A stretch of 64,000 nt of DNA, from the NCBI GenBank assembly GCA_013285405.1, contig CP053446.1, positions 1,215,985-1,279,984 on the forward strand, in the 5' to 3' direction. Origin of the DNA: Ignavibacteriota bacterium (GTDB taxonomy: Bacteria > Bacteroidota > Ignavibacteria > Ignavibacteriales > Ignavibacteriaceae). Each line of letters starts with the position of its first letter. Positions within the stretch are counted from its first letter, which is position 1. Positions 1 through 64,000 of the stretch are shown one piece after another. The position numbers were made by a program, and so were the translations under genes. Below the pieces are notes generated by a model. That model did no database searches, had not been told where the DNA came from, and worked only from the letters and a program-made list of their open reading frames with translations.

Positions 1-381
1 TACTTCATAAAGGAAAAATCTCCGATACGCTCACCAAAACATCTCTCACAGGAAGCAGAAGATATGCTCATTAGTTATTCATTTAACGGTAATATAAGAG
101 AGCTTGAACATATTATTGAAAGAGCTTTAATATTTGCAGAAGGAGATGTTATTTATCCTGAAGATTTAAATCTTCCTCAATCCTATCAAACTCCAACCAG
201 AAAACACACGGATATTGAACATGCTGAGGAAATTTTAAGTATGGAAGAACTTGAGCGGTGGCACATTAAAAAAGTCCTTGATAAAAACAGATGGGATAGA
301 ACACAGACAGCTAATCAGCTTGGAATTAGTCCAAAGACTCTGTATACCAAAATCAAGAAATATGAATTAAAACCAGTTTAA
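1..381 (+). CDS. NtrC-type sigma-54 response regulator, C-terminal part (5' end outside window)
   Basis: The frame is open from base 1, so this is the tail of a longer gene. The first part matches the end of a sigma-54 AAA+ domain: a NIRELEHIIERA segment (the usual form is GNVRELENVIERA) followed by GDVIYPEDL. The last ~45 residues form a Fis-type helix-turn-helix (LERWHIKKVLDKNRWDRTQTA, then LGISPKTLYTKIKKY). Such proteins open sigma-54 promoters after phosphorylation by a partner kinase. The hybrid kinase starting 6 bases after the stop is the obvious candidate partner. The receiver and Walker A/B motifs lie outside the window, so phosphorylation control is inferred from the family. Confidence 0.9.
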   Translation, partial: YFIKEKSPIRSPKHLSQEAEDMLISYSFNGNIRELEHIIERALIFAEGDVIYPEDLNLPQSYQTPTRKHTDIEHAEEILSMEELERWHIKKVLDKNRWDRTQTANQLGISPKTLYTKIKKYELKPV

Positions 382-387
382 TTTTTA

Positions 388-2373
388 ATGCCTTCGAGCA
401 TAATTGCCAAATATTCGCCTGATCTTGTTTTCGGAGAAAACATTCCGGTAGCTATAACTGATAGTAAACTGAGAATAATTTGGCACAACAAAAAGTTCAG
501 GGAAAATTTCACCGGGATCAGATTAAAGGGAAAGGATCTGGTCAGCTTATTAAGTTCATTTGGAATCGATAAAGAGATTGATTCTGTTTATACTAAACCC
601 ACCTACAGACACATCCATCAGATTAATAAAGTTTTACATATTGTTCCTCTCTTTGACAAAAACAAAAAGAAAACTCCTGACAATTACAAAATAGAACTCA
701 CGGAACCAACAAGCGAACTTCTAGAAAAAACTTCTCTGTCCTTTTCAAAACCCAACGATTTAGATTTCAGAAGTGTGTTACAGGATATTCTGACTCTATT
801 AGTTAAAGAAAATTCTATCGACAGACTTTCTGAAGAAGTACTATCCAAATCTATTTTCCTGACAAAAAGTGATCTCGGTATCATAACTTTTATAAATGAA
901 AATTCCACCAGAGAATTCAAATACTTCGATCAAAGAAAAATAATAATTAACAAACCAGAAGTCGAAAAAGTCGTCAATTCAGATTATAAGTTTATTTCAA
1001 AATGGTTAATTCTGAATAAGTCTTCACTGATTGCAGCTAACCAGAAGAATAACCTGGGGAGTAATCTTGCTAATTCTATCGGCTGTGATAATCTGATAAT
1101 TTCACCTTGTATCTTTGAGAATAAACTGATTGCCACATTAATTGTTGGAAAGAAAAAAAATAGTTTTTCTAATGATGAAATACAATTGCTGGAACAGTTT
1201 GCTATTCTCCTGACATTTGTAATCACCAACATTAGTACACGGAATCTTAATACAGCATTAGAAAACAGATTGCTGCAGACACAAAAGCTGGAAACTATCG
1301 GAAAACTTTCGAGTGGTATGGCGCATGACTTTGGCAATTTACTATCGAGCATTTTCGGCAGCGTAAACTTATTACGGAAGCGTGTCGATCAATCAGACAA
1401 TGTTCAAAAGTTAATTGATAATATTGAAAACTGTTCTGTCAGGGCACGTGACTTAACCAAACGTTTACTTTCGTTCGGCAAACCGACTCCTAAAAGAAAA
1501 GAACTTGTTAAACCTCATCAGATATTAAATGAGATAAATAAAATTGTAACTCAAACTTTTCCGAGAACGATTACGCTTACAGAAGAAATCGACGAACATC
1601 TTTATGATATTATAGGAAACGGGACCGAGATTTATCAGGTACTCCTCAACTTATGTGTTAATGCAAAGGAAGCCTTCAACGAAAAAGGAAATATTAAAAT
1701 TAGTGCAAAGAATATTTCCATAGATGAAAACAACATTGCGTTTCTGCCAATTTTAAAAATTGGGAATTATGTGAAGTTTTCAGTAAAGGATAATGGTGCG
1801 GGCATTGAAGAGCAACATCTGACAAAAATATTTGATCCTTATTTTTCAACTAAATCTAAAGATGCAGGTTCGGGTTTAGGTTTATACGTTTCGTACGGAA
1901 TTATTAAAGCACACAATGGGATAATCGACGTAACAAGTAAACCAGGCGCCGGAACTACATTTGATGTTTATATTCCGGCTTTTGAACCACCGAAAGAAAA
2001 ACAACCGGAGCCGGGTGAAAAGATAATACTGCTGGCTGATGATGAACCAATGCTTGGAGATTTGCTGGCTGAATTGCTTGAAACAAATGGTTATTCAGTA
2101 ATTAAAGTTTCATCAGGAAAGGAAGCGCTCACAGTGCTTCTTGAAGAAATAAAAGTTGATCTTGCAATAATTGATTATAATATGCCGGGAATGTCCGGAC
2201 TTGAAACAATAGTAGAAATTAGAAAGTTAAATTTGGATCTGCCGATTATTTTGTCTTCTGGCAGTATGTGGGCAAGTCACGAATCAGAGCTGACACAATA
2301 TAAAATTAATGGTCAGTTAAATAAACCATACGAATTTGAATCGATGCTTGCAACAATACGGAAATTTATTTAG
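388..2373 (+). CDS. Cytoplasmic hybrid histidine kinase (PAS/GAF-HisKA-HATPase-REC)
   Basis: A 661-residue sensor kinase without membrane segments. Residues ~15-100 look PAS-like (AITDSKLRIIWHNKKFRENF) and ~125-290 GAF-like. The H-box MAHDFGN places the phospho-accepting histidine at about H313. The ATPase domain shows an N-box (NLCVNAKEAF), DNGAGI, FDPYFSTK and GSGLGL. A C-terminal receiver (~545-661) has the acidic pair ADDE and the acceptor Asp at about D596 (IIDYNMPG). It starts 6 bases after the NtrC-type regulator, so the pair probably forms one operon and one phosphorelay. It converges with the next gene, overlapping by 4 bases. The signal sensed is unknown. Confidence 0.92.
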   Translation: MPSSIIAKYSPDLVFGENIPVAITDSKLRIIWHNKKFRENFTGIRLKGKDLVSLLSSFGIDKEIDSVYTKPTYRHIHQINKVLHIVPLFDKNKKKTPDNYKIELTEPTSELLEKTSLSFSKPNDLDFRSVLQDILTLLVKENSIDRLSEEVLSKSIFLTKSDLGIITFINENSTREFKYFDQRKIIINKPEVEKVVNSDYKFISKWLILNKSSLIAANQKNNLGSNLANSIGCDNLIISPCIFENKLIATLIVGKKKNSFSNDEIQLLEQFAILLTFVITNISTRNLNTALENRLLQTQKLETIGKLSSGMAHDFGNLLSSIFGSVNLLRKRVDQSDNVQKLIDNIENCSVRARDLTKRLLSFGKPTPKRKELVKPHQILNEINKIVTQTFPRTITLTEEIDEHLYDIIGNGTEIYQVLLNLCVNAKEAFNEKGNIKISAKNISIDENNIAFLPILKIGNYVKFSVKDNGAGIEEQHLTKIFDPYFSTKSKDAGSGLGLYVSYGIIKAHNGIIDVTSKPGAGTTFDVYIPAFEPPKEKQPEPGEKIILLADDEPMLGDLLAELLETNGYSVIKVSSGKEALTVLLEEIKVDLAIIDYNMPGMSGLETIVEIRKLNLDLPIILSSGSMWASHESELTQYKINGQLNKPYEFESMLATIRKFI

Positions 2374-3041
2374 GTCTCCTCCTTTTCTTCAACTCTTATC
2401 ATCTTTACATCCTTCGCATAGTCAGACAATTCCGGATTTGTAATAGCATTAAGTTTATTAAGTACATCACCAATATCTTTTATTGCTGCATCTATGTACT
2501 TTATTCTACTCAATATTGCGTCTTTAGTTATGACTTCCTTTTCTAATTCATTTTTAAGTGCGGCAGAAGAAAGACTAAGAAGAGTAAGTGGTTGTTTTAT
2601 TTTATGATTTGCTGTTACAATAGTAGCAATGAAGGTTGTTCTTTTCTCAATTTCCAGTAACTGTTTATTGGCTTCAGATAATTTTAAGGCTGATTTTACT
2701 CTTGCCATTAATTCAATCCTGTTGAATGGCTTTTTAATGTAATCAAATGCTCCTGCCTCAAGTCCTTCCTTAGTGTCTTCAGCGCTGGCTTTTGCAGTAA
2801 CAAGAATTATAGGGATATGTTTGGTTTTTTCACTGTTGGTGAGAATTTTACAAACTTCAAATCCACTAATATCAGGCATCATCACATCCAACAAAATAAG
2901 ATCGGGTAATACTTCATTTGCTTTCTCTAATCCCTCGTTTCCATCATACGCAGTGATGACTTCATATCCCTCCTGAATCAATCTATCCTGGAGTATGAAA
3001 ACATTTTCGGGCAGATCATCTATTACAAGAATCTTTTTCAT
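2370..3041 (-). CDS. Response regulator: receiver plus orphan HisKA-like helical domain
   Basis: A 223-residue protein. Residues 1-120 are a complete receiver: D8/D9, acceptor D52 (LILLDVMMPD), T82, K104 before P105. A short coiled linker leads to an H-box-like helix pair (TANHKIKQPLTLL, H146) typical of a kinase dimerisation domain. No ATPase domain follows and the protein ends in a charged tail. It could act as a phosphotransfer or dimerisation adaptor that takes phosphate from the large hybrid kinase encoded 1 base upstream. Alternatively it is a hybrid kinase that lost its catalytic domain. The family has such stand-alone receiver-HisKA proteins but their role is not established. Confidence 0.85.
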   Translation of the reverse strand: MKKILVIDDLPENVFILQDRLIQEGYEVITAYDGNEGLEKANEVLPDLILLDVMMPDISGFEVCKILTNSEKTKHIPIILVTAKASAEDTKEGLEAGAFDYIKKPFNRIELMARVKSALKLSEANKQLLEIEKRTTFIATIVTANHKIKQPLTLLSLSSAALKNELEKEVITKDAILSRIKYIDAAIKDIGDVLNKLNAITNPELSDYAKDVKMIRVEEKEET

Positions 3042-3042
3042 T

Positions 3043-6000
3043 TTATGTGGTTTTCAATTGAGTAATCAATGTCTGAATCTTGTGAGAAACAAATGCCGGG
3101 TTTACAGGCTTGGGAATATAATCTGAAAAACCATGCCTGATAATTATTTCTTTATCTTCCTTCATCGCTTTTGCAGTCACTGCAATAACAGGGATTTCTG
3201 CCCACTTAGTATTTGCTTTAATATTTTTTATGGTTTTGAATCCATCCATTTCAGGCATAATAATATCAAGCAGTATCAGGTCTGGAATTTTATTTTCCAA
3301 AATATCCAGGCATTCTTTGCCATTGTGAGCAAGAATAGGATTACAGTTTACCGTCTTAACAATTTCAGATAATGTAAACAATGTGTTAGAATCATCATCA
3401 ACAATCAGAACATTTAAATCAAACTGCTGATTATTGTTTGATTCTGAGTGTAATATTGCTTTAGGTTTCTTTTCAGTATTGGGCGGAGAATCGGGCACCT
3501 TCACAATTGTTGATTTGGCAAGTTTTTGAATCTCAAGCCAGTTGCTTACATAATGAAATACATCTATTGTGTGCTGTTCTGATTTTAAAGTTATTTCTTT
3601 TAAACTTTCATTCAATGATTTTTTTTCTGAATCGGAAAATTCATCATTTATAGCTATAAGCACCGGAATATGTCTGGTTTTCGAAGTTGATTTTAACTGA
3701 TGAGTAAGTTTTAAACCATCCACACCCGGGCTTGTCAGATTAATTATAATAACATCCGGCTGATTCTCTATTATGTGCATTAAAAAATAATCGCCCGGAC
3801 TAAATAAACTAAGTTCAATTCCATTATTCCTGAATGTTTCTGAATAGAAGCTAAAGTCCTCATCATCAAAATTTACAATAACAACTTTGCTCATTTTCTT
3901 TTTAAGGAGATTTGTCAATCTCGTAAATGAATCATCAAGGTTTTCAAATGTTGCAGGTTTTAATACAAAGTCAAATGTGTCTAAACAATAGCCGATGTTT
4001 GCTTCCGTTAACAAAGAAATTAAAATTATGGGAAGGTTTTTTGTTTTGGGATTTTTCTTTAGATCAGACAGTGTCTTCCAAACATTCTTAGTGGAATTCT
4101 TGGCATCAACTATTATTGCCAGTGGTGTACTGCTATCCTCAAAACTGAGATTATCTGCTGATTCATCAGTAAATGCTATTTCATATCCCATTGATAGCAA
4201 TTCCTGTTTTATTGAAGTCCTTAATTTTCTTTCCTGATCGATAACAAGTATTAAATTTTTATCATTTGCGTCAACTTCATCTTTTAGCATCATAGAACGA
4301 TTATCAGGAACAATCATAAACACCTGTTTAAATGGAATCGAAAAATTAAACGCAGAGCCATTATTAAGTTCACTTTTAACTGTGAGTTCTCCACCAAGTA
4401 TATCAGCAAGTTTTTTACTAATCGAGAGCCCCAATCCGGTACCACCGCGCTTTTTTGCTTTAGTACTATTCGCCTGTTGAAACTCTTCAAAGATAAAATT
4501 GATATCTTCAGTTGCGATTCCGATTCCTGTATCAATCACTTCAAAATTGAGCATTTCGTTTCGTACGGAAATTCTCAACGTCACTTTTCCATAGTCTGTA
4601 TATTTGATTGCATTACCAAGAAGATTTATTAGTACTTGAACTACTTTCCCGCGATCTGTGCTGATAATAGTATGCGTTTCAATATTCCTGATAATTTCAT
4701 ACGATATTTTTTTCTCCGCAGCGAGTGGTGAGATAGCTCCGGAAACTTCTGTAAGGATCTCATCTAACAAAACATTTTCGTTAATGACTTCAATTTTACC
4801 GGCTTCGATTTTTGAAAGATCAAGAATATCATTTATCAGAGTCATCAATCTTTTTCCGCTGTTAAAAACGACTTCTAACCTTTCCTTATTGCGTGGTTCA
4901 AGATCAACTTTTTCGAGCATCAGCTCTGTTAAACCCAGAATTGAATTCATTGGTGTTCGAAGCTCGTGAGACATTTTCGCAAGAAATTTTGATTTGGCAT
5001 CAGTCAGTTCAATTGCTTTCTGTTTTTGCTTTTCTAATTCTTCAGTCTGAGCCGTCAACTCTCTGTGCAGGTAGAGAAGAGTTTCATTCTGTTCTTTGAT
5101 TTGAATATTCTGCTTTTGATACTCATCGTTAAGAATCTTTAAATCGGCAACCAGTTTTTCTAACTGCAATAAAGCACGTGCGTTTGTAATTCCAATTGCC
5201 AACTGATCTTTTATTTTCTCAAGATAATCTCTTACTTCTTCCCGGGGTCTTGTTAATGAACCGAGTTCTAACAGTGCAACTGGTTTATTGTTATAAACTA
5301 CCGGAAGGAAAAGCAGATATTTTAATTTTAATTCCACAAGTCCTGTGGAGACAACCGGGAGTGATTCTTCGTCAATTAATTCAAGGCTCTGTTTAGTTTC
5401 CAGAACTTTTTTAAAGAAGGAATTGTTTTGTGAATGCCCCGGTTTTTCTGTATTCAGACCATAAGAAGAAATCAGTTTCAATTCATCCTCTACAGAATAC
5501 AATCCACCGATAATAAAATCACCCGCATCCAATATTTTCTTTAAAGCGGCATCAGAAATTTCTTTCAAAGTTGGATTCTGATTAATGAGCGTGATGAACT
5601 CCGCATATTCATTTCTGGCTACTTCTCTCTTCTTGAGTTCGTCCAGCATTTTATTAAATGCCATCCCGAGTTTACCAATTTCATCCTTACTTTTAATTTC
5701 AATTTTATTGTCAAACTTTCCGGCATACGTCTGCTCGGTGGCTTTACTTAGTTGGGTGAATTGTTTCCTTAGTTTGTCAGTAAAAACCAAAGTAAAAATT
5801 AACGAGAGTGAAATGCTGACTAACCCGATTATTAAAAAAATGTTTCTAAGTGTGGATCTAAGTTCGCCGGCTTCAGCAAAAGTTGAGAATACTAAATAAT
5901 AGAAATTATTCTTATTCTCGTCGGCGGCAGGTTTATAGATAGTTGCAAGAATATCTTCAGATTCTGTCCCCTGCAGATAAAGTTCAAAATTTCCTTTCGA

Positions 6001-6576
6001 TTTTAAATCTTCAGCTGCGAGATTTAATGCGTGAAGATATTTTTGATTAGCCTGTTCATTAGAAAAATCAGCAACATAACCATCCCAGATCAGGGCTACT
6101 TCCGAGTTTACTCTTTGAGCAATATCATTAAGCATTTCATTATTTATTTCTCTCCCATAAAGATATTCTTTACCATCAGGTGCAGTGTATGAGATCATTA
6201 TCAGATACGGATTTGAAGCGGTAAACTCTCTTAAGCTGAATTCTTTTGGCGGTAAGTTAATATTGTTCTTTACTTCATAATGTGACACGGATTTATTATT
6301 AAGCTCAATAATAAAATCAAGATTGCTCGTTTGAAACTTTTTATCTGACCATAAATCATCAATTCCATTTGTATATAAGGAAATAAAATCATCTTCTATT
6401 CCATTTTGGAACTGCTTATTAACACTTACTAAACTTCTGGCAGATTGCTGCAGGCTTCGCGTTTGAAAGTTTGTTAGAACTTCATAAATAATTGAATAGA
6501 ACACAACAAATGAAGTTCCCAGAATCAGTGCGACTATAAGAAAGTTGATTAACAATATTCTGAGACTGATCTTCAT
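3043..6576 (-). CDS. Membrane hybrid histidine kinase with three receiver domains
   Basis: A 1177-residue kinase. TM helices lie at ~8-30 and ~243-266 and bracket a periplasmic CACHE-like sensor of about 210 residues. Then come HAMP (~267-320), a GAF-like domain (~330-475), a coiled coil, HisKA with KMSHELRTPMNS (H537), and HATPase (GNAIKYTDYG, DTGIGI, GTGLGLSISKKL). Three receivers follow. The first (~790-905) is degenerate but keeps an Asp. The second (~908-1025) has Asn at the acceptor position (N946, IIINLTSPG), so it cannot be phosphorylated normally. The third (~1054-1177) is complete with D1104. The gene lies in the minus-strand run that follows the pilus genes, between two small receiver proteins, so it probably controls motility or secretion; that role is inferred from position. 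Confidence 0.92.
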   Translation of the reverse strand: MKISLRILLINFLIVALILGTSFVVFYSIIYEVLTNFQTRSLQQSARSLVSVNKQFQNGIEDDFISLYTNGIDDLWSDKKFQTSNLDFIIELNNKSVSHYEVKNNINLPPKEFSLREFTASNPYLIMISYTAPDGKEYLYGREINNEMLNDIAQRVNSEVALIWDGYVADFSNEQANQKYLHALNLAAEDLKSKGNFELYLQGTESEDILATIYKPAADENKNNFYYLVFSTFAEAGELRSTLRNIFLIIGLVSISLSLIFTLVFTDKLRKQFTQLSKATEQTYAGKFDNKIEIKSKDEIGKLGMAFNKMLDELKKREVARNEYAEFITLINQNPTLKEISDAALKKILDAGDFIIGGLYSVEDELKLISSYGLNTEKPGHSQNNSFFKKVLETKQSLELIDEESLPVVSTGLVELKLKYLLFLPVVYNNKPVALLELGSLTRPREEVRDYLEKIKDQLAIGITNARALLQLEKLVADLKILNDEYQKQNIQIKEQNETLLYLHRELTAQTEELEKQKQKAIELTDAKSKFLAKMSHELRTPMNSILGLTELMLEKVDLEPRNKERLEVVFNSGKRLMTLINDILDLSKIEAGKIEVINENVLLDEILTEVSGAISPLAAEKKISYEIIRNIETHTIISTDRGKVVQVLINLLGNAIKYTDYGKVTLRISVRNEMLNFEVIDTGIGIATEDINFIFEEFQQANSTKAKKRGGTGLGLSISKKLADILGGELTVKSELNNGSAFNFSIPFKQVFMIVPDNRSMMLKDEVDANDKNLILVIDQERKLRTSIKQELLSMGYEIAFTDESADNLSFEDSSTPLAIIVDAKNSTKNVWKTLSDLKKNPKTKNLPIILISLLTEANIGYCLDTFDFVLKPATFENLDDSFTRLTNLLKKKMSKVVIVNFDDEDFSFYSETFRNNGIELSLFSPGDYFLMHIIENQPDVIIINLTSPGVDGLKLTHQLKSTSKTRHIPVLIAINDEFSDSEKKSLNESLKEITLKSEQHTIDVFHYVSNWLEIQKLAKSTIVKVPDSPPNTEKKPKAILHSESNNNQQFDLNVLIVDDDSNTLFTLSEIVKTVNCNPILAHNGKECLDILENKIPDLILLDIIMPEMDGFKTIKNIKANTKWAEIPVIAVTAKAMKEDKEIIIRHGFSDYIPKPVNPAFVSHKIQTLITQLKTT

Positions 6577-6601
6577 CTATCACTCTTGTACAGAATGTGA
6601 T

Positions 6602-6964
6602 TTACTGGTGATTTACTTTATTGATAGTTGAAAGAAGCTCTGCTAAATCATAAGGTTTGCAAAGAAAATCAGATGCTCCGAGCTTTGCACATTCAATTGC
6701 ACTCTTTACATCTGACTGAGCTGTTAATATAATTACTTTGGATTTGAAGCCCGGGATGTTGTTGATTTCTTTCTGAACATCAAAACCATTTTTCCCGGGC
6801 ATGTTAAGGTCAAGAAGAATGAGATCCGGATTATTCTGAATTAAAAATTCTACTGCGCTTTCTCCGTCTGTTAAATACCTTGCATTGTATCCTTTTGCAT
6901 TTAACTCTTCAGAAAGAAAACTACATAAATTAATATCATCATCAACAATCAGAATTGATTCCAT
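6602..6964 (-). CDS. Single-domain CheY-like response regulator
   Basis: A 120-residue receiver with no output domain: DDD at 8-10, acceptor D52 (LILLDLNMPG), a conserved Thr in ILTAQSD and the switch Lys in LCKPYDL. It acts by protein-protein contact or as a phosphate shuttle. It sits 3 bases after the secretin gene and 25 bases before the large hybrid kinase. This placement makes it a likely link between the kinase and the pilus motor or gene expression. Confidence 0.9.
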   Translation of the reverse strand: MESILIVDDDINLCSFLSEELNAKGYNARYLTDGESAVEFLIQNNPDLILLDLNMPGKNGFDVQKEINNIPGFKSKVIILTAQSDVKSAIECAKLGASDFLCKPYDLAELLSTINKVNHQ

Positions 6965-6967
6965 CTG

Positions 6968-8191
6968 TTAAGGGGTTTCTTTGGATTCAAACTCGTACAA
7001 TTTAATTTTGTTCCTGCCTCCATCCATCTCCCTTTTAAGTACATTTTCCCACTGAGGATTTTCGAATCTTTCCTGAAGCGTTGGCATAATCTCCAGCTTT
7101 AACAGAATCACAAGTTCTTTCTTTCTTATTGTGGTCTGATCAAACCCGGTAAGATAACGAATACCAAATACCCACCATGGAAGATCCTTTAAGAATGGAA
7201 TTCCATTACGAACTACAAGTTCTTCATTTACAAACAAACCACCGATAGCAGTTTCTTCACCATCCAGCATAATAACCTGAGTAGCTGCTGTTGTCTTTCT
7301 GATTTCTGTTGTTAATTCACTTGTCTGGAATGAACTCCTCTCAACAGCAACATCTAAAAGTGCATAATCTAATCCATTTTCCTTATGAACGTAAGGGGTT
7401 ACAATTATTATTGTTCCGGTTGGAAAGAATTGTTCAGTTGTATTGCCAGCAAAATCTCTTGTTCTTACAGAGAAGTCCGATCCAATTTGAATTTTACCTT
7501 CGTTTCGATCTCTTACCACAATACTCGGATTTGAAATTATTTCACCAATATTGTTCTGTTCAAAGAATTTGAATACTGCAGTTGCTTGTCCAAAAAAATC
7601 ACCTATCTGAAAATCAGATGTAACACCCAATTTAAATTCTGGTTGGAGACCTTGTGAACTCTGCTCACGTGATGTTTCTGTTTCACCTCTTAAAACACCA
7701 GCAAGATTAGTTTGTTCGCCGGAAAGCAAAACTCTCCAATCAAGGCCAACTTTTTTTGCTTCGACCAAATCTATTTCGCAAAAGAGAGCAGATATTTTCA
7801 CCTCTCTTTGAGTTGGGGGAGCATAAGTTTCGGGAGTTCTTTCAAGCTCTTCTTTTGTTTTAGATTTTACAATAATTACATCTTCCTTCATTTCATACTC
7901 AAGACCAGCAAAATTAACGATCATAAGAAGAGCTTTATCGTAAGGCATATTAGTAATTTCAATACCAATAGGATCTGTTTTCTGCACAGTTGCGACAATT
8001 CCTCTTCCGGAAACACTTTCGCTCACTTTGCTGAGCAATTCAATTGCCTGGTTGAAAGGCAGTGTTTCAGACATGGTCACCAGCTCGTCCGGGTTCTGGT
8101 TGGTTTTAAATCTTCGCTCCCAATATTCCTGAGGCGACGCCTGAAGGACGATGAAAATTGATATAACGAAGTAAGCTATAATGTTTTTCAT
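6968..8191 (-). CDS. Secretin-like outer-membrane pore protein (PilQ/GspD family)
   Basis: A 407-residue protein with an N-terminal signal peptide (about residues 1-20). An STN/N0-like segment (~40-110, AIELLSKVSESVSGRGI) precedes the secretin core (REVKISALFCEIDL; EIISNPSIVVRDRNEGKIQIGS; GIPFLKDLPWWVFG; KKELVILLKLEIMP). Secretins form the outer-membrane gate of type IV pili and type II secretion. It is short: PilQ is usually 600-700 residues, so the extra N1 domains seem to be missing. Position after the PilO/PilP-like gene fits the classical pilM-N-O-P-Q order. PilQ and GspD cannot be told apart here. Confidence 0.88.
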   Translation of the reverse strand: MKNIIAYFVISIFIVLQASPQEYWERRFKTNQNPDELVTMSETLPFNQAIELLSKVSESVSGRGIVATVQKTDPIGIEITNMPYDKALLMIVNFAGLEYEMKEDVIIVKSKTKEELERTPETYAPPTQREVKISALFCEIDLVEAKKVGLDWRVLLSGEQTNLAGVLRGETETSREQSSQGLQPEFKLGVTSDFQIGDFFGQATAVFKFFEQNNIGEIISNPSIVVRDRNEGKIQIGSDFSVRTRDFAGNTTEQFFPTGTIIIVTPYVHKENGLDYALLDVAVERSSFQTSELTTEIRKTTAATQVIMLDGEETAIGGLFVNEELVVRNGIPFLKDLPWWVFGIRYLTGFDQTTIRKKELVILLKLEIMPTLQERFENPQWENVLKREMDGGRNKIKLYEFESKETP

Positions 8192-8201
8192 GCTTGTACT
8201 C

Positions 8202-9083
8202 TTATTTTGTATTTAAATTTCTGTCTAATTCAAGGGTTACTTGTTCAATAATTCCACCCTTGTTCAGGATGAAGCTGACTGTGTTATTGTCATAGTCAAT
8301 TTTTGTAAGGTATCCGAGGTAAACTTGTTCTCCTTCCCAAACTAAGTATGTGCTGCCTTTATTATCAGCCACAAAAGCACCTTCAGGTATAAGCGCCAGC
8401 AGTCTGGCTCCCTGAACATCAAGCAGATTATCTACGTTCGGTGGAATTTCGTTTCTGATTAACGGATAGAAGGCATCATAGACTGGTCCGGTGGCAAGAT
8501 TATTCTCAACATATTCAGCAGGGGCAAAACGATTGTCGGATGAGAAATAAACTTTTGCCTGCATTTCAAAGTTCACTAAGAACATCGGGATTTCTTCCTG
8601 TATCTTAACCAGATTACTCAAAGAAACTTTGCTGATTTTCTTGAGCTCCTTGCTTTGCTCGATTGCATAAACCAGTTTATAAAAATCGTTATAGTTGCCC
8701 GATCCTGTCAATTTGTATTCGTGGAAGAAAAATTCCTTATCAGGTGTTTGCCCGATGTACTCCACATTTACCGTAGTTTCTCCTGGGAAGTTAGCAACTA
8801 TGTTATTAACGAAATTATAAAACTTGATGGAAGAAATATTCTGTGGAATATTAAATTTCCGGTTTGCAAGTATTGAGTCGAGCTCTGCAGATTGTTTCTG
8901 CAAATCACTATAGCGGTTTTCAAGCTCAACCGGATCATAAACATTTTTATTCAACTCATCAAGTTTTTCTTGTCTTTCTGAAATATCTCCTCGCTGAATG
9001 ACAAAAAGATAAATGCCGCCAGCAACCAGGATGATAATCAGTAGTGCAAGAACACTAAGAGTGCTAATTAATTTCTTATTCAT
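8202..9083 (-). CDS. PilO/PilP-like fusion (pilus alignment subcomplex)
   Basis: A 293-residue bitopic protein with one N-terminal TM helix (~8-29), then a coiled coil (~34-72) and a PilO/GspM-like ferredoxin fold (~85-185). The C-terminal ~70 residues (RLLALIPEGAFVADNKGSTY...VYLGYLTKIDYDNNTV) resemble the beta domain of PilP/GspC, normally a separate lipoprotein that contacts the secretin. It overlaps the upstream PilM/PilN-like gene by 8 bases and precedes the secretin gene by 10. Gene order strongly supports the alignment-subcomplex role; the PilP-like assignment of the tail rests on pattern and position only. Confidence 0.75.
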   Translation of the reverse strand: MNKKLISTLSVLALLIIILVAGGIYLFVIQRGDISERQEKLDELNKNVYDPVELENRYSDLQKQSAELDSILANRKFNIPQNISSIKFYNFVNNIVANFPGETTVNVEYIGQTPDKEFFFHEYKLTGSGNYNDFYKLVYAIEQSKELKKISKVSLSNLVKIQEEIPMFLVNFEMQAKVYFSSDNRFAPAEYVENNLATGPVYDAFYPLIRNEIPPNVDNLLDVQGARLLALIPEGAFVADNKGSTYLVWEGEQVYLGYLTKIDYDNNTVSFILNKGGIIEQVTLELDRNLNTK

Positions 9084-10617
9084 TTTGGTACTTCTGATTT
9101 GAAATTTGGAAATTTAAATTGAACCTGTATGCACTCTTTTCTCTTAACTCTTCGTATATCATACTCTGAAGGACAGCGTCCTGAATAGAATACGCAAAAT
9201 CTGTAAGAGAACTTCGTGTTAATGAATAACCTTCTGTATTAACTTTATTCCCCTCGTTCGTTAATTTTGATAACCACATATTATTGCTGGTCTGGCAGAA
9301 ACCCGATACTTGTTTAATAAGTTCCTTCCAGACACCTGTTCCTGCAGCCGCAGAATCTAGTATAGCGACAGTTTGCCCGAAGCTTCCGATTTTGCCTTCC
9401 AGGTTAGCTATCTTAACTAATACCTCCTGATTCTGCCTCATCAAAATTGTCTTCTCTTCAATTTTTTTATCAAGTTCAGCTAACTGTTTATTATTATCCA
9501 GTACTTTCTGAGTTATAAAGAATGCCGCAACAAATAATAATGGAAGAAGTGCATATCCGTGCCAGGAGAATTGAAATACCTTCTGTTCTTCTTTGATATA
9601 TTTTGGAAGAATATGCAGTCCCTGATGCTCTTTATTTAATTCATCATAATAATCGAGTGCTACAGAAACCGGAATGCTAAATGCTGAAAATTTTTCTTTT
9701 GATTCTTCGTTGAGTGCAGAAAGATCAAGATCATCAAATTCCAAACGGCTGACATTTGCTTCAGGAAAAGTTCCGTAAAAGGATAAAATTATATTCTCGG
9801 AATCATCTTCACCACAAACAATAATATTATCAAGTGATGATATTCCTCCGTTTTCCATTTCAAGTAAAATCTTAGAAAAATATACATCGTAAGTATGGAG
9901 GTTTTGTGTTCCGATATCAAGCGTTGTTCCGATATGTTTTATTCTTCGTCCCTGAAGGAAAATCAACTTGCTGTATTCTTTCCCGATATAAACGATTAAA
10001 GAATGATCATCTGGGAAGAATTTTTTTCGCTTTGCTACATAATATGCAAGAGATATATCAGAACTTTTTATCGTCGGTATATTGTATCCTCTTTTTCCCT
10101 TCTGGCGCGCAAGAGAATTTACAAGACTTGCACAAGGAATATTTTCAGTCACAAAAACGGCAAGCAAGGCTTTATCAGAAAGTTCAACATAATCAATGCT
10201 GGTTTTGTCAACTGCAATGTTCTTTGACTCAAGTATGTCATTAATTATAGCTTGTTTGAGTTTGGCTGGATTTTCAGACCTCTCCCCTTCATAAAGATGA
10301 TAGTAAATATTTGGCTCGGCTAAAGCCGGAAGGAATAAATGTTTGTTCAGATTGTATGAACTGAGAGCAGCATTAAGTTCATTCATTCCTGATAAATCGA
10401 GCTCACTTTTAGAAGACAGAGACCCTTCTAATCCCTCAAGATCAAGAGATTCTTCTTCTACGCTGAATCCGCCGCCGGGTTTATCCAGGCTAGCTGATTT
10501 TGAATGACTGATCGAGGCTGTTTTTATAACAGCGGGCTTACCTGTTGCCGCACTCTTATTAATAACAGCCAGCTTGATGTCATTGCTTTCACAATATATT
10601 GAAATTACTGGTTTCAT
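9076..10617 (-). CDS. PilM-PilN-like fusion (GspL-like)
   Basis: A 513-residue protein. Residues ~1-340 are a cytoplasmic actin-like PilM/GspL-type region (start MKPVISIYCESNDIKLAVI; later HSLIVYIGKEYSKLIFLQG). A TM helix follows at ~352-372 (YALLPLLFVAAFFITQ). A coiled coil and a PilN-like periplasmic domain make up the rest. In most type IV pili PilM and PilN are two proteins; here they are one chain, as in GspL of type II secretion. It overlaps the PilT gene by 4 bases and the PilO-like gene by 8. The region near residues 50-80 looks like a low-complexity insertion. Confidence 0.78.
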   Translation of the reverse strand: MKPVISIYCESNDIKLAVINKSAATGKPAVIKTASISHSKSASLDKPGGGFSVEEESLDLEGLEGSLSSKSELDLSGMNELNAALSSYNLNKHLFLPALAEPNIYYHLYEGERSENPAKLKQAIINDILESKNIAVDKTSIDYVELSDKALLAVFVTENIPCASLVNSLARQKGKRGYNIPTIKSSDISLAYYVAKRKKFFPDDHSLIVYIGKEYSKLIFLQGRRIKHIGTTLDIGTQNLHTYDVYFSKILLEMENGGISSLDNIIVCGEDDSENIILSFYGTFPEANVSRLEFDDLDLSALNEESKEKFSAFSIPVSVALDYYDELNKEHQGLHILPKYIKEEQKVFQFSWHGYALLPLLFVAAFFITQKVLDNNKQLAELDKKIEEKTILMRQNQEVLVKIANLEGKIGSFGQTVAILDSAAAGTGVWKELIKQVSGFCQTSNNMWLSKLTNEGNKVNTEGYSLTRSSLTDFAYSIQDAVLQSMIYEELREKSAYRFNLNFQISNQKYQNE

Positions 10618-11843
10618 TTTGCAGACAATAATTGGTTTATTCTTGTTTTATTATTTGAATAAGTAATCGCTGTTTCGAGCGATATCCTTTTCTGATCGTA
10701 TAAACGTTTTAAGTCCTGTTCCATTGTGACCATTCCCATCGGACCACCCTGATTTATCATCATATATATTTCACTGAGATTGTTATTCTTTATGGCAGCT
10801 TTAACACTCGAAGTTATAATTAAAACTTCTTTTGCTAATATTACTTTTCCATCCAGACTCGGAACGAGTTTTTGAGAAATAACAGAAACTAATACGTCTG
10901 CTAATCTGTTTCTTACTCTTTCCTGTTCATGTGCATCTACTTCAGCAATAATTCTTTCGATAGATTCAGTGGCTGATGAAGTATGAAGAGTTGAAAAAAC
11001 TTTGTGACCTGTATCGGTTACTTCAAGTGCAGCCATAATTGTATCCGGGTCTCTCATTTCACCGATGATTATTATATCCGGATCTTGTCGTAATGATTGA
11101 ACAACTCCTTCTTTAAAAGATAGAACATCTCTTCCAACTTCTCTGTGCTTGATCATGCAAAAGTTAGAGCTGTGGACATATTCAATCGGTGCAGCTATTA
11201 TTATTACATGCGCCGGATCAAATTTATTATGGTAATCAACTATAGAATCCAGTGTTGTTGATTTACCAGAACCTGTAATTCCTGTAATTAATGTTAAACC
11301 AAATTTTATGTAATTATGACTAAGATATTTAATTGCATTCTGATGGAAATCTAAAGAAGCAAGAGGACGAATAGTCGTGTTAATTGCTCTCATACTGCAT
11401 GCAAGAGTATCAAGATCAAAATACGCATCTGCTCTGAATCTTACATTAATTTTCCTGCGTTCATAGAAAAATGTATAACTGAAGTCAAGATTTCTTGTCG
11501 CAGCAATATATTTCTTCTGATTGGAATTGAACATATTTGCAATCAGTAATGCGGATTCATCTTCAGTGAATTGAGGAAGGTCCTTTATTCTTTCAAGTTT
11601 TCCATAAATCCTCATCCAGATGTAGCCTTCATTACCATGACCACCGATTTCAATATCAGAAGCATCACGCTCAATCATCGAAGTGAGAATTTTATTAACA
11701 AACTTTCTTAAAAGTACTGTTTCATCTTCCTTAAGTTTGCCGCTGTTCTCAAGAATGTATGCAACGCGGTCTGGTCCATAGATGGATTCAGGTATCCTTG
11801 CACAAAAATCTGATAAAATCTTTTTTTCTTCTTTGACTATCAA
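10614..11843 (-). CDS. pilT: PilT-like retraction ATPase
   Basis: A 409-residue hexameric secretion ATPase. Walker A GITGSGKST lies at about residue 186 and Walker B with Asp/Glu-rich DPDIIIIGEMRD at about residue 252; a His box (TGHKVFSTLHT) follows. It lacks the MshEN-type N-terminus and the zinc-binding cysteines of the PilB gene upstream, which favours PilT. Retraction of the pilus gives twitching. The start is TTG. A gap of 208 bases separates it from pilB, so a promoter could lie there, although I see no clear one. Confidence 0.88.
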   Translation of the reverse strand: MIVKEEKKILSDFCARIPESIYGPDRVAYILENSGKLKEDETVLLRKFVNKILTSMIERDASDIEIGGHGNEGYIWMRIYGKLERIKDLPQFTEDESALLIANMFNSNQKKYIAATRNLDFSYTFFYERRKINVRFRADAYFDLDTLACSMRAINTTIRPLASLDFHQNAIKYLSHNYIKFGLTLITGITGSGKSTTLDSIVDYHNKFDPAHVIIIAAPIEYVHSSNFCMIKHREVGRDVLSFKEGVVQSLRQDPDIIIIGEMRDPDTIMAALEVTDTGHKVFSTLHTSSATESIERIIAEVDAHEQERVRNRLADVLVSVISQKLVPSLDGKVILAKEVLIITSSVKAAIKNNNLSEIYMMINQGGPMGMVTMEQDLKRLYDQKRISLETAITYSNNKTRINQLLSAK

Positions 11844-12051
11844 CTTACAACCTTAATTTTACTTTTAACTCTCTACTCAGTTTTAGTTACTTACATGTTT
11901 TATTCCAACCAAAAACATAACAATAGGTCATAAAAACTTCTCTGAAACAGAAAAAATGCTGATTTCTGATAAATTTATAACCACTTGTAAAAAAATTTAA
12001 CTACCAAAACAACCCAACCTTTTAGTAAAACTTACTTAATTCCTGAAAAAA

Positions 12052-13842
12052 TTAATCTTCAGTTGTTGATGAAATAACTTCTTCGATTGAAGTCATTCCC
12101 AATTTAACCTTTTCAAGTCCTGATTCTCTTAAGTTTAGCGTTCCATCTTTTTTTGCTTGTGTTTTGAGTAACTCTTCGTTCACTTCTTCACCGGATTTAA
12201 CTATCAGGTGTCTTATTTCTTTAGAAAAATAAAACGCTTCATGAATTGCCATCCGACCTTTAAATCCTGTACCACCGCATTCATCGCATCCGACAGCACG
12301 ATAAGTCTCATATTGCTTCCACTCTTCAGGATTTATTCCCACAGCTTCCAGGTAATCATCATCATGTTCAGTTACTCTCTTTTTACATTTAGAACATAAT
12401 TTTCTGATTAGTCTTTGAGCTACAATTAAATTTATTGCGTAAGCAATTAAGAACGGTTCAATACCCATTTTAAATAATCTTGATACCGCACTTGGTGCAT
12501 CATTCGTATGCAATGTGGAAAAGGTAAGGTGACCGGTATTTGCAAGCTTTATAGCAGTTTCTGCTGTTTCTTTATCTCTCATCTCACCGACGAGAACTAT
12601 ATCCGGGTCATGTCGTAATATTGACCTTATTGCTTGTTCAAAATTCATCTTGTAGCCAATCTTCAATTGACGTGCACCTTCAATAACATACTCCACAGGA
12701 TCCTCAACAGTAAGTACATTCACTTCTGGATTAATTACCTGGCAGAGTGCTGCAACAAGCGTTGTACTTTTTCCACTTCCGGTTGGACCAGTAAGAATAA
12801 CCATTCCCTGCGGCTGGTTAATTGCTTTAATGAATTTCTGTTTTGCAACACCGGTCAGACCCAGTTTTTCAAGATCTTTAATAACTTTTCTATCATCCAG
12901 TATTCTTATAACTACACTTTCAAATTTGTTTTTAAGTTCTGTACCAACCATCGGGAGAACCGATACTCTGAACCTGATTATGTAGTTATCAATTGCTCTC
13001 TGAATAAAACCATCTTGTGCCATTTCACGTTCGAACCTATCCATACCTTTTCCACGATCTTTAACAACTGCAATTACTGCTTCAGGTAAAGTGTTCTCCT
13101 GAACATGCCACAAACGTAATGTTCCGTCAATTCTCATATATATTTCAGTACGATGACCGCTTCCGGGAATAAAGTGAATATCGCTTGCCCCTTTGCGAAC
13201 TGCTTCTACTAATGCACCTTCTACAAGATTTATCAACGCACTTTTATTTATCTCAGCATCGAGTTCATCTTCGTCGAGATCCTCCCTCTCTTCAGTAGGA
13301 ATCAGATTCTCGTAGTCGTCTGAAATGTTCTGCAAGAATTTATTTTCGGGTGGGAAAAGTTTTTCAATTAACTGGTCATAATCTTTTTTCTTAATGAAGA
13401 TTACTTCTGTTTTTTTTGCATTCAGCCCGAAAGCAACTTTTTGGACATTTTTATTTGTTGGGTCAGTCGAGGCAATTATCAGTTTGTCTTTTATCTGCTC
13501 ATCATACATAAACGGAATAATGTTTTCTTTCAACATTATTTCTTTAAGTTCTTCGCCCCCGCTTTCCACTATACTGCGAATTGAATCGAGTTGATTCGGC
13601 TGGATTGTTTGCAAATCTATATCAAGTTCCCTGAATGCGTAAAGAATTGCAACTTCTCTGAAAATTACATCGTGCTCATATTTAAAATCATCTACAAGTA
13701 TCTGGGCAAGATTTCGTTTCAACTTATTACGATCATTAAACTTTGCATTCAGTGCTTTGTCAAGCGTTGACGCATCAATAATACCTTTCTTGAAGAGCAG
13801 ATAACCTATTTTGTCATTAATTTCCAATTTCGTCTCTATCAT
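12052..13842 (-). CDS. pilB: PilB/GspE-type assembly ATPase
   Basis: A 596-residue extension ATPase. An MshEN-like N-terminal region (~1-170) precedes the catalytic domain with Walker A GPTGSGKSTT (~350), Walker B DPDIVLVGEMRD and the His box TGHLTFSTLHT. A four-cysteine zinc site (CSKCKK and CDECGG, ~495-530) is typical of PilB/GspE and absent from PilT. It powers pilin polymerisation together with the PilC-like platform encoded 18 bases upstream. Confidence 0.93.
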   Translation of the reverse strand: MIETKLEINDKIGYLLFKKGIIDASTLDKALNAKFNDRNKLKRNLAQILVDDFKYEHDVIFREVAILYAFRELDIDLQTIQPNQLDSIRSIVESGGEELKEIMLKENIIPFMYDEQIKDKLIIASTDPTNKNVQKVAFGLNAKKTEVIFIKKKDYDQLIEKLFPPENKFLQNISDDYENLIPTEEREDLDEDELDAEINKSALINLVEGALVEAVRKGASDIHFIPGSGHRTEIYMRIDGTLRLWHVQENTLPEAVIAVVKDRGKGMDRFEREMAQDGFIQRAIDNYIIRFRVSVLPMVGTELKNKFESVVIRILDDRKVIKDLEKLGLTGVAKQKFIKAINQPQGMVILTGPTGSGKSTTLVAALCQVINPEVNVLTVEDPVEYVIEGARQLKIGYKMNFEQAIRSILRHDPDIVLVGEMRDKETAETAIKLANTGHLTFSTLHTNDAPSAVSRLFKMGIEPFLIAYAINLIVAQRLIRKLCSKCKKRVTEHDDDYLEAVGINPEEWKQYETYRAVGCDECGGTGFKGRMAIHEAFYFSKEIRHLIVKSGEEVNEELLKTQAKKDGTLNLRESGLEKVKLGMTSIEEVISSTTED

Positions 13843-13860
13843 TTAGTGCCCGTTACTTCC

Positions 13861-15204
13861 TTAATTTACACCAGGCGTTTTTGGTCTTACAGTTGCTGTT
13901 TCCGCAGATACCAGAGTCAACGCAATCATGATTATCATAATTATCATTGCAATTGTAACCTGGATAATTTCGATGAGGTTCTTCAGCCGAAAAACCGTTT
14001 CACTCTCATAGTAATTTGCTAATTGAAGAGCTGTGTTCTTTATTGTTCCCGACTCTTCGCCAGAGTGAATTCTCGATATAGCTGTCTCGGTAAAAACACC
14101 TGAGGCTTCAAAAGCATCTGTAACTCCAACACCTTTCTTGAGCATTAGTGGTATCGCTATATTTTTAATTCTTTCTTCGAAATACCTGTTACCAGTAGCT
14201 TCTGCAGCAATCCTTATTGGTTCAATGCTTTCTGCTGAGCCATGATAAAGAGTGTAAAACACGCGACAAAATACTTCAATCAATGTTTTGTGAATTAGGC
14301 TTCCGATCACTGGAAGTTTTAATATGTATTCATCAAAAAGAAGTCTGCCTTTCTTAGTCCTGCTGAACTGAAATAAAGCTATAGGCGGTACAAAAATCAA
14401 CGCTCCGATCAGAATCGGGTTTGCAACTAAAAAATCACTCATTTTGAGTGTAAATGCAGTCATCGGTGGTAATTCAATACCAAAACGAACGAATAATTTT
14501 GCTGTTTCAGGGAATATATAACCAACATAAAATAATACTGCAAGGAAGAGCACAAACAATGTAACCATAGGTGTAATAAGTGCACTTCTTAAACTCTTTC
14601 TGAACTCTTGCCTTCTTTCAAGAAATTTTGCAGTTGCAAGATATATCTCGGTCATATTACCACTCTTCGATGCAAGCCCAAGCATATAAGCAGTGAACTT
14701 ACCAAAAATATTCTGATACTTTAAGAATGTTGCTTCAGAGTCAGCACCTTTTTTAAGATCATTTCCAATTTCTTTTAGAGTATTCCGCAACGTTGCATTC
14801 TGGGTATCATTGGTTAGCAAAGTTAGAATTTCTCCGTACCCAAGTTTCTGATTTAAAAGTTCAGCGCTAATTTTTACGAATGTAACGATCTCGTTGTTTG
14901 GTGGTTTTCGTTGAAAGTCAAGGAGTTTTTTATTTACTGACAGAACATTATATCCAAGCCTCGTCAGTGCTTCTTCAACTTCTTTTTTACTGAAGGCTTT
15001 TTGTTCACCGCTTATAGGTTTTTCTTTTCCTTTTCGTACCCTGTACAGATAAGTAGATTTTTTCTGAACGTCTGCAAGTTTAAGTCTGTTTTTTTCAACA
15101 AGTTTTTGAATTTTCTTTTTCCCCTCTAATGCAGTTGCAGCCGTAACTGTCCCGGATATAGGCTGACCATTAGACTTTTGTGCAGTGAATTTTAACTCAA
15201 CCAT
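13861..15204 (-). CDS. pilC: PilC/GspF inner-membrane platform protein
   Basis: A 447-residue member of the T2SSF family. The two homologous helical domains are visible (FVKISAELLNQKLGYGEILTL and IEVFCRVFYTLYHGSAESIEP), with membrane helices near residues ~220-240, ~265-285 and a strongly hydrophobic last helix (~420-438, VTIAMIIMIIMIALTLV). It anchors the PilB and PilT motors. It is the first gene of the machinery run; the 400 bases upstream hold repeats rather than genes. Confidence 0.92.
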   Translation of the reverse strand: MVELKFTAQKSNGQPISGTVTAATALEGKKKIQKLVEKNRLKLADVQKKSTYLYRVRKGKEKPISGEQKAFSKKEVEEALTRLGYNVLSVNKKLLDFQRKPPNNEIVTFVKISAELLNQKLGYGEILTLLTNDTQNATLRNTLKEIGNDLKKGADSEATFLKYQNIFGKFTAYMLGLASKSGNMTEIYLATAKFLERRQEFRKSLRSALITPMVTLFVLFLAVLFYVGYIFPETAKLFVRFGIELPPMTAFTLKMSDFLVANPILIGALIFVPPIALFQFSRTKKGRLLFDEYILKLPVIGSLIHKTLIEVFCRVFYTLYHGSAESIEPIRIAAEATGNRYFEERIKNIAIPLMLKKGVGVTDAFEASGVFTETAISRIHSGEESGTIKNTALQLANYYESETVFRLKNLIEIIQVTIAMIIMIIMIALTLVSAETATVRPKTPGVN

Positions 15205-15426
15205 TTACCACTCAAATTTAATTTAATGAAAGTTTTGATGTTGCCGTCAAATTTGGTTCCGAAAATTCTTTTGATTTTTCAACTAAATACTAATCTTTTG
15301 TTTTTAATTAAATGGTGTATCCAAGTAATAAAGAGAGTTTGCTGTAAAAAATACTTTCAGCAGCTACTGGCTGGACAACTGCTTTTCGGAGAGTTTTGAA
15401 CAGAACAGGTGAAGTTCACCTAAAAG

Positions 15427-15449
15427 GTGAGCCTCACTTTTGATACGGA
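15427..15449 (+). repeat. GTGAGCCTCAC interspersed repeat, copy 1
   Basis: Contains the palindrome GTGAG-C-CTCAC followed by TTTTGATACGGA. The same string, with one extra G, occurs at 20149-20172. Both copies lie beside a DUF433/DUF5615 gene pair. The preceding bases form a further small hairpin (TTCACC/GGTGA). Confidence 0.8.
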
Positions 15450-15458
15450 GATATGCCA

Positions 15459-15490
15459 GATTTAAATCGCCGAGGCAGATTAGCATATCT
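15459..15490 (+). repeat. Left copy of a direct repeat flanking toxin-antitoxin pair 1
   Basis: Starts with the palindrome GATTTAAATC and ends with CATATCT. It matches 16446-16478 in the same orientation with a few mismatches and one indel. The two copies bracket the DUF433/DUF5615 pair about 990 bases apart, as expected for an inserted cassette. Confidence 0.7.
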
Positions 15491-15610
15491 TGTCTTTGTG
15501 CAGGTCGTTTTGATCTCTAAGGAAGAGGTTTTTCTTGCCTTGTTAAATCTTATGGCAAATCGAGGAAATATAGCTTATCTTATTTGAGTTTTTAAGGAAT
15601 TATTAACAAT

Positions 15611-15973
15611 TTAGAATTTCGTCTCGTGCCCAATAATTTCCTGGTTATTCAACTCAACAAGGTTACAATCGTTAAAAAGTTCTTCTATTTTTTCTATATT
15701 GGCAAGAATCAAGTCGCAAAGTTTATTGTTCGTAATGTTACCGGTTGTAATTATTAGCAGTCTTTGTGGATTTTTCTGAAGATAAAAAGAGTTTAAGAAA
15801 TCTGTGTCTTTCGTAGTAACTATCCTTTTTTCTTGCTGTGCTATATCACGAATTTCCTTATCAGTTGTTTTTTCTTTACGTGGCAAATTATCTGTATGGA
15901 TAACATCGTGCCCTTTTTCTTTAATTAGCAGTGAGAGCTTATAAAGCAGTTGAGCATCTATAATGAACTTCAC
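15611..15973 (-). CDS. DUF5615-family PIN-like toxin
   Basis: A 120-residue PIN-like protein starting MKFIIDAQLLYKLSLLIKEKG. Acidic positions fit the family: D6, then IVTTKDTDF in the middle. DUF5615 proteins are predicted RNases paired with DUF433 antitoxins. The gene overlaps its antitoxin gene by 4 bases, so the two are translationally coupled. The first motif reads DAQL rather than the commoner DENLP; activity cannot be judged from sequence. Confidence 0.8.
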   Translation of the reverse strand: MKFIIDAQLLYKLSLLIKEKGHDVIHTDNLPRKEKTTDKEIRDIAQQEKRIVTTKDTDFLNSFYLQKNPQRLLIITTGNITNNKLCDLILANIEKIEELFNDCNLVELNNQEIIGHETKF

Positions 15974-16203
15974 GCTAACACTGCACGGATAGATTTCACC
16001 TTAGTTAACCTCGAAGCAAATTGCAAACACGCTTGTATATCTTCTTTCTCAATGGCAGGGTAATCCGAAATTATTTTTTTGATCGTCATTCCGGCAAAAA
16101 GTAAATCTAATATCATTTCAACCGGATATCTCCTATTGCGTATTGTTGGCTTATCGTGACATATATTCTGGTCTATTGTAATCCTTGATAAATAATTTCC
16201 CAT
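15970..16203 (-). CDS. DUF433-family antitoxin
   Basis: A 77-residue DUF433 protein: LSRITIDQNICHDKPTIRN, VEMILDLLFAGMTIKKIISDYPAIEKEDIQACL. The family has a winged-helix-like fold and pairs with DUF5615 toxins (VapB45/VapC45-like systems). In antitoxin-toxin order, overlapping the toxin by 4 bases. The paralogue at 20240-20476 has the same plan. The pair sits between the pilin genes and pilC, probably as a later insertion. Confidence 0.82.
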   Translation of the reverse strand: MGNYLSRITIDQNICHDKPTIRNRRYPVEMILDLLFAGMTIKKIISDYPAIEKEDIQACLQFASRLTKVKSIRAVLA

Positions 16204-16445
16204 TTTTCTGTCTCTAATTATTCTATTTCAAAGCTACACTTTTCCAAAGTTGTTTGCAATGATTCTAAGAAGCTTTGCAGGTCGTTCCGATAGAGCTTGA
16301 TTTATTTCTTTTATTTCCTTCTACAAACAGATCGTTCCTTCGGAACTCATAACTTTTTTTTTCTGTGCTCAGTATAATTCAGATTAATAAATTTGTGTTA
16401 GTCTTGCACATCAGCCTGTGAAATTCGGGTCTTTTTAGATTTGCC

Positions 16446-16478
16446 GATTTAAATCTGCCTAGGCGGGTTGTCATATCT
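16446..16478 (+). repeat. Right copy of a direct repeat flanking toxin-antitoxin pair 1
   Basis: Partner of 15459-15490: GATTTAAATC at the start and CATATCT at the end, same orientation. It lies just outside the terminator of the pilin gene. Confidence 0.7.
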
Positions 16479-16492
16479 GCTTATCTTTTAAA

Positions 16493-16525
16493 AATAAAAA
16501 AGGGCTGCATTTAACTGCAACCCTT
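16493..16525 (-). terminator. Intrinsic terminator after the pilin-like genes
   Basis: Read on the minus strand: a 10-bp stem (AAGGGTTGCA with TGCAGCCCTT, one G-U pair) with a 6-base loop, followed by a run of T. It lies 45 bases after the stop of the 16570-16965 gene and separates pilin expression from the toxin-antitoxin pair and pilC. Confidence 0.85.
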
Positions 16526-16569
16526 AATTAGATAATACAGATTTGATTATAAAATAACTTCGTTCTTTA

Positions 16570-16965
16570 TTACTGAATAGCTGTAGTTATCGAACTTGGA
16601 GTTACCGAGGTTTCAACTGTCCAGCCATAACCTTGTCCAGTAGTTGGTGTTCCTTCAATTACGAGTAATGAATCACTTGTTGATGTAACCTCATAGCTTC
16701 CATTAGCAGTTGTAACTAATTTTGCTGGTATCTCAAAACCATTATCATTCGGACCTCCATCATTAAATGTATTTCCGCCACCACCCATTGATAATGGCTT
16801 CTTATAGAACTGCTGTGCCATCGCTGCAAGGTTTGTACAATCTGATACTACACCATCTTTTGCTGATTCTTCAGCATTTGCATTGAAAAGATTTATACCT
16901 ACAACAACTGCGATACCTACTATGATAACGCCAAGAACGATTAAGAGAAGCTGTTGCTGACCCAT
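16570..16965 (-). CDS. Pilin-like subunit with two-residue leader (paralogue 2)
   Basis: A 131-residue protein starting MGQQQLLLIVLGVIIVGIAV, so the hydrophobic helix begins almost at residue 1. Cleavage after G2 would leave a type IV pilin-like alpha-1 helix, but the usual charged leader, Phe1 and Glu5 are missing (position 5 would be Leu). The rest is a small globular domain with a Gly-rich turn (YKKPLSMGGGGNTF). Its paralogue lies 56 bases upstream with the same N-terminus. Upstream of the PilC/B/T genes these are most likely the structural pilins, probably highly expressed. The prepilin peptidase gene is not in the window. Confidence 0.75.
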   Translation of the reverse strand: MGQQQLLLIVLGVIIVGIAVVVGINLFNANAEESAKDGVVSDCTNLAAMAQQFYKKPLSMGGGGNTFNDGGPNDNGFEIPAKLVTTANGSYEVTSTSDSLLVIEGTPTTGQGYGWTVETSVTPSSITTAIQ

Positions 16966-17021
16966 TTTTTACTCCTTTGTTTGTTTGTGTTTAGTTAGTT
17001 ATGTGTTTTTTAATGAACTTG

Positions 17022-17405
17022 TTAATTAATAATCGTTGTGTACATTTCATCAGGTGTAACAACTGTTTCGACTTTTATTGAATCATTACCCGTTACTACT
17101 TCACTTCCTGTGCCAACTATTCTGATTTCTCCAGCCTGTATATCTGCTGTTAAAAAATTTCCATTTGCTGTTTGCACCATTTGTGAAGGAATGATAAAAC
17201 CTTCGAATGATTTTCCTCCCCCTCCAATTTCCGCAGGTTTCTTATAATATTGTAATGCCATAACCCCGAGACTAGTTGTTTCTTCAATCAATATGTCTCT
17301 CTTTCCTTCAATAGCATTTGCTCTAAATAATGTAATAGAAATAGCAACAGCGATTGCTATTATTATTAGTGCAAGTACTATCATTAAAAGCTGTTGTTGA
17401 CCCAT
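17022..17405 (-). CDS. Pilin-like subunit with two-residue leader (paralogue 1)
   Basis: A 127-residue paralogue of the next gene: start MGQQQLLMIVLALIIIAIAV, shared YYKKP and GGGGKSFEGF motifs, and matching TANGN and VETVVTP segments near the C-terminus. The same atypical N-terminus (G at position 2, no Glu5) argues that it is a family trait and not an annotation error. I chose the ATG at 17405 because the hydrophobic helix would be broken by any later start, and no upstream in-frame extension carries a normal leader. Confidence 0.75.
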   Translation of the reverse strand: MGQQQLLMIVLALIIIAIAVAISITLFRANAIEGKRDILIEETTSLGVMALQYYKKPAEIGGGGKSFEGFIIPSQMVQTANGNFLTADIQAGEIRIVGTGSEVVTGNDSIKVETVVTPDEMYTTIIN

Positions 17406-18098
17406 TGTTGTTTAATTAAATTATGTTTTAATTGTTGAATAGTAATGAGTAAAAATTATGCCATCAGGTAGAAAAACTATTCTTCAGCAAAATTTTCAAC
17501 CACAAAAGCCGTCATTGCTGTCAAGGTAATATCTACAAGTAAAGTTTGCTAACACTATTTGCTTTACTGCGGCGGCGCATTAGAAATTATTAGGATTTTG
17601 TAATTAAGACAATTTTTTCATAACTAATTGATTAATTTTTAAATACTTTGAATTTGCATTTATGAATGATTGTTAATTTTTACCGGTTCGACTTTCGGCA
17701 TTATTAAAAAATAGCAGAATTACCCGGTGGTAAATGTAATAGTTACGGAGAAAGGAAAAATTGAAATGAAAAAAATTTTTACTTGTCGATTTTGACGCCG
17801 ACATTACTGTCCATTAATTTTGTAAGAACTTTGTTGTCGGATCTATTTCACGAAGTAGTAAAAAAAATACCTGTTAAATTATCTTAATATGCAATTCCCT
17901 CAACTGTTCTTCGTTTACTTCAGACGGACATTCATCCATTAAAGAAACTGCGCTCGCTGTTTTGGGAAATGCAATTGTATCTCTTATTGAATCAACTCCA
18001 GCAAACAATATTACCATCCTGTCAAATCCGAATGCAATCCTACTGCGACGTGGTCACTATTTGTTTCTAAACCGATATTGAAAACATTGAAATTTAAA
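17406..18098. other. 693-base stretch with a displaced aspS tail and no intact gene
   Basis: The first ~470 bases are AT-rich and hold only small hairpins (for example AGTAAAG/CTTTACT near 17540-17570); they presumably include the promoter of the pilin genes. The right part carries the aspS 3'-end fragment (17874-18038). Nothing else is recognisable. Confidence 0.6.
17874..18038 (-). pseudogene. Displaced 3' end of an aspS gene
   Basis: On the minus strand this encodes the last ~54 residues of an aspartyl-tRNA synthetase plus a stop codon, in frame: it covers [19 protein letters not shown]-like sequence through [20 protein letters not shown] and ends IKII-stop. It matches the C-terminus of the intact aspS (20894 onward), differing mostly at third codon positions; the few residue changes include M to I, S to N and V to I. 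The 33 bases nearest the stop are identical. Upstream of position 18038 the match stops abruptly. It is a gene tail, not a decayed gene. Confidence 0.92.
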
Positions 18099-19895
18099 CT
18101 AATTATTTATGGTCTTCAGATTTTTCTTATAATTAATATTGATTGAGTCTTTTGCAATTGCTTTTTCAAAATAAATTTTGGCTGAATCGGGAATACCATT
18201 TTTTACATAAAAAACTCCGAGGTCATTATTGTAACCTGCATTATCAGGAAAAACATCTATGGCTATTTTCATAAACTTAATTGCAATATTAAATTCCTTA
18301 GCTTGTGCATAATAATATGCCAGAGCTGATGTCAAATCAGCTTTTTCTCTTTTACTTTTCAAATCAATCGCTAAAAATTTTGATAACCAAACATCCGCTT
18401 TAACTTTTTTACCCAACTTCAAGTAATTTTTAATAAGATTTACAACGGTAACGGGGTTATCCTTATCAATATTTATAGATCTTTCCAATACATCATTTGC
18501 TTTTATTAGGTCACCAGTCGTTTCAAATGCCAAGGCTGCTTTGTAATAGTATTCGGTATTTTCTGGTTTTATTCTTATTGCGTTTTCTGCACAATGTATG
18601 GCTTTATCATACATCTTATTATCAAAATAATAAAACCCTAATCCCATCCAATAGGTTGCTCTTTGAGGATTTTTTTCAATAGCCGCACTCCAGTATGTTA
18701 ATCCGCTTTTATAAACTTGATTATTCAAAAAAGTAAATAGAGATAAATAGATAAAAATTGATGTTCCTAATACTATTATGACAGGCTTACTTAGAGAAAC
18801 AAATATCTTTTCAATAATCACTGCATAGGAAATCATAATTCCGAATAATGGAAGATACATACGACAATCAATATAATTAAACTCCCCATCGTCAGCATTA
18901 ACCCTTACAAAAAGTGTTGGTAAAACAATTATTAGAAACATTAGAAATCCAAACATAAAAATTCTGATTCGATTATCCTTCCTGTTAAGAATTGTGTATG
19001 TTATTAATAAAACAAGTAACAGAGATCCGATTAAAATTAACGTGGTGTTTTTATTTGGAAGTGGATCAATATATAGGAAATAACCTGTCTTAGCCAAGTA
19101 TTCAAAAAGGATATAAATATTCTGAATAAATGAATTAAAGCTGATCTCTTCTCTTACATTTATAGATGCAACGAAGCTCCTTAAGCAAAAATAAACAATC
19201 GCCGGTATAAAGAAATAAAGCAATAAATAAATTCTATTCCATTTAATGGATTTATTTTCATTGTGAATTATTTCAAATAGTAAAATTATCACCGGGACAA
19301 GAATCCCAGCTTCTTTTGATAGCATAGCAAAGAAATAAGCTATCAAACTAAGTGAAAAATAAAAGTTACTTCTTGTCTCCCTGTATCTCAGATAAAAGTA
19401 CAGACTCCCAACGGCGAAAACAGCAAGAAGCAGGTCATTTCTTCCAACTATCCAGGATACAGCATTAGTATTTAAAGGATGAATTGCAAAAATTAAAGTG
19501 GTGATAAGAGATACCTTATCGTTAAACCCAATTTTAGTTAAAATTTTGAATAGTAAAAGTGAGACTATAATATGCAGGATAATGTTTGTTAAGTGATACA
19601 TCATAGAAGATTGTCCGGCAATTGCAGTATCAATTATAAAACTGGTCATCACTATTGGACGATAGTAATTATCATACAGATATCCATTTACAAAAGTAGA
19701 TGGAATATCAAAAAGACTATTAATTTTTTCATATTCATCAAAAACGATCAGATTATCATCTATATAGGTAAAATCAAACCAAAGATTGTGAATATAAAAC
19801 AGTAAAATAATCCCCACTATAAGAAATTGTGGCGAGTATTTTATCAATATTGATTTGGGTGTCTCTGCCTCATTCAAACCATTTGAGTTAATCAT
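18099..19895 (-). CDS. TMTC-like membrane O-mannosyltransferase with TPR repeats
   Basis: A 598-residue protein with about ten TM helices in residues ~20-400 and several TPR units in ~405-590 (ATYWMGLGFYYFDNKMYDKA). GT-C features are visible: an acidic pair in the first loop (FTYIDDN), YYRPIV, a HLTNIILH helix and SWIVGRNDLL. Such proteins transfer sugars from lipid carriers to proteins on the outer face of the membrane; TMTC-type homologues in bacteria are poorly studied. The stop lies 60 bases from the displaced aspS tail, which suggests this gene arrived as inserted cargo. Confidence 0.82.
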   Translation of the reverse strand: MINSNGLNEAETPKSILIKYSPQFLIVGIILLFYIHNLWFDFTYIDDNLIVFDEYEKINSLFDIPSTFVNGYLYDNYYRPIVMTSFIIDTAIAGQSSMMYHLTNIILHIIVSLLLFKILTKIGFNDKVSLITTLIFAIHPLNTNAVSWIVGRNDLLLAVFAVGSLYFYLRYRETRSNFYFSLSLIAYFFAMLSKEAGILVPVIILLFEIIHNENKSIKWNRIYLLLYFFIPAIVYFCLRSFVASINVREEISFNSFIQNIYILFEYLAKTGYFLYIDPLPNKNTTLILIGSLLLVLLITYTILNRKDNRIRIFMFGFLMFLIIVLPTLFVRVNADDGEFNYIDCRMYLPLFGIMISYAVIIEKIFVSLSKPVIIVLGTSIFIYLSLFTFLNNQVYKSGLTYWSAAIEKNPQRATYWMGLGFYYFDNKMYDKAIHCAENAIRIKPENTEYYYKAALAFETTGDLIKANDVLERSINIDKDNPVTVVNLIKNYLKLGKKVKADVWLSKFLAIDLKSKREKADLTSALAYYYAQAKEFNIAIKFMKIAIDVFPDNAGYNNDLGVFYVKNGIPDSAKIYFEKAIAKDSININYKKNLKTINN

Positions 19896-20109
19896 AGAAA
19901 ATGATTTATTTCAAATTTATTTTTAAAATACTGAACATATATAATCAATCGTCAGAAAAGAGATTTTAACTGCCTCTCTGTAATTTTTTCTTTGAGTTCA
20001 TGATAATAACTAATAGAATAAATATCTAGCTATTTATAACATTTTTTATACCAATTTCACTGATATGAGTAACTTATCATCTCTCGTATGATGATTATGT
20101 AATCTTTTT

Positions 20110-20140
20110 ATGCAATTCCCTCAACTGCTCTTAGTTTACT
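20110..20140 (-). pseudogene. Second, very short aspS tail fragment
   Basis: 31 bases matching the aspS end (codons for QLRELH and neighbours). 29 of 31 positions match the displaced tail at 17874-18038, and it shares that copy's AAC (Asn) codon in place of the intact gene's AGC (Ser). One base change turns a Glu codon into a stop. An 18-base core is identical in all three copies. Confidence 0.75.
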
Positions 20141-20148
20141 GTTAAACA

Positions 20149-20172
20149 GTGAGCCTCACTTTTGGATACGGA
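20149..20172 (+). repeat. GTGAGCCTCAC interspersed repeat, copy 2
   Basis: Same palindrome and flanking TTTTGGATACGGA as 15427-15449. It lies 9 bases after the short aspS fragment and ~70 bases before the second toxin-antitoxin pair. Confidence 0.8.
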
Positions 20173-20239
20173 AACTCTCTTTCAACCTAACACTATATTT
20201 TCTATATTTTAAATACAAATAAATATAAGGAGCAATTAT

Positions 20240-20476
20240 ATGGCAAACGTATTTGACAGAATAACTGTTAACCCTGCGATATGTATGGGTGAAGCAACAA
20301 TCAGGGGAATGAGAATCACTGTGGCTTTTGTGTTGAAACTTATCGCTTCAGGAATGCACAGCGAAGAAATCTTAAAATCTTACCCTGAATTAGAAAAAGA
20401 TGATTTGAAACAAGCAATAGAATATGCTGCGTGGTTGGCAAGTGAGCGTCACCAGCCATTGATGGTTAACAGGTGA
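20240..20476 (+). CDS. DUF433-family antitoxin (second pair)
   Basis: A 78-residue DUF433 protein (FDRITVNPAICMGEATIRG, VAFVLKLIASGMHSEEILKSYPELEKDDL). It is a diverged paralogue of the protein at 15970-16203. A good ribosome site (AAGGAG) lies 8 bases before the ATG. It overlaps the toxin gene by 4 bases. Expected to bind and silence the DUF5615 partner and to repress its own promoter. Confidence 0.85.
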   Translation: MANVFDRITVNPAICMGEATIRGMRITVAFVLKLIASGMHSEEILKSYPELEKDDLKQAIEYAAWLASERHQPLMVNR

Positions 20477-20850
20477 ATAAAATTAAGTTTATTGCAGACA
20501 TTCATATCTCTCCTGTAACCATTGAAGACTTACAGAGAAATGGATATGGTATTCAAAGAGTTACTGAATTTTTACCACCAAATGCAGTCGATGAGGAAAT
20601 TATTAATTTATCCATTCAGCAGGATGCAATTATAATTACTCAGGATTTAGACTTTTCAAACCTTATTGTTCAACATGGATTAACCAAGCCAAGTGTTATT
20701 TCTCTGCGTATTGAAAAACCAACTCCACAAAAAGTAACAGAAATTTTGATGAATCTTTTACCAAGAATAAAAGAAGAATTATTAAAGGGATGCATTATAT
20801 CTGTTGATGACAATCAATTTCGTATCAGGCAGCTTCCAGTTCGTAAGTAA
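20473..20850 (+). CDS. DUF5615-family PIN-like toxin (second pair)
   Basis: A 125-residue PIN-like protein with GTG start inside the antitoxin stop region. Motifs: FIADIHISPVTIEDL near the N-terminus, DEEIINLSIQQ, and IITQDLDFSNLIV with conserved acidic residues, then LRIEKPTPQKV. Predicted RNase toxin. Opposite strand to aspS, with which it converges 43 bases later. Together with the antitoxin it forms the cargo between the intact aspS and the displaced aspS fragments. Confidence 0.85.
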   Translation: MNKIKFIADIHISPVTIEDLQRNGYGIQRVTEFLPPNAVDEEIINLSIQQDAIIITQDLDFSNLIVQHGLTKPSVISLRIEKPTPQKVTEILMNLLPRIKEELLKGCIISVDDNQFRIRQLPVRK

Positions 20851-20893
20851 TAAAAATAATTCTGTAAAGTTTTTCCCTCACTTTTTTATTCCA

Positions 20894-22687
20894 TTACTTA
20901 TCAACTATCTTAATATGCAATTCCCTCAACTGTTCTTCGCTTACTTCGGAAGGACATTCATCCATCAGTGACACTGCACTCGCTGTCTTTGGAAATGCAA
21001 TTGTATCACGGATCGAATCAACTCCTGCAAACAACATTACCATCCTGTCAAATCCGAATGCAATTCCGCCGTGAGGTGGTGCCCCGTATTTAAATGCATT
21101 CATAAGAAAGCCGAATTTTTGTTTTGCTTCTTCATCACTTATTCCTAATGCCCGGAACATTCTGCTCTGCAATTCTGAATTGTGAATCCTGATGCTTCCG
21201 CCGGCAATTTCGTTTCCATTTAAAACCAGATCATAAGCCTGTGCTTTTATTTTACCGGGATCTTTTTCCAGCAAATCAATTTCTTCTATCTTCGGAGAAG
21301 TGAATGGATGATGCATTGCATAAAATCTTTTCGTTTCTTCATCCCAGTCAAATAATGGAAAATCAGTTATCCATAAAAGCGATGGCAGTGTTTCTGATTT
21401 GATCAATTCCAATCGTTTTGCGAGTTCAAGTCTCAACGCACCCATTTGATTGAGAGTAGATTTTTTCTCACCTGCGAGGATTAAAATTAAATCATTCGGT
21501 TCCGCTTTCATTGCAGTTAAAAGATTTCTTTTTTCTTCTTCACTTAAAAACTTTGCTGTCGGAGAATCAATTCCGTTAAACTGAACTTTAAACCACACCA
21601 ATCCTTTTGCACCAAGATTCTTTACAAAGTTTGTAAGTCCGTCAATCTGGCTTCTGCTGAATGCCGCGCTGTTTTGTGCAACAATTCCACAAACAATTCC
21701 ATCTGAATCTATCACATCTCTGAAAACTTTAAATTCTGACTTTTGAAATACTTCGTTCAGAGTATGAAGTTCCATCTCAAACCTTAAATCTGGTTTATCA
21801 CTTCCGTATTTTAACATTGCGTCTTCATACGAAAGTCGTTTTAATGGAAGCGATAAATCTACATTCCAGATTTCTTTGAATAATAATTTCATCAGACCTT
21901 CAACCATACTAAAAACTTGTTCCTGACTAACAAAAGACATCTCAACATCAATCTGTGTAAACTCTGGCTGGCGATCTGCACGTAAATCCTCATCCCGGAA
22001 ACATTTTACTATCTGAAAATAACGATCGAATCCTGATACCATTAATAGCTGTTTATACTGCTGTGGTGATTGGGGAAGTGCATAAAACTTTCCTTTATGA
22101 ATTCTGCTTGGGACAAGATAATCTCTTGCGCCTTCCGGAGTACTTTTCATCAGCACTGGAGTTTCGATTTCAACAAAATTATTTTCATCAAAATATCGCC
22201 TGACTAATTGAGCCATTTTATGCCGAAGCAATAAAACTTTTTGAAGAGCTGGTCTGCGTAAATCGAGATACCGGTATTTCAATCTTAGATCTTCAAATGC
22301 ATCTGTGTCGTCTTTAATTGCAAAGGGAGGAGTATCAGCTTCATTAAGGATGATCAGATTATCAGCAAGTACGTCAATTGTTCCTGTTTCCAATTCCTTA
22401 TTGACGGCATCATCCGGTCTTCGTCTGACAGTTCCTTCAACAGAAATTACAAATTCGTTTCTCAATTTCTTTGCAAGATCATAAACATCTTTGTTGATAT
22501 CAGGTTTTGCAGATGTATCGCTTTGCGAGAAAACCACTTGTGTAATTCCATAACGATCTCTCAGCCAGATAAAAATCAAAGCACCAAGATCTCTTCTTCT
22601 GTCAACCCATCCATTCAGAACAACTTTTTCACCAATATTATTTTCTCTTAATTCACCGCAGGTATGTGTACGAATTTTAAAACTCAT
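20894..22687 (-). CDS. aspS: Aspartyl-tRNA synthetase
   Basis: A 597-residue class IIb bacterial-type enzyme that charges tRNA-Asp (or also tRNA-Asn). Order: OB-fold anticodon domain (~1-110, VVLNGWVDRRRDLGALIFIWLRDR), catalytic domain with ALPQSPQQYKQLLM and motif 2 CFRDEDLRADRQPEFTQ, GAD insert (~290-420), and motif 3 [13 protein letters not shown] near residue 550. The gene is intact and normal in length. Its last codons recur twice downstream (20110-20140 and 17874-18038), so the present 3' end may have been supplied by an incoming DNA segment. Confidence 0.98.
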   Translation of the reverse strand: MSFKIRTHTCGELRENNIGEKVVLNGWVDRRRDLGALIFIWLRDRYGITQVVFSQSDTSAKPDINKDVYDLAKKLRNEFVISVEGTVRRRPDDAVNKELETGTIDVLADNLIILNEADTPPFAIKDDTDAFEDLRLKYRYLDLRRPALQKVLLLRHKMAQLVRRYFDENNFVEIETPVLMKSTPEGARDYLVPSRIHKGKFYALPQSPQQYKQLLMVSGFDRYFQIVKCFRDEDLRADRQPEFTQIDVEMSFVSQEQVFSMVEGLMKLLFKEIWNVDLSLPLKRLSYEDAMLKYGSDKPDLRFEMELHTLNEVFQKSEFKVFRDVIDSDGIVCGIVAQNSAAFSRSQIDGLTNFVKNLGAKGLVWFKVQFNGIDSPTAKFLSEEEKRNLLTAMKAEPNDLILILAGEKKSTLNQMGALRLELAKRLELIKSETLPSLLWITDFPLFDWDEETKRFYAMHHPFTSPKIEEIDLLEKDPGKIKAQAYDLVLNGNEIAGGSIRIHNSELQSRMFRALGISDEEAKQKFGFLMNAFKYGAPPHGGIAFGFDRMVMLFAGVDSIRDTIAFPKTASAVSLMDECPSEVSEEQLRELHIKIVDK

Positions 22688-23104
22688 TTAGATCTTTTTC
22701 TCCAATATTCTGTTGTTGAATGCGAAAATTAATCATTACAAAAGGGGTAAACAAATAACTCTCTCTTCAAACGATTCTCAATCTTATTATTAAGCTTTTA
22801 ACTTCATCCCTCCCTTTTCTCTTAAAACGAGGCTGCGTGAAAGTTAATGTTTTGCTACGAGCTTTAGCTCGTGAATTAAGAATAATACAATAGATTGGCT
22901 TTAGCCAAATCTCTTTCGGCTAAAGCCAGAAATTAATTTTATTTTTTAAGACCACCACGACTTAAAAGTCGTGGCTAATTAATATTTTTTATACACTTCC
23001 TTTTAGGCGAAAGATAAACGCGCGATCTTTTTATTTCGATAGAATGATATTCAAATAATCTATACTCGCTTCACTGCAAAATCATTTATTAGTAAGTTTC
23101 AGTT
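22688..23104. other. Gene-free stretch between aspS and deoA with a REP-like hairpin cluster
   Basis: Divergent promoter region of aspS and deoA. The middle ~120 bases hold three perfect inverted repeats (see 22857-22974). No open frame of interest. Confidence 0.65.
22857..22974. repeat. REP-like cluster of three hairpins
   Basis: Three palindromic units in 118 bases: ACGAGCTTTAGCTCGT (22857-22872); GGCTTTAGCC paired with GGCTAAAGCC (22897-22927); CCACGACTT paired with AAGTCGTGG (22955-22974). Such arrays resemble REP/BIME elements dispersed by RAYT-type transposases. No RAYT gene is in the window. Confidence 0.75.
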
Positions 23105-24409
23105 ATGAACATTGTAGAATTAATAAAAAAGAAACGAGATGGTGAATCGTTAAGATTAAATGAAATTAATTTTCTTATTTCAAACTACACAAATGGAAAC
23201 ATTCCAGACTACCAGTTCTCTTCCCTTTTAATGACAATACTTTTAAAAGGTATGAATTCCAATGAAACTTCTTCACTTACAAACTCAATGTTAAACAGTG
23301 GGAAAATCTTAAATCTTTCTTCTTTAAAAGGATATAAAATTGATAAACATTCTACTGGTGGAGTTGGAGATAAAACTTCTTTAATCATCGCACCAATTGT
23401 TGCTTCAACAGGAATTTTTGTACCAATGATATCAGGAAGAGGTCTCGGACATACAGGTGGAACTCTTGATAAACTTGAATCTATTCCAAGATTCAGAACA
23501 GACTTGAGTCTTTCAAATGCAATTTCTGTTTTGAAAAAATGCGGTGCAATCTTAATAGGACAAACAAAAGAAATAGCACCAGCAGATAAAATGATTTATG
23601 CACTTCGTGATGTAACTGCAACCGTCGAGTCTATTCCATTAATTACTGCAAGCATAATGAGTAAAAAACTTGCGGAAGGAATCGATGGACTTGTGCTTGA
23701 TATTAAAACCGGTAATGGTGCATTTATGAAAAGTCAGAAAGACTCTGTTGAACTCGCAAATTCATTAATCAATACGGCAAAATCATTTGATAAAAAAGTA
23801 ATCGCGTTTATTACTGATATGAATCAACCATTGGGAAATTATGTTGGCAACTGGCTGGAAGTTTATGAGTCAATTCACGTTCTTCGGGGAGAAATTAAAA
23901 ATGATTTGTCTGAGCTATCAATAAAACTGGCTGGTGCAATGATTTATCTTGGGAAAAAAGCAAAATCAATTCAGGACGGAGAAAAAATTGCCAGTAAAAA
24001 AATTGAAAATGGCGAAGCATTTAAAAAGTTCGTGGAGATAGTGAAACTTCAGGGTGGTGAAATAAATTATATCGATAATCCTGATCAGTATCCCAAATCA
24101 ATTTACATCCAAAAAATAAAATCAGTGAGGCGCGGTTATATAGAAACGATAAATACTTATAATATCGGAATGGCTTCTCTGGAGCTCGGTGCCGGCAGAA
24201 AAACAAAAGAAGAAAAAATTGATCCGAAGGCAGGGATCGTTTTGTTTAAGAAGATTGGTGATTACGTTAACAAAGGTGATATCATTTGTGAACTCCATTC
24301 TGACTCAAAATCAAAAATAAAATCAGCCGAAGATATTATCCTTCGTTCGATAAAATTTTCAAACACAAAACCGACTTTACCAAAACTGATTAAAAAAGTT
24401 ATAGAGTAA
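23105..24409 (+). CDS. deoA: Thymidine/pyrimidine-nucleoside phosphorylase
   Basis: A 434-residue member of the nucleoside phosphorylase class II family, which splits thymidine or uridine with phosphate to base and pentose-1-phosphate. The signature KHSTGGVGDKTSLIIAP and the SGRGLGHTGGTLDKLESIPRF block are intact, with the usual alpha, alpha/beta and C-terminal domains. The thymidine-specific and broad-specificity forms cannot be separated by eye. It is followed 36 bases later by the SPFH gene. Confidence 0.93.
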   Translation: MNIVELIKKKRDGESLRLNEINFLISNYTNGNIPDYQFSSLLMTILLKGMNSNETSSLTNSMLNSGKILNLSSLKGYKIDKHSTGGVGDKTSLIIAPIVASTGIFVPMISGRGLGHTGGTLDKLESIPRFRTDLSLSNAISVLKKCGAILIGQTKEIAPADKMIYALRDVTATVESIPLITASIMSKKLAEGIDGLVLDIKTGNGAFMKSQKDSVELANSLINTAKSFDKKVIAFITDMNQPLGNYVGNWLEVYESIHVLRGEIKNDLSELSIKLAGAMIYLGKKAKSIQDGEKIASKKIENGEAFKKFVEIVKLQGGEINYIDNPDQYPKSIYIQKIKSVRRGYIETINTYNIGMASLELGAGRKTKEEKIDPKAGIVLFKKIGDYVNKGDIICELHSDSKSKIKSAEDIILRSIKFSNTKPTLPKLIKKVIE

Positions 24410-24445
24410 AAAGAAATTAATTTATAAATTATATAAAAGGAGAGA

Positions 24446-25324
24446 ATGTTTATGTTATTTATAATTGCACTAATTGCTGCAGTGGTTGCTTATTTCGTTT
24501 ACAAGAATGCAAAAAAAAGATTTCAAAAAAATGAAGCCATATTCGCAATGCTTGGTTTTATAGTTGCATTAATCATTGTGCTGTTGCAATGTTTTACCGT
24601 AATTCCAGCCGGACATACCGGCGTGATTGATTTTCTTGGTTACGTAAGCGATAATACTTTAAAATCAGGAGTAAATATTATTAACCCAATGGCAAGTATT
24701 GAAAAGATGAGCATCAAAACTCAGGAGTTAAAAGAACTGATGAATGTTCCCTCGCAGGAAGGACTAAGTGTTGAACTTGAAATAAGTTTATTATTCAAAC
24801 TTGATTCTGAAAAAGCTAACCAGATTTATAAATCAGTAGGACCAAATTATGTAGAAATCCTTCTAACACCACAATTTAGATCTGTAGTAAGAGGAGTTAC
24901 AGCAAGATACGAAGCAAAAGCTCTCTACACTGCATCAAGAGAAAAACTTGCCGGAGAAATTGAATCCGAATTGGAAAAACTGGTTGGACCGAGAGGAATT
25001 ACTGTCGAACAAGCAGCACTTCGCCAAATAAAGTTACCACCGAGATTAACACAGTCAATTGAAGAAAAATTGCAGGCAGAACAGGAAAGTCAAAGGATGG
25101 CTTTCATTCTGAAAAAAGAAGAGCAGGAAGCAGACAGAAAACGAATCGAGGCAAAAGGTATTGCTGATTTTCAGGAAATAGTGTCAAAAGGAATTAGTGA
25201 ACAATTATTAAAATGGAAAGGTATTGAAGCCACTGAAAAGCTTGCAAATTCACAAAATACAAAGGTTGTGATAATTGGCTCGGGTGAGGATGGACTCCCA
25301 ATAATACTCGGATCTGATAAGTAA
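24446..25324 (+). CDS. SPFH/prohibitin-family membrane protein
   Basis: A 292-residue band-7 protein. Two N-terminal hydrophobic segments (~1-20 and ~35-55) are followed by the SPFH domain (VIPAGHTGVIDFLGYV ... LKSGVNIINP) and a long coiled coil (IEEKLQAEQESQRMAFILKK). Prohibitin-like proteins form large membrane rings that organise microdomains and regulate membrane proteases. AAAGGAG lies 8 bases before the start. Position just upstream of the haem genes suggests co-transcription but no specific link. Confidence 0.88.
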   Translation: MFMLFIIALIAAVVAYFVYKNAKKRFQKNEAIFAMLGFIVALIIVLLQCFTVIPAGHTGVIDFLGYVSDNTLKSGVNIINPMASIEKMSIKTQELKELMNVPSQEGLSVELEISLLFKLDSEKANQIYKSVGPNYVEILLTPQFRSVVRGVTARYEAKALYTASREKLAGEIESELEKLVGPRGITVEQAALRQIKLPPRLTQSIEEKLQAEQESQRMAFILKKEEQEADRKRIEAKGIADFQEIVSKGISEQLLKWKGIEATEKLANSQNTKVVIIGSGEDGLPIILGSDK

Positions 25325-25340
25325 TAGTTAAAGATTATTA

Positions 25341-25361
25341 TTCATCCATTGTTCGGATGAA
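25341..25361 (+). terminator. Possible weak terminator hairpin after the SPFH gene
   Basis: TTCATCC and GGATGAA form a 7-bp stem with a 7-base loop. A run of T appears only ~12 bases later, so termination would be weak or partial. Confidence 0.4.
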
Positions 25362-25411
25362 ATAGTCTTCATATTTTTGAACTCAAAAGTCAGAAAAATG
25401 ATTAGACTAAT

Positions 25412-26236
25412 ATGATATCAGGTATTCACACTATTAATATACTATTACCAATCTTCTATTTTGCCACTCTGATAGTTTACTTATATGACTTTTTAAAAGG
25501 CGAAATAAAACTCGCAAATGTTAAAAGAGTTTTTCTTTTCATCACTCTATTTCTACATTTAATTTATATCGTACTCAGAACTGTTGCCTTTGATCATCCA
25601 CCAATAACTAATGTATTTGAAATATTTACTATCCTCGCCATAACAATAGCATTTTCTTACTTTCTTGTTGAGTTAGTTTCGGATATTCGTGGGACAGGTC
25701 CTTTTATTATTATCCTTCCGTTTCTCTTTCAACTGATATCATCTTTATTCATTCAGGATCTGACAGAGGTGAAAGATGTGTTAAGAAGTAATTTGCTTGG
25801 AATTCATGTCATTAGTGCTTTACTCGGTTATTCTGGTTTTACAATTTCTGCTGTGTATGGATTTCTTTATTTGATATTATATAAAGATATCAAGCTTAAC
25901 AAATTTGGTTTGATCTTCAATCGTCTTCCGAACCTGGAAGTTCTTGAAAGACTAAGTTTGTATTCTGCTGTAATTGGTTTTATTACTTTGACTATTGCAA
26001 TAATAATTGGAGTAATCTGGCTGCCTATTGCTTTTCCAAAATTTTCATATCTCGATCCAAAGTTAATCGGCACATTGTTAGTGTGGCTGCTCTATGCAAT
26101 CGGAATTACAAGCAAAATTCTTGGCAAGTGGCGGGGAAAAAAATTAGTTACGCTATCAATTGCAGGATTTGCAGTTGCGATCATATCTACAATTCTTTCA
26201 AACTTTTTAGCACAGAGTTTTCATTCTTTTTATTGA
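25412..26236 (+). CDS. CcsA/HemX-like membrane protein
   Basis: A 274-residue protein with about eight TM helices that belongs to the cytochrome c assembly CcsA family. Family-type segments include HVISALLGYSGFTISAVYGF and conserved histidines in or next to helices. It stops 3 bases before hemA. A CcsA-like protein directly upstream of hemA is the arrangement called hemX in Gram-positive and several other bacteria, where it influences GluTR levels. The role could be haem handling or hemA regulation; the sequence alone does not decide. Confidence 0.8.
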   Translation: MISGIHTINILLPIFYFATLIVYLYDFLKGEIKLANVKRVFLFITLFLHLIYIVLRTVAFDHPPITNVFEIFTILAITIAFSYFLVELVSDIRGTGPFIIILPFLFQLISSLFIQDLTEVKDVLRSNLLGIHVISALLGYSGFTISAVYGFLYLILYKDIKLNKFGLIFNRLPNLEVLERLSLYSAVIGFITLTIAIIIGVIWLPIAFPKFSYLDPKLIGTLLVWLLYAIGITSKILGKWRGKKLVTLSIAGFAVAIISTILSNFLAQSFHSFY

Positions 26237-26239
26237 GAT

Positions 26240-27514
26240 ATGAACTTATTTGCGATATCCATAAATCACAGAACTGCACCGGTTGAATTGCGCGAAGCAG
26301 TTTATCTTAAAGAAGATGAAATCCGTCCGTTTATTAATTTTGTAAAAGAAAACCAGATAAAAGAAGGATTGGTTCTTTCTACATGCAATCGTACGGAAAT
26401 TTTTGGCATTCCTGCAAATAATGAAGCAAGCCATGAAAAATTTCAAAGCCTTCTTCTGAATTTCAAGCCCGCACAAAATATAACTGAAAATAATTTTCAG
26501 AAATTTGTGTCAAGGGAAGCGATCAGACATTTATTTTCCGTTGCTACAGGAATTGATTCACTACTTATCGGCGACAACCAGGTTTTCAAACAGGTAAAAG
26601 ACTCATTTCAAATTTCTGAAGATTCAAATTTTTCCGGTTACATTATGCATAGAATTTTTGACGCTGCAATCAGAGCCGGTAAAAGAGCAATTTCAGAAAC
26701 TGCAATAAGCGAAGGAGCCGTAACGGTCAGCTATGCTGCTGTTCAGTTAACAGAAAAAATATTTTCAAACTTGAATAAAAAATCTGCACTCGTAATTGGT
26801 GCTGGTGAAACTGGTGAGATTGCTGCAAAACATTTATCTGAAAGAGGAATCGGAAATCTTACCGTAACAAACAGAACTCAGAATAAAGCAGAAAGACTTG
26901 CAGAAAAATTAAATGCGAAAGTAATCCCTTTTGCAGAATTCAAAGATTCAATCTTTAAGTTTGATATTATTATCAGTGCAACATCAGCTCCAGATATTTT
27001 GGTTAGAAAAGATGATATTAAAAGTGCTTTGAAGATGCGAAATAATAATCCAATGATATTAATGGATATTGCCGTTCCCCGTGATATCGATCCGGCAACG
27101 AAAGAAATTGATTATGTTTTTTATCACGATCTCGATTCATTGAATATTATCGTCGATCAGAATCTCGCGAAAAGAAAATCAGAAATACCAAAGGTTGAAA
27201 AGATAATTGAAGAAGAGCTTGATACATTCTGGGAGTGGTATAATTCACTACAGGCAGCACCAGCAATAAAAGATCTCCGTGATTTTTTTGAAGAAATAAG
27301 AAATGATGAAGTAGAAAAAAATAAAAACAAATTCTCTGTTGAAGATCAGGAAAAACTTGACATTGTTACAAAAAGAATCATCAACAAAATTCTCCATCAC
27401 CCAACTATTGAATTGCGAAAAGCAGGCGATTCTTCTGCTCATCCTGAAGAATCTGTCGCGAAGATTGGAATTATCAAAGAGTTGTTTGGGATAGGTAAAA
27501 AGAAGAACGAATGA
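26240..27514 (+). CDS. hemA: Glutamyl-tRNA reductase
   Basis: A 424-residue enzyme that reduces Glu-tRNA to glutamate-1-semialdehyde, the first committed step of C5-pathway tetrapyrrole synthesis. The N-terminal domain has SINHRTAPVELRE and the catalytic cysteine C49 in STCNRTEIFG. The NADPH-binding domain has VIGAGETGEIAAKHL, and the C-terminal helical dimerisation domain is present. The next enzyme, HemL (semialdehyde aminotransferase), is not encoded in the window. Confidence 0.97.
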   Translation: MNLFAISINHRTAPVELREAVYLKEDEIRPFINFVKENQIKEGLVLSTCNRTEIFGIPANNEASHEKFQSLLLNFKPAQNITENNFQKFVSREAIRHLFSVATGIDSLLIGDNQVFKQVKDSFQISEDSNFSGYIMHRIFDAAIRAGKRAISETAISEGAVTVSYAAVQLTEKIFSNLNKKSALVIGAGETGEIAAKHLSERGIGNLTVTNRTQNKAERLAEKLNAKVIPFAEFKDSIFKFDIIISATSAPDILVRKDDIKSALKMRNNNPMILMDIAVPRDIDPATKEIDYVFYHDLDSLNIIVDQNLAKRKSEIPKVEKIIEEELDTFWEWYNSLQAAPAIKDLRDFFEEIRNDEVEKNKNKFSVEDQEKLDIVTKRIINKILHHPTIELRKAGDSSAHPEESVAKIGIIKELFGIGKKKNE

Positions 27515-27516
27515 TT

Positions 27517-27584
27517 GTATGATAGTATGGATGTATGACTTTAAATTTACGCCATCATACAATCATATATCCATACTGTCATAC
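27517..27584. repeat. Long inverted repeat between hemA and hemC
   Basis: Two 22-base arms (27517-27538 and 27563-27584) match at 20 of 22 positions when one is inverted. The unit is built from GTATGATAG-like words. It begins 3 bases after the hemA stop codon. It may be a MITE-like insertion and may also slow transcription or protect the mRNA. Confidence 0.85.
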
Positions 27585-27621
27585 TTTTAGATCAGCACAA
27601 TAAAAAGAAAGCACATACAAT

Positions 27622-28563
27622 TTGAAAAATAGAATAGTCATCGGTTCGAGAGGTAGTGAGCTTGCGCTTTGGCAGGCTAACTTTGTGAAAAAAGAACTTG
27701 AAAAGAAAAATAAAAATGTTTCCGTTGAAATAAAGATAATCAAAACAACGGGCGATAAAATTCTTGATGTTGCACTTTCAAAAATTGGTGACCGAAGTTT
27801 ATTCACAAAAGAACTTGAAGTCGAACTGCTGAATAAAAAAATTGATCTGGCTGTTCACAGCCTGAAAGATCTCCAAACAGTAATTCCAAAAGGTTTAAAA
27901 CTTTCCGCAGTTACTAAACGACACAACGTTAATGATGTACTCATAGCAAGAAAAAAAGGAACAACAATTTTTAATCTTCCTGAGAATGCTGTTGTAGCGA
28001 CAGGTTCATTGAGAAGACGATGTCAGCTTCTTCATATCAGACCTGACTTGAATATTGTTGAGTTGAGAGGGAATGTTCCATCAAGAATAAAAAAATTTCT
28101 TGAGTCGGATTGGGATGCTATTATACTTGCAAGAGCCGGTGTTGAAAGATTAAAACTGAACAAGTATATCTCATCAATAATTAAAACTGATGTGATGCTT
28201 CCTGCTGTCGGACAAGGTGCGTTGGGAATTGAAACACGAGCAGATAATAAAATTGTAAATAAAATTGTTAAATCAATTCATCATGAAAATACTTACAAAG
28301 CTGTTTCAGCCGAACGTGCATTACTTAAAACACTTGAGGGCGGCTGCCAGGTTCCAATAGGTGCATTTGCTGAAATAAAAAAAACGGGATTACATATTGA
28401 TGCATTAGTCGGATCGCTTGATGGCAGTATTACCTATCGGAAAAAAATTCGCGGGAGTAAAAACAATCCGGAAAATTTAGGAAAAAAATTAGCCAACGAA
28501 CTATTGAAAGCTGGTGCTAAAACAATTCTTGAGGAAATTTACAAATCAGCGAGAGCAAAATGA
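27622..28563 (+). CDS. hemC: Porphobilinogen deaminase (hydroxymethylbilane synthase)
   Basis: A 313-residue enzyme that links four porphobilinogens into hydroxymethylbilane. Signatures: IVIGSRGSELALWQA at the start, AVHSLKDLQ, TGSLRRRCQL, and the dipyrromethane cofactor cysteine at about C242 (LEGGCQVPIGAF). The start is TTG; it gives the normal N-terminus KNRIVIGSR, and no ATG nearby does. It overlaps the next gene by 4 bases (ATGA). Confidence 0.97.
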   Translation: MKNRIVIGSRGSELALWQANFVKKELEKKNKNVSVEIKIIKTTGDKILDVALSKIGDRSLFTKELEVELLNKKIDLAVHSLKDLQTVIPKGLKLSAVTKRHNVNDVLIARKKGTTIFNLPENAVVATGSLRRRCQLLHIRPDLNIVELRGNVPSRIKKFLESDWDAIILARAGVERLKLNKYISSIIKTDVMLPAVGQGALGIETRADNKIVNKIVKSIHHENTYKAVSAERALLKTLEGGCQVPIGAFAEIKKTGLHIDALVGSLDGSITYRKKIRGSKNNPENLGKKLANELLKAGAKTILEEIYKSARAK

Positions 28564-29177
28564 ACAGACAGAAATTATACACAATATCGTTATTAATAAT
28601 TGCGGCTTTGATCAGCATTGCTGTATTAACATCTTGCAAATGCCGCACCTGTCAGGATCAGGAACAAGATTCTGTTCCACTTGAAATATTAACCAAAGCT
28701 GATTCGTTCATTATTACTTCAACCGGTAAAGAATTTTTTAAAAGCTATATCACACCTGATTTTGCCAGAACCAAACACACTCCACCATACTACGAAATAG
28801 CTTATAAATTTTTTATGCCTGATAAACCGTATGTTGATGCAATCATAAAATTCACGGTTGATTCTGTTGGAAATGTGATTAAAAACCGTGACATAGTTGG
28901 AATCCCCCGATGTTTAAACTTTCCGGAGGAATGTGATTTTAATATAGATGAACAAACTGCGAGACAGATAGCCGGTAATATGGGTTTGAAAGATGGAGTG
29001 AAAGAATGGGACGCTGGATTTATGTGGGATTTCAAATTTAATAGATATGTATGGAGAATTTTATCGACTCTCACTGAACTGGGAAGCGATGAAAATTATA
29101 AAGCAACGGGTCAGGAAATGTTAATTGATCCAAACAGTGGAGAAGTGCTTGCATTGAACGACTGGAGAATTAATTAG
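28560..29177 (+). CDS. Lipoprotein of unknown function in the haem operon
   Basis: A 205-residue protein with a lipoprotein signal (TM stretch ~9-24, lipobox LTSC) followed by a Cys-rich start (CKCRTCQDQ). The rest has no domain I recognise; it includes a PYVDAIIKFTVDSVGNV segment and ends with an MLIDPNSGEVLALNDWRIN motif that recalls PepSY-like or protease-propeptide domains. It overlaps hemC by 4 bases, so it is part of the operon. Localisation is periplasmic or outer-membrane by inference. Confidence 0.75.
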   Translation: MNRQKLYTISLLIIAALISIAVLTSCKCRTCQDQEQDSVPLEILTKADSFIITSTGKEFFKSYITPDFARTKHTPPYYEIAYKFFMPDKPYVDAIIKFTVDSVGNVIKNRDIVGIPRCLNFPEECDFNIDEQTARQIAGNMGLKDGVKEWDAGFMWDFKFNRYVWRILSTLTELGSDENYKATGQEMLIDPNSGEVLALNDWRIN

Positions 29178-29181
29178 TTAA

Positions 29182-29214
29182 ACCAACCCGATTGCTTGAA
29201 GAAATCGGGTTAGT
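29182..29214. promoter_or_regulatory. Inverted repeat just upstream of the TetR-HemD gene (operator or attenuator)
   Basis: Arms of 12 bases (29182-29193 and 29203-29214) match at 11 of 12 when inverted; the core is AACCCGATT-N9-AATCGGGTT. It ends 17 bases before the ATG of the TetR-HemD fusion. A TetR dimer site would have this kind of symmetry. No T-run follows, which argues against a plain terminator, but an RNA hairpin that modulates expression is also possible. Confidence 0.55.
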
Positions 29215-29231
29215 CATTAAACATATCAATT

Positions 29232-30638
29232 ATGCTAAAAGAGAAACGTGAAATAAAAAGAGAAAGAAAAAGAGAAAAAATTCTCGATGCTGCTGCTGAA
29301 CTTTTTTCCACAAAGCATTATCACGAAGTAATGATGGATGATGTTGCAAGATTAATTTCTGTTGCGAAAGGAACGGTTTATAATTACTTCACTTCGAAGG
29401 AAGAGCTTTATTTTACCATAATGCACACGAGAATGGAAAATTTGCTTTCTATTCTAAAACAAAAAATTGAATCAGAACAGAATAGTATTGATTCGCTTCG
29501 CGCTTTTGTCATTCATCTCTATATGTTTATGATGAAACACCGGAAATTCTTTCTCATCTATCAAAGAGAAACTTTAAATAAGCAGAATTCTTTTTGCGAA
29601 GACATGATTTCTCATGAGAAACAAATGAAGCAGATGATTATAAATATTATTTCAAAAGGAGAGAAAGATAAAGTTTTCAGAAAAGTTGATGAAGAATTTG
29701 CTATCAGCCTGATTTTCGGAAGTATTTATGGTGCGGTTCAAAAAGGAATAAATGAAAAAATTACGGATGATAAAGCAGCAAAAGAAAAAGAAGAAATTTT
29801 TGATTTTGTTCTGCACGGACTTTACTCAGGTTTTAACAATATCAAAGAACTTCCGTTAAAAGGAAAGACAATTGTTATAACCAGAACAATTGAACAATCA
29901 GAGGAATCTGCTTCTGCACTCACAAGTCTTGGTGCAAATGTGATTATCATTCCAACACTTGATATTGTTCCTCCGTCTGATTGGAGTAAGTTTGATTCAG
30001 TGGTTTCTCATTCCGAAAAAATTGATTTTATAATTTTCACTTCGGTTCATGCGGTTCAAATGTTTTTAAAGAGATGTAAAGAAATCGGAGCTTTGATTAA
30101 CTATAACAGAACAAAAGTTGTTGCCGTCGGAAGTAAAACTTCTGCATATTGTCATAAGAATAATATCAACGTTAATATTGTGCCGGATAAGTTTAGTGCT
30201 GAAGGAGTAATCGAGGCATTATCAAAATATAATATGAAGAATAAAGTTGTATTCATTCCCCGCTCAGCAATCGGCAGAGAAGAATTACCGATGGGATTAA
30301 AAGAACTTGGTGCGATTATTAAATCGGTGCCGGTTTATAATGTAGCAATTCCTTCCGGTGAAAATGTCAGAACAAATCTTCAACAATTAGATTCAACTAA
30401 AGTTGACTTATTTATTTTCACCAGCCCATCTACCTTTGAAAATTTTTTACAGATTGCTGATGTGAAAAATCCATTTCAGTACTTCGGCAAGTTTGACATT
30501 GCAGCTATTGGTCCGACGACAAAGGAAGCAATTGAATCAAAAAAAGTTAAAGTGAAAATCCTGCCTGATGAGTTCACAATAAACGGATTAACAAAAAAAA
30601 TTGTTGAATATTATAATAACCAAAAGGAGAAAATTTGA
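29232..30638 (+). CDS. hemD: TetR-type DNA-binding domain fused to uroporphyrinogen-III synthase
   Basis: A 468-residue two-part protein. Residues ~1-205 are a TetR-family regulator: basic N-terminus, ILDAAAELFSTKHYHEVMM, HTH VAKGTVYNYFTSKEELYF, then a helical ligand domain. Residues ~212-465 are HemD: KTIVITRTIEQSEESASAL, IIFTSVHAVQMFLKR, VVAVGSKTSAY, FIPRSAIGREELP, IFTSPSTFENF, AAIGPTTKEAIESK. HemD closes hydroxymethylbilane to uroporphyrinogen III. No stop or frameshift separates the halves. The position between hemC and hemE fits the enzyme. The TetR part may regulate this operon; that is inference. hemE starts inside its stop region (4-base overlap). Confidence 0.93.
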   Translation: MLKEKREIKRERKREKILDAAAELFSTKHYHEVMMDDVARLISVAKGTVYNYFTSKEELYFTIMHTRMENLLSILKQKIESEQNSIDSLRAFVIHLYMFMMKHRKFFLIYQRETLNKQNSFCEDMISHEKQMKQMIINIISKGEKDKVFRKVDEEFAISLIFGSIYGAVQKGINEKITDDKAAKEKEEIFDFVLHGLYSGFNNIKELPLKGKTIVITRTIEQSEESASALTSLGANVIIIPTLDIVPPSDWSKFDSVVSHSEKIDFIIFTSVHAVQMFLKRCKEIGALINYNRTKVVAVGSKTSAYCHKNNINVNIVPDKFSAEGVIEALSKYNMKNKVVFIPRSAIGREELPMGLKELGAIIKSVPVYNVAIPSGENVRTNLQQLDSTKVDLFIFTSPSTFENFLQIADVKNPFQYFGKFDIAAIGPTTKEAIESKKVKVKILPDEFTINGLTKKIVEYYNNQKEKI

Positions 30639-31681
30639 AATTGCAGAATGATTTAATTTTAAGAGCAGCGAAGCGATTGCCAACAGAACGGACTCCGATC
30701 TGGATAATGAGACAAGCCGGAAGATATTTGCCAGAGTACAGAGCAGTTCGCGCAAAACATGATTTTTTAACTATGTGCAAAACACCTGAACTTGCATCAG
30801 AAGTTACAATTCAGCCGGTTGATATTATCGGGGTTGATGCAGCAATTATTTTTTCTGACATACTTGTAATTCCCGAAGCAATGGGAATGCATCTAGAAAT
30901 AAATGAGGGCAAGGGTCCGGTTTTCTCTTCGCCAATCAAGTCAAAAGATGATGTTGATAAACTAAAAGATCCCGATCCATCAAAAGATTTAAAATTTGTT
31001 CTCGATGCAATTTCACTTACTAAAAAAGAATTGAACGGAAGGGTTCCTGTAATCGGGTTTGCCGGTGCACCATGGACAATTCTTACTTACATGGTTGAAG
31101 GTCATGGAACAAAATCTTTTTCAAAAGTTAAAAGACTTGTTTATGGAAACCCTGAACTTGCTCACTACCTACTTGAAAAAATTACTAAAGCTACTGCTTC
31201 TTATTTATCCGCTCAGATTGAAGCCGGGGCAAATCTTGTTCAAATTTTCGATACGTGGGCAGGAATTCTTTCACCAAGAGACTATCAGGTTTTTGCGATG
31301 AGATATGTTCATCAATTAATTTCTGAGATAAAGAGAAATGTGGAGCCCATAATTTATTTTCCGAAAGGCGTTCATTACTTAATGCACGAACTCAAGGACA
31401 TTGGTGCTGATGCAATTAGTGTTGACTGGACACTCGAGCTTGAGAAAGTGAGACGAAAAGTGAACGATAAAGTTGCAATCCAGGGAAATCTCGATCCAAC
31501 AGTACTTTATGCTGATCCATCATTCATAAAAAGAGAAGCAAGAAAAGTTCTCGAGTCATTCGGCAAGGGTGATGGACACATTTTTAATCTTGGTCATGGT
31601 ATCCTGCCGGACATTGATCCAGAGAATGTAAAAGTTTTAGTTAATTATGTTAAAGAGGAAAGTAAAGTTTTTCACAATTAG
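30635..31681 (+). CDS. hemE: Uroporphyrinogen decarboxylase
   Basis: A 348-residue enzyme that converts uroporphyrinogen III to coproporphyrinogen III. Signatures: PIWIMRQAGRYLPEYRAVR near the N-terminus, the FSDILVIPEAMG segment, GFAGAPWTILTYMVEG, and NLGHGILPDIDPENV near the end. The start is TTG, overlapping the previous stop by 4 bases, consistent with translational coupling. Confidence 0.97.
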   Translation: MKLQNDLILRAAKRLPTERTPIWIMRQAGRYLPEYRAVRAKHDFLTMCKTPELASEVTIQPVDIIGVDAAIIFSDILVIPEAMGMHLEINEGKGPVFSSPIKSKDDVDKLKDPDPSKDLKFVLDAISLTKKELNGRVPVIGFAGAPWTILTYMVEGHGTKSFSKVKRLVYGNPELAHYLLEKITKATASYLSAQIEAGANLVQIFDTWAGILSPRDYQVFAMRYVHQLISEIKRNVEPIIYFPKGVHYLMHELKDIGADAISVDWTLELEKVRRKVNDKVAIQGNLDPTVLYADPSFIKREARKVLESFGKGDGHIFNLGHGILPDIDPENVKVLVNYVKEESKVFHN

Positions 31682-31688
31682 AAGAATA

Positions 31689-31765
31689 GAACGCTGATGA
31701 CACAGATATTCGCTGATTTAGATTTTTATCTGCGAGAATCAGTAATATCTGTGTCATCTGCGTTC
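31689..31765. repeat. Long inverted repeat between hemE and hemN
   Basis: Arms 31689-31710 and 31744-31765 match at 21 of 22 when inverted; key words are GAACGC, GATGACACAG and ATATT. It starts 7 bases after the hemE stop. Similar GATGACACAGAT hairpins are dispersed in many bacterial genomes, so this is likely a MITE-like element. Confidence 0.85.
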
Positions 31766-31787
31766 CATTAAATTTATAGGGAATCAC

Positions 31788-33164
31788 ATGTTTGAAGTTG
31801 ATTTAAAAAAATTCAGGAAATACGATAAACCCGGTCCGAGGTACACAAGCTACCCGACGGCACCGCAGTTCAATGAGCATTTTACTCATTCGGATTTTAT
31901 TGATGAAATCGTAAAAACTAATTACGGAAAAAATCTTCCCGATCTATCTCTTTACTTTCATATTCCCTACTGCGATACGCTTTGCTTTTTCTGTGGCTGC
32001 AATATGCTTGTAACACGAAATCGTGAAAGAATAAACGAGTACATAAAATACGTTCAGAAAGAAATTGATTTGATGAGAACATATCTTCTGCCTGACAGAA
32101 AAGTTGTACAGCATCATTGGGGCGGTGGAACTCCAACTCATCTCAAACCGGAAGAAATTAACAAACTTGCTTCATACATAAATCAATCATTCGAGTTTAA
32201 TGAAAATTCAGAGAATAGCTGTGAGATAGATCCGCGTGATTTAACAAAGGAACATCTTGAAGCTTTACGAAACAATGGCTTTAACAGAATTAGTATGGGC
32301 GTGCAGGATTTTAATGAACAAGTTCAGAAAGCTGTCAACAGAATTCAACCAGAAGATTTAACCCGTAAAGTTGTAAACTGGGTGCGAGAATTGAAATTTC
32401 ACAGTATCAATCTTGATTTGATTTATGGACTTCCATTTCAATCATTGAAATCTTTTACTGACACGGTTGAAAAAATTATTGATATTTCTCCTGACAGAAT
32501 TGCGTTGTTCAATTATGCTCACGTTCCGTGGATGAAAAAACATATGGCACTCATTCACGAAGAAGATTTGCCGAAGCCGGAAGTGAAACTTGAAATATTA
32601 AAAATGAGTATTGAAAAACTCACAAGTGCCGGTTACGAATTTATCGGTATGGACCACTTCGCAAAGCCTGATGATGAATTATCCATTGCAATGCGAGAGA
32701 AAAAACTTTACAGAAACTTCCAGGGATATAGCACAAACGCTGGTGCTGATCTTTATGCTTTCGGAATTACTGCGATAAGTCAATTAAAAAATGTTTACGC
32801 ACAGAACTTCAAGACAGAAAAAGAATATTACACTTCTCTCGATAACGAAACTATTCCAACAGTAAAAGGTTATAAGCTGAATGAAGACGATCACATTCGA
32901 CACGAAGTAATAATGAAAATTATGTGTGACTTCGAACTGAACTACAAATCAATCGAGGATAAGTTCAAGATTAAGTTTAAGGATTACTTTAAATGGGGCT
33001 TGAACAACCTTAAAGAATTTGAAGCTGATGAATTAATCGTAATGAACAATGACGGTTTCAAAGTAAAAGATATGGGACGACTTCTCATCCGTAATATTGC
33101 AATGAATTTCGACGGATATATCGAGCGTAAACAAGATACAGCAAAATACTCCAGAACTGTTTAG
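31788..33164 (+). CDS. hemN: Oxygen-independent coproporphyrinogen III oxidase
   Basis: A 458-residue radical SAM enzyme that makes protoporphyrinogen IX without oxygen. The cluster cysteines C62, C66 and C69 lie in YFHIPYCDTLCFFCGCN, and the GGGTPTHL and SMGVQDFNEQVQKAVNR motifs are intact. The C-terminus YSRTV is repeated twice downstream in displaced tails. Anaerobic-type HemN fits an organism living at low oxygen. Confidence 0.96.
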   Translation: MFEVDLKKFRKYDKPGPRYTSYPTAPQFNEHFTHSDFIDEIVKTNYGKNLPDLSLYFHIPYCDTLCFFCGCNMLVTRNRERINEYIKYVQKEIDLMRTYLLPDRKVVQHHWGGGTPTHLKPEEINKLASYINQSFEFNENSENSCEIDPRDLTKEHLEALRNNGFNRISMGVQDFNEQVQKAVNRIQPEDLTRKVVNWVRELKFHSINLDLIYGLPFQSLKSFTDTVEKIIDISPDRIALFNYAHVPWMKKHMALIHEEDLPKPEVKLEILKMSIEKLTSAGYEFIGMDHFAKPDDELSIAMREKKLYRNFQGYSTNAGADLYAFGITAISQLKNVYAQNFKTEKEYYTSLDNETIPTVKGYKLNEDDHIRHEVIMKIMCDFELNYKSIEDKFKIKFKDYFKWGLNNLKEFEADELIVMNNDGFKVKDMGRLLIRNIAMNFDGYIERKQDTAKYSRTV

Positions 33165-33170
33165 GATATA

Positions 33171-33259
33171 ATTGCAATGAACCCTGCCTGCCGGCAGGCA
33201 GGTTTGATGGATACATTGAACGGAAAGAAGACAAAACTAAATATTCGAGGACGGTTTAA
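33171..33259 (+). pseudogene. Displaced hemN 3' end, copy 1, split by a 20-bp palindrome
   Basis: Seven bases after the intact hemN stop, the last ~22 codons appear again: IAMN, then a 20-bp palindrome (33183-33202), then FDGYIERKEDKTKYSRTV and stop. The intact end reads FDGYIERKQDTAKYSRTV. Base differences are mostly synonymous (for example TCGAGGACG against TCCAGAACT), so this came from a diverged orthologue. The palindrome breaks the frame. A 64-residue open frame across this region (33177-33371) is a by-product and not a gene. Confidence 0.92.
33183..33202. repeat. 20-bp perfect palindrome CCTGCCTGCCGGCAGGCAGG
   Basis: A self-complementary GC-rich unit inserted exactly between the Asn and Phe codons of the displaced hemN tail. 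A 21-base variant occurs at 55793-55813. It stands out sharply from the AT-rich surroundings. Confidence 0.95.
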
Positions 33260-33313
33260 CTTAACCACTTGCAAGCAAAATATGCATATTTTTCTATATT
33301 TCGCATCCTTATC

Positions 33314-33346
33314 GGACAATTTTGCATCTCAATTGCAAATTTGTCC
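33314..33346. promoter_or_regulatory. Inverted repeat upstream of the DUF4143 ATPase (possible operator)
   Basis: Arms GGACAATTTTGCA and TGCAAATTTGTCC (13 bases, one mismatch) around a 7-base loop, ending 21 bases before the GTG start. It could be an operator that travels with the ATPase gene, or an RNA hairpin. Confidence 0.5.
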
Positions 33347-33367
33347 ATATCTCAGTAATTTCCATTC

Positions 33368-34534
33368 GTGATTAAAAGACAAATACAAGAAAAACTAATC
33401 CAGTTATCAAAACAATTTCCCGTAGTTGCAGTAGTTGGTCCACGACAATCTGGGAAAACTACTTTGGTAAAGATGACTTTTAAAGATAAGGAATTTCAAA
33501 ATCTTGAGGAGCCGGATACCCGGCTTTTCGCACAGAATGATCCGAGATCGTTTTTATCATCTTCTAAATCAGGATTAATTATAGATGAGGTACAAAGAGT
33601 CCCCGATTTATTTTCATATATCCAGTCTATTGTAGATGAAAATAAAGCTCCGGGAAGTTTTATTATTACCGGTTCACATAATTTTTTAATGCAAGAAAAA
33701 ATTTCCCAAACACTTGCAGGTAGAGTGGCAATACTAACTTTGCTTCCTTTCAGTCTTGAAGAAATTTGGTCAGGAGGCTCAGTAGAAGATTTTTCAAACT
33801 ACATTTTCAGAGGGTTTTATCCTCCAATCTACGATAGAAAAATTGATCCTTCAGATTGGTATCCTAACTACATACGTACTTACCTGGAAAGAGATGTAAG
33901 GTTGATAAAAAATATTCCTGATTTAAACTCTTTTACTTTATTCGTGAAATTGTGTGCGGGCAGAATCGGACAATTGTTAAATCTTTCCTCTCTCGCAGTT
34001 GAGGCGGGAATATCCGTAAACACTGCGAAATCCTGGTTATCAGTTCTCGAAGCTAGCTATATTACTTACAGATTGGAACCACACTTTCAGAATTTCAATA
34101 AAAGATTAGTTAAAATGCCCAAACTTTATTTTTATGATACAGGACTAGCTTGCTCATTACTTGGATTGGAGAGTAAAAATCAGGTCAGTACACATTACCT
34201 GGTAGGAGCTTTATTTGAAAACTTAATTCTTTCAGACTTGATAAAATATAAAATGAATTACGATCTAAACAGTAATTTTTATTTCTGGCGTGACAAGTTA
34301 GGGCGTGAAGTCGATTGCCTAATAGAATCGGGACTGGATAAAATCATACTTGAAATTAAATCTGGGAAAACAATTAATGAAGATTTTTTCAATGGTTTAA
34401 AGTTTTACAAAGATCTTGCAGACGATATGAACATTTTTTCATATCTTGTCTATGGTGGTCAAAAGGAGGAATCTCGCAGCTCTGGGGAGGTGCTGCCGTG
34501 GTACAAAGTAACAAAAGTTTTAAAGAGAAGATAA
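33368..34534 (+). CDS. DUF4143-type AAA+ ATPase
   Basis: A 388-residue ATPase: Walker A VVGPRQSGKTTLV (~25-37), a Walker B-like LIIDEVQRVPDL, the sensor-like ITGSHNFLM, then the DUF4143 C-terminal domain with a nuclease-like patch (FYFWRDKLGREVDCLIESG ... ILEIKSGK). These proteins are common accessory genes of unknown role, sometimes linked to toxin-antitoxin or defence functions. Start is GTG; no ATG is available. It is bracketed by displaced hemN tails, and its last codons and stop overlap the second one, so it looks like an inserted single-gene cargo. Confidence 0.88.
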   Translation: MIKRQIQEKLIQLSKQFPVVAVVGPRQSGKTTLVKMTFKDKEFQNLEEPDTRLFAQNDPRSFLSSSKSGLIIDEVQRVPDLFSYIQSIVDENKAPGSFIITGSHNFLMQEKISQTLAGRVAILTLLPFSLEEIWSGGSVEDFSNYIFRGFYPPIYDRKIDPSDWYPNYIRTYLERDVRLIKNIPDLNSFTLFVKLCAGRIGQLLNLSSLAVEAGISVNTAKSWLSVLEASYITYRLEPHFQNFNKRLVKMPKLYFYDTGLACSLLGLESKNQVSTHYLVGALFENLILSDLIKYKMNYDLNSNFYFWRDKLGREVDCLIESGLDKIILEIKSGKTINEDFFNGLKFYKDLADDMNIFSYLVYGGQKEESRSSGEVLPWYKVTKVLKRR

Positions 34535-34559
34535 AGCAAAGTATTCGAGGACGGTTTAA
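34527..34559 (+). pseudogene. Displaced hemN 3' end, copy 2
   Basis: In frame this reads EDKAKYSRTV and stop, matching the C-terminus of HemN and of copy 1 (EDKTKYSRTV). The last 19 bases plus one following C are identical to copy 1. It begins inside the final codons of the ATPase gene, in another frame, so the ATPase stop codon lies within the repeat. Confidence 0.88.
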
Positions 34560-34618
34560 CATTTATTGACAGTCCCATTATAATTGCTTACATTTGACAA
34601 AAACAAAGGTGAGCAGTT

Positions 34619-35935
34619 ATGAAAATAGACATATTTTCTCCTCCCCTAGTCGATTCAATTGTTTGGGGAACCATCTCGAAAAAATACCTCAGTAAGGTTT
34701 ACCATATCACTGAGAAAATTATTTCATTTCTATTTGTATTCAGTCTTATACAATTTGTTATCTCAGAAACACACGCTCAAAATTTTTTTCCATTAAAAGT
34801 TGGCAATGCTTACCAGATTAAGAATCTTTGGTCTTGGTGGGGTCCTGGAGGAAATGGTGAAATTGGAACTAACTATTACCCTATTACCGTTGTTGAAGAT
34901 ACTGTTATCGACGGAGATATCTTTTTCCGTTATTCTAATAATATATTACTTAATAATGCGTATTTATTTAATTATGATTCCCTAAATCAAAAGGTTTATG
35001 TAAAACTTCCGAATGACACTACACTAAGGTTAGGTGTTGATTTAAATTCGCCAGCTGGTGCAACTTACATCTCCTACTTACGTGGATCACCCTTACAATT
35101 TACGTCTGGTGGGATTACAAATGAAGTTGTTTTGGGAGATACGCACTCAGTTTACATCATGCAATATTCTCCGGCGTCAGATAACTTTATTTATAAATTT
35201 GCTGATAATATTGGTTTATCATATTTCAGAGCCTGGGGTGGAATCATTCAAGCTGGTTACCAATCCACGCAAAATGTAATCTCTGGCATTATTGATAGTA
35301 TAATTTATAACCCTATTATACTTGATATTGATACTCTCTATCCAATTCAGGATAGACCGATTGATACATTTCCATTTTTATTGACAGTATCTTACACCGC
35401 AAACTGGCCGCAACTGATAAATTCATTTTACTTATCAGTTGAGCATATCAGGGTTGATACTTTAATCCAATCATTGCAATATAATATTTCAAAAAATAAT
35501 CCTCATATTACTTTTAATTTGCCTGATTTGTTGGTCGGAGATAAAATTAAATTAAGAGCTACCGCAACAGATTCCAGTATTTTCTTTAACGTTGCTCAGT
35601 ATCCGGATACTGGGTGGGTTGTAATGAATGTATTACCTCCGATTTTAAATGTTGAAAACGAAAGTTTTCCAATACATTATGAGCTTCTACAAAACTATCC
35701 TAATCCATTTAATCCGTCCACTAAAATCAAGTATCAGATTCCTGAATTAAATTTTGTTATTATTAAAGTTTATGATGTGTTAGGAACAGAAATAACTACT
35801 CTTGTTAATGAAGAAAAGATTGCGGGAAGTTATGATGTTGATTTTGATGGAAATGAGCTGGCGAGTGGAATATATTACTATAGAATTACAACCGGAAATT
35901 TTTCACAAACCAAAAAAATGATTTTAATAAAATGA
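34619..35935 (+). CDS. T9SS cargo protein, paralogue 1
   Basis: A 438-residue secreted protein with a signal peptide (hydrophobic ~37-50, then THAQ before NFFPLKVGNAYQ). The body has no known domain. The last ~80 residues are a type A T9SS sorting domain: LLQNYPNPFNPSTKIKYQIP, IIKVYDVLG, LASGIYYYRITTG, and terminal KKMILIK. It is likely exported across the outer membrane and anchored or released by T9SS; no T9SS machinery is in the window. The N-terminus is long before the hydrophobic helix, so a later start is possible. It overlaps paralogue 2 by 4 bases. Confidence 0.85.
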   Translation: MKIDIFSPPLVDSIVWGTISKKYLSKVYHITEKIISFLFVFSLIQFVISETHAQNFFPLKVGNAYQIKNLWSWWGPGGNGEIGTNYYPITVVEDTVIDGDIFFRYSNNILLNNAYLFNYDSLNQKVYVKLPNDTTLRLGVDLNSPAGATYISYLRGSPLQFTSGGITNEVVLGDTHSVYIMQYSPASDNFIYKFADNIGLSYFRAWGGIIQAGYQSTQNVISGIIDSIIYNPIILDIDTLYPIQDRPIDTFPFLLTVSYTANWPQLINSFYLSVEHIRVDTLIQSLQYNISKNNPHITFNLPDLLVGDKIKLRATATDSSIFFNVAQYPDTGWVVMNVLPPILNVENESFPIHYELLQNYPNPFNPSTKIKYQIPELNFVIIKVYDVLGTEITTLVNEEKIAGSYDVDFDGNELASGIYYYRITTGNFSQTKKMILIK

Positions 35936-37185
35936 CTAAAAAGTTCATCGGTATAGCAATCGTAAAAAAAATAATTTTAGCATTAATTATCTATGCTAAT
36001 CTAATTTGTGCTCAAAACTTCTTCCCTCTTAAAGTTGGAAATGCTTATCAGGTTATAGATGATTGGTACTGGAATGTTGGGCATTTTAGTGGTTCGGGAA
36101 CAGATTACCAGAATTTAATTGTACAATCGGATACTTTAATAAATGGTCTGCTCTTCTATAAATTCTCAAACAATTTTAATTATTATCCTCCCATTAATTA
36201 TGATTGTCTATTCAGATACGATTCTCTAAATCAAAAATTGTTTGTAAAGACCCCTTACAGCCCCATTATACGGCTAGCGGTTGATTTCAACACACCGTTG
36301 GATTCGCAATATATTTCCTACATTAACGGAGAACCGATAAATTTTATTTCGCAAGGTCTTTCTTACAAAATAGTAATGGGGGATACACAATTAGTTTATT
36401 CAATGAAACATCCACAAGAAGATAATATTCCATTATATAACTATGAGTTTTCTGCAAATATTGGTTTATCTAAGTTCAAAGAATATGCCGTAAACACGAA
36501 CTCACTCTTTTCACATGATCAGAATATTGTTGCAGCAATTATAGATTCATTATTTTACAATCAATTAATATTAAAGGTAGATTCTCTTTATCCGGTTGAA
36601 GATAGACCGGTTGATACATTTCCCTTTTTACTAACGGTTCCTTGCACTGCCAGCTATACTGAACTCATAGATTCATTTTACCTTGATGTTGAACACATAA
36701 GAGCAGATACTTTAGTTCAGACCAAAAAATACAACATCTCCAAGAGTAATCCACAAATCTCGTTCAATCTTTTCGGGATGCTCTCTGGAGATAAAATTAA
36801 ATTCAGAGCAACAATTACCGATACCTCCATATTTTATAATACTGCACATTATCCGGATGCGGGCTGGGTTGTAATGAATGTTCTTCCACCTATTCTGAAT
36901 GTTGAAGAAGAAAATTTATTATCATTCTATGAACTCGCTCAAAACTTTCCAAATCCCTTTAACCCAACAACGAAAATAAAATATCAACTACCAGAACCTG
37001 TATTTGTTACAATTAAAGTATATGATGTTCTAGGAAATGAAATAGAAACTCTTGTTAATGAAGAGAGGGATGCGGGAAGTTATAAAATTGATTTCAACGG
37101 TTTGGAGTTAACAAGTGGAATATATTACTATAGAATTACAGCCGGAAATTTTTCTCAGACTAAAAAAATGATTTTGTTAAAATGA
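35932..37185 (+). CDS. T9SS cargo protein, paralogue 2
   Basis: A 417-residue paralogue of the preceding protein along its whole length: NFFPLKVGNAYQVIDDW after a signal peptide, LYPVEDRPVDTFPFLLTVPCTA in the middle (the other has LYPIQDRPIDTFPFLLTVSYTA), and a near-identical sorting domain (NFPNPFNPTTKIKYQLP ... TSGIYYYRITAGNFSQ). Tandem duplication is the simplest explanation. Overlaps both neighbours by 4 bases (ATGA), so the three are translationally coupled. Confidence 0.87.
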   Translation: MTKKFIGIAIVKKIILALIIYANLICAQNFFPLKVGNAYQVIDDWYWNVGHFSGSGTDYQNLIVQSDTLINGLLFYKFSNNFNYYPPINYDCLFRYDSLNQKLFVKTPYSPIIRLAVDFNTPLDSQYISYINGEPINFISQGLSYKIVMGDTQLVYSMKHPQEDNIPLYNYEFSANIGLSKFKEYAVNTNSLFSHDQNIVAAIIDSLFYNQLILKVDSLYPVEDRPVDTFPFLLTVPCTASYTELIDSFYLDVEHIRADTLVQTKKYNISKSNPQISFNLFGMLSGDKIKFRATITDTSIFYNTAHYPDAGWVVMNVLPPILNVEEENLLSFYELAQNFPNPFNPTTKIKYQLPEPVFVTIKVYDVLGNEIETLVNEERDAGSYKIDFNGLELTSGIYYYRITAGNFSQTKKMILLK

Positions 37186-38411
37186 AAATTGTAATCATTA
37201 TCACAATACTCACTATCACATTAGTTGCACAACCAACTCCTAACCATTACAATTTTATGGCACAAAGAGATAGTTTGTATTATTTGCTTACAGACAATTC
37301 ACTTTTGAAATTCTATTCGCATGAAGCAAGCGGTGAATTCTTTCTGACAAAATATGTTGAAGGTAACTTTCCATCTTCTACCAAATACACATTAAATGGT
37401 GATTACTTCTTTCTTGCATATAATGATTCAATATTTTATTTCTTAAACAGATCAATAGATGAATTAAGTTTTGAAAACGTGTTTGCACCTGGCTTCGCTA
37501 TTTCATCACTTCACGGCTTTGGTCCATATTTTTTCATTCGATCTGGTAATACTTATCATCTTTATAAAATTGTAAGTGGACTTGTTGAATTGGTTGAAGA
37601 TTCATTATTTAATCATCCATCTCAGGAGCTTGTCTTTTTCGTATATCCATATGTTACGATCGCACAAACCGTTTATAAGTACATTGAAGGGTTTGATTTT
37701 TACTCTATAACACAAATCAGTATTGGAAATGGAAATACTGGTCTCACCGATAACACACTTATATCCTATAGATTCTGGGTAGAACCTTGGCCATCAATGG
37801 AGGAACATAGCGTACTTGAGAAAACAATTATTGAAGAACCGAATTTCCCCAATTTTACCTATAATGGATGGGGAAGTAATATTAGCCAATTGCATCAACC
37901 TTTTGGATGGGGAACTTTAATTGCAAAAAAGAATTTATATTTTATGATGTGGGTTGGTGTAATTACTACACATAATTCTCAACTTGCTTATCTACCCACT
38001 ACTCAAGAAAGAGCTACAATTTCAGACTATTATATTTTCTTATTAGGTAACGACTCGCTCAGATACTCTAAGTGGAATGCAGGTTCTACTTTTTATCCTT
38101 TCACCTGGGTAGACTATACTCCAGTTGAAAACAATGATGAACCTATGCTATCTTTTGAACTTTCTCAAAATTATCCCAATCCATTCAACCCATCGACAAA
38201 AATAAGATATGAGATTCCTGAAATGAGTTTTGTTACCATAAAAGTTTATGATGTGTTGGGAAAACAAATACTATCTCTTGTCAATGAGGAAAAGTCAGCA
38301 GGAAATTATGAAATTGAATTTAATGGTAAAGAATTGGCAAGTGGAATTTATTATTATAGAATTTCCGCAGGAAATTTTTCGCAAACTAAGAAAATGATTC
38401 TTTTGAAATAA
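37182..38411 (+). CDS. T9SS cargo protein, third in the run
   Basis: A 409-residue protein with a short signal peptide (MKIVIIITILTITLVAQ). The body is not similar to the two preceding proteins; it has repeated aromatic-rich strands (FYSHEASGEFFLTKYVEGNF) that suggest a beta-propeller-like fold, which is a guess. The sorting domain (LSQNYPNPFNPSTKIRYEIP ... LASGIYYYRISAGNFSQ, KKMILLK) is almost the same as theirs. This points to domain shuffling or gene conversion limited to the C-terminus. Confidence 0.83.
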   Translation: MKIVIIITILTITLVAQPTPNHYNFMAQRDSLYYLLTDNSLLKFYSHEASGEFFLTKYVEGNFPSSTKYTLNGDYFFLAYNDSIFYFLNRSIDELSFENVFAPGFAISSLHGFGPYFFIRSGNTYHLYKIVSGLVELVEDSLFNHPSQELVFFVYPYVTIAQTVYKYIEGFDFYSITQISIGNGNTGLTDNTLISYRFWVEPWPSMEEHSVLEKTIIEEPNFPNFTYNGWGSNISQLHQPFGWGTLIAKKNLYFMMWVGVITTHNSQLAYLPTTQERATISDYYIFLLGNDSLRYSKWNAGSTFYPFTWVDYTPVENNDEPMLSFELSQNYPNPFNPSTKIRYEIPEMSFVTIKVYDVLGKQILSLVNEEKSAGNYEIEFNGKELASGIYYYRISAGNFSQTKKMILLK

Positions 38412-38413
38412 CA

Positions 38414-38458
38414 CTAATCACTCGGTTTTTCTTTCATCGGGTAAAAATTTAAGAAATC
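38414..38458 (-). pseudogene. Displaced 3' end of the ATP-grasp gene
   Basis: On the minus strand this reads DFLNFYPMKEKPSD and stop. The intact ATP-grasp protein ends KDFFASAPMKEKPSD. The 27 bases at 38411-38437 are identical to 39610-39636; the next Pro codon differs synonymously and the residues before it diverge but still align. It starts 2 bases after the stop of the desaturase gene, so the desaturase sits exactly between intact and displaced tails. Confidence 0.9.
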
Positions 38459-38460
38459 AT

Positions 38461-39396
38461 CTATGATCCGGCACTTACGGATTCAATTTCCTTTTCTTCA
38501 ACAATTTTTTTTCCGGTGTTCAAATCTTTTTCTTTACTGATTCTTTCCAGTCTCATTGAGTCTGTTTTGAATTTTGGGATAACAAGAGACAAAAAATAAC
38601 TTCTGAATATATACCACCAGAAACTTCTTTCTAGCAAAATTGGATTTATGTTGTGTGCAATTTCATTGTGGGCTTGAGGAGCTTTTTTCCAATGAAGTCC
38701 TGCTTTCTGATGATGAATAGTGTGATAGCCATTATTGAAAAGAAGAAAATTAAGGAACCCGGTAAAGTTTCTTGAATGATTCCACTCGGATTCTTCATCG
38801 GCGTGAACGTGCTGAACGTAATTAAATATCAAAACGCTAAATAGAGAAACTTGCTGGGGTATGATTACAAATAGTAATGCTTTCTCCCAATCAATTATAA
38901 ATGCTGCAGCTATCCACAAAACAAGCACAACATACTGTGAAATACTTATCCAGAATTTCTCCCTGTTGTTTGCTTTCATTTCTTTCAGATAAACCATTAT
39001 TGCTTTTTGCTGATAGTAGCCGCTAATTGTCGGATATGAAATGAGAGTAAGTAAATTATTTCTTTCACTTATCCGATAAGTAATTGAGTCATCGCCTGCC
39101 CGATTGTTAAAGCGATGATGGTTTTTATTATGTGTTGGTATCCACGCAAATATCGGGAAACCATAAAATACGGTAAGCCACCAGTCAGTAAACACATTCA
39201 TCCCCTTTGATTTCCACATTGGTAAGTGGTTATGGTTATGAGTCATTACAGCCACAGTTACTGACATAAATAAAAACCATGTATAGATAAAAGTATTAGT
39301 TCCTAGCCAGAGCCATTGACTAATAAATAATGATGAGGTGATAAAAATATAAACCAGACTCTTTATGTCGGCAATTTCTTTTAGTTTTAAACTCAT
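38461..39396 (-). CDS. Membrane fatty acid desaturase
   Basis: A 311-residue di-iron membrane desaturase with about four to five TM helices and three histidine boxes: THNHNHLP (~50), HNKNHHRF (~90) and HTIHHQKAGLHW (~220). It inserts a double bond in acyl chains or acts on a related lipid. Charged C-terminal tail. Its stop codon lies 2 bases from a displaced copy of the neighbouring ATP-grasp gene tail, so it was probably inserted as cargo behind that gene. Confidence 0.9.
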   Translation of the reverse strand: MSLKLKEIADIKSLVYIFITSSLFISQWLWLGTNTFIYTWFLFMSVTVAVMTHNHNHLPMWKSKGMNVFTDWWLTVFYGFPIFAWIPTHNKNHHRFNNRAGDDSITYRISERNNLLTLISYPTISGYYQQKAIMVYLKEMKANNREKFWISISQYVVLVLWIAAAFIIDWEKALLFVIIPQQVSLFSVLIFNYVQHVHADEESEWNHSRNFTGFLNFLLFNNGYHTIHHQKAGLHWKKAPQAHNEIAHNINPILLERSFWWYIFRSYFLSLVIPKFKTDSMRLERISKEKDLNTGKKIVEEKEIESVSAGS

Positions 39397-39423
39397 TTTT
39401 CAACCTCATCTTTAAAAAATAAT

Positions 39424-39600
39424 TTATTCGGTTTCATTCTTTGTCTTAATTAGTAATACAACATTTAGACCACGTTTTAGGTTTCTTTCCCATTTGCTGT
39501 GGCTTTGCAATGACGGGATGAGTTTAATTTTCACAGTTGTAAAATCCAAACTGTTTACTTGACAATCAGGAAGTTTTACCATTTCTGCGAAAGAGCTCAT
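39424..39600 (-). CDS. Possible small protein between ATP-grasp and desaturase genes
   Basis: A 58-residue open frame starting MSSFAEMVKLPDCQVNSLDF and ending NETE. No recognisable family and no clear ribosome site. It lies on the same strand as its neighbours within the inserted segment. It may be chance. Confidence 0.25.
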   Translation of the reverse strand: MSSFAEMVKLPDCQVNSLDFTTVKIKLIPSLQSHSKWERNLKRGLNVVLLIKTKNETE

Positions 39601-39612
39601 TAATAATTTACA

Positions 39613-40827
39613 CTAATCACTCGGTTTTTCTTTCATTGGAGCACTAGCAAAAAAATCTTTATAAAATCTCTCCGTGTATTTCCCGAGCATTTCTTCAACA
39701 ACTTTGTGGTGCTTTGAACGGATTACAAATCCGGCGTGGTATGATTTATCCAATCTCCATACAATTTCAGGATCGTTGTAAGATGAAAGATCGGGCCACT
39801 CCTGTTTTGATAATGAAGTTATAATTCCTGCATAGTCATTTTTAACTTCGGGATATTTGTATTCTGATTCGCCCCTGAGAATTTCTATTTTCGCCCATTC
39901 ACGCCATAAATTAATTCCGGATGCCGCAAGCACGAGCTCAGAAAGATTTGCTCCGCCAACACGAGCAGAAGTTTCAAGAAAATAAATTTTTCCATCTTTA
40001 TCGGATTCAATAAACTCTGTGTGGGAAACTCCGCGCAGCATTCCAAGAGCTTTCATTAATTTTTCATTCAGTTCAAGAAGCTGCTGCTCTTTTTTACTTC
40101 CTCGTTCAACTGTCCTGCTTGTAAAAACTCTTCCTTCGTGTGCAACTTCAAATGGCGGTTTCCCGTACTGGCTTGCAATTGCAAATCGTACTTCGTGCTC
40201 ATAAATAATTGAATCAACGTGATAAATATTTCCAGGGATAAATCTTTCCATCAAGAAAAACGATTGTTCGTCGCCAAGATGATTTATACGATTCCACATT
40301 TCTTCTTTGCTGTTAACTTTTTTCAATCCGTGTGCGCCGGCAAGCATTCTTGGTTTAATCATATACGGATACGGAACTTTTTCAGCAAATTCATTAATAT
40401 CATTGTGATTAAGAACGTGAATGAATTCAGGGACAGGGATTCCCATTTCCTTTGCTCTCATTCTCATTGCAAGTTTATCACGAAAGTAACGTGCGGTTGT
40501 GTCACCCATCCCTGGAACGCGTAAATGTTCTCTTAACGCTGCAGCTTTCTCAACATCAAAATCATCGAGGGCAACAATCCTGTCAATCTTTTCGTTCCTT
40601 GCAACAAAGCTTACTCCGTAAATAACATCGCGCATATTCCATTCTTTGTTTTTATCCGGCATATAAAAAATTTCATCGATTGATTCTTTAGGCCATGGAG
40701 CCGTTTCAAGACTTTTTGATGTAAGTAATAAAACACGACAGCCTTGATCCTTACACTCACGCATAAAGTCAAATCCTTTTTCATAAGAAGAAACGCAAAG
40801 CACGGTGTTGGGTTTAGCGGAGTTCAT
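39613..40827 (-). CDS. ATP-grasp family carboxylate-amine/thiol ligase-like protein
   Basis: A 404-residue ATP-grasp protein. A Rossmann-like start (NTVLCVSSYEKGFDFMRECKDQGCRVLLLT) precedes the ATP-grasp core (FRDKLAMRMRAKEMGIPVPEF, PYMIKPRMLAGAHGLKKV, FIPGNIYHVDSIIY, FLETSARVGGANLSELV). The substrate is unknown; the family joins acids to amines with ATP. I prefer the ATG at 40827 (MNSAKPNTV). An in-frame TTG at 40869 adds 14 residues that do not look like part of the fold. The final codons (MKEKPSD) are duplicated beyond the desaturase gene. Confidence 0.87.
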   Translation of the reverse strand: MNSAKPNTVLCVSSYEKGFDFMRECKDQGCRVLLLTSKSLETAPWPKESIDEIFYMPDKNKEWNMRDVIYGVSFVARNEKIDRIVALDDFDVEKAAALREHLRVPGMGDTTARYFRDKLAMRMRAKEMGIPVPEFIHVLNHNDINEFAEKVPYPYMIKPRMLAGAHGLKKVNSKEEMWNRINHLGDEQSFFLMERFIPGNIYHVDSIIYEHEVRFAIASQYGKPPFEVAHEGRVFTSRTVERGSKKEQQLLELNEKLMKALGMLRGVSHTEFIESDKDGKIYFLETSARVGGANLSELVLAASGINLWREWAKIEILRGESEYKYPEVKNDYAGIITSLSKQEWPDLSSYNDPEIVWRLDKSYHAGFVIRSKHHKVVEEMLGKYTERFYKDFFASAPMKEKPSD

Positions 40828-40884
40828 ATCTTTTGCTCTTAGTGTATTGTGTATAATAATGTGTGGCAATTTTAAGTTATATGG

Positions 40885-40899
40885 AAGAAAGAAGCAAGT
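40885..40899 (+). repeat. 15-bp direct repeat flanking a T9SS gene, left copy
   Basis: AAGAAAGAAGCAAGT occurs here and at 42733-42747, on either side of the T9SS cargo gene and its terminator. Purine-rich, so chance is not excluded. Confidence 0.5.
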
Positions 40900-40913
40900 A
40901 AGTAAAAATAAAA

Positions 40914-40936
40914 AAGGCTCCGGTCAGGGAGCCTTT
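40914..40936 (-). terminator. Intrinsic terminator after the T9SS cargo gene
   Basis: On the minus strand AAAGGCTCC and GGAGCCTTT form a 9-bp stem with a 5-base loop, followed by T6ATT. It begins 9 bases after the stop codon at 40946. Confidence 0.88.
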
Positions 40937-40945
40937 GCGTTTATA

Positions 40946-42673
40946 TTACTTTAATAGCAGCATCTTCCGGACTTCAGATTTTTCTCCAGCCTGAAGCTTA
41001 TAAAAATATGTTCCGCTTGCAAGCTTCGATGCATCGAATTCAATTGAATATGAACCGGCAGACTTTTCTTCATTAACGAGTGTGGCTACTTCATTTCCCA
41101 TAACATCATATACTTTAAGATTAACAAGTTCATTGGCGGGAATGTTGAAAGTAAATGTTGTTGATGGATTAAAGGGATTTGGATAGTTCTGCATTAATGC
41201 AAATTCCTTCGGTGAAGTAATTCCTACTTCAACTATTGAAGAGTATTCAAACGTACCGTTATAATCGATTTGCTTGAGACGATAGTAAAATTTTCCTTCG
41301 CCGGGGGAAGTGTCTGTAAAGCTGTAGCTTCTCCTCTCCGTAGTAGTTCCAGAGCCCGGGATAAATCCTATCTGTTCATAAAATTTATTATCGACACTCC
41401 TTTCAACGGCAAATCCTGAGTTGTTAGTTTCAGTGGCTGTTGTCCAGTTTAGAATAATATTATTATCAATCAGATTCGCTGTGAAAGAAGTAAGTTCAAC
41501 GGGAATGGTTGAATAATCAACATACGAAATGTATTGAAGGTTTGTAGAAGAATAAATTGTTTGTATCAAATTTCCCGTGGTTCCATCTATTTCGTGTAAT
41601 CCGCTGCTATTTGTTACCAGATAATTTCCGCTTGGTAACTGATAAACACCTCTTAGACCTGATACCTGCGTAAAGAAGTTTAGCTGAGTTCCGTTAGAAT
41701 CGTAAATTCCTAATCCTGACGGAGTGGAGAAAACTGCAAGAGCGAGGTTGCCATTCTGCAGTTCAATAATCTGCTGTGGAAAATTTACACCCGTTATCAG
41801 GTTGTTAAGATAATTTCCATTCAGATCATACCTGTGTGCAGCATCACTGCTTGAACCCGTAACCAATACATCGTTCATCCTGAAAAGAATAGCAAATGGA
41901 CTGTTTAATCCACCAGCACCAATTGCTATAAAATTACCCAGATAATTACCACTGTTATCAAATTCGGGAACACCATTCTGATTACCGCCGCTTCCAACTG
42001 TCACGACCAGATTCCCATTTGGTCTGTAAGCATGACCACGAATATTATCCAGTATTGTATTATTAACACCTCCAGCAGGAGCATAAATACCGATGTAATT
42101 ACCCGATGTATCAAACTTCTGAACAAGATCAGTTATTTGATCTGAAACACTGATGAATCCTGCAGGATTAAGCAGTGCATGTTTTGGAGAAGCAAGATTG
42201 CCCGGGTTTGATGGAATATAATTCGCATTGACAAGACTACCGGTTACTGGATCAAATGATAATACGTTATCATTCGTCCAGTCAGGAATTAATAAAAGTT
42301 TCGTATCCGAATCACCATTTTCTACAGTTTCGTTCAGAGATTTTCCCCAATTAATTTCTGCATTTGAAAGATCATATCTGTCTTTTACCTGGCTGTATGT
42401 CAGAACTTCTCCATCTAAAAAGGGGTGAGAAAAATTTTTAATAACACTATAAAGTATAACACCGTTTTCCACCTTCAATACATCTATCAAAATGCCCTCT
42501 GGTAGTTTTACACTAACAGGAAGCTGCTGTTTAACAGCGGTTTGTTTTGCTTCGTAATAGATGGATGGATTTAGCTCTTTCTGTATCAACAAATTCTCGA
42601 AGTAGTTCTCCTGAGAAAAGATTGAAGTAAACAGGAAGAAAGAACTTAAACAAATAAGTAAGATTTTCTTCAT
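40946..42673 (-). CDS. T9SS cargo protein with NHL-type beta-propeller
   Basis: A 575-residue secreted protein. The ATG at 42673 is chosen because AGGAG lies 6 bases before it and a signal peptide follows directly (KKILLICLSSFFLFTSIFSQ); an in-frame start 24 residues upstream is not supported. The central ~300 residues contain repeated FDTSGNYIGIYAP / FDNSGNYLGNF / YDLNGNYLNN units typical of NHL or six-bladed propellers. A fibronectin-like segment (VELTSFTANLIDNNIILNWT) and a type A sorting domain (LMQNYPNPFNPSTTFTFNIP ... KMLLLK) follow. Confidence 0.9.
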   Translation of the reverse strand: MKKILLICLSSFFLFTSIFSQENYFENLLIQKELNPSIYYEAKQTAVKQQLPVSVKLPEGILIDVLKVENGVILYSVIKNFSHPFLDGEVLTYSQVKDRYDLSNAEINWGKSLNETVENGDSDTKLLLIPDWTNDNVLSFDPVTGSLVNANYIPSNPGNLASPKHALLNPAGFISVSDQITDLVQKFDTSGNYIGIYAPAGGVNNTILDNIRGHAYRPNGNLVVTVGSGGNQNGVPEFDNSGNYLGNFIAIGAGGLNSPFAILFRMNDVLVTGSSSDAAHRYDLNGNYLNNLITGVNFPQQIIELQNGNLALAVFSTPSGLGIYDSNGTQLNFFTQVSGLRGVYQLPSGNYLVTNSSGLHEIDGTTGNLIQTIYSSTNLQYISYVDYSTIPVELTSFTANLIDNNIILNWTTATETNNSGFAVERSVDNKFYEQIGFIPGSGTTTERRSYSFTDTSPGEGKFYYRLKQIDYNGTFEYSSIVEVGITSPKEFALMQNYPNPFNPSTTFTFNIPANELVNLKVYDVMGNEVATLVNEEKSAGSYSIEFDASKLASGTYFYKLQAGEKSEVRKMLLLK

Positions 42674-42732
42674 GTGAGGCTCCTTTATAAATGAATAGAA
42701 GTAATTCTCTTTTGTAAGTTTAGCTTTTATAA

Positions 42733-42747
42733 AAGAAAGAAGCAAGT
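42733..42747 (+). repeat. 15-bp direct repeat flanking a T9SS gene, right copy
   Basis: Second copy of AAGAAAGAAGCAAGT (first at 40885-40899). Lies in the divergent region before hemG. Confidence 0.5.
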
Positions 42748-42849
42748 GGACTTTGTAATTTTATTTTCCGTTAACGTATTGAATATTTTTTACAACTTAA
42801 TAATTTATTCCATTTTGTTAAATTTGTTCCCAATAAATCATAAACTTTT

Positions 42850-44235
42850 ATGCCTTCTAACAAAAAAATAGTTATAATCGGTGCCGGCATTTCGGGTTTA
42901 ACAACCGCTTATCTTCTTTTTAAAGAGGGTTACGACGTAATTGTTCTCGAGCAAAAAGATAAAGTCGGCGGTTCAATTGAAACTGTTTCTGCCGATGGTT
43001 TTCTATTTGACAGAGGACCGAACAGTGGATTGGAAACTACTCCGCTAATTCAGCAGCTTGTAAAAGATTTAAATCTTGAAGACCAATTTGTATATGCCAA
43101 TCGTGAAGGAAATAAAAGATACATTTTACGCAATGGACAACTTCACGCACTTCCAATGTCACCTCCGGCATTTTTCAAAACAGAATTATTTTCAGGAAAA
43201 GCAAAGCTAAGATTGTTTGCCGAGCCTTTCATCGGAAGATCAAAAGATGGTTATTATCAAAGTATTGCTGAATTTGTTACCCGAAGACTTGGCAAAGAGT
43301 TTTTAGATTATGCAATCAATCCTTTTGTCGCCGGAGTGTATGCGGGAAGACCGGAAGATTTAAGTGTGAAATCTGCGTTCCCAAAACTTTATGCTCTTGA
43401 AGAAGAATACGGCGGATTAATTATGGGCACTATAAAAAGCATTCGTAAAAGAAAAAAAAGCAAAGAAGTTTCCAAGCAAAGTGCAAAAATGTTTTCATTT
43501 AAAGATGGAATGAAAGTTCTTCCCGAAGCAATTGCAGAAACACTTGGTAATCGGATTAGCACTGGTGTGGAAGTTACTTCTGTCCGAATTACCGCAGAAG
43601 GAAATTACGGGGTTACTTTCAGAGATGATAATCAGAATTTAACTTTGCTTGCAGATGTAGTTCTTTCAACCGTTCCCGCTTATAAAGCTTCTGAACTATT
43701 TGGACATTTTGATGAAAATTTATCTAAGCATCTGAATCAAATTTATTATCCGCCTGTTCTAGTCCTTTATCTTGTTTATGAGAAAAAAAATATTGGTCAA
43801 CCGCTTGATGGTTTCGGGTTTTTAATTCCTGAGAAAGAGGAAAAATCTTTTCTGGGTGCAATATGGAGTTCGGTAATCTTTCCAAATCGTTCCGATGAAA
43901 CCAAAGCAGCTTTTACTTTATTTATTGGCGGCTCACGTGATGCTGGTTTTGTGGACGACGTTGAGCAAATGGTAATGGACCGTGCAAGAAGAGAATTTGA
44001 AATTATAATGAAAATAAGTGCCGAACCGGTTCTGGCAGCTAAAAGATTCTGGTCAAAAGCAATTCCTCAATACAATCTTGGTTATGTTGAACACGAAAAT
44101 TTCTTTGATCATTTTGAAAAGAACAACAAAGGAATTATGCTTGGCGGGAATTACCGCGGAGGGATTTCGATTGGAGATTGTATAAAGAATTCAGAATTAA
44201 TAGCTAACAAGATTAAAAAGCTTTTGAATGTATAA
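42850..44235 (+). CDS. hemG: Protoporphyrinogen oxidase, FAD type (HemG/HemY)
   Basis: A 461-residue flavoprotein that oxidises protoporphyrinogen IX to protoporphyrin IX. The dinucleotide-binding motif IIGAGISGLTTAYLL opens the protein, followed by VLEQKDKVGGSIET and FDRGPNSGLETTP, all typical of this oxidase family; the C-terminal GNYRGGISIGDCI closes the FAD site. It normally uses oxygen, in contrast to the anaerobic HemN in the same cluster. Confidence 0.94.
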   Translation: MPSNKKIVIIGAGISGLTTAYLLFKEGYDVIVLEQKDKVGGSIETVSADGFLFDRGPNSGLETTPLIQQLVKDLNLEDQFVYANREGNKRYILRNGQLHALPMSPPAFFKTELFSGKAKLRLFAEPFIGRSKDGYYQSIAEFVTRRLGKEFLDYAINPFVAGVYAGRPEDLSVKSAFPKLYALEEEYGGLIMGTIKSIRKRKKSKEVSKQSAKMFSFKDGMKVLPEAIAETLGNRISTGVEVTSVRITAEGNYGVTFRDDNQNLTLLADVVLSTVPAYKASELFGHFDENLSKHLNQIYYPPVLVLYLVYEKKNIGQPLDGFGFLIPEKEEKSFLGAIWSSVIFPNRSDETKAAFTLFIGGSRDAGFVDDVEQMVMDRARREFEIIMKISAEPVLAAKRFWSKAIPQYNLGYVEHENFFDHFEKNNKGIMLGGNYRGGISIGDCIKNSELIANKIKKLLNV

Positions 44236-44257
44236 TTTATAATGTAGAATGTAGAAT
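44228..44257. repeat. Left inverted repeat flanking the four-helix-bundle gene
   Basis: AT-rich words GAATGTATAAT, TTATAATGTAGAAT. It matches the inverse of 44641-44676 in two blocks (11 identical bases, and 16 of 17). Such terminal repeats commonly flank genes of this family. Confidence 0.65.
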
Positions 44258-44258
44258 T

Positions 44259-44638
44259 ATGTTTGTATTCGAAAAATCCGTTAAGTATGGAAATGCGGTA
44301 TTAGAAAAGAGTTTTAATTTTTCAATTCGAATTGTGAAATTGATGAGTAATTGATTAATAAAAATCGGAATGTTGAACCATTATTAAAACAATTATTGAG
44401 ATCCGGAACTTCAATTGGCGCTAATATTACAGAAGCACAAAACGCATACACTAAAAAAGACTTTATAAATAAACTTGGTATTTCTTTAAAAGAAGCACGC
44501 GAATCAGAATATTGGATTAGACCTTTAATTACAACAAATTATTTAGATAAAAATGAATCAGATAGTATTCAAAAAGATTGCGAAGAATTAATTAAACTAT
44601 TAACTACGATTATAAAAAGCTCAAAAAAAAATATTTAA
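44259..44638 (+). pseudogene. Four-helix-bundle (23S rRNA IVP-like) protein with a frameshift
   Basis: Frame 1 (44259-44354) encodes MFVFEKSVKYGNAVLEKSFN, then FSIRIVKLMSN and stop. A second frame (from 44351, TTG) continues LINKNRNVEPLLKQLLRSGTS and IGANITEAQNA to 44638. Together they make the normal ~125 residues of the family; separately each lacks half. A single-base indel near 44345-44355 explains this. The break is either real inactivation or a sequencing error. AT-rich inverted repeats flank it, as is usual for these mobile-looking genes. It separates hemG from hemB. Confidence 0.85.
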
Positions 44639-44640
44639 TC

Positions 44641-44676
44641 AATTATACATTATAAATTCCACATTATACATTCCGG
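44641..44676. repeat. Right inverted repeat flanking the four-helix-bundle gene
   Basis: Inverse of the left repeat at 44228-44257, built from ATTATACATTATAAATTCC-like words. It ends 8 bases before the hemB start. Confidence 0.65.
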
Positions 44677-44684
44677 AGAAGAAA

Positions 44685-45677
44685 ATGCCAGAAAAGAATT
44701 TTACCTTCAAACGTTTCAGAAGACTACGTTACAATCCCATAGTCAGAGATATGGTAAGAGAAACCGTGCTGACAAAGAATGATTTGATTTATCCGCTGTT
44801 TGTTGTTCCGGGAAATAATGTAAAAAAGCCTGTTAAATCTATGCCCGGAGTTTTTCAGTTATCTGTAGAAAATTTAGTAACCGAATGTAAAGAAGTTCGT
44901 GATCTTGGAATTCCTGCTGTTATTCTTTTCGGAATTCCCGAACATAAAGATGAACAAGGAAGTGATGCATATAATCCCAATGGAATTATTCAGCAAGCAA
45001 TAAGAGCAATAAAAAAAGAAATAAAGGATTTACTTATAATAACTGATGTCTGCTTGTGCGAATATACTTCTCACGGTCATTGCGGAATTCTCGATGGTGA
45101 AGATATTCTGAATGATGAAACAATAACAGTGCTTGCCAAAGAAGCTGTCTCTCATGTTGAAGCCGGTGCTGATATGGTAGCTCCATCCGATATGATGGAT
45201 GGACGAGTTCTTGCAATCCGCAAAGCTCTTGATCACAAAGGTTATACAAAAATTCCGATAATGAGTTACGCAGCAAAATATGCTTCCGGATATTACGGAC
45301 CGTTCAGAGATGCTGCTGAATCAACTCCCGCTTTTGGTGACAGACGATCTCATCAAATGGATATCGGAAATATCAACGAAGCTCTTCGTGAAGTTGAGAC
45401 AGATATTGAAGAAGGTGCTGATATTGTAATGGTAAAACCCGCAGGACCGTATCTTGATGTAATAAGAAAAGTGAAAGAAAAATTTGGAATGCCAACCGCA
45501 GCTTACCAGGTGAGCGGAGAATTTTCGATGATAAAAGCAGCAGGACAAAACGGGTGGATAGATGAAGAAAGAGTTATGATTGAATCGTTGACAGCCATTA
45601 AACGTGCTGGTGCTGATATGATACTTACTTATTTTGCCAAAGACGTTGCTAAGTGGATTGATAAAACTCGAAAATAA
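44685..45677 (+). CDS. hemB: Porphobilinogen synthase (delta-aminolevulinate dehydratase)
   Basis: A 330-residue enzyme that joins two aminolevulinates to porphobilinogen. Metal and active-site signatures: [15 protein letters not shown] (zinc cysteines), [19 protein letters not shown] (Schiff-base region lysine) and [15 protein letters not shown] (second lysine). Full length and intact. Together with hemA, C, D, E, N and G most of the route to protoporphyrin IX is present in the window. Confidence 0.97.
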
Positions 45678-46698
45678 AATCGGTCGAGTCGAAAACATTC
45701 TCGTTGTCCGTCAGCACAACCAGATTGGAGATATGCTTTGTTCGCTTTCGTTGTATGCTGCATTGAAGAAAAAATATCCTGACTCACAAATTACTTTTGT
45801 GGCTGCGAAAACAAATTATGAAATTCCTTTCAATGAGATAAATCCCTTTCTGGATAATATTATTATTTTCGATAAGCAAAATCTTAAGTCGATATTAAAT
45901 TTCTTTCTAAAGCTTCGCAGAAATAAATATCAGATTGGCATCGTCCCATCAACGATTAAAATTTCAAGGACATCACACATAATTAATTTTCTATCCGGAG
46001 CTAAAATTAAAGTCGGGGTAAAGTCAATTGATGGGATAGAGAATAACTCACATAAATTACTTAATATCAAATCTGACTTTGCCTGGAAGAATACACACCA
46101 GCTTGAGAGAAACCTTGATGTGGTTAAACAGATTGGCTGCGACCTGACAGAAGGCGAAAAGAAATCAATCAAGTTTAAATTTTCAGATGAAGAGATAAGA
46201 GATGCTAAAAGATTCATCGAAGAATCTTTTCCGGATAAAAGCAGAAGGATAATTGGCTTTCATCCTGGAGCCGGGAAAAAGGATAATGTGTGGTCAACAA
46301 AAAGTTTTATAGAGCTGATAAGAAAAATTTATACGAAGCACAATAACTACGTTTTACTTACTTCAGGATGGATTGACAATGTGATAATCAGTGAAGTTGA
46401 GAAAGAATTAAAAAGTGATGACATCCCATACAAGATTTTGAACAATCTGCCGATAAAAAAACTTGGATCGATACTTTCTTTGATTGATCTTTATATTACC
46501 AACGATACCGGTTCAATGCACATTGCTGATTTTTCAGATGCAAAAATGATTTCATTATTTGGCCCAACAAATCCTGCTGAATGGGCTCCTATCGGAGAAA
46601 ATAAATGTTTTATTCAATCAAAAAACGGAAATATTAATAACATCTCGGTTGGTGAAGTGTACAATCTAACCGAACAAATTCTGGAGAAAACAAAATGA
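45634..46698 (+). CDS. Glycosyltransferase family 9 (heptosyltransferase-like)
   Basis: A GT9 protein (ADP-heptose:LPS transferase-like): [23 protein letters not shown] at the start, [15 protein letters not shown] in the middle and [26 protein letters not shown] near the end. It likely adds a sugar to lipopolysaccharide core. The ATG at 45634 overlaps hemB by 44 bases; a TTG at 45658 gives [15 protein letters not shown], which may be the true start. It overlaps the aldo/keto reductase by 4 bases. Confidence 0.88.
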
Positions 46699-47666
46699 AA
46701 TACCGCAAACTTGGAAAATCAAATATTGAAGTTTCAGAAATAAGTCTTGGCTGCTGGACGATGGGCGGACTTAATTGGGTTAACGGCGATCCAAATGGCT
46801 GGGCAAATGTTGATGAAAGAGAAATTGCAGAAGCAATTAATTATGCAATTGATCACGGCGTAAATCATTTTGATAATGCTGATGTTTACGGAAACGGACG
46901 AGCAGAAAGAATGCTCGCAAGAATTCTTGGAAACAGAACTAATAATTTTATAATCGCGACTAAGATTGGTTGGTTTCCGGGGACGGCAGCAAATGCTTAT
47001 GAACCAAAACATATCCGTCATCAATGCGAACAATCGCTTGTCAATCTGAAAAGAGATTATATTGATTTGTACTATTTCCATCACGGATGGTTTGGTGACA
47101 GAGATGAATATCTTGATGATGCGGTGGAAGTAATGTACAGATTGAAAGAGGAAGGAAAAATCAGACTTGTTGGGCAGTCAGCTTATTCTCATAAAGATTT
47201 TGTCAAGTTAATTCCAAAAGTTAAACCGGATGTTCTGCAAAGTTTTGCGAATCCGGTTGAAAGAGCTTTTATTGATGATGGAAATCCCACAAGAAAGCTG
47301 ATGGAAGAAAATCAGATTTCTTTCGTTGCATTCAGACCTTTATACGAAGGATTGCTTCTCGACAAATACAAAAAAGAAAATCCTCCGCAGTTTGAAAATG
47401 GAGACCATCGAAAAGGGCTATCAAGATTCTCTTATGAAAGTCTTGCAAAGCTTGAAATTCAATTAAATAAAATAAAAGAACGATTTGGCTCTTCAACTGA
47501 AGATCTTGCAAGAGTTGCTCAGCAGTATCTGCTTCATTACAGATTTGTTGGTGCCGTGATACCAGGTTTTAGAAATCTCAGACAAGTGCAACTAAATTTA
47601 TCTGCGATGGATAAACCACTGAATGATGATGAGTTTGAATTTGTGAGAAACGTTTTTACGAGTTGA
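46695..47666 (+). CDS. Aldo/keto reductase
   Basis: A 323-residue TIM-barrel NADPH oxidoreductase: [39 protein letters not shown] (catalytic Asp and Tyr), ATKIGW (Lys), and DLYYFHHGW where the usual catalytic His lies. The C-terminal cofactor site includes VGAVIPGFRNLRQVQLNL. Substrate unknown. Coupled to the GT9 gene by overlap. Confidence 0.9.
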   Translation: MKYRKLGKSNIEVSEISLGCWTMGGLNWVNGDPNGWANVDEREIAEAINYAIDHGVNHFDNADVYGNGRAERMLARILGNRTNNFIIATKIGWFPGTAANAYEPKHIRHQCEQSLVNLKRDYIDLYYFHHGWFGDRDEYLDDAVEVMYRLKEEGKIRLVGQSAYSHKDFVKLIPKVKPDVLQSFANPVERAFIDDGNPTRKLMEENQISFVAFRPLYEGLLLDKYKKENPPQFENGDHRKGLSRFSYESLAKLEIQLNKIKERFGSSTEDLARVAQQYLLHYRFVGAVIPGFRNLRQVQLNLSAMDKPLNDDEFEFVRNVFTS

Positions 47667-47679
47667 GTTCTTTCATCCA

Positions 47680-48990
47680 TCAGTTCGGCGGCATTTTTAA
47701 GTGTGTTGAAGATTGCAGTCCGGTTGAAACTTCAGGAATAATTCCCTTCTTGATGTAAATTGGACGAATGTGTTTTCTAAGTGACGGCAGGATTTTATAA
47801 AAAGCTATTGCACCAATCAAACAAATTATACCACTTGAAAGAACTGTATATGGCGCACCAATCGTACTTGCTAAACTTCCTGCCATAAAACTCCCGAACG
47901 GTGCTGTTCCCATAAAAGCCATAACGTAAAGACTCATTATTCTTCCACGTTTATCATCATCAACAAGAGTTTGCAGTAAAGTATTTGTTGAAGCCATCTG
48001 CATCATCATCCCAAATCCTGTGAAGAGCATAAGTCCGACTGACAAATAAATATTTCTCGAGAAAGAAAAGAACAAAAGTCCGAGAGAAAAAATTGTTGTT
48101 GCAATTGCAATCCATCTTCCCAAACCGACAACAGATTTTCTGGATGCAAGATAGATCGCTCCGACCACGGCTCCTGTTCCTACTGCCCCAAAAAGAAAAC
48201 CAAGTGTGTTTGCATCTCCGTGTAAGATATCTTTTGCGAAAACCGGCATCAGCACCGTGTATGGCATTCCTGTAAGACTAACCAACCCGATCAATAATAA
48301 CAACGCACGAATGGGTTTGAAGTTATATGCGTACTTAATTCCTTCTTTAACTTCTGTAATAACTTTTTCCTTGTGATGATTATTTTCTTTTGGTGGAATC
48401 TTCATCATCAATAAAGCTATAATCACCGTAAAAAAACTCATTGCATTAATTAAAAAACAAAGTCCTTCACCAAGTGCAGAAATTATAAAGCCGGCTATAG
48501 TTGGACCGATTAATCTTGCGGAGTTGAATACGGATGAGTTCAAAGCTATTGCATTCGGCAGATCATTTCTGTCATCAACCATATCAATTACAAAACTTTG
48601 CCTCGTTGGCATATCAAAAGCATTTATCAATCCTGAAAATAAACTCAACGCAACTATGTGCCATATCTCAATTGAATGAGACAATGTAAGATACGCGAGA
48701 ATAAATGCCTGGATCATTGCAAGAGATTGTGTTGTTATAATAATTTTATGTCTGTTGTATCTGTCCGCAAGTACACCGGCAAAGGAAGCAAAAACAAAAG
48801 TTGGAATCTGTGATGCGAAACTTACAAGACCCAAAAGAAATGCTGAATCGGTCAAACGATAAACAAGCCATCCAAGTGCAACCGATTGCATCCAGGTGCC
48901 AATTAGAGAAAGGCTTTGTCCTGTAAAAAACAACCTGTAGTTTTTATGACGTAATGCTCTTAATGTTTGCTTAACAAATCCTGATTTCAT
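47680..48990 (-). CDS. MFS transporter, EntS/MFS_3-like
   Basis: A 436-residue transporter with 12 predicted helices. Typical motifs: LRHKNYRLFFTGQSLSLIGTWMQSVALGW, FAGVLADRYNRHKII (loop 2-3 motif), MPTRQSFVIDMV and ALNSSVFNSARLIGP. The MFS_3 group includes the enterobactin exporter EntS; the substrate here cannot be read. It converges with the aldo/keto reductase gene. Confidence 0.9.
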   Translation of the reverse strand: MKSGFVKQTLRALRHKNYRLFFTGQSLSLIGTWMQSVALGWLVYRLTDSAFLLGLVSFASQIPTFVFASFAGVLADRYNRHKIIITTQSLAMIQAFILAYLTLSHSIEIWHIVALSLFSGLINAFDMPTRQSFVIDMVDDRNDLPNAIALNSSVFNSARLIGPTIAGFIISALGEGLCFLINAMSFFTVIIALLMMKIPPKENNHHKEKVITEVKEGIKYAYNFKPIRALLLLIGLVSLTGMPYTVLMPVFAKDILHGDANTLGFLFGAVGTGAVVGAIYLASRKSVVGLGRWIAIATTIFSLGLLFFSFSRNIYLSVGLMLFTGFGMMMQMASTNTLLQTLVDDDKRGRIMSLYVMAFMGTAPFGSFMAGSLASTIGAPYTVLSSGIICLIGAIAFYKILPSLRKHIRPIYIKKGIIPEVSTGLQSSTHLKMPPN

Positions 48991-49050
48991 ATTTCAAAAA
49001 TGCTAAATATTTATTTTAGTACCTTACATTACTTAAAAGTTAAGTTGTAC

Positions 49051-49084
49051 AGAGATGACATATTTTTAAAAAGGTGTCATCTCT
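49051..49084. repeat. Perfect 10-bp inverted repeat between divergent genes
   Basis: AGAGATGACA (49051-49060) and TGTCATCTCT (49075-49084) around a 14-base AT-rich loop, between the starts of the MFS and Mut7-C genes. It could be an operator or a small dispersed hairpin; TGTCAT recurs just downstream. Confidence 0.6.
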
Positions 49085-49141
49085 CCGCGCTGTGTCATGT
49101 GATTTATTAAAAAAAATATCTACTTGAGCTAAAAAAATAAT

Positions 49142-49885
49142 ATGCACAAAATTCAAATACGGTTTTATGAAGAGCTGAACGATTTCCTTCCCGAGGAAAA
49201 GAAGAAAAGAAGAATTGTTCATCAATTTATTGATCGAACATCTGTAAAAGATTTAATTGAATCTCTTGGAATTCCTCATACAGAAATCGATTTAATTCTG
49301 GTCAATGGAAAATCTGTGAACTTCAAATATTTAATAGGCGATGGCGATGATATTTCTGTTTATCCTGTTTTTGAATCGTTTGATATTTCTAAAGTTCAGC
49401 ATTTAAGACAAAAGCCGCTGCGTAAACCAAAATTTGTTGCTGACGTTCATCTTGGAAGATTAGCCAGATATTTAAGAATGATGGGGCTCGATGTTAAGTA
49501 TGAAAATAATTTTGACGATTATGAAATAGTTGAATTATCAGTAAAAGAAAGAAGAGCCATTCTTACCAAAGACAGAGGAATATTAAAAAGGAATGAAGTT
49601 ACTCACGGATATTTTATAAGGGCAATAAAAATTGAAGATCAGATAAAAGAAGTCCTGAATCGATTTCATCTTCAAAAAGAAATTAAAAAATTCTCCCGAT
49701 GTATTGAGTGCAATGAAATATTAAAACCAGTCAGAAAAGAAAAAATAATTAGTCGGCTTCCGCCAAAAGTAATACAATCACAGAAAGATTTTCACATCTG
49801 TCCTTCCTGCAAAAAAATATTCTGGAAAGGAACCCACTACCAGAGGATGCTCTCAATAATTAACAAATTAACCAAAGAGAATTAG
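49142..49885 (+). CDS. Mut7-C RNase with N-terminal ubiquitin-like domain
   Basis: A 247-residue protein. Residues ~1-85 are the Mut7-C ubiquitin/ThiS-like fold (IQIRFYEELNDFLPEE; VKDLIESLGIPHTEIDLILVNGKSV). Residues ~100-245 are the Mut7-C PIN-type RNase: FVADVHLGRLARYLRMMGLD, RAILTKDRGILKR, and a zinc ribbon with CIECNE and CPSCKK. Predicted to cleave RNA. The PIN part is a distant relative of the DUF5615 toxins elsewhere in the window. Confidence 0.9.
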   Translation: MHKIQIRFYEELNDFLPEEKKKRRIVHQFIDRTSVKDLIESLGIPHTEIDLILVNGKSVNFKYLIGDGDDISVYPVFESFDISKVQHLRQKPLRKPKFVADVHLGRLARYLRMMGLDVKYENNFDDYEIVELSVKERRAILTKDRGILKRNEVTHGYFIRAIKIEDQIKEVLNRFHLQKEIKKFSRCIECNEILKPVRKEKIISRLPPKVIQSQKDFHICPSCKKIFWKGTHYQRMLSIINKLTKEN

Positions 49886-49908
49886 GAGGATGGTATTCCA
49901 AATTCTCT
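49876..49908 (+). terminator. Possible hairpin at the end of the Mut7-C gene
   Basis: AGAGAATTAGGA and TCCAAATTCTCT pair over 11 of 12 positions across the stop codon. No strong T-run follows. Confidence 0.4.
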
Positions 49909-49956
49909 CATTACTTACGCACAATTAAGTTATTTTTACAGAATTAAAATTTTTTA

Positions 49957-51219
49957 TTGAAAGTCAAAATGTGGATTATTATTCGTCTCCTGATCGGGAT
50001 TGTTGTTCTTCTAGTTTCGGAGTATTATTTCATAAACAGATTAAATTTTGCGGTCAAACATTTCTTCCCGAATTTTAATGAAAAGCGATTCCCCGCTTTC
50101 AGGAAAATATTTTTCATCTGGACGAATCTCTACCCTATTCTTCTAATTTTTATTTTCACATACTTTGCAATTACAGGATCTTATTTAACAGCACCAGAAA
50201 GTATATTTATTGATTACCTCCTCGTTTATCCTTTCTGGATTTCATTCATCCTGATGATTCAATGTTTTCTTTTCTTCATTCCGTTAGATTTAATAAAATT
50301 ATTGTCCCGCCCATTTCTTAAAAAATATGAGTTGAAAATAATCAGAATTCATTCGTCACTTTTGTTTTTGTTGATTGGTTTTTTCATCATCTATATTCCG
50401 GCAAGAATTATTTATGATTATAACACTGTTTCTATCCGACCGGTTAAGTATGAAGAAAAAAATCTTCCCGCTTCTTTAGAAAATTTTAAAATCGCTTTCA
50501 TTTCGGATATTCAGGCTGATCACTATACCGATGAAGCAAGAATAAATAATTTTATTAATAAAGTTAATTCATTAAACCCTGATTTGATATTGATTGCCGG
50601 TGATTTGATAACAACAGGTCCTGATTATATTGAATTAAGTGGCAGAGAAGCCGGAAAGTTAAAAGCAAAATACGGAGTTTATTCGTGTGTCGGTGATCAT
50701 GATAATTGGGCATACAGGAATGATTATTCAAGAAGTCTTGCCGAAGTAAAATCTGCTCTCAATTACAATGGTGTTCAGATGATTGACAATGGAATTGAAA
50801 ATATTAAAGTTGATAGTTCTGAGATTTCAATAACATTCGTCACTGCTACTTATGTGGAGGATGTGCCCAAAAACATACTGGATAGTCTCTCATCAAATAA
50901 TCACGGCAGCTTCAAAATATTTCTTACTCATCAGCCGCAGCCAGAACTTATTGAAACAGCCGAAAAAAATAATTTCAATCTTTTCCTTGCAGGTCATACT
51001 CACGGCGGACAAATTACTTTTGTTTTTCCATTCATTCAATTGACACCAACAATGTTTGAAACAAAATATATTCGTGGTGATTTTCATTTTGGTGACCCCG
51101 GCAAGGGCGGGTCAGGTATGCTGATGATTGTAACTCGTGGGCTTGGAATGTCATTGGCGCCAATCAGGTACAACTCAACTCCGGAAATAACTTTAATCGA
51201 ACTTAAAAAAGAACCCTAA
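49957..51219 (+). CDS. Membrane-anchored metallophosphoesterase
   Basis: A 420-residue protein with about four N-terminal TM helices (residues ~5-165) and a C-terminal calcineurin-like phosphoesterase domain. Metal motifs: FISDIQADHY (here SDIQ rather than SDLH), LIAGDLITTG, CVGDHDN, LTHQPQP, LAGHTHGGQI. Members hydrolyse phosphoesters such as UDP-diacylglucosamine or envelope lipids; substrate unknown. Start TTG at 49957 or ATG at 49969. Confidence 0.88.
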   Translation: MKVKMWIIIRLLIGIVVLLVSEYYFINRLNFAVKHFFPNFNEKRFPAFRKIFFIWTNLYPILLIFIFTYFAITGSYLTAPESIFIDYLLVYPFWISFILMIQCFLFFIPLDLIKLLSRPFLKKYELKIIRIHSSLLFLLIGFFIIYIPARIIYDYNTVSIRPVKYEEKNLPASLENFKIAFISDIQADHYTDEARINNFINKVNSLNPDLILIAGDLITTGPDYIELSGREAGKLKAKYGVYSCVGDHDNWAYRNDYSRSLAEVKSALNYNGVQMIDNGIENIKVDSSEISITFVTATYVEDVPKNILDSLSSNNHGSFKIFLTHQPQPELIETAEKNNFNLFLAGHTHGGQITFVFPFIQLTPTMFETKYIRGDFHFGDPGKGGSGMLMIVTRGLGMSLAPIRYNSTPEITLIELKKEP

Positions 51220-51321
51220 ATCACAATAAACAAAAATCAAATCTCAAACTTCAATATTCAAATTCCAAATGTTTGAATATTCTAATTTGTTTATTGGTGC
51301 TTGTTTGTATTTTGCGATTTG
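51218..51321. repeat. Long imperfect AT-rich inverted repeat
   Basis: Inner arms AATATTCAAA (51253-51262) and TTTGAATATT (51272-51281) are perfect; outer parts (AAATCACAATAAAC and its partner ending GCGATTT) pair imperfectly. It follows the metallophosphoesterase stop directly. Probably a dispersed MITE-like hairpin that may act as a terminator. Confidence 0.7.
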
Positions 51322-51341
51322 AAAATTGATAATTAAAGGTT

Positions 51342-52142
51342 GTGCTTACACTTTCAGAAATAAATATATATCCTGTCAAATCACTCGGCGGAATCAGTTT
51401 GCAATCTGCTGAAGTCGAGGAACGCGGATTAAAGCATGACCGCAGATGGGTATTGATTGATGAATCAAATACTTTCTTCACCCAACGTGATTTCCCGGAA
51501 ATGGCATTGATTAAAGTTACGATTGAAAAAGATGGACTTTTACTTGAGCATAAGAAGAAAAATTATCCTCCGTTATTAATCCCGTTTTCTTTTGAACATT
51601 CGAAAAAAGATAAAGTAATTATCTGGAAGGATACTGTCGTTGGAGAATTCTATAATGCTCAGATAGATGAATGGTTCTCAGAAATTCTTAGTATAAAATG
51701 TCATCTCGTAAAAATGCCGGAATCAACAAAGCGAATTGTTGACAAAGATTATGCTGAAAATAAAATTGTAAGCTTTGCCGATGCATTTCCGTTTATGATT
51801 ATCGGTCAGTCCTCTCTTGATGAATTAAATTCTAGAATGAAAATCCAGTTGCCAATGAACAGGTTTCGTACGAATTTTGTTTTCACGGGTGGAAAATCAT
51901 TCGAAGAAGATAATTGGAAAAAATTTAAACTGGGCAATTTATTATTTGAAGCTGTCAAACCATGTGCAAGATGTGTGATAACAACAACAGATCAAGAAAC
52001 TGCAGAAAGATTTAAAGAACCACTTCTGACATTATCAAAGTTCAGAAATTTCAATAACAAGGTTTTATTCGGGATGAATCTTGTTTGTGAATCTATTGGT
52101 AAAATTAGTGTTGGAGATCAGATAACTCAACTATCAAATTAA
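51342..52142 (+). CDS. MOSC-domain molybdenum cofactor protein (YcbX/mARC-like)
   Basis: A 266-residue protein with an N-terminal MOSC_N beta barrel (LSEINIYPVKSLGGISLQSA, GLKHDRRWVLID) and a C-terminal MOSC domain whose putative Mo-ligand cysteine lies in KPCARCVITTTDQ. YcbX/mARC relatives reduce N-hydroxylated compounds. The start is GTG. Electron-donor partner not in the window. Confidence 0.88.
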   Translation: MLTLSEINIYPVKSLGGISLQSAEVEERGLKHDRRWVLIDESNTFFTQRDFPEMALIKVTIEKDGLLLEHKKKNYPPLLIPFSFEHSKKDKVIIWKDTVVGEFYNAQIDEWFSEILSIKCHLVKMPESTKRIVDKDYAENKIVSFADAFPFMIIGQSSLDELNSRMKIQLPMNRFRTNFVFTGGKSFEEDNWKKFKLGNLLFEAVKPCARCVITTTDQETAERFKEPLLTLSKFRNFNNKVLFGMNLVCESIGKISVGDQITQLSN

Positions 52143-52175
52143 AAAACAACAATTATTATTTTGAAAGGACTAACA

Positions 52176-52340
52176 ATGAGCAGAAAAGTTGAAGTTGCAG
52201 GAATAATGGGACCAGTCTGGTTTATCGGCTGGTTATTCACAATCGGTTTTTTAAAGCTTACTTTTTTCCAGGGATTATTAGCCCTTATAATTTGGCCTTA
52301 CTATATAGGCGATTTCCTATCCAAACTACCACTACAATAG
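52176..52340 (+). CDS. Small membrane protein (54 residues)
   Basis: Starts MSRKVEVAGIMGPVWFIGWL and ends in DFLSKLPLQ; two short hydrophobic stretches suggest a small inner-membrane protein. GAAAGGA lies 6 bases before the ATG, which supports translation. The gap after the MOSC gene is 33 bases. No family recognised. Confidence 0.7.
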   Translation: MSRKVEVAGIMGPVWFIGWLFTIGFLKLTFFQGLLALIIWPYYIGDFLSKLPLQ

Positions 52341-52544
52341 CTTTTTGTAAAATATTTGAAATGGATGAACACAATCTGATCTGATTGTTGATTATAGAAC
52401 AATTAATCTGATTTCATTGATATTTAAATCAGAAGACAACTATTCTTTTGTGGTGATTTAAATCAAGAGGGACGCTTCATTTATTGTCTTGTGAAAATAA
52501 TTACTCTATATTTTCTCTGGTATTAAAATCCCGGAGGTAAAAAA

Positions 52545-53519
52545 ATGACTGACTTAAATATTTCATCAATAAAAAATCATCTCACTGACAGAAGAGACAG
52601 GCTTCATCAATCAGTAAAGTATGTGCCCGACCCAGCGAAATTATTCAGTCTCCTTCAGGAAGTTGATTCTGCACTTGAAAGGATTGATAACGGATCGTAT
52701 GGAATCTGCGATGTATGTCATGATCCTATCGAGTCGGAAAGATTATTAATGGACCCGTTGTTAACTGTTTGTCTTGATCATCTGAATCAATATCAGCGCA
52801 AAGCTCTTGAACAGGACCTTGAGCTTGCTATAAAAATTCAACGTAATCTTCTTCCTCAAAATAATCTGAACGTAAACGGATGGGACTTCTGTTATCATTA
52901 CAATCCGGCTGGAACTGTAAGCGGAGACTTTTGCGATTTCATAAAACTCGACGATCAATCAGTGCTTTTTGTTTTAGGCGATGCTTCCGGTAAAGGAATT
53001 TCCGCATCTTTGATGATGTCACATCTTCACGCTTTGATCAGAAGTTTACTTTCGCTCAATTTACCGGTTAACGAAATTGTTACCCGTGTAAATCGGTTAT
53101 TTTGCGAGAGCACTTTATCAACACATTATGCAACGATGGTTTTTGGAAAGGCTAACAATGTTGGCGATATACAACTTTGTGTTGCCGGACATAATCCCCC
53201 GATAATACTTAAAAATGGTAAAGTCAGTACTATAAAAGCAACTGGTATTCCGGTGGGATTATTTAGTCAGGCAGAATATGAATCCGTCAACCTGAAAATG
53301 GATAAAGGCAGTTCACTTATTCTTTATTCTGATGGATTAACAGAAGCATCGGTTGATGAAATTGAATATGGAGAAAACAGATTGAAGGAACATTTAATTA
53401 AATCAAGTTGTAGTTCAGCAAAAAATACTCTTGATTCAATCATCAGCAGCCAAAAAGAATTTTTGAAGAATTCCACAGCATTTGATGATGTTACCGTTAC
53501 TGTAATGATGAAAAGTTAA
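52545..53519 (+). CDS. SpoIIE/RsbU-type phosphatase with DksA-like zinc finger
   Basis: A 324-residue protein. Residues ~1-90 resemble the DksA/TraR C-terminal region: a short helical arm then GSYGICDVCHDPIESERLL with ligands C55, C58, C76 and H79. Residues ~95-324 are a PP2C-type Ser/Thr phosphatase: IQRNLLPQ, GDFCDFIKL, GDASGKGISASLMM, LYSDGLTEA, FDDVTVTVM. RsbU-like enzymes control anti-anti-sigma switches. The zinc finger may sense redox or bind RNA polymerase; that is inference. A GGAGG site lies before the ATG. Confidence 0.9.
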   Translation: MTDLNISSIKNHLTDRRDRLHQSVKYVPDPAKLFSLLQEVDSALERIDNGSYGICDVCHDPIESERLLMDPLLTVCLDHLNQYQRKALEQDLELAIKIQRNLLPQNNLNVNGWDFCYHYNPAGTVSGDFCDFIKLDDQSVLFVLGDASGKGISASLMMSHLHALIRSLLSLNLPVNEIVTRVNRLFCESTLSTHYATMVFGKANNVGDIQLCVAGHNPPIILKNGKVSTIKATGIPVGLFSQAEYESVNLKMDKGSSLILYSDGLTEASVDEIEYGENRLKEHLIKSSCSSAKNTLDSIISSQKEFLKNSTAFDDVTVTVMMKS

Positions 53520-53675
53520 TTGACTCTTAACACAATTACGCCTATCAACCAAAAAGTTTTAGTTAAAAAAGTTGTGATTTAACATTTAATAAAATAATTT
53601 TGCCCTTGAGCTTCAAGAAATTGCTCCCCGGATAAAACTCACGTAAAATAAATCACAATTATTAGGAGGTTAGTT

Positions 53676-55310
53676 ATGCGGTCTTGCATAATTATTAGTT
53701 TGGCATTTTTATTTTTTCTGGGTTGCAATAAGGAAGAAATAAAACAAGCCCCATTGTTTGATAATCTTGGAACACTTCATTTCCCAATCACTACTAGTTC
53801 CGAACTCGCACAAAAATATTTTAATCAGGGAGTTATCTTAGCCTATGGATTCAATCACGAAGAAGCTTTTCGTTCTTTTGAGGAAGTGGCAAGACTTGAT
53901 TCAAACTGTGCGATGGCATATTGGGGAATGGCTTATGTTCTTGGTCCGAATATAAATCTTCCAATGGATGCAGGTGTTGTCCATACTGCTTACGAAGCAA
54001 TTCAAAAATCAATTTCATTACTGGATAATGAAACTCAAAGAGAAAAGGATTATGTGATGGCTCTCTCTGAAAGATATTCAGCAGAAGCACTTGAAGACAG
54101 AACACCACTTGACCAGGCATATTCAGATGCAATGAGAAATCTTTCGGCTAAATATCCGGATGATCCAGATGCAGCAACAATGTTTGCTGAATCAATAATG
54201 GATTTAAATCCATGGGATTATTGGCTCAAAGATGGAACTGCACAACCATGGACACCTGAGTTACTTTCAGTTCTCGAAAATGTTATTGAAAGAAATCCCG
54301 ATCATCACGGAGCGAATCATCTTTATATTCATGCAGTTGAAGCATCAAAAAATCCTCAACTTGGATTGGAAAGTGCAGACAAATTAAAATTTCTTGCCCC
54401 CGGTGCTGGTCATTTAGTTCATATGCCAGCTCATATTTATATAAGAACCGGAAAATATCATGAAGGATCGCTTGCAAACATTCGTGCAGTAAAATCTGAT
54501 GAGGAATATATTAATCAATGCAATCAACAAGGCTTTTATCCTCTTTCTTATTATCCACACAACTATCATTTTTTGTGGGCGACTGCAACACTTGAAGGTG
54601 ACAGTAAAACTGCAATTGATGCTGCATTAAAAACTTCTCAGAAACCACCTGATTCATTAATGAGTGTTTGCGGATATCAAACTCTTCAACACTTTGCAGC
54701 TATTCCTCTTTATGCTTTTGTAACATTTGGTAAATGGGAAGATGTTTTAAATTACGAGAAACCTAAAGATGATAGACCATACATTGTGGCTGTCTGGCAT
54801 TATGCAAGATCAATGGCATTCATTGCGACGAATAATTTAGTAGAAGCACAAAATGAAATTGTTGAGCTGGAAAGTTTCAGGGACAATGTGACTATTGATA
54901 GTCTTCTTATCTGGGGATTTAACTCCGCGGGATTACTTGTAGATATTGCAACTGAAACTGCAAAGGGTGAATTAGAAGCAAAGAAGAAAAATTATAGTTT
55001 GGCAATTTCACATCTCAAAAAGGCTGTTGAGTTTGAACATAGTTTAGTATATGACGAGCCGCCAACATGGTTCTATCCTTGCAGACAAAATTTGGGTGCC
55101 GTCTTAATTGAAGCAGGAAAATATGAAGAAGCTGAAAAAATTTACCGGGAAAATCTTGCGGAAATTCCTGATAATGGCTGGGGTTTGTTCGGATTACAAC
55201 AAACTTTGTTAAAACAAGGAAAAGACACGGAAGCTGCTGAAATTCAACAGAAATTTGAGGATGCCTGGCAATATTCTGATATTAAATTGACCTCTTCCAG
55301 GATAATGTAA
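53676..55310 (+). CDS. TPR-repeat lipoprotein
   Basis: A 544-residue protein with a lipoprotein signal (IISLAFLFFLGC) and helical repeats over most of its length (for example FNHEEAFRSFEEVARLDSNCAMAYWGMA and YEEAEKIYRENLAEIPDNGWGLFGLQQTL). TPR arrays mediate protein contacts; no catalytic domain seen. AGGAGG lies 6 bases before the ATG. Stands alone. Confidence 0.88.
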   Translation: MRSCIIISLAFLFFLGCNKEEIKQAPLFDNLGTLHFPITTSSELAQKYFNQGVILAYGFNHEEAFRSFEEVARLDSNCAMAYWGMAYVLGPNINLPMDAGVVHTAYEAIQKSISLLDNETQREKDYVMALSERYSAEALEDRTPLDQAYSDAMRNLSAKYPDDPDAATMFAESIMDLNPWDYWLKDGTAQPWTPELLSVLENVIERNPDHHGANHLYIHAVEASKNPQLGLESADKLKFLAPGAGHLVHMPAHIYIRTGKYHEGSLANIRAVKSDEEYINQCNQQGFYPLSYYPHNYHFLWATATLEGDSKTAIDAALKTSQKPPDSLMSVCGYQTLQHFAAIPLYAFVTFGKWEDVLNYEKPKDDRPYIVAVWHYARSMAFIATNNLVEAQNEIVELESFRDNVTIDSLLIWGFNSAGLLVDIATETAKGELEAKKKNYSLAISHLKKAVEFEHSLVYDEPPTWFYPCRQNLGAVLIEAGKYEEAEKIYRENLAEIPDNGWGLFGLQQTLLKQGKDTEAAEIQQKFEDAWQYSDIKLTSSRIM

Positions 55311-55425
55311 TTCTAAAATTAATGCGCAGAATCAATTAATAATTAGGTAGAAGCAACTATTTTATTTAGTTTTGACCCCTCTGGTAATAGACCAGTTTTT
55401 TATTAAACATTTTTTTGGAGTTCTA

Positions 55426-55677
55426 GTGAGTACTAAGTTATTTGTGGGTTCTCTCCCATGGTCAGTTAATGACGACAAGTTAAAGTCAGCATTTGAAGCA
55501 CACGGAAACGTTGTTTCTGCAAAAGTAGTTATGGATAAAACTACCGGCAGATCAAGAGGATTCGGATTTGTTGAAATGGGAAGTGCCGACGAAGCTAACA
55601 AAGCTATCAAAGCTTTGCACGATTCGGAATTGGGCGGAAGAAATATTGTAGTTAATGAAGCTAAATCTCGTAACTAA
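55426..55677 (+). CDS. RRM-type RNA-binding protein
   Basis: An 83-residue single RRM protein. RNP2 is KLFVGSLPW and RNP1 is RSRGFGFVEM. Similar small RRM proteins in bacteria resemble cold-induced Rbp proteins and bind single-stranded RNA. I chose GTG at 55426 because GGAG lies 5 bases before it and the sequence starts directly with STKLFVGSL; an ATG 18 codons upstream adds a tail foreign to the family. A strong terminator follows. Confidence 0.93.
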   Translation: MSTKLFVGSLPWSVNDDKLKSAFEAHGNVVSAKVVMDKTTGRSRGFGFVEMGSADEANKAIKALHDSELGGRNIVVNEAKSRN

Positions 55678-55704
55678 AAGTTCTATTTCTTAAATAAATT
55701 CTGA

Positions 55705-55735
55705 AAGGCGTTCAACCGAACGCCTTTTTATTTTT
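55705..55735 (+). terminator. Intrinsic terminator after the RRM gene
   Basis: AGGCGTTC and GAACGCCT form an 8-bp stem with a 4-base loop, followed by TTTTATTTTTT. Confidence 0.92.
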
Positions 55736-55750
55736 TAAACTTATTTTAGT

Positions 55751-55878
55751 ATTAGCGACTTCTGAAAAATTTTAATTTGTCATATTGAACGACCTGCCTG
55801 CCGGCAAGGCAGGAGTGAAATATCTTGTTTTTAAATTGAAAAGAGTAACACATCGATAATAATTCAGAAGTCTCTAAT
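55751..55878. repeat. MITE-like unit with terminal inverted repeats, holding the palindrome variant
   Basis: Arms 55751-55766 (ATTAGCGACTTCTGAA) and 55863-55878 match at 15 of 16 when inverted. Inside is a GTCATATTGAACGA ... AGTGAAATATCTTG string, interrupted by a 21-base variant of the GC-rich palindrome (55793-55813, CCTGCCTGCCGGC then AAGGCAGG). Confidence 0.75.
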
Positions 55879-55901
55879 AATAATTGATTAATAATTTGAT
55901 A

Positions 55902-57407
55902 TTATCTTTTGGCAATTTTTTCTAATTCTTCTAATATTCTAACCATGCCGTGAGTATCGAGTTTACAATATTCAAGTAGTTGCTGCTTTATTTCTGCAAT
56001 TACCATTAAATCTGTTTCTGACTGTAAACTTTCATAAGCAATCGATGCTAATCCACCTTCATTAATTTCAAGATCATCATAACTTAAATCAGGCACTAGT
56101 GCGGGCAGTACGACTTTAATTGAATATGAACCTTTCATTTCCGGTGCGTAATAATATTTTTTTTGAAATGGAGTCATTAAATCTTTTATTCTGAAAATAA
56201 GTTTTTCAATTTCACCTGAATATTCCGGAAAATCCTTTGCTAATTCATTTAGTCTTGTAACTTCAAAAGTTTTATTATAAGCAAGCACATCACCATTTCC
56301 TTTGATGGCTTTCATAAGATTTTCAATGAATCTTTTTCTTGGCTCGATTCCAGGTTCAGCAAGAAATTCAAAATGTTCTGATTCACTTTTTTTATCTTTC
56401 TTTAAGAAAACAGAATATTGAAAAGGTATTTGCTGGTATGGTCTTGAATTATCAAACAGAGGTACAGCAGGCTGAAATGTTTCGAAGTCCATAAAGTAAA
56501 GCGGATAGTTTAAATCAGAAATAAAATCTTTGATGGAATTTATATCAATTATTGTTTTGTTTGCCTTGAAGGTATCAAGCTGAAGTCTGTTGTTTTTATT
56601 TAATGGATAGTCATCAGGAACATCACTTAACTTAATTATCCCTTCACTATAAAGTTCATACTTTTTTGAAAGATGCATCCCTGAAAAATCAAATATCGAA
56701 TCTTCGGGAATATGTTTTCTGCAGTAATCAAAAAAAGCACAGGTATATGGATTGTGACAATGTTCACCAATATCAATCATCGGAATCTGTTTTTTCAACA
56801 GCATTTTCTTAAATCTTTCTACATTATCTTTAACTGATTTTTGCAATGGCAGTATTGAATCCAGGACTGATTCCGCTACAAACAATTTTTCTAAATCCAA
56901 TTTTCCATTTCTGACATACTGGTTATTAATATAAATTATTGAAAAATCTTTCACATTGATTCCACAATTCGAAATAACATAGTATTGCAGGGCTGCATCA
57001 TTCAGATAAGTATCTGAAATAGAAGTTGAACTTTTTACTTCATAAATTCTCCAGGAATTTTTCTCTCTGACTGCGATATCTGCTATCGCAAGAACCTGAT
57101 TAAACTTAAACGCAGCTTCATATATCACATCAGCTTTATTTTTAATAAGCCCTTCAGTTTTTATCAAAGCTTTGTCATAATTTGGTGGATCACCTGTTGC
57201 ACCAATCTCTCCTCCCGGAAAAAGTTGTTGTGCGAGCTTTCCAACATTTGTTCCTCTCTTAAAAATCGTTTTCTGCATTTCAGAGACTTCATCCATTTCA
57301 CTATAGTGATATTTATAAAGATAAAGCTGCTTTTCACATTGAAGTCCTTTAATGTAAGATGATTTACTGAGTAGATGTGATGACATAGAATTTCTTTGAA
57401 TATTCAT
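55902..57407 (-). CDS. DUF2779-type predicted nuclease
   Basis: A 501-residue protein. The N-terminal half resembles Cas4/RecB-type PD-(D/E)XK nucleases (SKSSYIKGLQCEKQLYLYKY at the start; WRIYEVKSSTSISDTYLNDAALQYYV carries the E-x-K core). The C-terminal part has a DUF2779/RNase H-like region (YFMDFETFQPAVPLFD, VLAYNKTFEVTRLNELA, CKLDTHGMVRILEEL). Probably a DNA or RNA processing enzyme of unknown pathway. The start may be the Met at residue 8 (MSSHLLSK). Confidence 0.82.
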   Translation of the reverse strand: MNIQRNSMSSHLLSKSSYIKGLQCEKQLYLYKYHYSEMDEVSEMQKTIFKRGTNVGKLAQQLFPGGEIGATGDPPNYDKALIKTEGLIKNKADVIYEAAFKFNQVLAIADIAVREKNSWRIYEVKSSTSISDTYLNDAALQYYVISNCGINVKDFSIIYINNQYVRNGKLDLEKLFVAESVLDSILPLQKSVKDNVERFKKMLLKKQIPMIDIGEHCHNPYTCAFFDYCRKHIPEDSIFDFSGMHLSKKYELYSEGIIKLSDVPDDYPLNKNNRLQLDTFKANKTIIDINSIKDFISDLNYPLYFMDFETFQPAVPLFDNSRPYQQIPFQYSVFLKKDKKSESEHFEFLAEPGIEPRKRFIENLMKAIKGNGDVLAYNKTFEVTRLNELAKDFPEYSGEIEKLIFRIKDLMTPFQKKYYYAPEMKGSYSIKVVLPALVPDLSYDDLEINEGGLASIAYESLQSETDLMVIAEIKQQLLEYCKLDTHGMVRILEELEKIAKR

Positions 57408-57502
57408 TTAAAATATACAGTATCAATAGAAATAATCCTTTATATTAAATTAAGTTTAGAGATATATAATAAATTTGGTATAATAATTTTTATTGGAGTG
57501 CA

Positions 57503-57856
57503 ATGAAAAAGAAAATAGAAATAAGCGGAAGCCTGAAGGAAATGGTAACTTACTGTACTGCAATTTATGAACCTGATTATGCTATTGATGCCGAGATGAT
57601 TAATGATGTAATAAATAACAGTCCCATCTTCGAAAACAAAGGATTCAACACAAGTGTGCTTGGAACAGTTCAGAAAACAACAGTAAACCGAAGCAGTAAA
57701 GTTTTCATTAAAGGAAACAGAGTTACTTTGCAGGTAAGGTATGAAATACTCCGGGTTGTTGATATCGAACCAACGCAAAAGGATGAGGAATGGATTCAAA
57801 GCGATGTTCAACACTTATTAAAGCATTTTGAACTTTTACTAACGCCTCTCGAATGA
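57503..57856 (+). CDS. Unknown protein, 117 residues
   Basis: Starts MKKKIEISGSLKEMVTYCTA. Predicted alpha/beta with several strands (SSKVFIKGNRVTLQVRYEIL). No signal peptide and no family that I recognise. A 4-base overlap with the next gene suggests a two-gene operon, and the ATG follows a GGAG site. Confidence 0.65.
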   Translation: MKKKIEISGSLKEMVTYCTAIYEPDYAIDAEMINDVINNSPIFENKGFNTSVLGTVQKTTVNRSSKVFIKGNRVTLQVRYEILRVVDIEPTQKDEEWIQSDVQHLLKHFELLLTPLE

Positions 57857-58287
57857 TGAAAATAATTTTTTCTCTTATACTAATTGCAGCAATAAATATT
57901 TTTTCTCAGTCGGAACGATTGACGCGAAATCTGGAAAATGGGTATGCCTGGGTGCGATTGGAAGATCCGGTTTTGAATTACAGCACTTCCAAAGAAACAT
58001 ATTTGAGTTCTATTCTTCAACGGTATCGTCTCACGCAAGAAAAGTATCCGGAAATTTCACATCTAGGCTGCAAAAATGAAATCGACAAAATCTACCAGAC
58101 AGATGAATCTGATAAAATGTTGATGAGTAATATTATTTCTGAGATGGATAAATTTTATAATGAAGAAGAAAATATGATCATCCCGATAATTTTTGTTTAT
58201 TGTTATACGATTAAGAAAATTGCCGGATTGAGTGAGGCTGATTTGAATGATTATAAAAAAGCAGTGCTTGAATTCTCTGAAGAATGA
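57853..58287 (+). CDS. Unknown secreted protein, 144 residues
   Basis: A signal peptide (MKIIFSLILIAAINIFSQ) is followed by a mostly helical domain with one pair of cysteines near the middle and end (HLGCKNEID, FVYCYTIKK). Not recognised. Coupled to the preceding gene by an ATGA overlap. Confidence 0.65.
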   Translation: MMKIIFSLILIAAINIFSQSERLTRNLENGYAWVRLEDPVLNYSTSKETYLSSILQRYRLTQEKYPEISHLGCKNEIDKIYQTDESDKMLMSNIISEMDKFYNEEENMIIPIIFVYCYTIKKIAGLSEADLNDYKKAVLEFSEE

Positions 58288-58288
58288 A

Positions 58289-58498
58289 CTACAAATCCAG
58301 TTTTGTCTGAACGACTTTTTGTTTTTTCTTTGGTTCACGGTGACGTTTAAGAAAATCTCCGAAATCTTCTTTAGAGATTATATAGATTTTACCAACCTGT
58401 TGAGCTTTAAGTTTTCCCGAATGAATATGATACAGCACTGCCGAGTGACTTATATCTAACAGTTTTGAAACTTCCTGAACGCTGAAAAATTCTTTCAT
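58289..58498 (-). CDS. Excisionase/MerR-like helix-turn-helix protein
   Basis: A 69-residue HTH_17-type protein: FFSVQEVSKLLDISHSAVLYH then IHSGKLKAQQVGKIYIISKED, and a basic tail (KRHREPKKKQK). Members bind DNA as small regulators or excisionases. No recombinase is nearby, so a regulator is more likely. Convergent with the preceding gene, 1 base apart. Confidence 0.85.
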   Translation of the reverse strand: MKEFFSVQEVSKLLDISHSAVLYHIHSGKLKAQQVGKIYIISKEDFGDFLKRHREPKKKQKVVQTKLDL

Positions 58499-58584
58499 AG
58501 CAATACTTTTTTTGTTTTCTACAAAGCTTTTAAAGAATCTGAAATTAAATTAAGAAGCAAAACTATCAGATTCAATCAGCTAAT

Positions 58585-58619
58585 AAATAAAAAGGCTGTT
58601 CACACGCAGGAACAGCCTT
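58585..58619 (-). terminator. Intrinsic terminator after the M16 protease gene
   Basis: On the minus strand AAGGCTGTTC and GAACAGCCTT form a 10-bp stem with an 8-base loop, followed by TTTTTATTTATT. It lies 23 bases after the stop codon. Confidence 0.9.
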
Positions 58620-58642
58620 ATTTGAGAATATTGAGACTTACT

Positions 58643-61468
58643 TTACAGTTTGTTTCCTTCCCTGTCTAACAAAACAGGGCTGCCAAATCCCAGAGTTTTA
58701 AGTGCGTCAAACTGAGTTTTTGCATCGCCGATGATAAGATAAATCATACTTGCGGGTTGAATGTATTTTTTAGCAAGAACTTTCAGCTCGTCTTGAGTAA
58801 AGTTTCGGACAAAATCTTCTCTTTCTTTAATATAATCGAACTCAAGGTTGTAAGTTGCAATATTATTCAACATACCTCTAAGTGCGCCAAGTGTCTCAAA
58901 CGATCTTGCGTTAGAACGTATAAGTGAATTTTTGGTAAACTCTAAATCTGATTCCGGAATACCTTCACGATATTTATTCATTTCATCAATAAAAATCTGA
59001 ACTGACTCAAGCGTAGAAGTTGATACAACACTTGAACTCGCAACAAAATAACCCGGATAAAGCGAACCGTTAAACGATGTTCTGGCTCCGTATGTATATC
59101 CTTTCTCTTCTCTTAAAATCAGATTTACATTGCCAGTAAAACTTCCGCCAAGTTTATAATTCATAACAGTTGCCGGATAATAATCAGGATCATTATACTT
59201 CATGCTCAGATTTCCAATCCTGATAACAGATTGTTTAGCATCAGGAAAATCAACGAAATAAATCTTCGAACTTTCCGATTGCTGCGGCAGCGGATACTCA
59301 TTCAACTCCACTTCTTTCTTTTTCCACTTGAGTTCAAGTGATTGAAATGTGGAAACAGCTTTATCATCACTTACATCACCAACGATGGTAATTGTTGTAA
59401 GATTTGGTACAAAATAGTTATTGTAAAATGATTTTAAGTCATCAATTGAAATTGAATTAACTGATCCTTCGGTGCCTGATACACTTTTTGAAAATATATT
59501 CTGATCTCCATAAATTAATTTGTCGAATACTTTTGAAGCTACTGCCGATGGATCAGCTTTGCTGCGGTTTATCTTTTCAATTGTTTCTCTCTTTATCCGT
59601 TCGAATTCATTCTCATCCCACCTTGGTTCAAATAGAATTTCCTCCATAAGCGACCACACATCATAATATTTTGAGGAAAGACAATTAACATCTATAACTA
59701 TAGATTCTTTACTGGTGTACATATTTATGCTCGCCCCAAGATCATCAATTGCTTCCTCAAGTTCGATCGGAGTTTTATTCCTGGTTCCTTCCATCATTAT
59801 ATCTGACATCAGATTTGAAACTCCAACTTTGTTTATATCATCAAGCAGCAAACCACCTTTTATTGTTAAAGAAAAATTGATTAATGGCAGTTCATTCTGC
59901 TCAATTCCATAAATTTTTACTCCGTTCGACAGTTCATCTTCCCAAATTTCAGGAAGTTTTAATAACGGATCCGGACCTGCCGGAGGTTCAACACTTCTGT
60001 CAAAAGAAGATTCAATTTTTTCAATTTTCATTTCTTCCGATCCTGCAACTGAAGAACTTGTTATGTTTTGTTCTTCAAGTTTTTCTTCAACTATAGGATA
60101 TTTTTCTGAGTTCGATGCTATCAGATTTAAACTTCCTTTTGGAACGAAGCTGGTTGCGATATAAGGCTTCCCCTTGATGTACATTTCATAAGCTTTTATG
60201 ATATCGTCTTTTGTTACAGTAAGCAGATTCTGCAGATCTGTATTAATGAAATCTGGTGTACCGGTAAATACATTGTAGCTTGCAAGTTGAAAGGATTTCC
60301 CAAGTACACTTGATATCTGGTTATAAAATTGTGTCTCTATTTTTGCTTTTACGCGTTGAAGATCTTTTTCAGAAAAACTTTCTTTATCAAATTTATCAAA
60401 TGCTTCTTTTACAGCCTTTTCAACATCGTCGAGACTTTTGTCGGGAAATGCTCTGATTGTAATTGTAAACTCACCTGCAAGTTCCTGAGAATTCTGATAT
60501 GCACTAACAGATGGTGCGAGTTTCTTCTCTTCAACAACAACTTTATACAGCGGAGATTTTTTGCTCTGTGCAAATAATTCACTAAAAAATTTTAGTGCAT
60601 AATCATCCTTTGTGTATTGCTGTGGAGTTGGAAAAACAATATTCAATTCGGGTGATTTTGCAAAGTTATCTTCATGATACGCTTTTTTAGTTTTATCAAT
60701 CTGAACTGGCATCGGATCAAGTGGTTTGACTTCGTCCCTTTTCTTGATTTCGCCAAAATATTTCTGAACCAGAACTTTTGTTTCTTCGTTATCGAAGTCT
60801 CCCGCAATTACCAGAGTAGCATTGTTTGGTCCGTACCATTTCTTAAAAAAATCATGAACGTCAGCCAATGTTGCATTTTTCAGATCTTCCATCTCACCTA
60901 TTGTCTGCCAGTTATATGGATGATTTTCAGGATACAATAATTTATTAATTACATAACTTGTATGACCATATGGTTCGTTATCAACTCTCTGTCGTTTTTC
61001 ATTTTGAACAACAGATTGTTGATTCATGAATGCTTCCTGTGTAACCGTACTTAACAAAAATCCCATCCGGTCAGATTCCATCCAAAGCACCATTTCGAGT
61101 GAGTTATTTGGCACAACCTGAAAATAAATTGTTCCGTCATTCCAGGTTCCGCCGTTTAATGTCCCGCCGGCATTTTGAATTTTCTTGAAAAACTGATCCT
61201 GTGGAATGTGCTGGGATTCCTGAAACATAATATGTTCAAAAAGATGAGCAAATCCAGTCCGACTTTTCACTTCCCTGTTTGAACCAACATGATAAAGAAC
61301 GGCTACTGCTACAATTGGATCCGATTTATCATTGTGAAGTATAACCTGCAAACCATTTTCCAATGTGTACTTCTCATTTTCTATTTTGAAATCTGGTGAA
61401 AGTGACCCACAGCTAAAAAATAAAACAGACATTAAAAATGTCAAAGAAAGAATAAATTCAATTTTCAT
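58643..61468 (-). CDS. M16-family zinc metalloprotease lipoprotein
   Basis: A 941-residue double M16 peptidase. The ATG at 61468 is chosen: AAGGA precedes it and a lipoprotein signal follows (SLTFLMSVLFFSCGS); an in-frame start 27 residues upstream is not supported. The first half has the inverted zinc motif HLFEH (SRTGFAHLFEHIMFQ) and a distal Glu region. The second half (from ~500) is the inactive M16 lobe (FVDFPDAKQSVIRIGN; YTYGARTSFNG). Degrades or processes peptides in the periplasm. Confidence 0.93.
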   Translation of the reverse strand: MKIEFILSLTFLMSVLFFSCGSLSPDFKIENEKYTLENGLQVILHNDKSDPIVAVAVLYHVGSNREVKSRTGFAHLFEHIMFQESQHIPQDQFFKKIQNAGGTLNGGTWNDGTIYFQVVPNNSLEMVLWMESDRMGFLLSTVTQEAFMNQQSVVQNEKRQRVDNEPYGHTSYVINKLLYPENHPYNWQTIGEMEDLKNATLADVHDFFKKWYGPNNATLVIAGDFDNEETKVLVQKYFGEIKKRDEVKPLDPMPVQIDKTKKAYHEDNFAKSPELNIVFPTPQQYTKDDYALKFFSELFAQSKKSPLYKVVVEEKKLAPSVSAYQNSQELAGEFTITIRAFPDKSLDDVEKAVKEAFDKFDKESFSEKDLQRVKAKIETQFYNQISSVLGKSFQLASYNVFTGTPDFINTDLQNLLTVTKDDIIKAYEMYIKGKPYIATSFVPKGSLNLIASNSEKYPIVEEKLEEQNITSSSVAGSEEMKIEKIESSFDRSVEPPAGPDPLLKLPEIWEDELSNGVKIYGIEQNELPLINFSLTIKGGLLLDDINKVGVSNLMSDIMMEGTRNKTPIELEEAIDDLGASINMYTSKESIVIDVNCLSSKYYDVWSLMEEILFEPRWDENEFERIKRETIEKINRSKADPSAVASKVFDKLIYGDQNIFSKSVSGTEGSVNSISIDDLKSFYNNYFVPNLTTITIVGDVSDDKAVSTFQSLELKWKKKEVELNEYPLPQQSESSKIYFVDFPDAKQSVIRIGNLSMKYNDPDYYPATVMNYKLGGSFTGNVNLILREEKGYTYGARTSFNGSLYPGYFVASSSVVSTSTLESVQIFIDEMNKYREGIPESDLEFTKNSLIRSNARSFETLGALRGMLNNIATYNLEFDYIKEREDFVRNFTQDELKVLAKKYIQPASMIYLIIGDAKTQFDALKTLGFGSPVLLDREGNKL

Positions 61469-61876
61469 TTGCTTTTCCTTACAAATCTTCAAAAATATTT
61501 TATAATTGTACTTTAAAACACCTGATAAATCCGATGAAATCCAAGTCAATATTGATGAGCGGATGAAATAAAATCCAATGTTTGGGAAATCAAATGCACA
61601 GATGATACGCCTGTTGAGACCGTTTAGCAGATTAAATTCAAATAAAAGTTAACCGCCACTATTTGGGTGAAGTTTTTCTTTCTTTCCGGTATTACGAAAA
61701 GTTGTCGGGAACATCATTTATGTATAAGCCTCTACAAACACTTGAAATTCAGAGCAGATGAATTACCATTTTGTGCCGTTTATAATATTTGTCAACCGTT
61801 CCAAAGAAAATACCAGCATCAACTCAATATTGAATTTATATTTCCTTTAAGAAAAAATTCAACAAAGGAGCAGCCA
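61469..61876. other. Gene-free divergent region between the M16 and HEAT-repeat genes
   Basis: Upstream regions of both genes. A longer frame that runs into the HEAT-repeat gene from 61667 has no ribosome site and no coding character. I see no repeat or hairpin worth naming. Confidence 0.55.
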
Positions 61877-62305
61877 ATGAAATTTACATTTACAATACTG
61901 TTTTTAATATTGTTTGTTACAGCAATAATCTTTCCTTCAGCCGGACCAAAAACAAATCTAATTGTAAAGCATAATACAGTTGAGAGTTTGCTAATCGGAT
62001 TGAATTCTGATAACATTGGTCTAAAAAGCAGCAGTGCTTATATGATCGGTGAATTAAAAATATCGCGAGCTGTAATCCCATTAATGAAAATGCTGCATGA
62101 TAGTATAGATGAAGAACTTAGAATTGCTGCTGCTCTTGCATTGTATAAAATAGGAACACCGATGGCAATAAATGCCGTGAAACAAGCTATCAGGTTTGAT
62201 GCCAGCGAAAGAGTTAACAAACATTGTGCAAGATTTTATTACGACTTCTTCAAAAACAAAATTACAGATGAAGATATAAGTATGGTTGCTGCAAAACAGC
62301 GCTAA
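61877..62305 (+). CDS. Small secreted HEAT-repeat protein
   Basis: A 142-residue protein with a signal peptide (KFTFTILFLILFVTAIIFPSAG) and about three HEAT repeats (VESLLIGLNSDNIGLKSSSAY, AVIPLMKMLHDSIDEELRIAA, MAINAVKQAIRFDASERV). The start is set by AAAGGAG 6 bases before the ATG. Role unknown; such repeats bind other proteins. Confidence 0.82.
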   Translation: MKFTFTILFLILFVTAIIFPSAGPKTNLIVKHNTVESLLIGLNSDNIGLKSSSAYMIGELKISRAVIPLMKMLHDSIDEELRIAAALALYKIGTPMAINAVKQAIRFDASERVNKHCARFYYDFFKNKITDEDISMVAAKQR

Positions 62306-62337
62306 AATAAAATTTATTCTTCATCTCTTCTCCACAG

Positions 62338-62366
62338 GCCGGGATAATTATCCTGGCTTTTTTATT
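62338..62366 (+). terminator. Intrinsic terminator after the HEAT-repeat gene
   Basis: GCCGGGATAA and TTATCCTGGC pair (a G-T pair included) and are followed by TTTTTTATTTTA. Confidence 0.88.
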
Positions 62367-62485
62367 TTAAATAAAAATATTTTCTGTTTGATTTGATTAA
62401 GTGAATTTTTATATCCACTTTTGTAATGGAAATATTAATTACTAATACTGCAAACTAAAAAAATTACTCCTCGATTTTTTGTTTG

Positions 62486-62656
62486 ATGAAGAAGAAAAGA
62501 AAAAGAAACCAAACCCCGACAGAACCTAATCAATTAAGTTTCGATTTTAATATTAATATTCCGATCGAGATTCACACACCTAAATCGGACATATCAGATT
62601 TAAGAAAAGAGCTTGCCTGGGAACGAAGACCAATCATTGAAATTGTAAAAAGCTAA
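62486..62656 (+). CDS. Possible small basic protein (56 residues)
   Basis: Starts MKKKRKRNQTPTEPNQLSFD and ends ELAWERRPIIEIVKS. A basic N-terminus then an acidic middle. No family known and only a weak ribosome site. The methyltransferase gene begins 283 bases later on the same strand. Confidence 0.45.
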   Translation: MKKKRKRNQTPTEPNQLSFDFNINIPIEIHTPKSDISDLRKELAWERRPIIEIVKS

Positions 62657-62939
62657 AAACTTTTTTTTCTGAATTAACTCTTAACAATTTTTTTTTAATT
62701 GAGGACTCCTTTCACCAAGTTAAAGTATCATTCACCCTTCGAACAACTTTTCCATAGCTTCGTGAATATTTGTCATTAAGATTTAGACCAATATTTATTC
62801 AAAAAGTTATGTTTATCGCTTAAAAACGCAATATATTTTTGGTTTTGCTCAATTCTGTATTTTTAATAACCATTCATATTTTAAAACATTTTCTCTGCTG
62901 AACTATGTTTAAAATATTTTTAGTACTAATTTTTACTTT

Positions 62940-64000
62940 ATGAATAAATCCGATTTAAATAAGTATTTAACTGATTTTAAGTTTGACACTTCGCCATCTG
63001 GTTTAAAAAAAACAAATGTTGATTGTGTTGAAATTAATGGTAATTGTGTATCAAGATTTTCTAATGAGTTCTGGACCTCTAAGCAGAGACAAAATAATTC
63101 TCTTCATGAAATTTCATATCGTGCTTGTTTTAAAGCTGAATTGCCAAATTTTTTTATTTCATTATTAACAAAAGAAAATGATGTTATTTACGATCCTTTT
63201 GCGGGAAGAGGAACAACAATAATCGAAGCAGCACTATTAAACAGGAATGTAATTGCTAATGATATAAATCCACTTAGCACAATACTTTCAAAACCACGAT
63301 TATTGATTCCATCACTTGTTGAAGTTGAAAACCGCCTGAAAAAAATAAAATTCAAACGCGGATTAAAAGCAGATATGGACCTTTCGATGTTTTATCACCC
63401 AAATACTGAATCTGAAATAATGTCATTAAGAAATTATCTGATAAGTAAAAAGAAAAACAGCAGCGAGGATTTTATTGATGAATGGATTCGTATGGTTGCA
63501 ACTAGCCGGCTGACCGGACACTCAAAAAATTTTTTTTCCGTCTATACGCTTCCTCCAAATCAGGCAGTAACATCTGAAAGACAGAAAAAAATAAATAAAC
63601 AAATAGGACAGAAGCCGGAATACAAAGACATAAAATTTATTATTCTGAAAAAGTCCCGGGATTTAACAGTTCGCCTAAATAAAAATCTTATAAACCAACT
63701 AAACAGAATCAGCAACAAAGCAATGTTTCTGAATGAAGACGCAAGATCCACTTCCGCTATTAAAAAGAACTCGATTAATTTAACAGTTACCTCGCCTCCA
63801 TTTCTGGACATTGTAAATTATGTAGAAGATAACTGGCTGCGCTGTTGGTTCAATAATATTAATGCTAAAAAGATTTCCAGGAGAATTACAATCTCAAAAA
63901 AAATAGACGAGTGGGAAAAAGTAATGCTCGAAGTTTTCAAGGAGCTTTATCGAATTACAAAACGTGGTGGTCACGTTGCTTTTGAAGTTGGTGAGATCAG
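62940..64000 (+). CDS. DNA methyltransferase (N4-cytosine/N6-adenine type), 3' end outside window
   Basis: The frame is open to the window end (353 codons so far). AdoMet motif I is DPFAGRGTTIIEA at about residue 85 and catalytic motif IV is TVTSPPFLDIVNYVEDN at about residue 285. The order I then IV, with a ~190-residue region between that could hold target recognition, fits an alpha-class amino-methyltransferase. TSPPF is closer to N4-cytosine or orphan enzymes than DPPY. No restriction endonuclease is visible. The role may be regulation or defence. Confidence 0.88.
   Translation, partial: MNKSDLNKYLTDFKFDTSPSGLKKTNVDCVEINGNCVSRFSNEFWTSKQRQNNSLHEISYRACFKAELPNFFISLLTKENDVIYDPFAGRGTTIIEAALLNRNVIANDINPLSTILSKPRLLIPSLVEVENRLKKIKFKRGLKADMDLSMFYHPNTESEIMSLRNYLISKKKNSSEDFIDEWIRMVATSRLTGHSKNFFSVYTLPPNQAVTSERQKKINKQIGQKPEYKDIKFIILKKSRDLTVRLNKNLINQLNRISNKAMFLNEDARSTSAIKKNSINLTVTSPPFLDIVNYVEDNWLRCWFNNINAKKISRRITISKKIDEWEKVMLEVFKELYRITKRGGHVAFEVGEI

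What the first reader, a model, noticed from the sequence alone, without database searches (positions are those of the whole stretch)
16570..17405. Pilin-like subunits with a two-residue leader and no Glu5
Both proteins begin MGQQQLL and run straight into the hydrophobic helix. The conventional leader and the Glu5 that guides assembly are missing, although the locus has PilC, PilB, PilT and a secretin. They may be cleaved after G2 or inserted unprocessed.
Basis: partly seen in the sequence, partly recalled or inferred. Interest (0 to 1): 0.6.

Follow-up and report, generated by a model that had tools for sequence, protein, structure and literature searches.

The report
Leaderless type IV pilins, no peptidase
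These bacteria appear to build type IV pili from subunits that begin exactly where other bacteria's processed subunits begin, and most of their genomes lack the prepilin peptidase that every known bacterial type IV pilus is thought to need.

Summary
Two paralogous minus-strand genes (48% identical) encode pilin-fold proteins that start MGQQQLL. In-frame stops lie 2 and 3 codons upstream, so no longer leader is possible. The N-terminus is invariant: in 203 distinct homologues, position 1 is always a start codon (168 ATG, 24 TTG, 11 GTG) and position 5 is Gln (201) or Glu (2). AlphaFold gives a classical type IV pilin (pLDDT 92; VIA Z 10.9 to Neisseria PilV). Helix alpha1 (residues 2-55) matches processed pilins, so the primary product already has mature length.
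The locus encodes PilC, PilB, PilT, PilM/N/O-like proteins and a secretin. The complete genome has no prepilin peptidase (PF01478; also none with a lineage-specific profile). Among 245 genomes of the class, 132 have these pilins and 130 have PilC (128 both). Only 12 have the peptidase, 11 of them with classical leader-bearing prepilins, mostly of a second, T2SS-type system. V-W-X minor-pilin-like proteins are leaderless too.
Best reading: a type IVa-like pilus whose pilins are used unprocessed, at most losing the initiator Met. Cleavage after G2 by an unknown enzyme is less likely. Filaments and N-termini are unproven. A 2013 Melioribacter genome paper noted missing pilA and pilD; here the pilA is found.

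The parts
17022..17405 (-). leaderless pilin paralogue 1 (127 aa, MGQQQLLMIVLALIIIAIAVAISITLF...)
   Evidence: in-frame TAA at 17412-17414, no start between (L103)
16570..16965 (-). leaderless pilin paralogue 2 (131 aa, MGQQQLLLIVLGVIIVGIAVVVGINLF...), modelled with the classical type IV pilin fold
   Evidence: in-frame TAA at 16969-16971
16970..16977 (-). Shine-Dalgarno-like AAGGAGTA upstream of the 16965 ATG
   Evidence: sequence; GGAG recurs at this place in most relatives
13861..15204 (-). PilC / T2SSF inner-membrane platform protein
   Evidence: Pfam PF00482 E 4.5e-28; NCBIfam PilC/GspF families
12052..13842 (-). PilB assembly ATPase
   Evidence: PF00437 E 5.5e-103; best solved relative is PilB 5zfr, E 1.4e-89; TIGR02538 E 2.7e-131, below its cut-off
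10614..11843 (-). PilT retraction ATPase
   Evidence: TIGR01420 319.7 bits over cut-off 319.1; solved PilT 2ewv E 1e-62
9076..10617 (-). PilM/PilN-like protein
   Evidence: weak PF05137 PilN E 0.028; conserved in 49 of 52 relative loci
8202..9083 (-). PilO-like protein with one N-terminal TM helix
   Evidence: position and conservation in 44 of 52 loci; no family match, so inference
6968..8191 (-). secretin (PilQ-like, with an apparent Sec signal peptide)
   Evidence: PF00263 E 1.4e-22; PilQ 9x0w E 9.4e-14
6602..6964 (-). response-regulator receiver protein at the end of the pilus gene run
   Evidence: a related regulator family is conserved in 26 of 52 loci
3043..6576 (-). hybrid sensor kinase downstream, possibly co-regulated
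   Evidence: conserved in 27 of 52 loci

Best explanation
The two genes encode subunits of a type IVa-like pilus machine (PilB/PilT/PilC/PilM-N-O-like/secretin). The subunits are made without a class III leader: translation starts at, or one to three residues before, the residue that is +1 in a processed pilin. The uncharged MGQQQ N-terminus and the hydrophobic helix act as an uncleaved signal anchor, with the N-terminus in the cytoplasm and the globular domain in the periplasm. No positively charged leader has to be removed before PilC and PilB draw the subunit out of the membrane. At most, methionine aminopeptidase removes Met1 before the invariant Gly2. Gln at residue 5 (Glu in two paralogues; Asp/Glu at residue 6 or 8 in W-type minor pilins) stands at or near the Glu5 slot. 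Shown here: start sites, invariance, predicted fold, operon, absence of the peptidase, co-occurrence, leaderless minor pilins. Inferred: topology, Met removal, assembly into filaments, the role of Gln5.
For: Start-codon and upstream-stop statistics. Pilin fold. Helix alpha1 spans residues 2-55; structural alignment puts residue 1 of processed pilins at model residue 2 (6xxd, 5vxx) or 4 (1oqw). No A24 in the complete genome, and none with a lineage-specific profile even at E<=10. In 245 class genomes: pilin 132, PilC 130, both 128, A24 12. In 247 phylum genomes: pilin 87, of which 10 have A24. A24 accompanies classical leader-plus-Glu5 prepilins in 11 of 12 class genomes, mostly with a T2SS-type PilC. 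No other conserved membrane protein or peptidase sits in the pilus run. V and W minor-pilin-like families are also leaderless and co-occur with the system: 29 of 31 family genomes have both, and the two lacking them lack PilC and the pilin. The Melioribacter roseus genome paper reports pilT, pilQ, pilB and pilC but no pilA or pilD (PMC3534657).
Against: No filament or mature N-terminus has been observed. The N-terminus (residues 2-9) has no net charge in 203 of 203 sequences, so the N-in orientation is not explained by the positive-inside rule. In known T4P, Glu5 mutants do not form homopolymers (PMC4471445), so Gln5 must act differently. A non-A24 peptidase encoded outside the pilus locus cannot be excluded. 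Invariance of three Gln residues is more than a leaderless start alone requires.
Confidence: 0.76

Rival explanations
1. A two-residue leader (MG) is removed after Gly2 by an unknown, non-A24 peptidase, leaving Gln (perhaps cyclised) as residue +1. This resembles archaeal pilins with Gln at +1.
For: Gly2 is invariant (202 of 203) and is followed by Gln; Gly before the cleavage site is the hallmark of class III signal peptides (PMC4471445).
Against: No A24 enzyme in 116 of 128 class genomes with pilin and PilC. No other peptidase is conserved in the locus. Minor V and W families often have N, S, T, A or Q at residue 2. Gly2 is equally explained as a methionine aminopeptidase substrate or by packing.
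Confidence: 0.14
2. The proteins are pilin-like but form a short periplasmic pseudopilus or an inner-membrane scaffold (for example for secretion or DNA uptake), not a surface pilus.
For: No filament data exist; pseudopilins share the fold; DNA uptake and secretion machines use the same core parts.
Against: PilT of the type 4a family (over the curated cut-off) and a secretin are in the operon. The subunits often occur in 2-10 copies per genome with variable C-terminal domains, as expected of exposed pilins. This rival does not change the leaderless conclusion.
Confidence: 0.2
3. The prepilin peptidase is present but too divergent to be found.
For: Another family of the phylum (f39, T2SS-type) has a divergent A24 beside PilC that scores near the cut-off.
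Against: A profile including those divergent forms finds nothing in this genome at E<=10 and only weak, partly stop-broken matches in its family. Those f39 prepilins keep a leader and Glu5, unlike these.
Confidence: 0.07
4. Annotation artefact: the true start lies upstream and gives a normal leader.
For: None found.
Against: In-frame stops at a median of 4 codons upstream, start codons in only 8 of 203 intervals, and position 1 always a start codon including 35 GTG/TTG cases.
Confidence: 0.01

Closest known systems
Type IVa pilus (T4aP)
   Same: PilB, PilT, PilC, PilM/N/O-like proteins, PilQ-like secretin, pilin fold with a 54-residue alpha1 helix
   Different: Major and minor subunits lack the class III leader; Glu5 is replaced by Gln or shifted; prepilin peptidase absent from most genomes
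Class III signal peptide prepilins processed by PilD (Peptidase A24)
   Same: Hydrophobic alpha1 helix follows at once; Gly precedes the helix
   Different: 0-3 residues instead of 6-26 before the mature start; no net charge; no enzyme
MSHA pili (loci without a prepilin peptidase)
   Same: Pilus locus lacks its own peptidase (PMC6668835)
   Different: MSHA genomes also hold another system that encodes the peptidase; most of these genomes have none at all
So-called T2SS of Bacteroidetes (Cytophaga type)
   Same: T4aP-related machine with divergent pilins in Bacteroidetes (PMC6668835). Family f39 here looks like this type (inference; genomes unnamed)
   Different: f39 subunits keep a leader and Glu5 and have a divergent A24 beside PilC
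Archaeal pilins
   Same: Glu5 often absent (PMC4471445); Gln at +1 common (from memory)
   Different: Archaeal prepilins have a longer leader and an A24 peptidase; this machine is bacterial with a secretin

Membership tests
Type IV pilin (structural superfamily) | alpha1 helix of about 53 residues packed on an antiparallel sheet | tested here: met
   AlphaFold pLDDT 92.3, H2-55 plus four strands; the top 16 VIA rows, Z 10.9 to 5.4, are type IV pilins
Type IV prepilin (class III signal peptide) | hydrophilic leader of 6-26 residues ending in Gly before the helix | tested here: not met
   Start Met at residue 1, Gly at residue 2, in-frame stops directly upstream
Type IV prepilin (class III signal peptide) | Glu at mature position 5 | tested here: not met
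   Gln at residue 5 counted from Met in 201 of 203, Glu in 2; not Glu in any register for the window proteins
Type IV prepilin (class III signal peptide) | processed by an A24 prepilin peptidase | tested here: not met
   No PF01478 match in the complete genome, nor with profile A3; actual processing not observed
N_methyl (PF07963) | Pfam N-terminal methylation motif | tested here: not met
   No Pfam match for either protein; no N_methyl hit in the genome
Type IVa pilus machine | PilB assembly and PilT retraction ATPases with PilC platform | tested here: met
Type IVa pilus machine | secretin in the locus | tested here: met
   PF00263, PilQ relatives
Type IVa pilus machine | PilM/N/O alignment complex | tested here: inconclusive
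   PilN only at E 0.028; otherwise by position and conservation
Type IVa pilus machine | surface filament | not testable with these tools
   needs microscopy

The most novel reading that the evidence does not exclude
A large bacterial clade assembles type IV pili, major and minor subunits alike, with no prepilin processing. The start codon sits at the mature N-terminus, and nothing, or only methionine aminopeptidase, replaces the prepilin peptidase. The enzyme would then be dispensable to type IV filaments wherever the leader is absent.
Probability: 0.7. Interest if true: 0.87.

Novelty: new variant of a known kind. Interest (0 to 1): 0.8.

Why it matters
Leader cleavage by a dedicated peptidase is treated as the shared first step of type IV filament biogenesis; the only exception named in a survey of 1656 species was Nanoarchaeota (PMC4471445). 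A phylum-wide exception would separate what the leader does (targeting, holding the subunit back) from what the machine needs. It offers a natural test of the roles of Glu5 and the N-terminal amine. It would also explain why a genome paper reported type IV pilus genes but no pilA or pilD in one of these bacteria. The major pilin has no Pfam or NCBIfam match, and the minor-pilin families have no significant Pfam match.

Tried and rejected
Upstream start with a normal leader: rejected by in-frame stops and start-codon statistics. Pfam, NCBIfam and PHROGs names for the pilins: no meaningful match; the AtzG-like hit (E 0.13) is chance. Sequence search against solved structures with the pilin profile: only weak hits, geopilin E 0.68 and PilE1 E 2.3, so fold evidence was used. 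Plain Foldseek had no hit at E<=0.001; pilins led only weakly, and the VIA re-alignment made it clear. The V minor-pilin model matched pseudopilins EpsI/EpsJ and XcpI at Z 7.6-6.9, which is suggestive but under 8. A hidden peptidase in the locus: neighbourhood clustering of 52 loci found none. Literature searches for MGQQQLL, leaderless pilins, or pili without prepilin peptidase found no description of this; most subscription papers and preprints are not covered.

Full report
Observation. The window holds two paralogous minus-strand genes, 16570..16965 and 17022..17405, whose products (131 and 127 aa) both start MGQQQLL and are 48% identical. In-frame TAA codons stand 2 and 3 codons upstream (16969-16971 and 17412-17414) with no start codon between, so a conventional leader cannot be encoded (locus L103).

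Not chance, and not a start-site error. A scan of GTDB species genomes found 464 stretches encoding relatives; 77 loci were kept. That search was seeded on MGQQQLL and a second motif, so I repeated it with a profile of 40 diverse members over whole genomes. Over 203 distinct homologues in the held loci, position 1 is always a start codon (168 ATG, 24 TTG, 11 GTG), Gly2 is 202 of 203 and residue 5 is Gln in 201 and Glu in 2. The upstream in-frame stop is a median of 4 codons away, and only 8 have any possible start between. If position 1 lay inside a longer reading frame, its Val and Leu codons would not be confined to GTG and TTG.

What the protein is. The aligned family folds as a classical type IV pilin: pLDDT 92.3, helix 2-55 and four strands. 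VIA-align gives Z 10.9 to Neisseria PilV (rmsd 1.7, 86 residues), 9.8 to ComP and 8.0 to full-length PAK pilin (model 4..131 on chain 1..132); the top 16 rows are type IV pilins. Plain Foldseek was weak. Against processed pilins solved with their N-terminus, chain residue 1 falls at model residue 2 (6xxd, 5vxx) or 4 (1oqw). The primary product therefore has the length of a processed pilin.

Machine. Downstream on the same strand lie PilC, PilB, PilT (over the curated type 4a cut-off), PilM/N- and PilO-like proteins and a PilQ-like secretin. The same run is conserved in 40-50 of 52 relative loci, and no additional membrane protein or peptidase recurs in it.

No prepilin peptidase. The genome is one contig, 99.5% complete, and has no PF01478 match, while 12 of 14 control genomes do. 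A profile built from lineage A24 enzymes, including divergent ones, finds nothing in it even at E<=10. Among 245 genomes of the class, 132 have the pilin and 130 have PilC; by comparing the handle lists, 128 have both. Only 12 have A24, all of them within the 128 (Fisher p 4e-62 for pilin with PilC, not corrected for relatedness). That leaves 116 genomes with pilin and PilC but no A24, several of them single contigs (G107, G149, G164, G102, G137, G030).

Where A24 occurs. In 11 of the 12 A24 genomes there are also N_methyl prepilins. Their sequences show ordinary leaders and Glu5, such as MKRRLFTVQEG|FSLTELMVALVII. From the coordinates they mostly lie on the same contig as A24, usually with a T2SS-type PilC and away from the MGQQQ locus. 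The clade therefore uses leaders where it has the peptidase.

Beyond the class. In 247 genomes of the phylum, 87 carry the pilin and 10 of those have A24. Hits from several other families again start MGQQQLLL. The paralogues MANKELLL and MGNRELLL carry Glu at residue 5 counted from Met, which suggests Gln5 may occupy the Glu5 slot. Structural and HMM alignments favour an offset of one to three residues instead, so the register is unsettled.

Minor pilins. Adjacent V and W families, and an X-like third gene, are leaderless too: V has Gln at residue 5 (19 of 20), and W has Asp/Glu at residue 6 or 8. They occur in 29 of 31 genomes of the family; the two without them also lack PilC and the pilin. 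This genome has two V-W-X sets outside the window. The V family model is a long helix plus sheet (pLDDT 85) with pseudopilins as best matches at Z 7.6-6.9.

Mechanism. Most likely the subunit is inserted as an uncleaved signal anchor and used as made, with at most Met1 removed before Gly2. Removing a charged cytoplasmic leader is then unnecessary. Weak points: the N-terminus has no net charge to set the topology, and Glu5 is needed for homopolymers in studied pili (PMC4471445). Cleavage after Gly2 by an unknown enzyme remains possible but does not fit the minor pilins.

Known work. A review states that prepilins have 6-26 residue leaders and that species with prepilins, across the phyla surveyed except Nanoarchaeota, encode a prepilin peptidase (PMC4471445). 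MSHA loci lack the gene but lie in genomes that have it in another system (PMC6668835). The Melioribacter roseus genome paper noted pilT, pilQ, pilB and pilC without pilA and pilD (PMC3534657); contigs labelled Melioribacter roseus here carry MGQQQ pilins (L070, L078). I found no description of leaderless pilins, within an open-access library only.

Noticed in passing
G000:C1:3365094-3367435 (L197) and G000:C1:633650-636062 (L198): Two V-W-X sets of minor-pilin-like genes outside the window, all starting without a leader (MNTGQ/MGTNTILD/MGKLSLF and MTTAQ/MGFSVIFD/MGGKVSLL).
   Followed up: partly
L136:8518-9717 (G000:C1 about 2518.5-2519.7 kb): A T2SS-type PilC gene broken by a stop, apparently a relic of a second secretion system, with no peptidase or N_methyl prepilin left in the genome.
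   Followed up: partly
L175:1-12001, L176: T2SS-type loci of another family in the phylum have prepilins whose leader may end in Ala (VKAYSLTEILIV) and a short divergent A24 beside PilC.
   Followed up: partly
window 15611-15973 and 20473-20850: Two small PIN-like (DUF5615-type, from memory) proteins near the pilus locus, each possibly half of a toxin-antitoxin pair.
   Followed up: no
window 34619-38411: Three consecutive proteins of about 410-440 aa ending in a type IX secretion-type C-terminal sorting motif (YPNPFNPSTKIKY ... KKMILLK).
   Followed up: no
L163 near 6045 and L173 near 5227: Second pilin paralogues with MANKELLL and MGNRELLL N-termini: Glu at residue 5 and a positive charge at residue 4.
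   Followed up: partly

Follow-up and report, generated by a model that had tools for sequence, protein, structure and literature searches.

Small selfish or defense genes that enter genomes without a recombinase and are bordered by long, variable direct repeats have been reported before (Nobusato et al., 2000, cited in PMC1643837 and PMC3031569). The insertions analyzed here resemble these target-duplicating elements in involving small selfish or defense genes, in lacking a recombinase, in their long repeats and in the existence of empty sites. Measured against the hallmarks of that group, the empty site and the long repeats of variable length (about 18-216 nt) are present, but the copying of an arbitrary stretch of target is not: the repeat found here is the 3' coding end of a gene, it is bounded by the stop codon, and its copies have diverged. 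Moreover, the Nobusato-type elements carry restriction-modification genes, whereas the cargos encountered here comprise an ATPase, DUF1016 proteins, toxin-antitoxin pairs and others, with toxin-antitoxin and single-gene defense candidates making up the majority. The mobile ORFs of fungal mitochondria (Allomyces atp6; Glomus atp6, atp9, cox2, and nad3; PMC3630166) replace the C-termini of genes, and they share with our cases the inserted reading frame, the native C-terminus displaced downstream of it and the synonymous divergence between the copies; the fungal elements, which reside in organelles, have homing endonucleases of the LAGLIDADG or GIY-YIG type as cargo, whereas ours are varied bacterial genes for which cutting is not shown. 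Tail-flanked cassettes consequently differ from the Nobusato type by the shape of the repeat and from the fungal mobile ORFs by the type of cargo.

Three further bodies of work touch upon the subject. Homology-facilitated illegitimate recombination (PMC3240628) integrates foreign DNA by homology at one end and illegitimately at the other without any recombinase, but taken alone it predicts neither a gene-tail remnant nor the repeated reuse of a unit. The PADLOC candidates PDC-S01 and PDC-S02, to whose families the two kinds of cargo found behind hemN belong, are single-gene defense candidates derived from guilt-by-embedding, and validation is pending for most such candidates (PADLOC; PMC12988326). 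PDC-S01 is described as a fusion of an ATPase with a PD-(D/E)XK domain and is reported to rank as the fourth most common defense across prokaryotes; the passages of that paper bearing on the matter do not describe entry into other operons (PMC12988326). Rpn/YhgA-like nucleases are likewise PD-(D/E)XK proteins with repeated independent insertion at one intergenic site, but they form another family (PF04754), and no tail duplication is reported in the relevant sections (PMC5350276). Within the openly licensed literature that we searched, we found no description of tail-duplicating insertion for toxin-antitoxin or single-gene defense families.

The window, a stretch of 64,000 nucleotides from the chromosome of an Ignavibacteriota bacterium (home genome, G000), contains two cases of this architecture, whose features are compiled in Table 1. 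A sequence-only reading of the window had claimed that the final codons of hemN recur twice, in frame, behind the intact gene. This held: the intact gene ends with its stop codon at positions 33162-33164, and KYSRTV-stop closes both extra tails in frame. It had also correctly placed the stop codon of the ATPase inside the second tail and had rightly noted the lack of a recombinase, as there is no such gene between the two hemN tails; its start of the second tail, 34527, held only in part, since this tail is slightly longer. The recurrence is specific. A degenerate KYSRTV-stop pattern has three matches in the home genome, all of them at the hemN locus, and no more than one in every other genome, while the reversed control pattern yielded none; a 35-nt tail pattern had no control matches across 164 genomes. 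The anchored tail score of 43 at the hemN locus was attained by 0 of 1650 shuffled controls, and tail 1 is recovered within the window by tblastn with E = 3e-6.

Table 1. Features of the two tail-flanked insertions and their surroundings, in window coordinates.
Feature	Position	Strand	Remarks
Intact hemN	31788..33164	+	Radical SAM, HemN_C; target gene of the insertion
Tail 1	33170..33259	+	First of the extra hemN 3' ends; not separated from the hemN stop by cargo
20-bp palindrome CCTGCCTGCCGGCAGGCAGG	33183..33202	.	Splits tail 1; dispersed repeat, ~33 per Mb
Imperfect palindrome GGACAATTTTGCATCTCAATTGCAAATTTGTCC	33314..33346	.	Upstream of the ATPase gene
Cargo ATPase, AAA_14 + DUF4143	33368..34534	+	388 aa, GTG start; PADLOC PDC-S01; Pfam
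Tail 2	34524..34559	+	Displaced native hemN 3' end; contains the ATPase stop codon 34532-34534
Native downstream flank + Por_Secre_tail gene	34560..35935	+	Empty-site marker in G004
Displaced ATP-grasp tail	38414..38470	-	18 residues long, closing with PMKEKPSD-stop; anchored score 53
Second cargo, fatty-acid desaturase gene	38461..39396	-	Between the two ATP-grasp tails
ATP-grasp gene	39613..40869	-	Tail ..PMKEKPSD-stop recurs beyond the neighboring gene

The empty site that the sequence-only reading had called for exists. The DNA that lies behind tail 2 in the window comes immediately after hemN in the congener G004; the two flanks are collinear from base 6-7 onward, with 66% identity over 1400 nt. 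Because of this collinearity, tail 2 is the resident end of hemN, displaced by about 1.4 kb, and its origin is thereby shown by position: a unit consisting of a tail and the ATPase gene was inserted upstream of the recipient's own hemN end. Across the order, cargo in front of a displaced tail occurs at four hemN loci and is missing from nearly all of the remaining hemN copies found, so that the proposal of an insertion at the hemN 3' end leaving gene tails behind is supported by the empty site together with these four loci. The evidence on the origin of the intact hemN end is softer. Over the last 36 nt, identity to G004 amounts to 0.78 for the intact hemN versus 0.92 for tail 2 (tail 1 reaches 0.89 across 57 nt). 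At the protein level, the hemN products of relatives end in ..ERKEDKAKYSRTV, tail 2 in ..REDKAKYSRTV and the intact hemN of the window in ..RKQDTAKYSRTV; the ends of the relatives are thus closer to the displaced tails (EDK) than to the intact gene (QDT). This difference could reflect a replaced hemN tail, and the last 57 nt or so of the intact gene may, as inferred from the sequence, be derived from a donor.

Several other repeats lie in the vicinity. Between a hemE-like gene and hemN, an inverted repeat with 26-nt arms (92%; 31685-31769) contains text like AACGCTGATGACACAGATATT; similar text is present behind the rumA-like gene of G008, and it probably represents a dispersed repeat. Three tandem, related Por_Secre_tail-like genes (type IX secretion sorting) occupy positions 34619-38411, and sequences of this type confound any search for duplicated gene ends. 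The palindrome within tail 1 (CCTGCCTGC.GGCAGGCAGG; 33 per Mb) is found in or next to cargo-poor tail copies, namely in hemN tail 1, at the genes at 1138277 and 541797 and at a fragment behind metB (listed loci: 33183-33202 and L193-L252, i.e., G000:C1:294770, 543020, and 1138237). Three such palindromes fall within 9.5 kb of tail-flanked DNA where 0.3 would be expected (P = 0.004; 0.02 when corrected for intergenic position), a count that was made post hoc. The imperfect palindrome upstream of the ATPase gene was not found at any of the genome's five remaining DUF4143 copies; it might be a regulatory site.

The cargo at hemN matches the PADLOC profile PDC-S01 (8.2e-102) and the Pfam families PF13635 and PF13173, in each case over nearly its full length. 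The Walker A residues and D316...E329-x-K331 are invariant among its close relatives, and D316 and K331 remain so in a wider DUF4143 set; we infer from the sequence that these residues form a PD-(D/E)XK-type motif, but cutting is not shown. The AlphaFold model is poor (mean pLDDT 49), and we note no more than the D..ExK motif and the order in which strands and helix follow each other at the C-terminus. When all genomes were scanned with this single protein, only three distant loci were recovered.

A different cargo occupies the same position in other genera. In two additional genomes, an order-wide search with the hemN tail pattern located a pair of tails separated by 1236 bp; in a further genome, the arrangement is split across two contigs. 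In G062, G096, and G059, a DUF1016/YhcG PDDEXK protein (PDC-S02) is encoded between hemN and a displaced hemN tail, with the cargo frame-damaged in G096 and G059. The displaced tails of all three start at the same hemN codon, immediately behind the stop codon of the cargo. Their post-tail flanks are all different, and those of G062 and G059 match the flanks behind hemN of cargo-free congeners. As for the G000/G004 pair, the flanks of the empty site align from the first bases after the tail when G062 is compared with G017 and G060; the pair G059/G063 is collinear as well, but offset. The identity of the DUF1016 cargos between genera (82.3 and 80.5%) exceeds that of the hemN bodies (73.4 and 74.7%), and therefore the cassette moved horizontally; its movement between genera we regard as shown. 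For these DUF1016 units, it is likely that the hemN tail is the only right-side sequence that donor and recipient must share. In G033 (L031:9350-9448; G033:C90:31349-31447), a 149-aa ORF is directly followed by an orphan hemN tail, 33 codons long and closed by an in-frame stop; it lies far from the hemN gene of that genome and may be what is left of a second hemN that was lost. G018 possesses two full hemN genes (L032 and L033; C27 and C86), and the end and downstream flank of the one on C27 are nearly identical to those of the G033 copy, maybe through contamination or transfer. A match of the short hemN pattern in G025:C55 was taken as chance, since tblastn found no hemN tail there.

The architecture is neither specific to hemN nor confined to the DUF4143 ATPase, a genome-wide pattern that the sequence-only reading had missed. 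In the second case in the window, the stop codon of the desaturase gene falls inside the displaced ATP-grasp tail. Elsewhere in the home genome, a DUF4143 gene lies in antisense orientation between hslU and a displaced hslU tail, and a further DUF4143 gene resides behind a 339-aa gene. At the end of hslU in G001, a macro-domain gene is followed by the displaced tail and the native terminator. We scanned the home genome over 1.26 Mb for copies of gene ends, with 761 genes tested and Por_Secre tails left out. Eleven genes had a 5'-truncated copy of their own tail no more than 5 kb downstream, and nine cases remained after the removal of two adjacent paralog pairs; there was no real tail copy upstream of any of the 761 genes and at most one copy of a gene head. 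The cargos were VapB/VapC behind nuoF, MNT/HepT behind metB and MNT/HepT-like/Fic behind carB; a rumA-like RNA methylase gene is followed by GNAT, a 428-aa gene by UPF0175/DUF3368, the ATP-grasp gene of the window by the desaturase and hemN by DUF4143, while two cases had no cargo gene. Most of these cargos are of toxin-antitoxin or defense-like type. Repeated insertion at one gene, which the sequence-only reading had suspected, is shown at rumA: the gene is followed by the GNAT cargo, tail A, a DUF433/DUF5615 pair, tail B and then a flank that lies directly behind rumA in G002. Empty sites were thus found in G002 for rumA, and also for metB, and the one at hslU is supported via the terminator. 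No tail case passed in 400 kb of G023, and the rate of insertion hence varies among genomes.

Family-wide surveys gave a concordant picture, although DNA repeats alone proved too broad a criterion and were rejected as such. With the threshold set at the 99.9% level of shuffled pairs, flanking direct repeats were present at 21 of 69 DUF4143 loci of the family, as opposed to 4 of 124 ordinary genes (P = 1.6e-7), one of which turned out to be a real tail case, and at 5 of 29 DUF1016 loci (P = 0.013). However, many of the 21 repeats at DUF4143 genes are dispersed intergenic repeats rather than gene tails, and tandem Por_Secre paralogs add to the problem. The replacement criterion, a stop-anchored protein tail test with shuffled controls, was passed by 5 of 75 DUF4143 loci in the family and 3 of 31 DUF1016 loci versus 0 of 1650 controls; for DUF4143 in the phylum, it was passed by 2 of 32, one of them convincing (L274). 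Clear gene tails in the survey belong to ychF, clpB, an FAD oxidoreductase gene, a short-chain dehydrogenase gene and hsdM. In the last case (L078; G020:C98 near 169463), a DUF1016 gene (PDC-S02) lies directly behind an N6_Mtase (hsdM) gene whose tail is duplicated, and a defense candidate is thus embedded in a restriction-modification locus by a gene-tail scar. The recurrence of tail-flanked insertion at many genes is therefore shown.

While the tail-flanked architecture is well supported, the mechanism behind it is inferred. We favor, with a probability of roughly 0.6, recombinase-free cassettes whose movement relies on homologous recombination, in which the target gene would serve as the left arm and the displaced tail as the right arm. 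In this scenario, DNA of a relative carrying the hemN 3' end and a cargo gene would recombine with the resident hemN. A left crossover in the body of hemN would provide the gene with the C-terminal codons of the donor and with the post-stop DNA of the donor, including the cargo; a right join inside the resident hemN tail would push this tail downstream, where it would persist as a non-coding remnant. The resulting unit of gene end, cargo and orphan gene end would have both flanks homologous to one conserved gene, and from then on ordinary RecA-type recombination could carry it into the corresponding gene of any relative, regardless of the sequence downstream. On its first occurrence, the right-hand join would be illegitimate, along the lines of homology-facilitated illegitimate recombination, and later transfers would be homologous at both ends. 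The preference for 3' ends may reflect tolerance, as the host gene remains whole, and the cargos may be kept for defense or addiction. That RecA is required, that the displaced tail acts as an arm and that DNA uptake is the route are all inferences.

This model accounts for several features of the data. In 10 of 11 gene-tail cases, the repeat ends within about 14 nt of the stop codon, and it does so even in young cases such as ychF (94% over 180 nt, ending at +4 nt) and the FAD oxidoreductase gene (92% over 132 nt, ending at +0); the incoming piece consequently had its own post-stop DNA. The copy adjoining the native flank is the displaced one and not the intact one. An incoming gene end with its own post-stop DNA and cargo explains the stop-bounded repeat, the position of the displaced copy at the flank and cargos without a common enzyme; the cargo types are mutually unrelated, so that no single cargo enzyme can be the agent. 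The same junction codon with differing flanks in the DUF1016 cases is predicted by a two-armed unit. Nevertheless, the inferred donor origin of the intact tail is possible and no more than suggestive: informative sites pooled over six genes favor the displaced copy over the intact one as the native one by 38 to 24 (P = 0.10), with individual ratios of 7:2 for hemN (versus G004), 8:1 for carB, 10:5 for metB, 4:3 for hslU and, in the opposite direction, 8:10 for rumA and 1:3 for ychF. Nor did we identify a genome that shares the intact tail and could have been the donor. Against the displaced tail as an arm speaks its length of 18-36 nt at hslU and hemN of the home genome, which is under the usual lengths for efficient homologous recombination, and tail 1, without cargo of its own and with an unexplained palindrome, fits poorly into the cassette model.

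A homing-type nuclease is a possible alternative. The PD-(D/E)XK domain of the cargo (DUF4143 or DUF1016) would cut an uninvaded hemN near its 3' end, and repair from a cassette-bearing copy would install the cargo along with a cut-proof tail, as with the mobile ORFs of fungal mitochondria. Gene, inserted ORF and displaced native C-terminus indeed follow one another as in the fungal elements, where a gene with a foreign C-terminus precedes an endonuclease ORF (PMC3630166). Both hemN cargos have predicted PD-(D/E)XK domains (PMC12988326), and Rpn nucleases, which belong to the same superfamily, promote recombination that does not depend on RecA, with rpnC having entered the gap between panC and panD twice, independently (PMC5350276). 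However, the desaturase, macro domain, GNAT, MNT/HepT, VapBC, UPF0175/DUF3368, and DUF433/DUF5615 cargos are not known DNA-cutters of that kind, and DUF4143 proteins, a single family, sit at many unrelated targets. The macro-domain cargo at hslU in G001 led us to drop nuclease homing as the sole mechanism of first choice. Insertion with long target duplication, in which 20-200 bp of the target are copied into direct repeats, has the reported precedent introduced at the outset, but we disfavor it as unlikely: the repeat should overrun the stop codon at random, but it ends close to the stop codon even where the copies are 92-94% identical, and most copies differ by 10-28%.

Genomic islands that insert at gene 3' ends restore the end of the gene and leave a remnant of it behind, and site-specific integration at island-style att sites, through an integrase that acts in trans or has disappeared since, might produce a comparable layout. 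We consider this very unlikely, as the targets (hemN, hslU, ychF, clpB, nuoF, carB, metB, rumA, and hsdM) share neither a protein family nor a common core, as judged without a formal motif search, the junctions lie at different codons of different genes, the cargos occur in both orientations, the repeats vary from about 18 to 216 nt in length, and no recombinase ORF lies between gene and displaced tail in the cassettes inspected. Decayed tandem duplicates of hemN, with the ATPase gene arriving later by chance, would account for two extra tails behind one gene, but this explanation is all but excluded: it is contradicted by the empty sites, by the same architecture with unrelated cargos at a dozen unrelated genes, by the absence of tail copies upstream and by homology that is always confined to the final 70 codons or so.

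The tail-armed cassettes address the open question of how toxin-antitoxin pairs and single-gene defense candidates get into genomes when no recombinase is at hand. The displaced tail is a countable scar that reveals in which direction insertion took place, which gene was the target, where the empty site lies and in what relative order stacked insertions arrived, and it renders the question testable by genome scanning and by a transformation assay. It also offers a physical explanation for embedding behind operon genes such as hsdM, and it makes short orphan gene tails readable as records of the arrival of genes. A bolder reading, which we would put slightly on the doubtful side, sees here a general form of recombinase-free gene mobility in bacteria, in which solitary defense genes and toxin-antitoxin pairs carry an arm of homology to a core gene. 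If true, such cassettes would cross genera by homologous recombination into the 3' ends of genes, stack there and become embedded in operons and defense systems. Insertion that leaves a spare gene tail behind may be the way in which small "selfish" genes travel between species.
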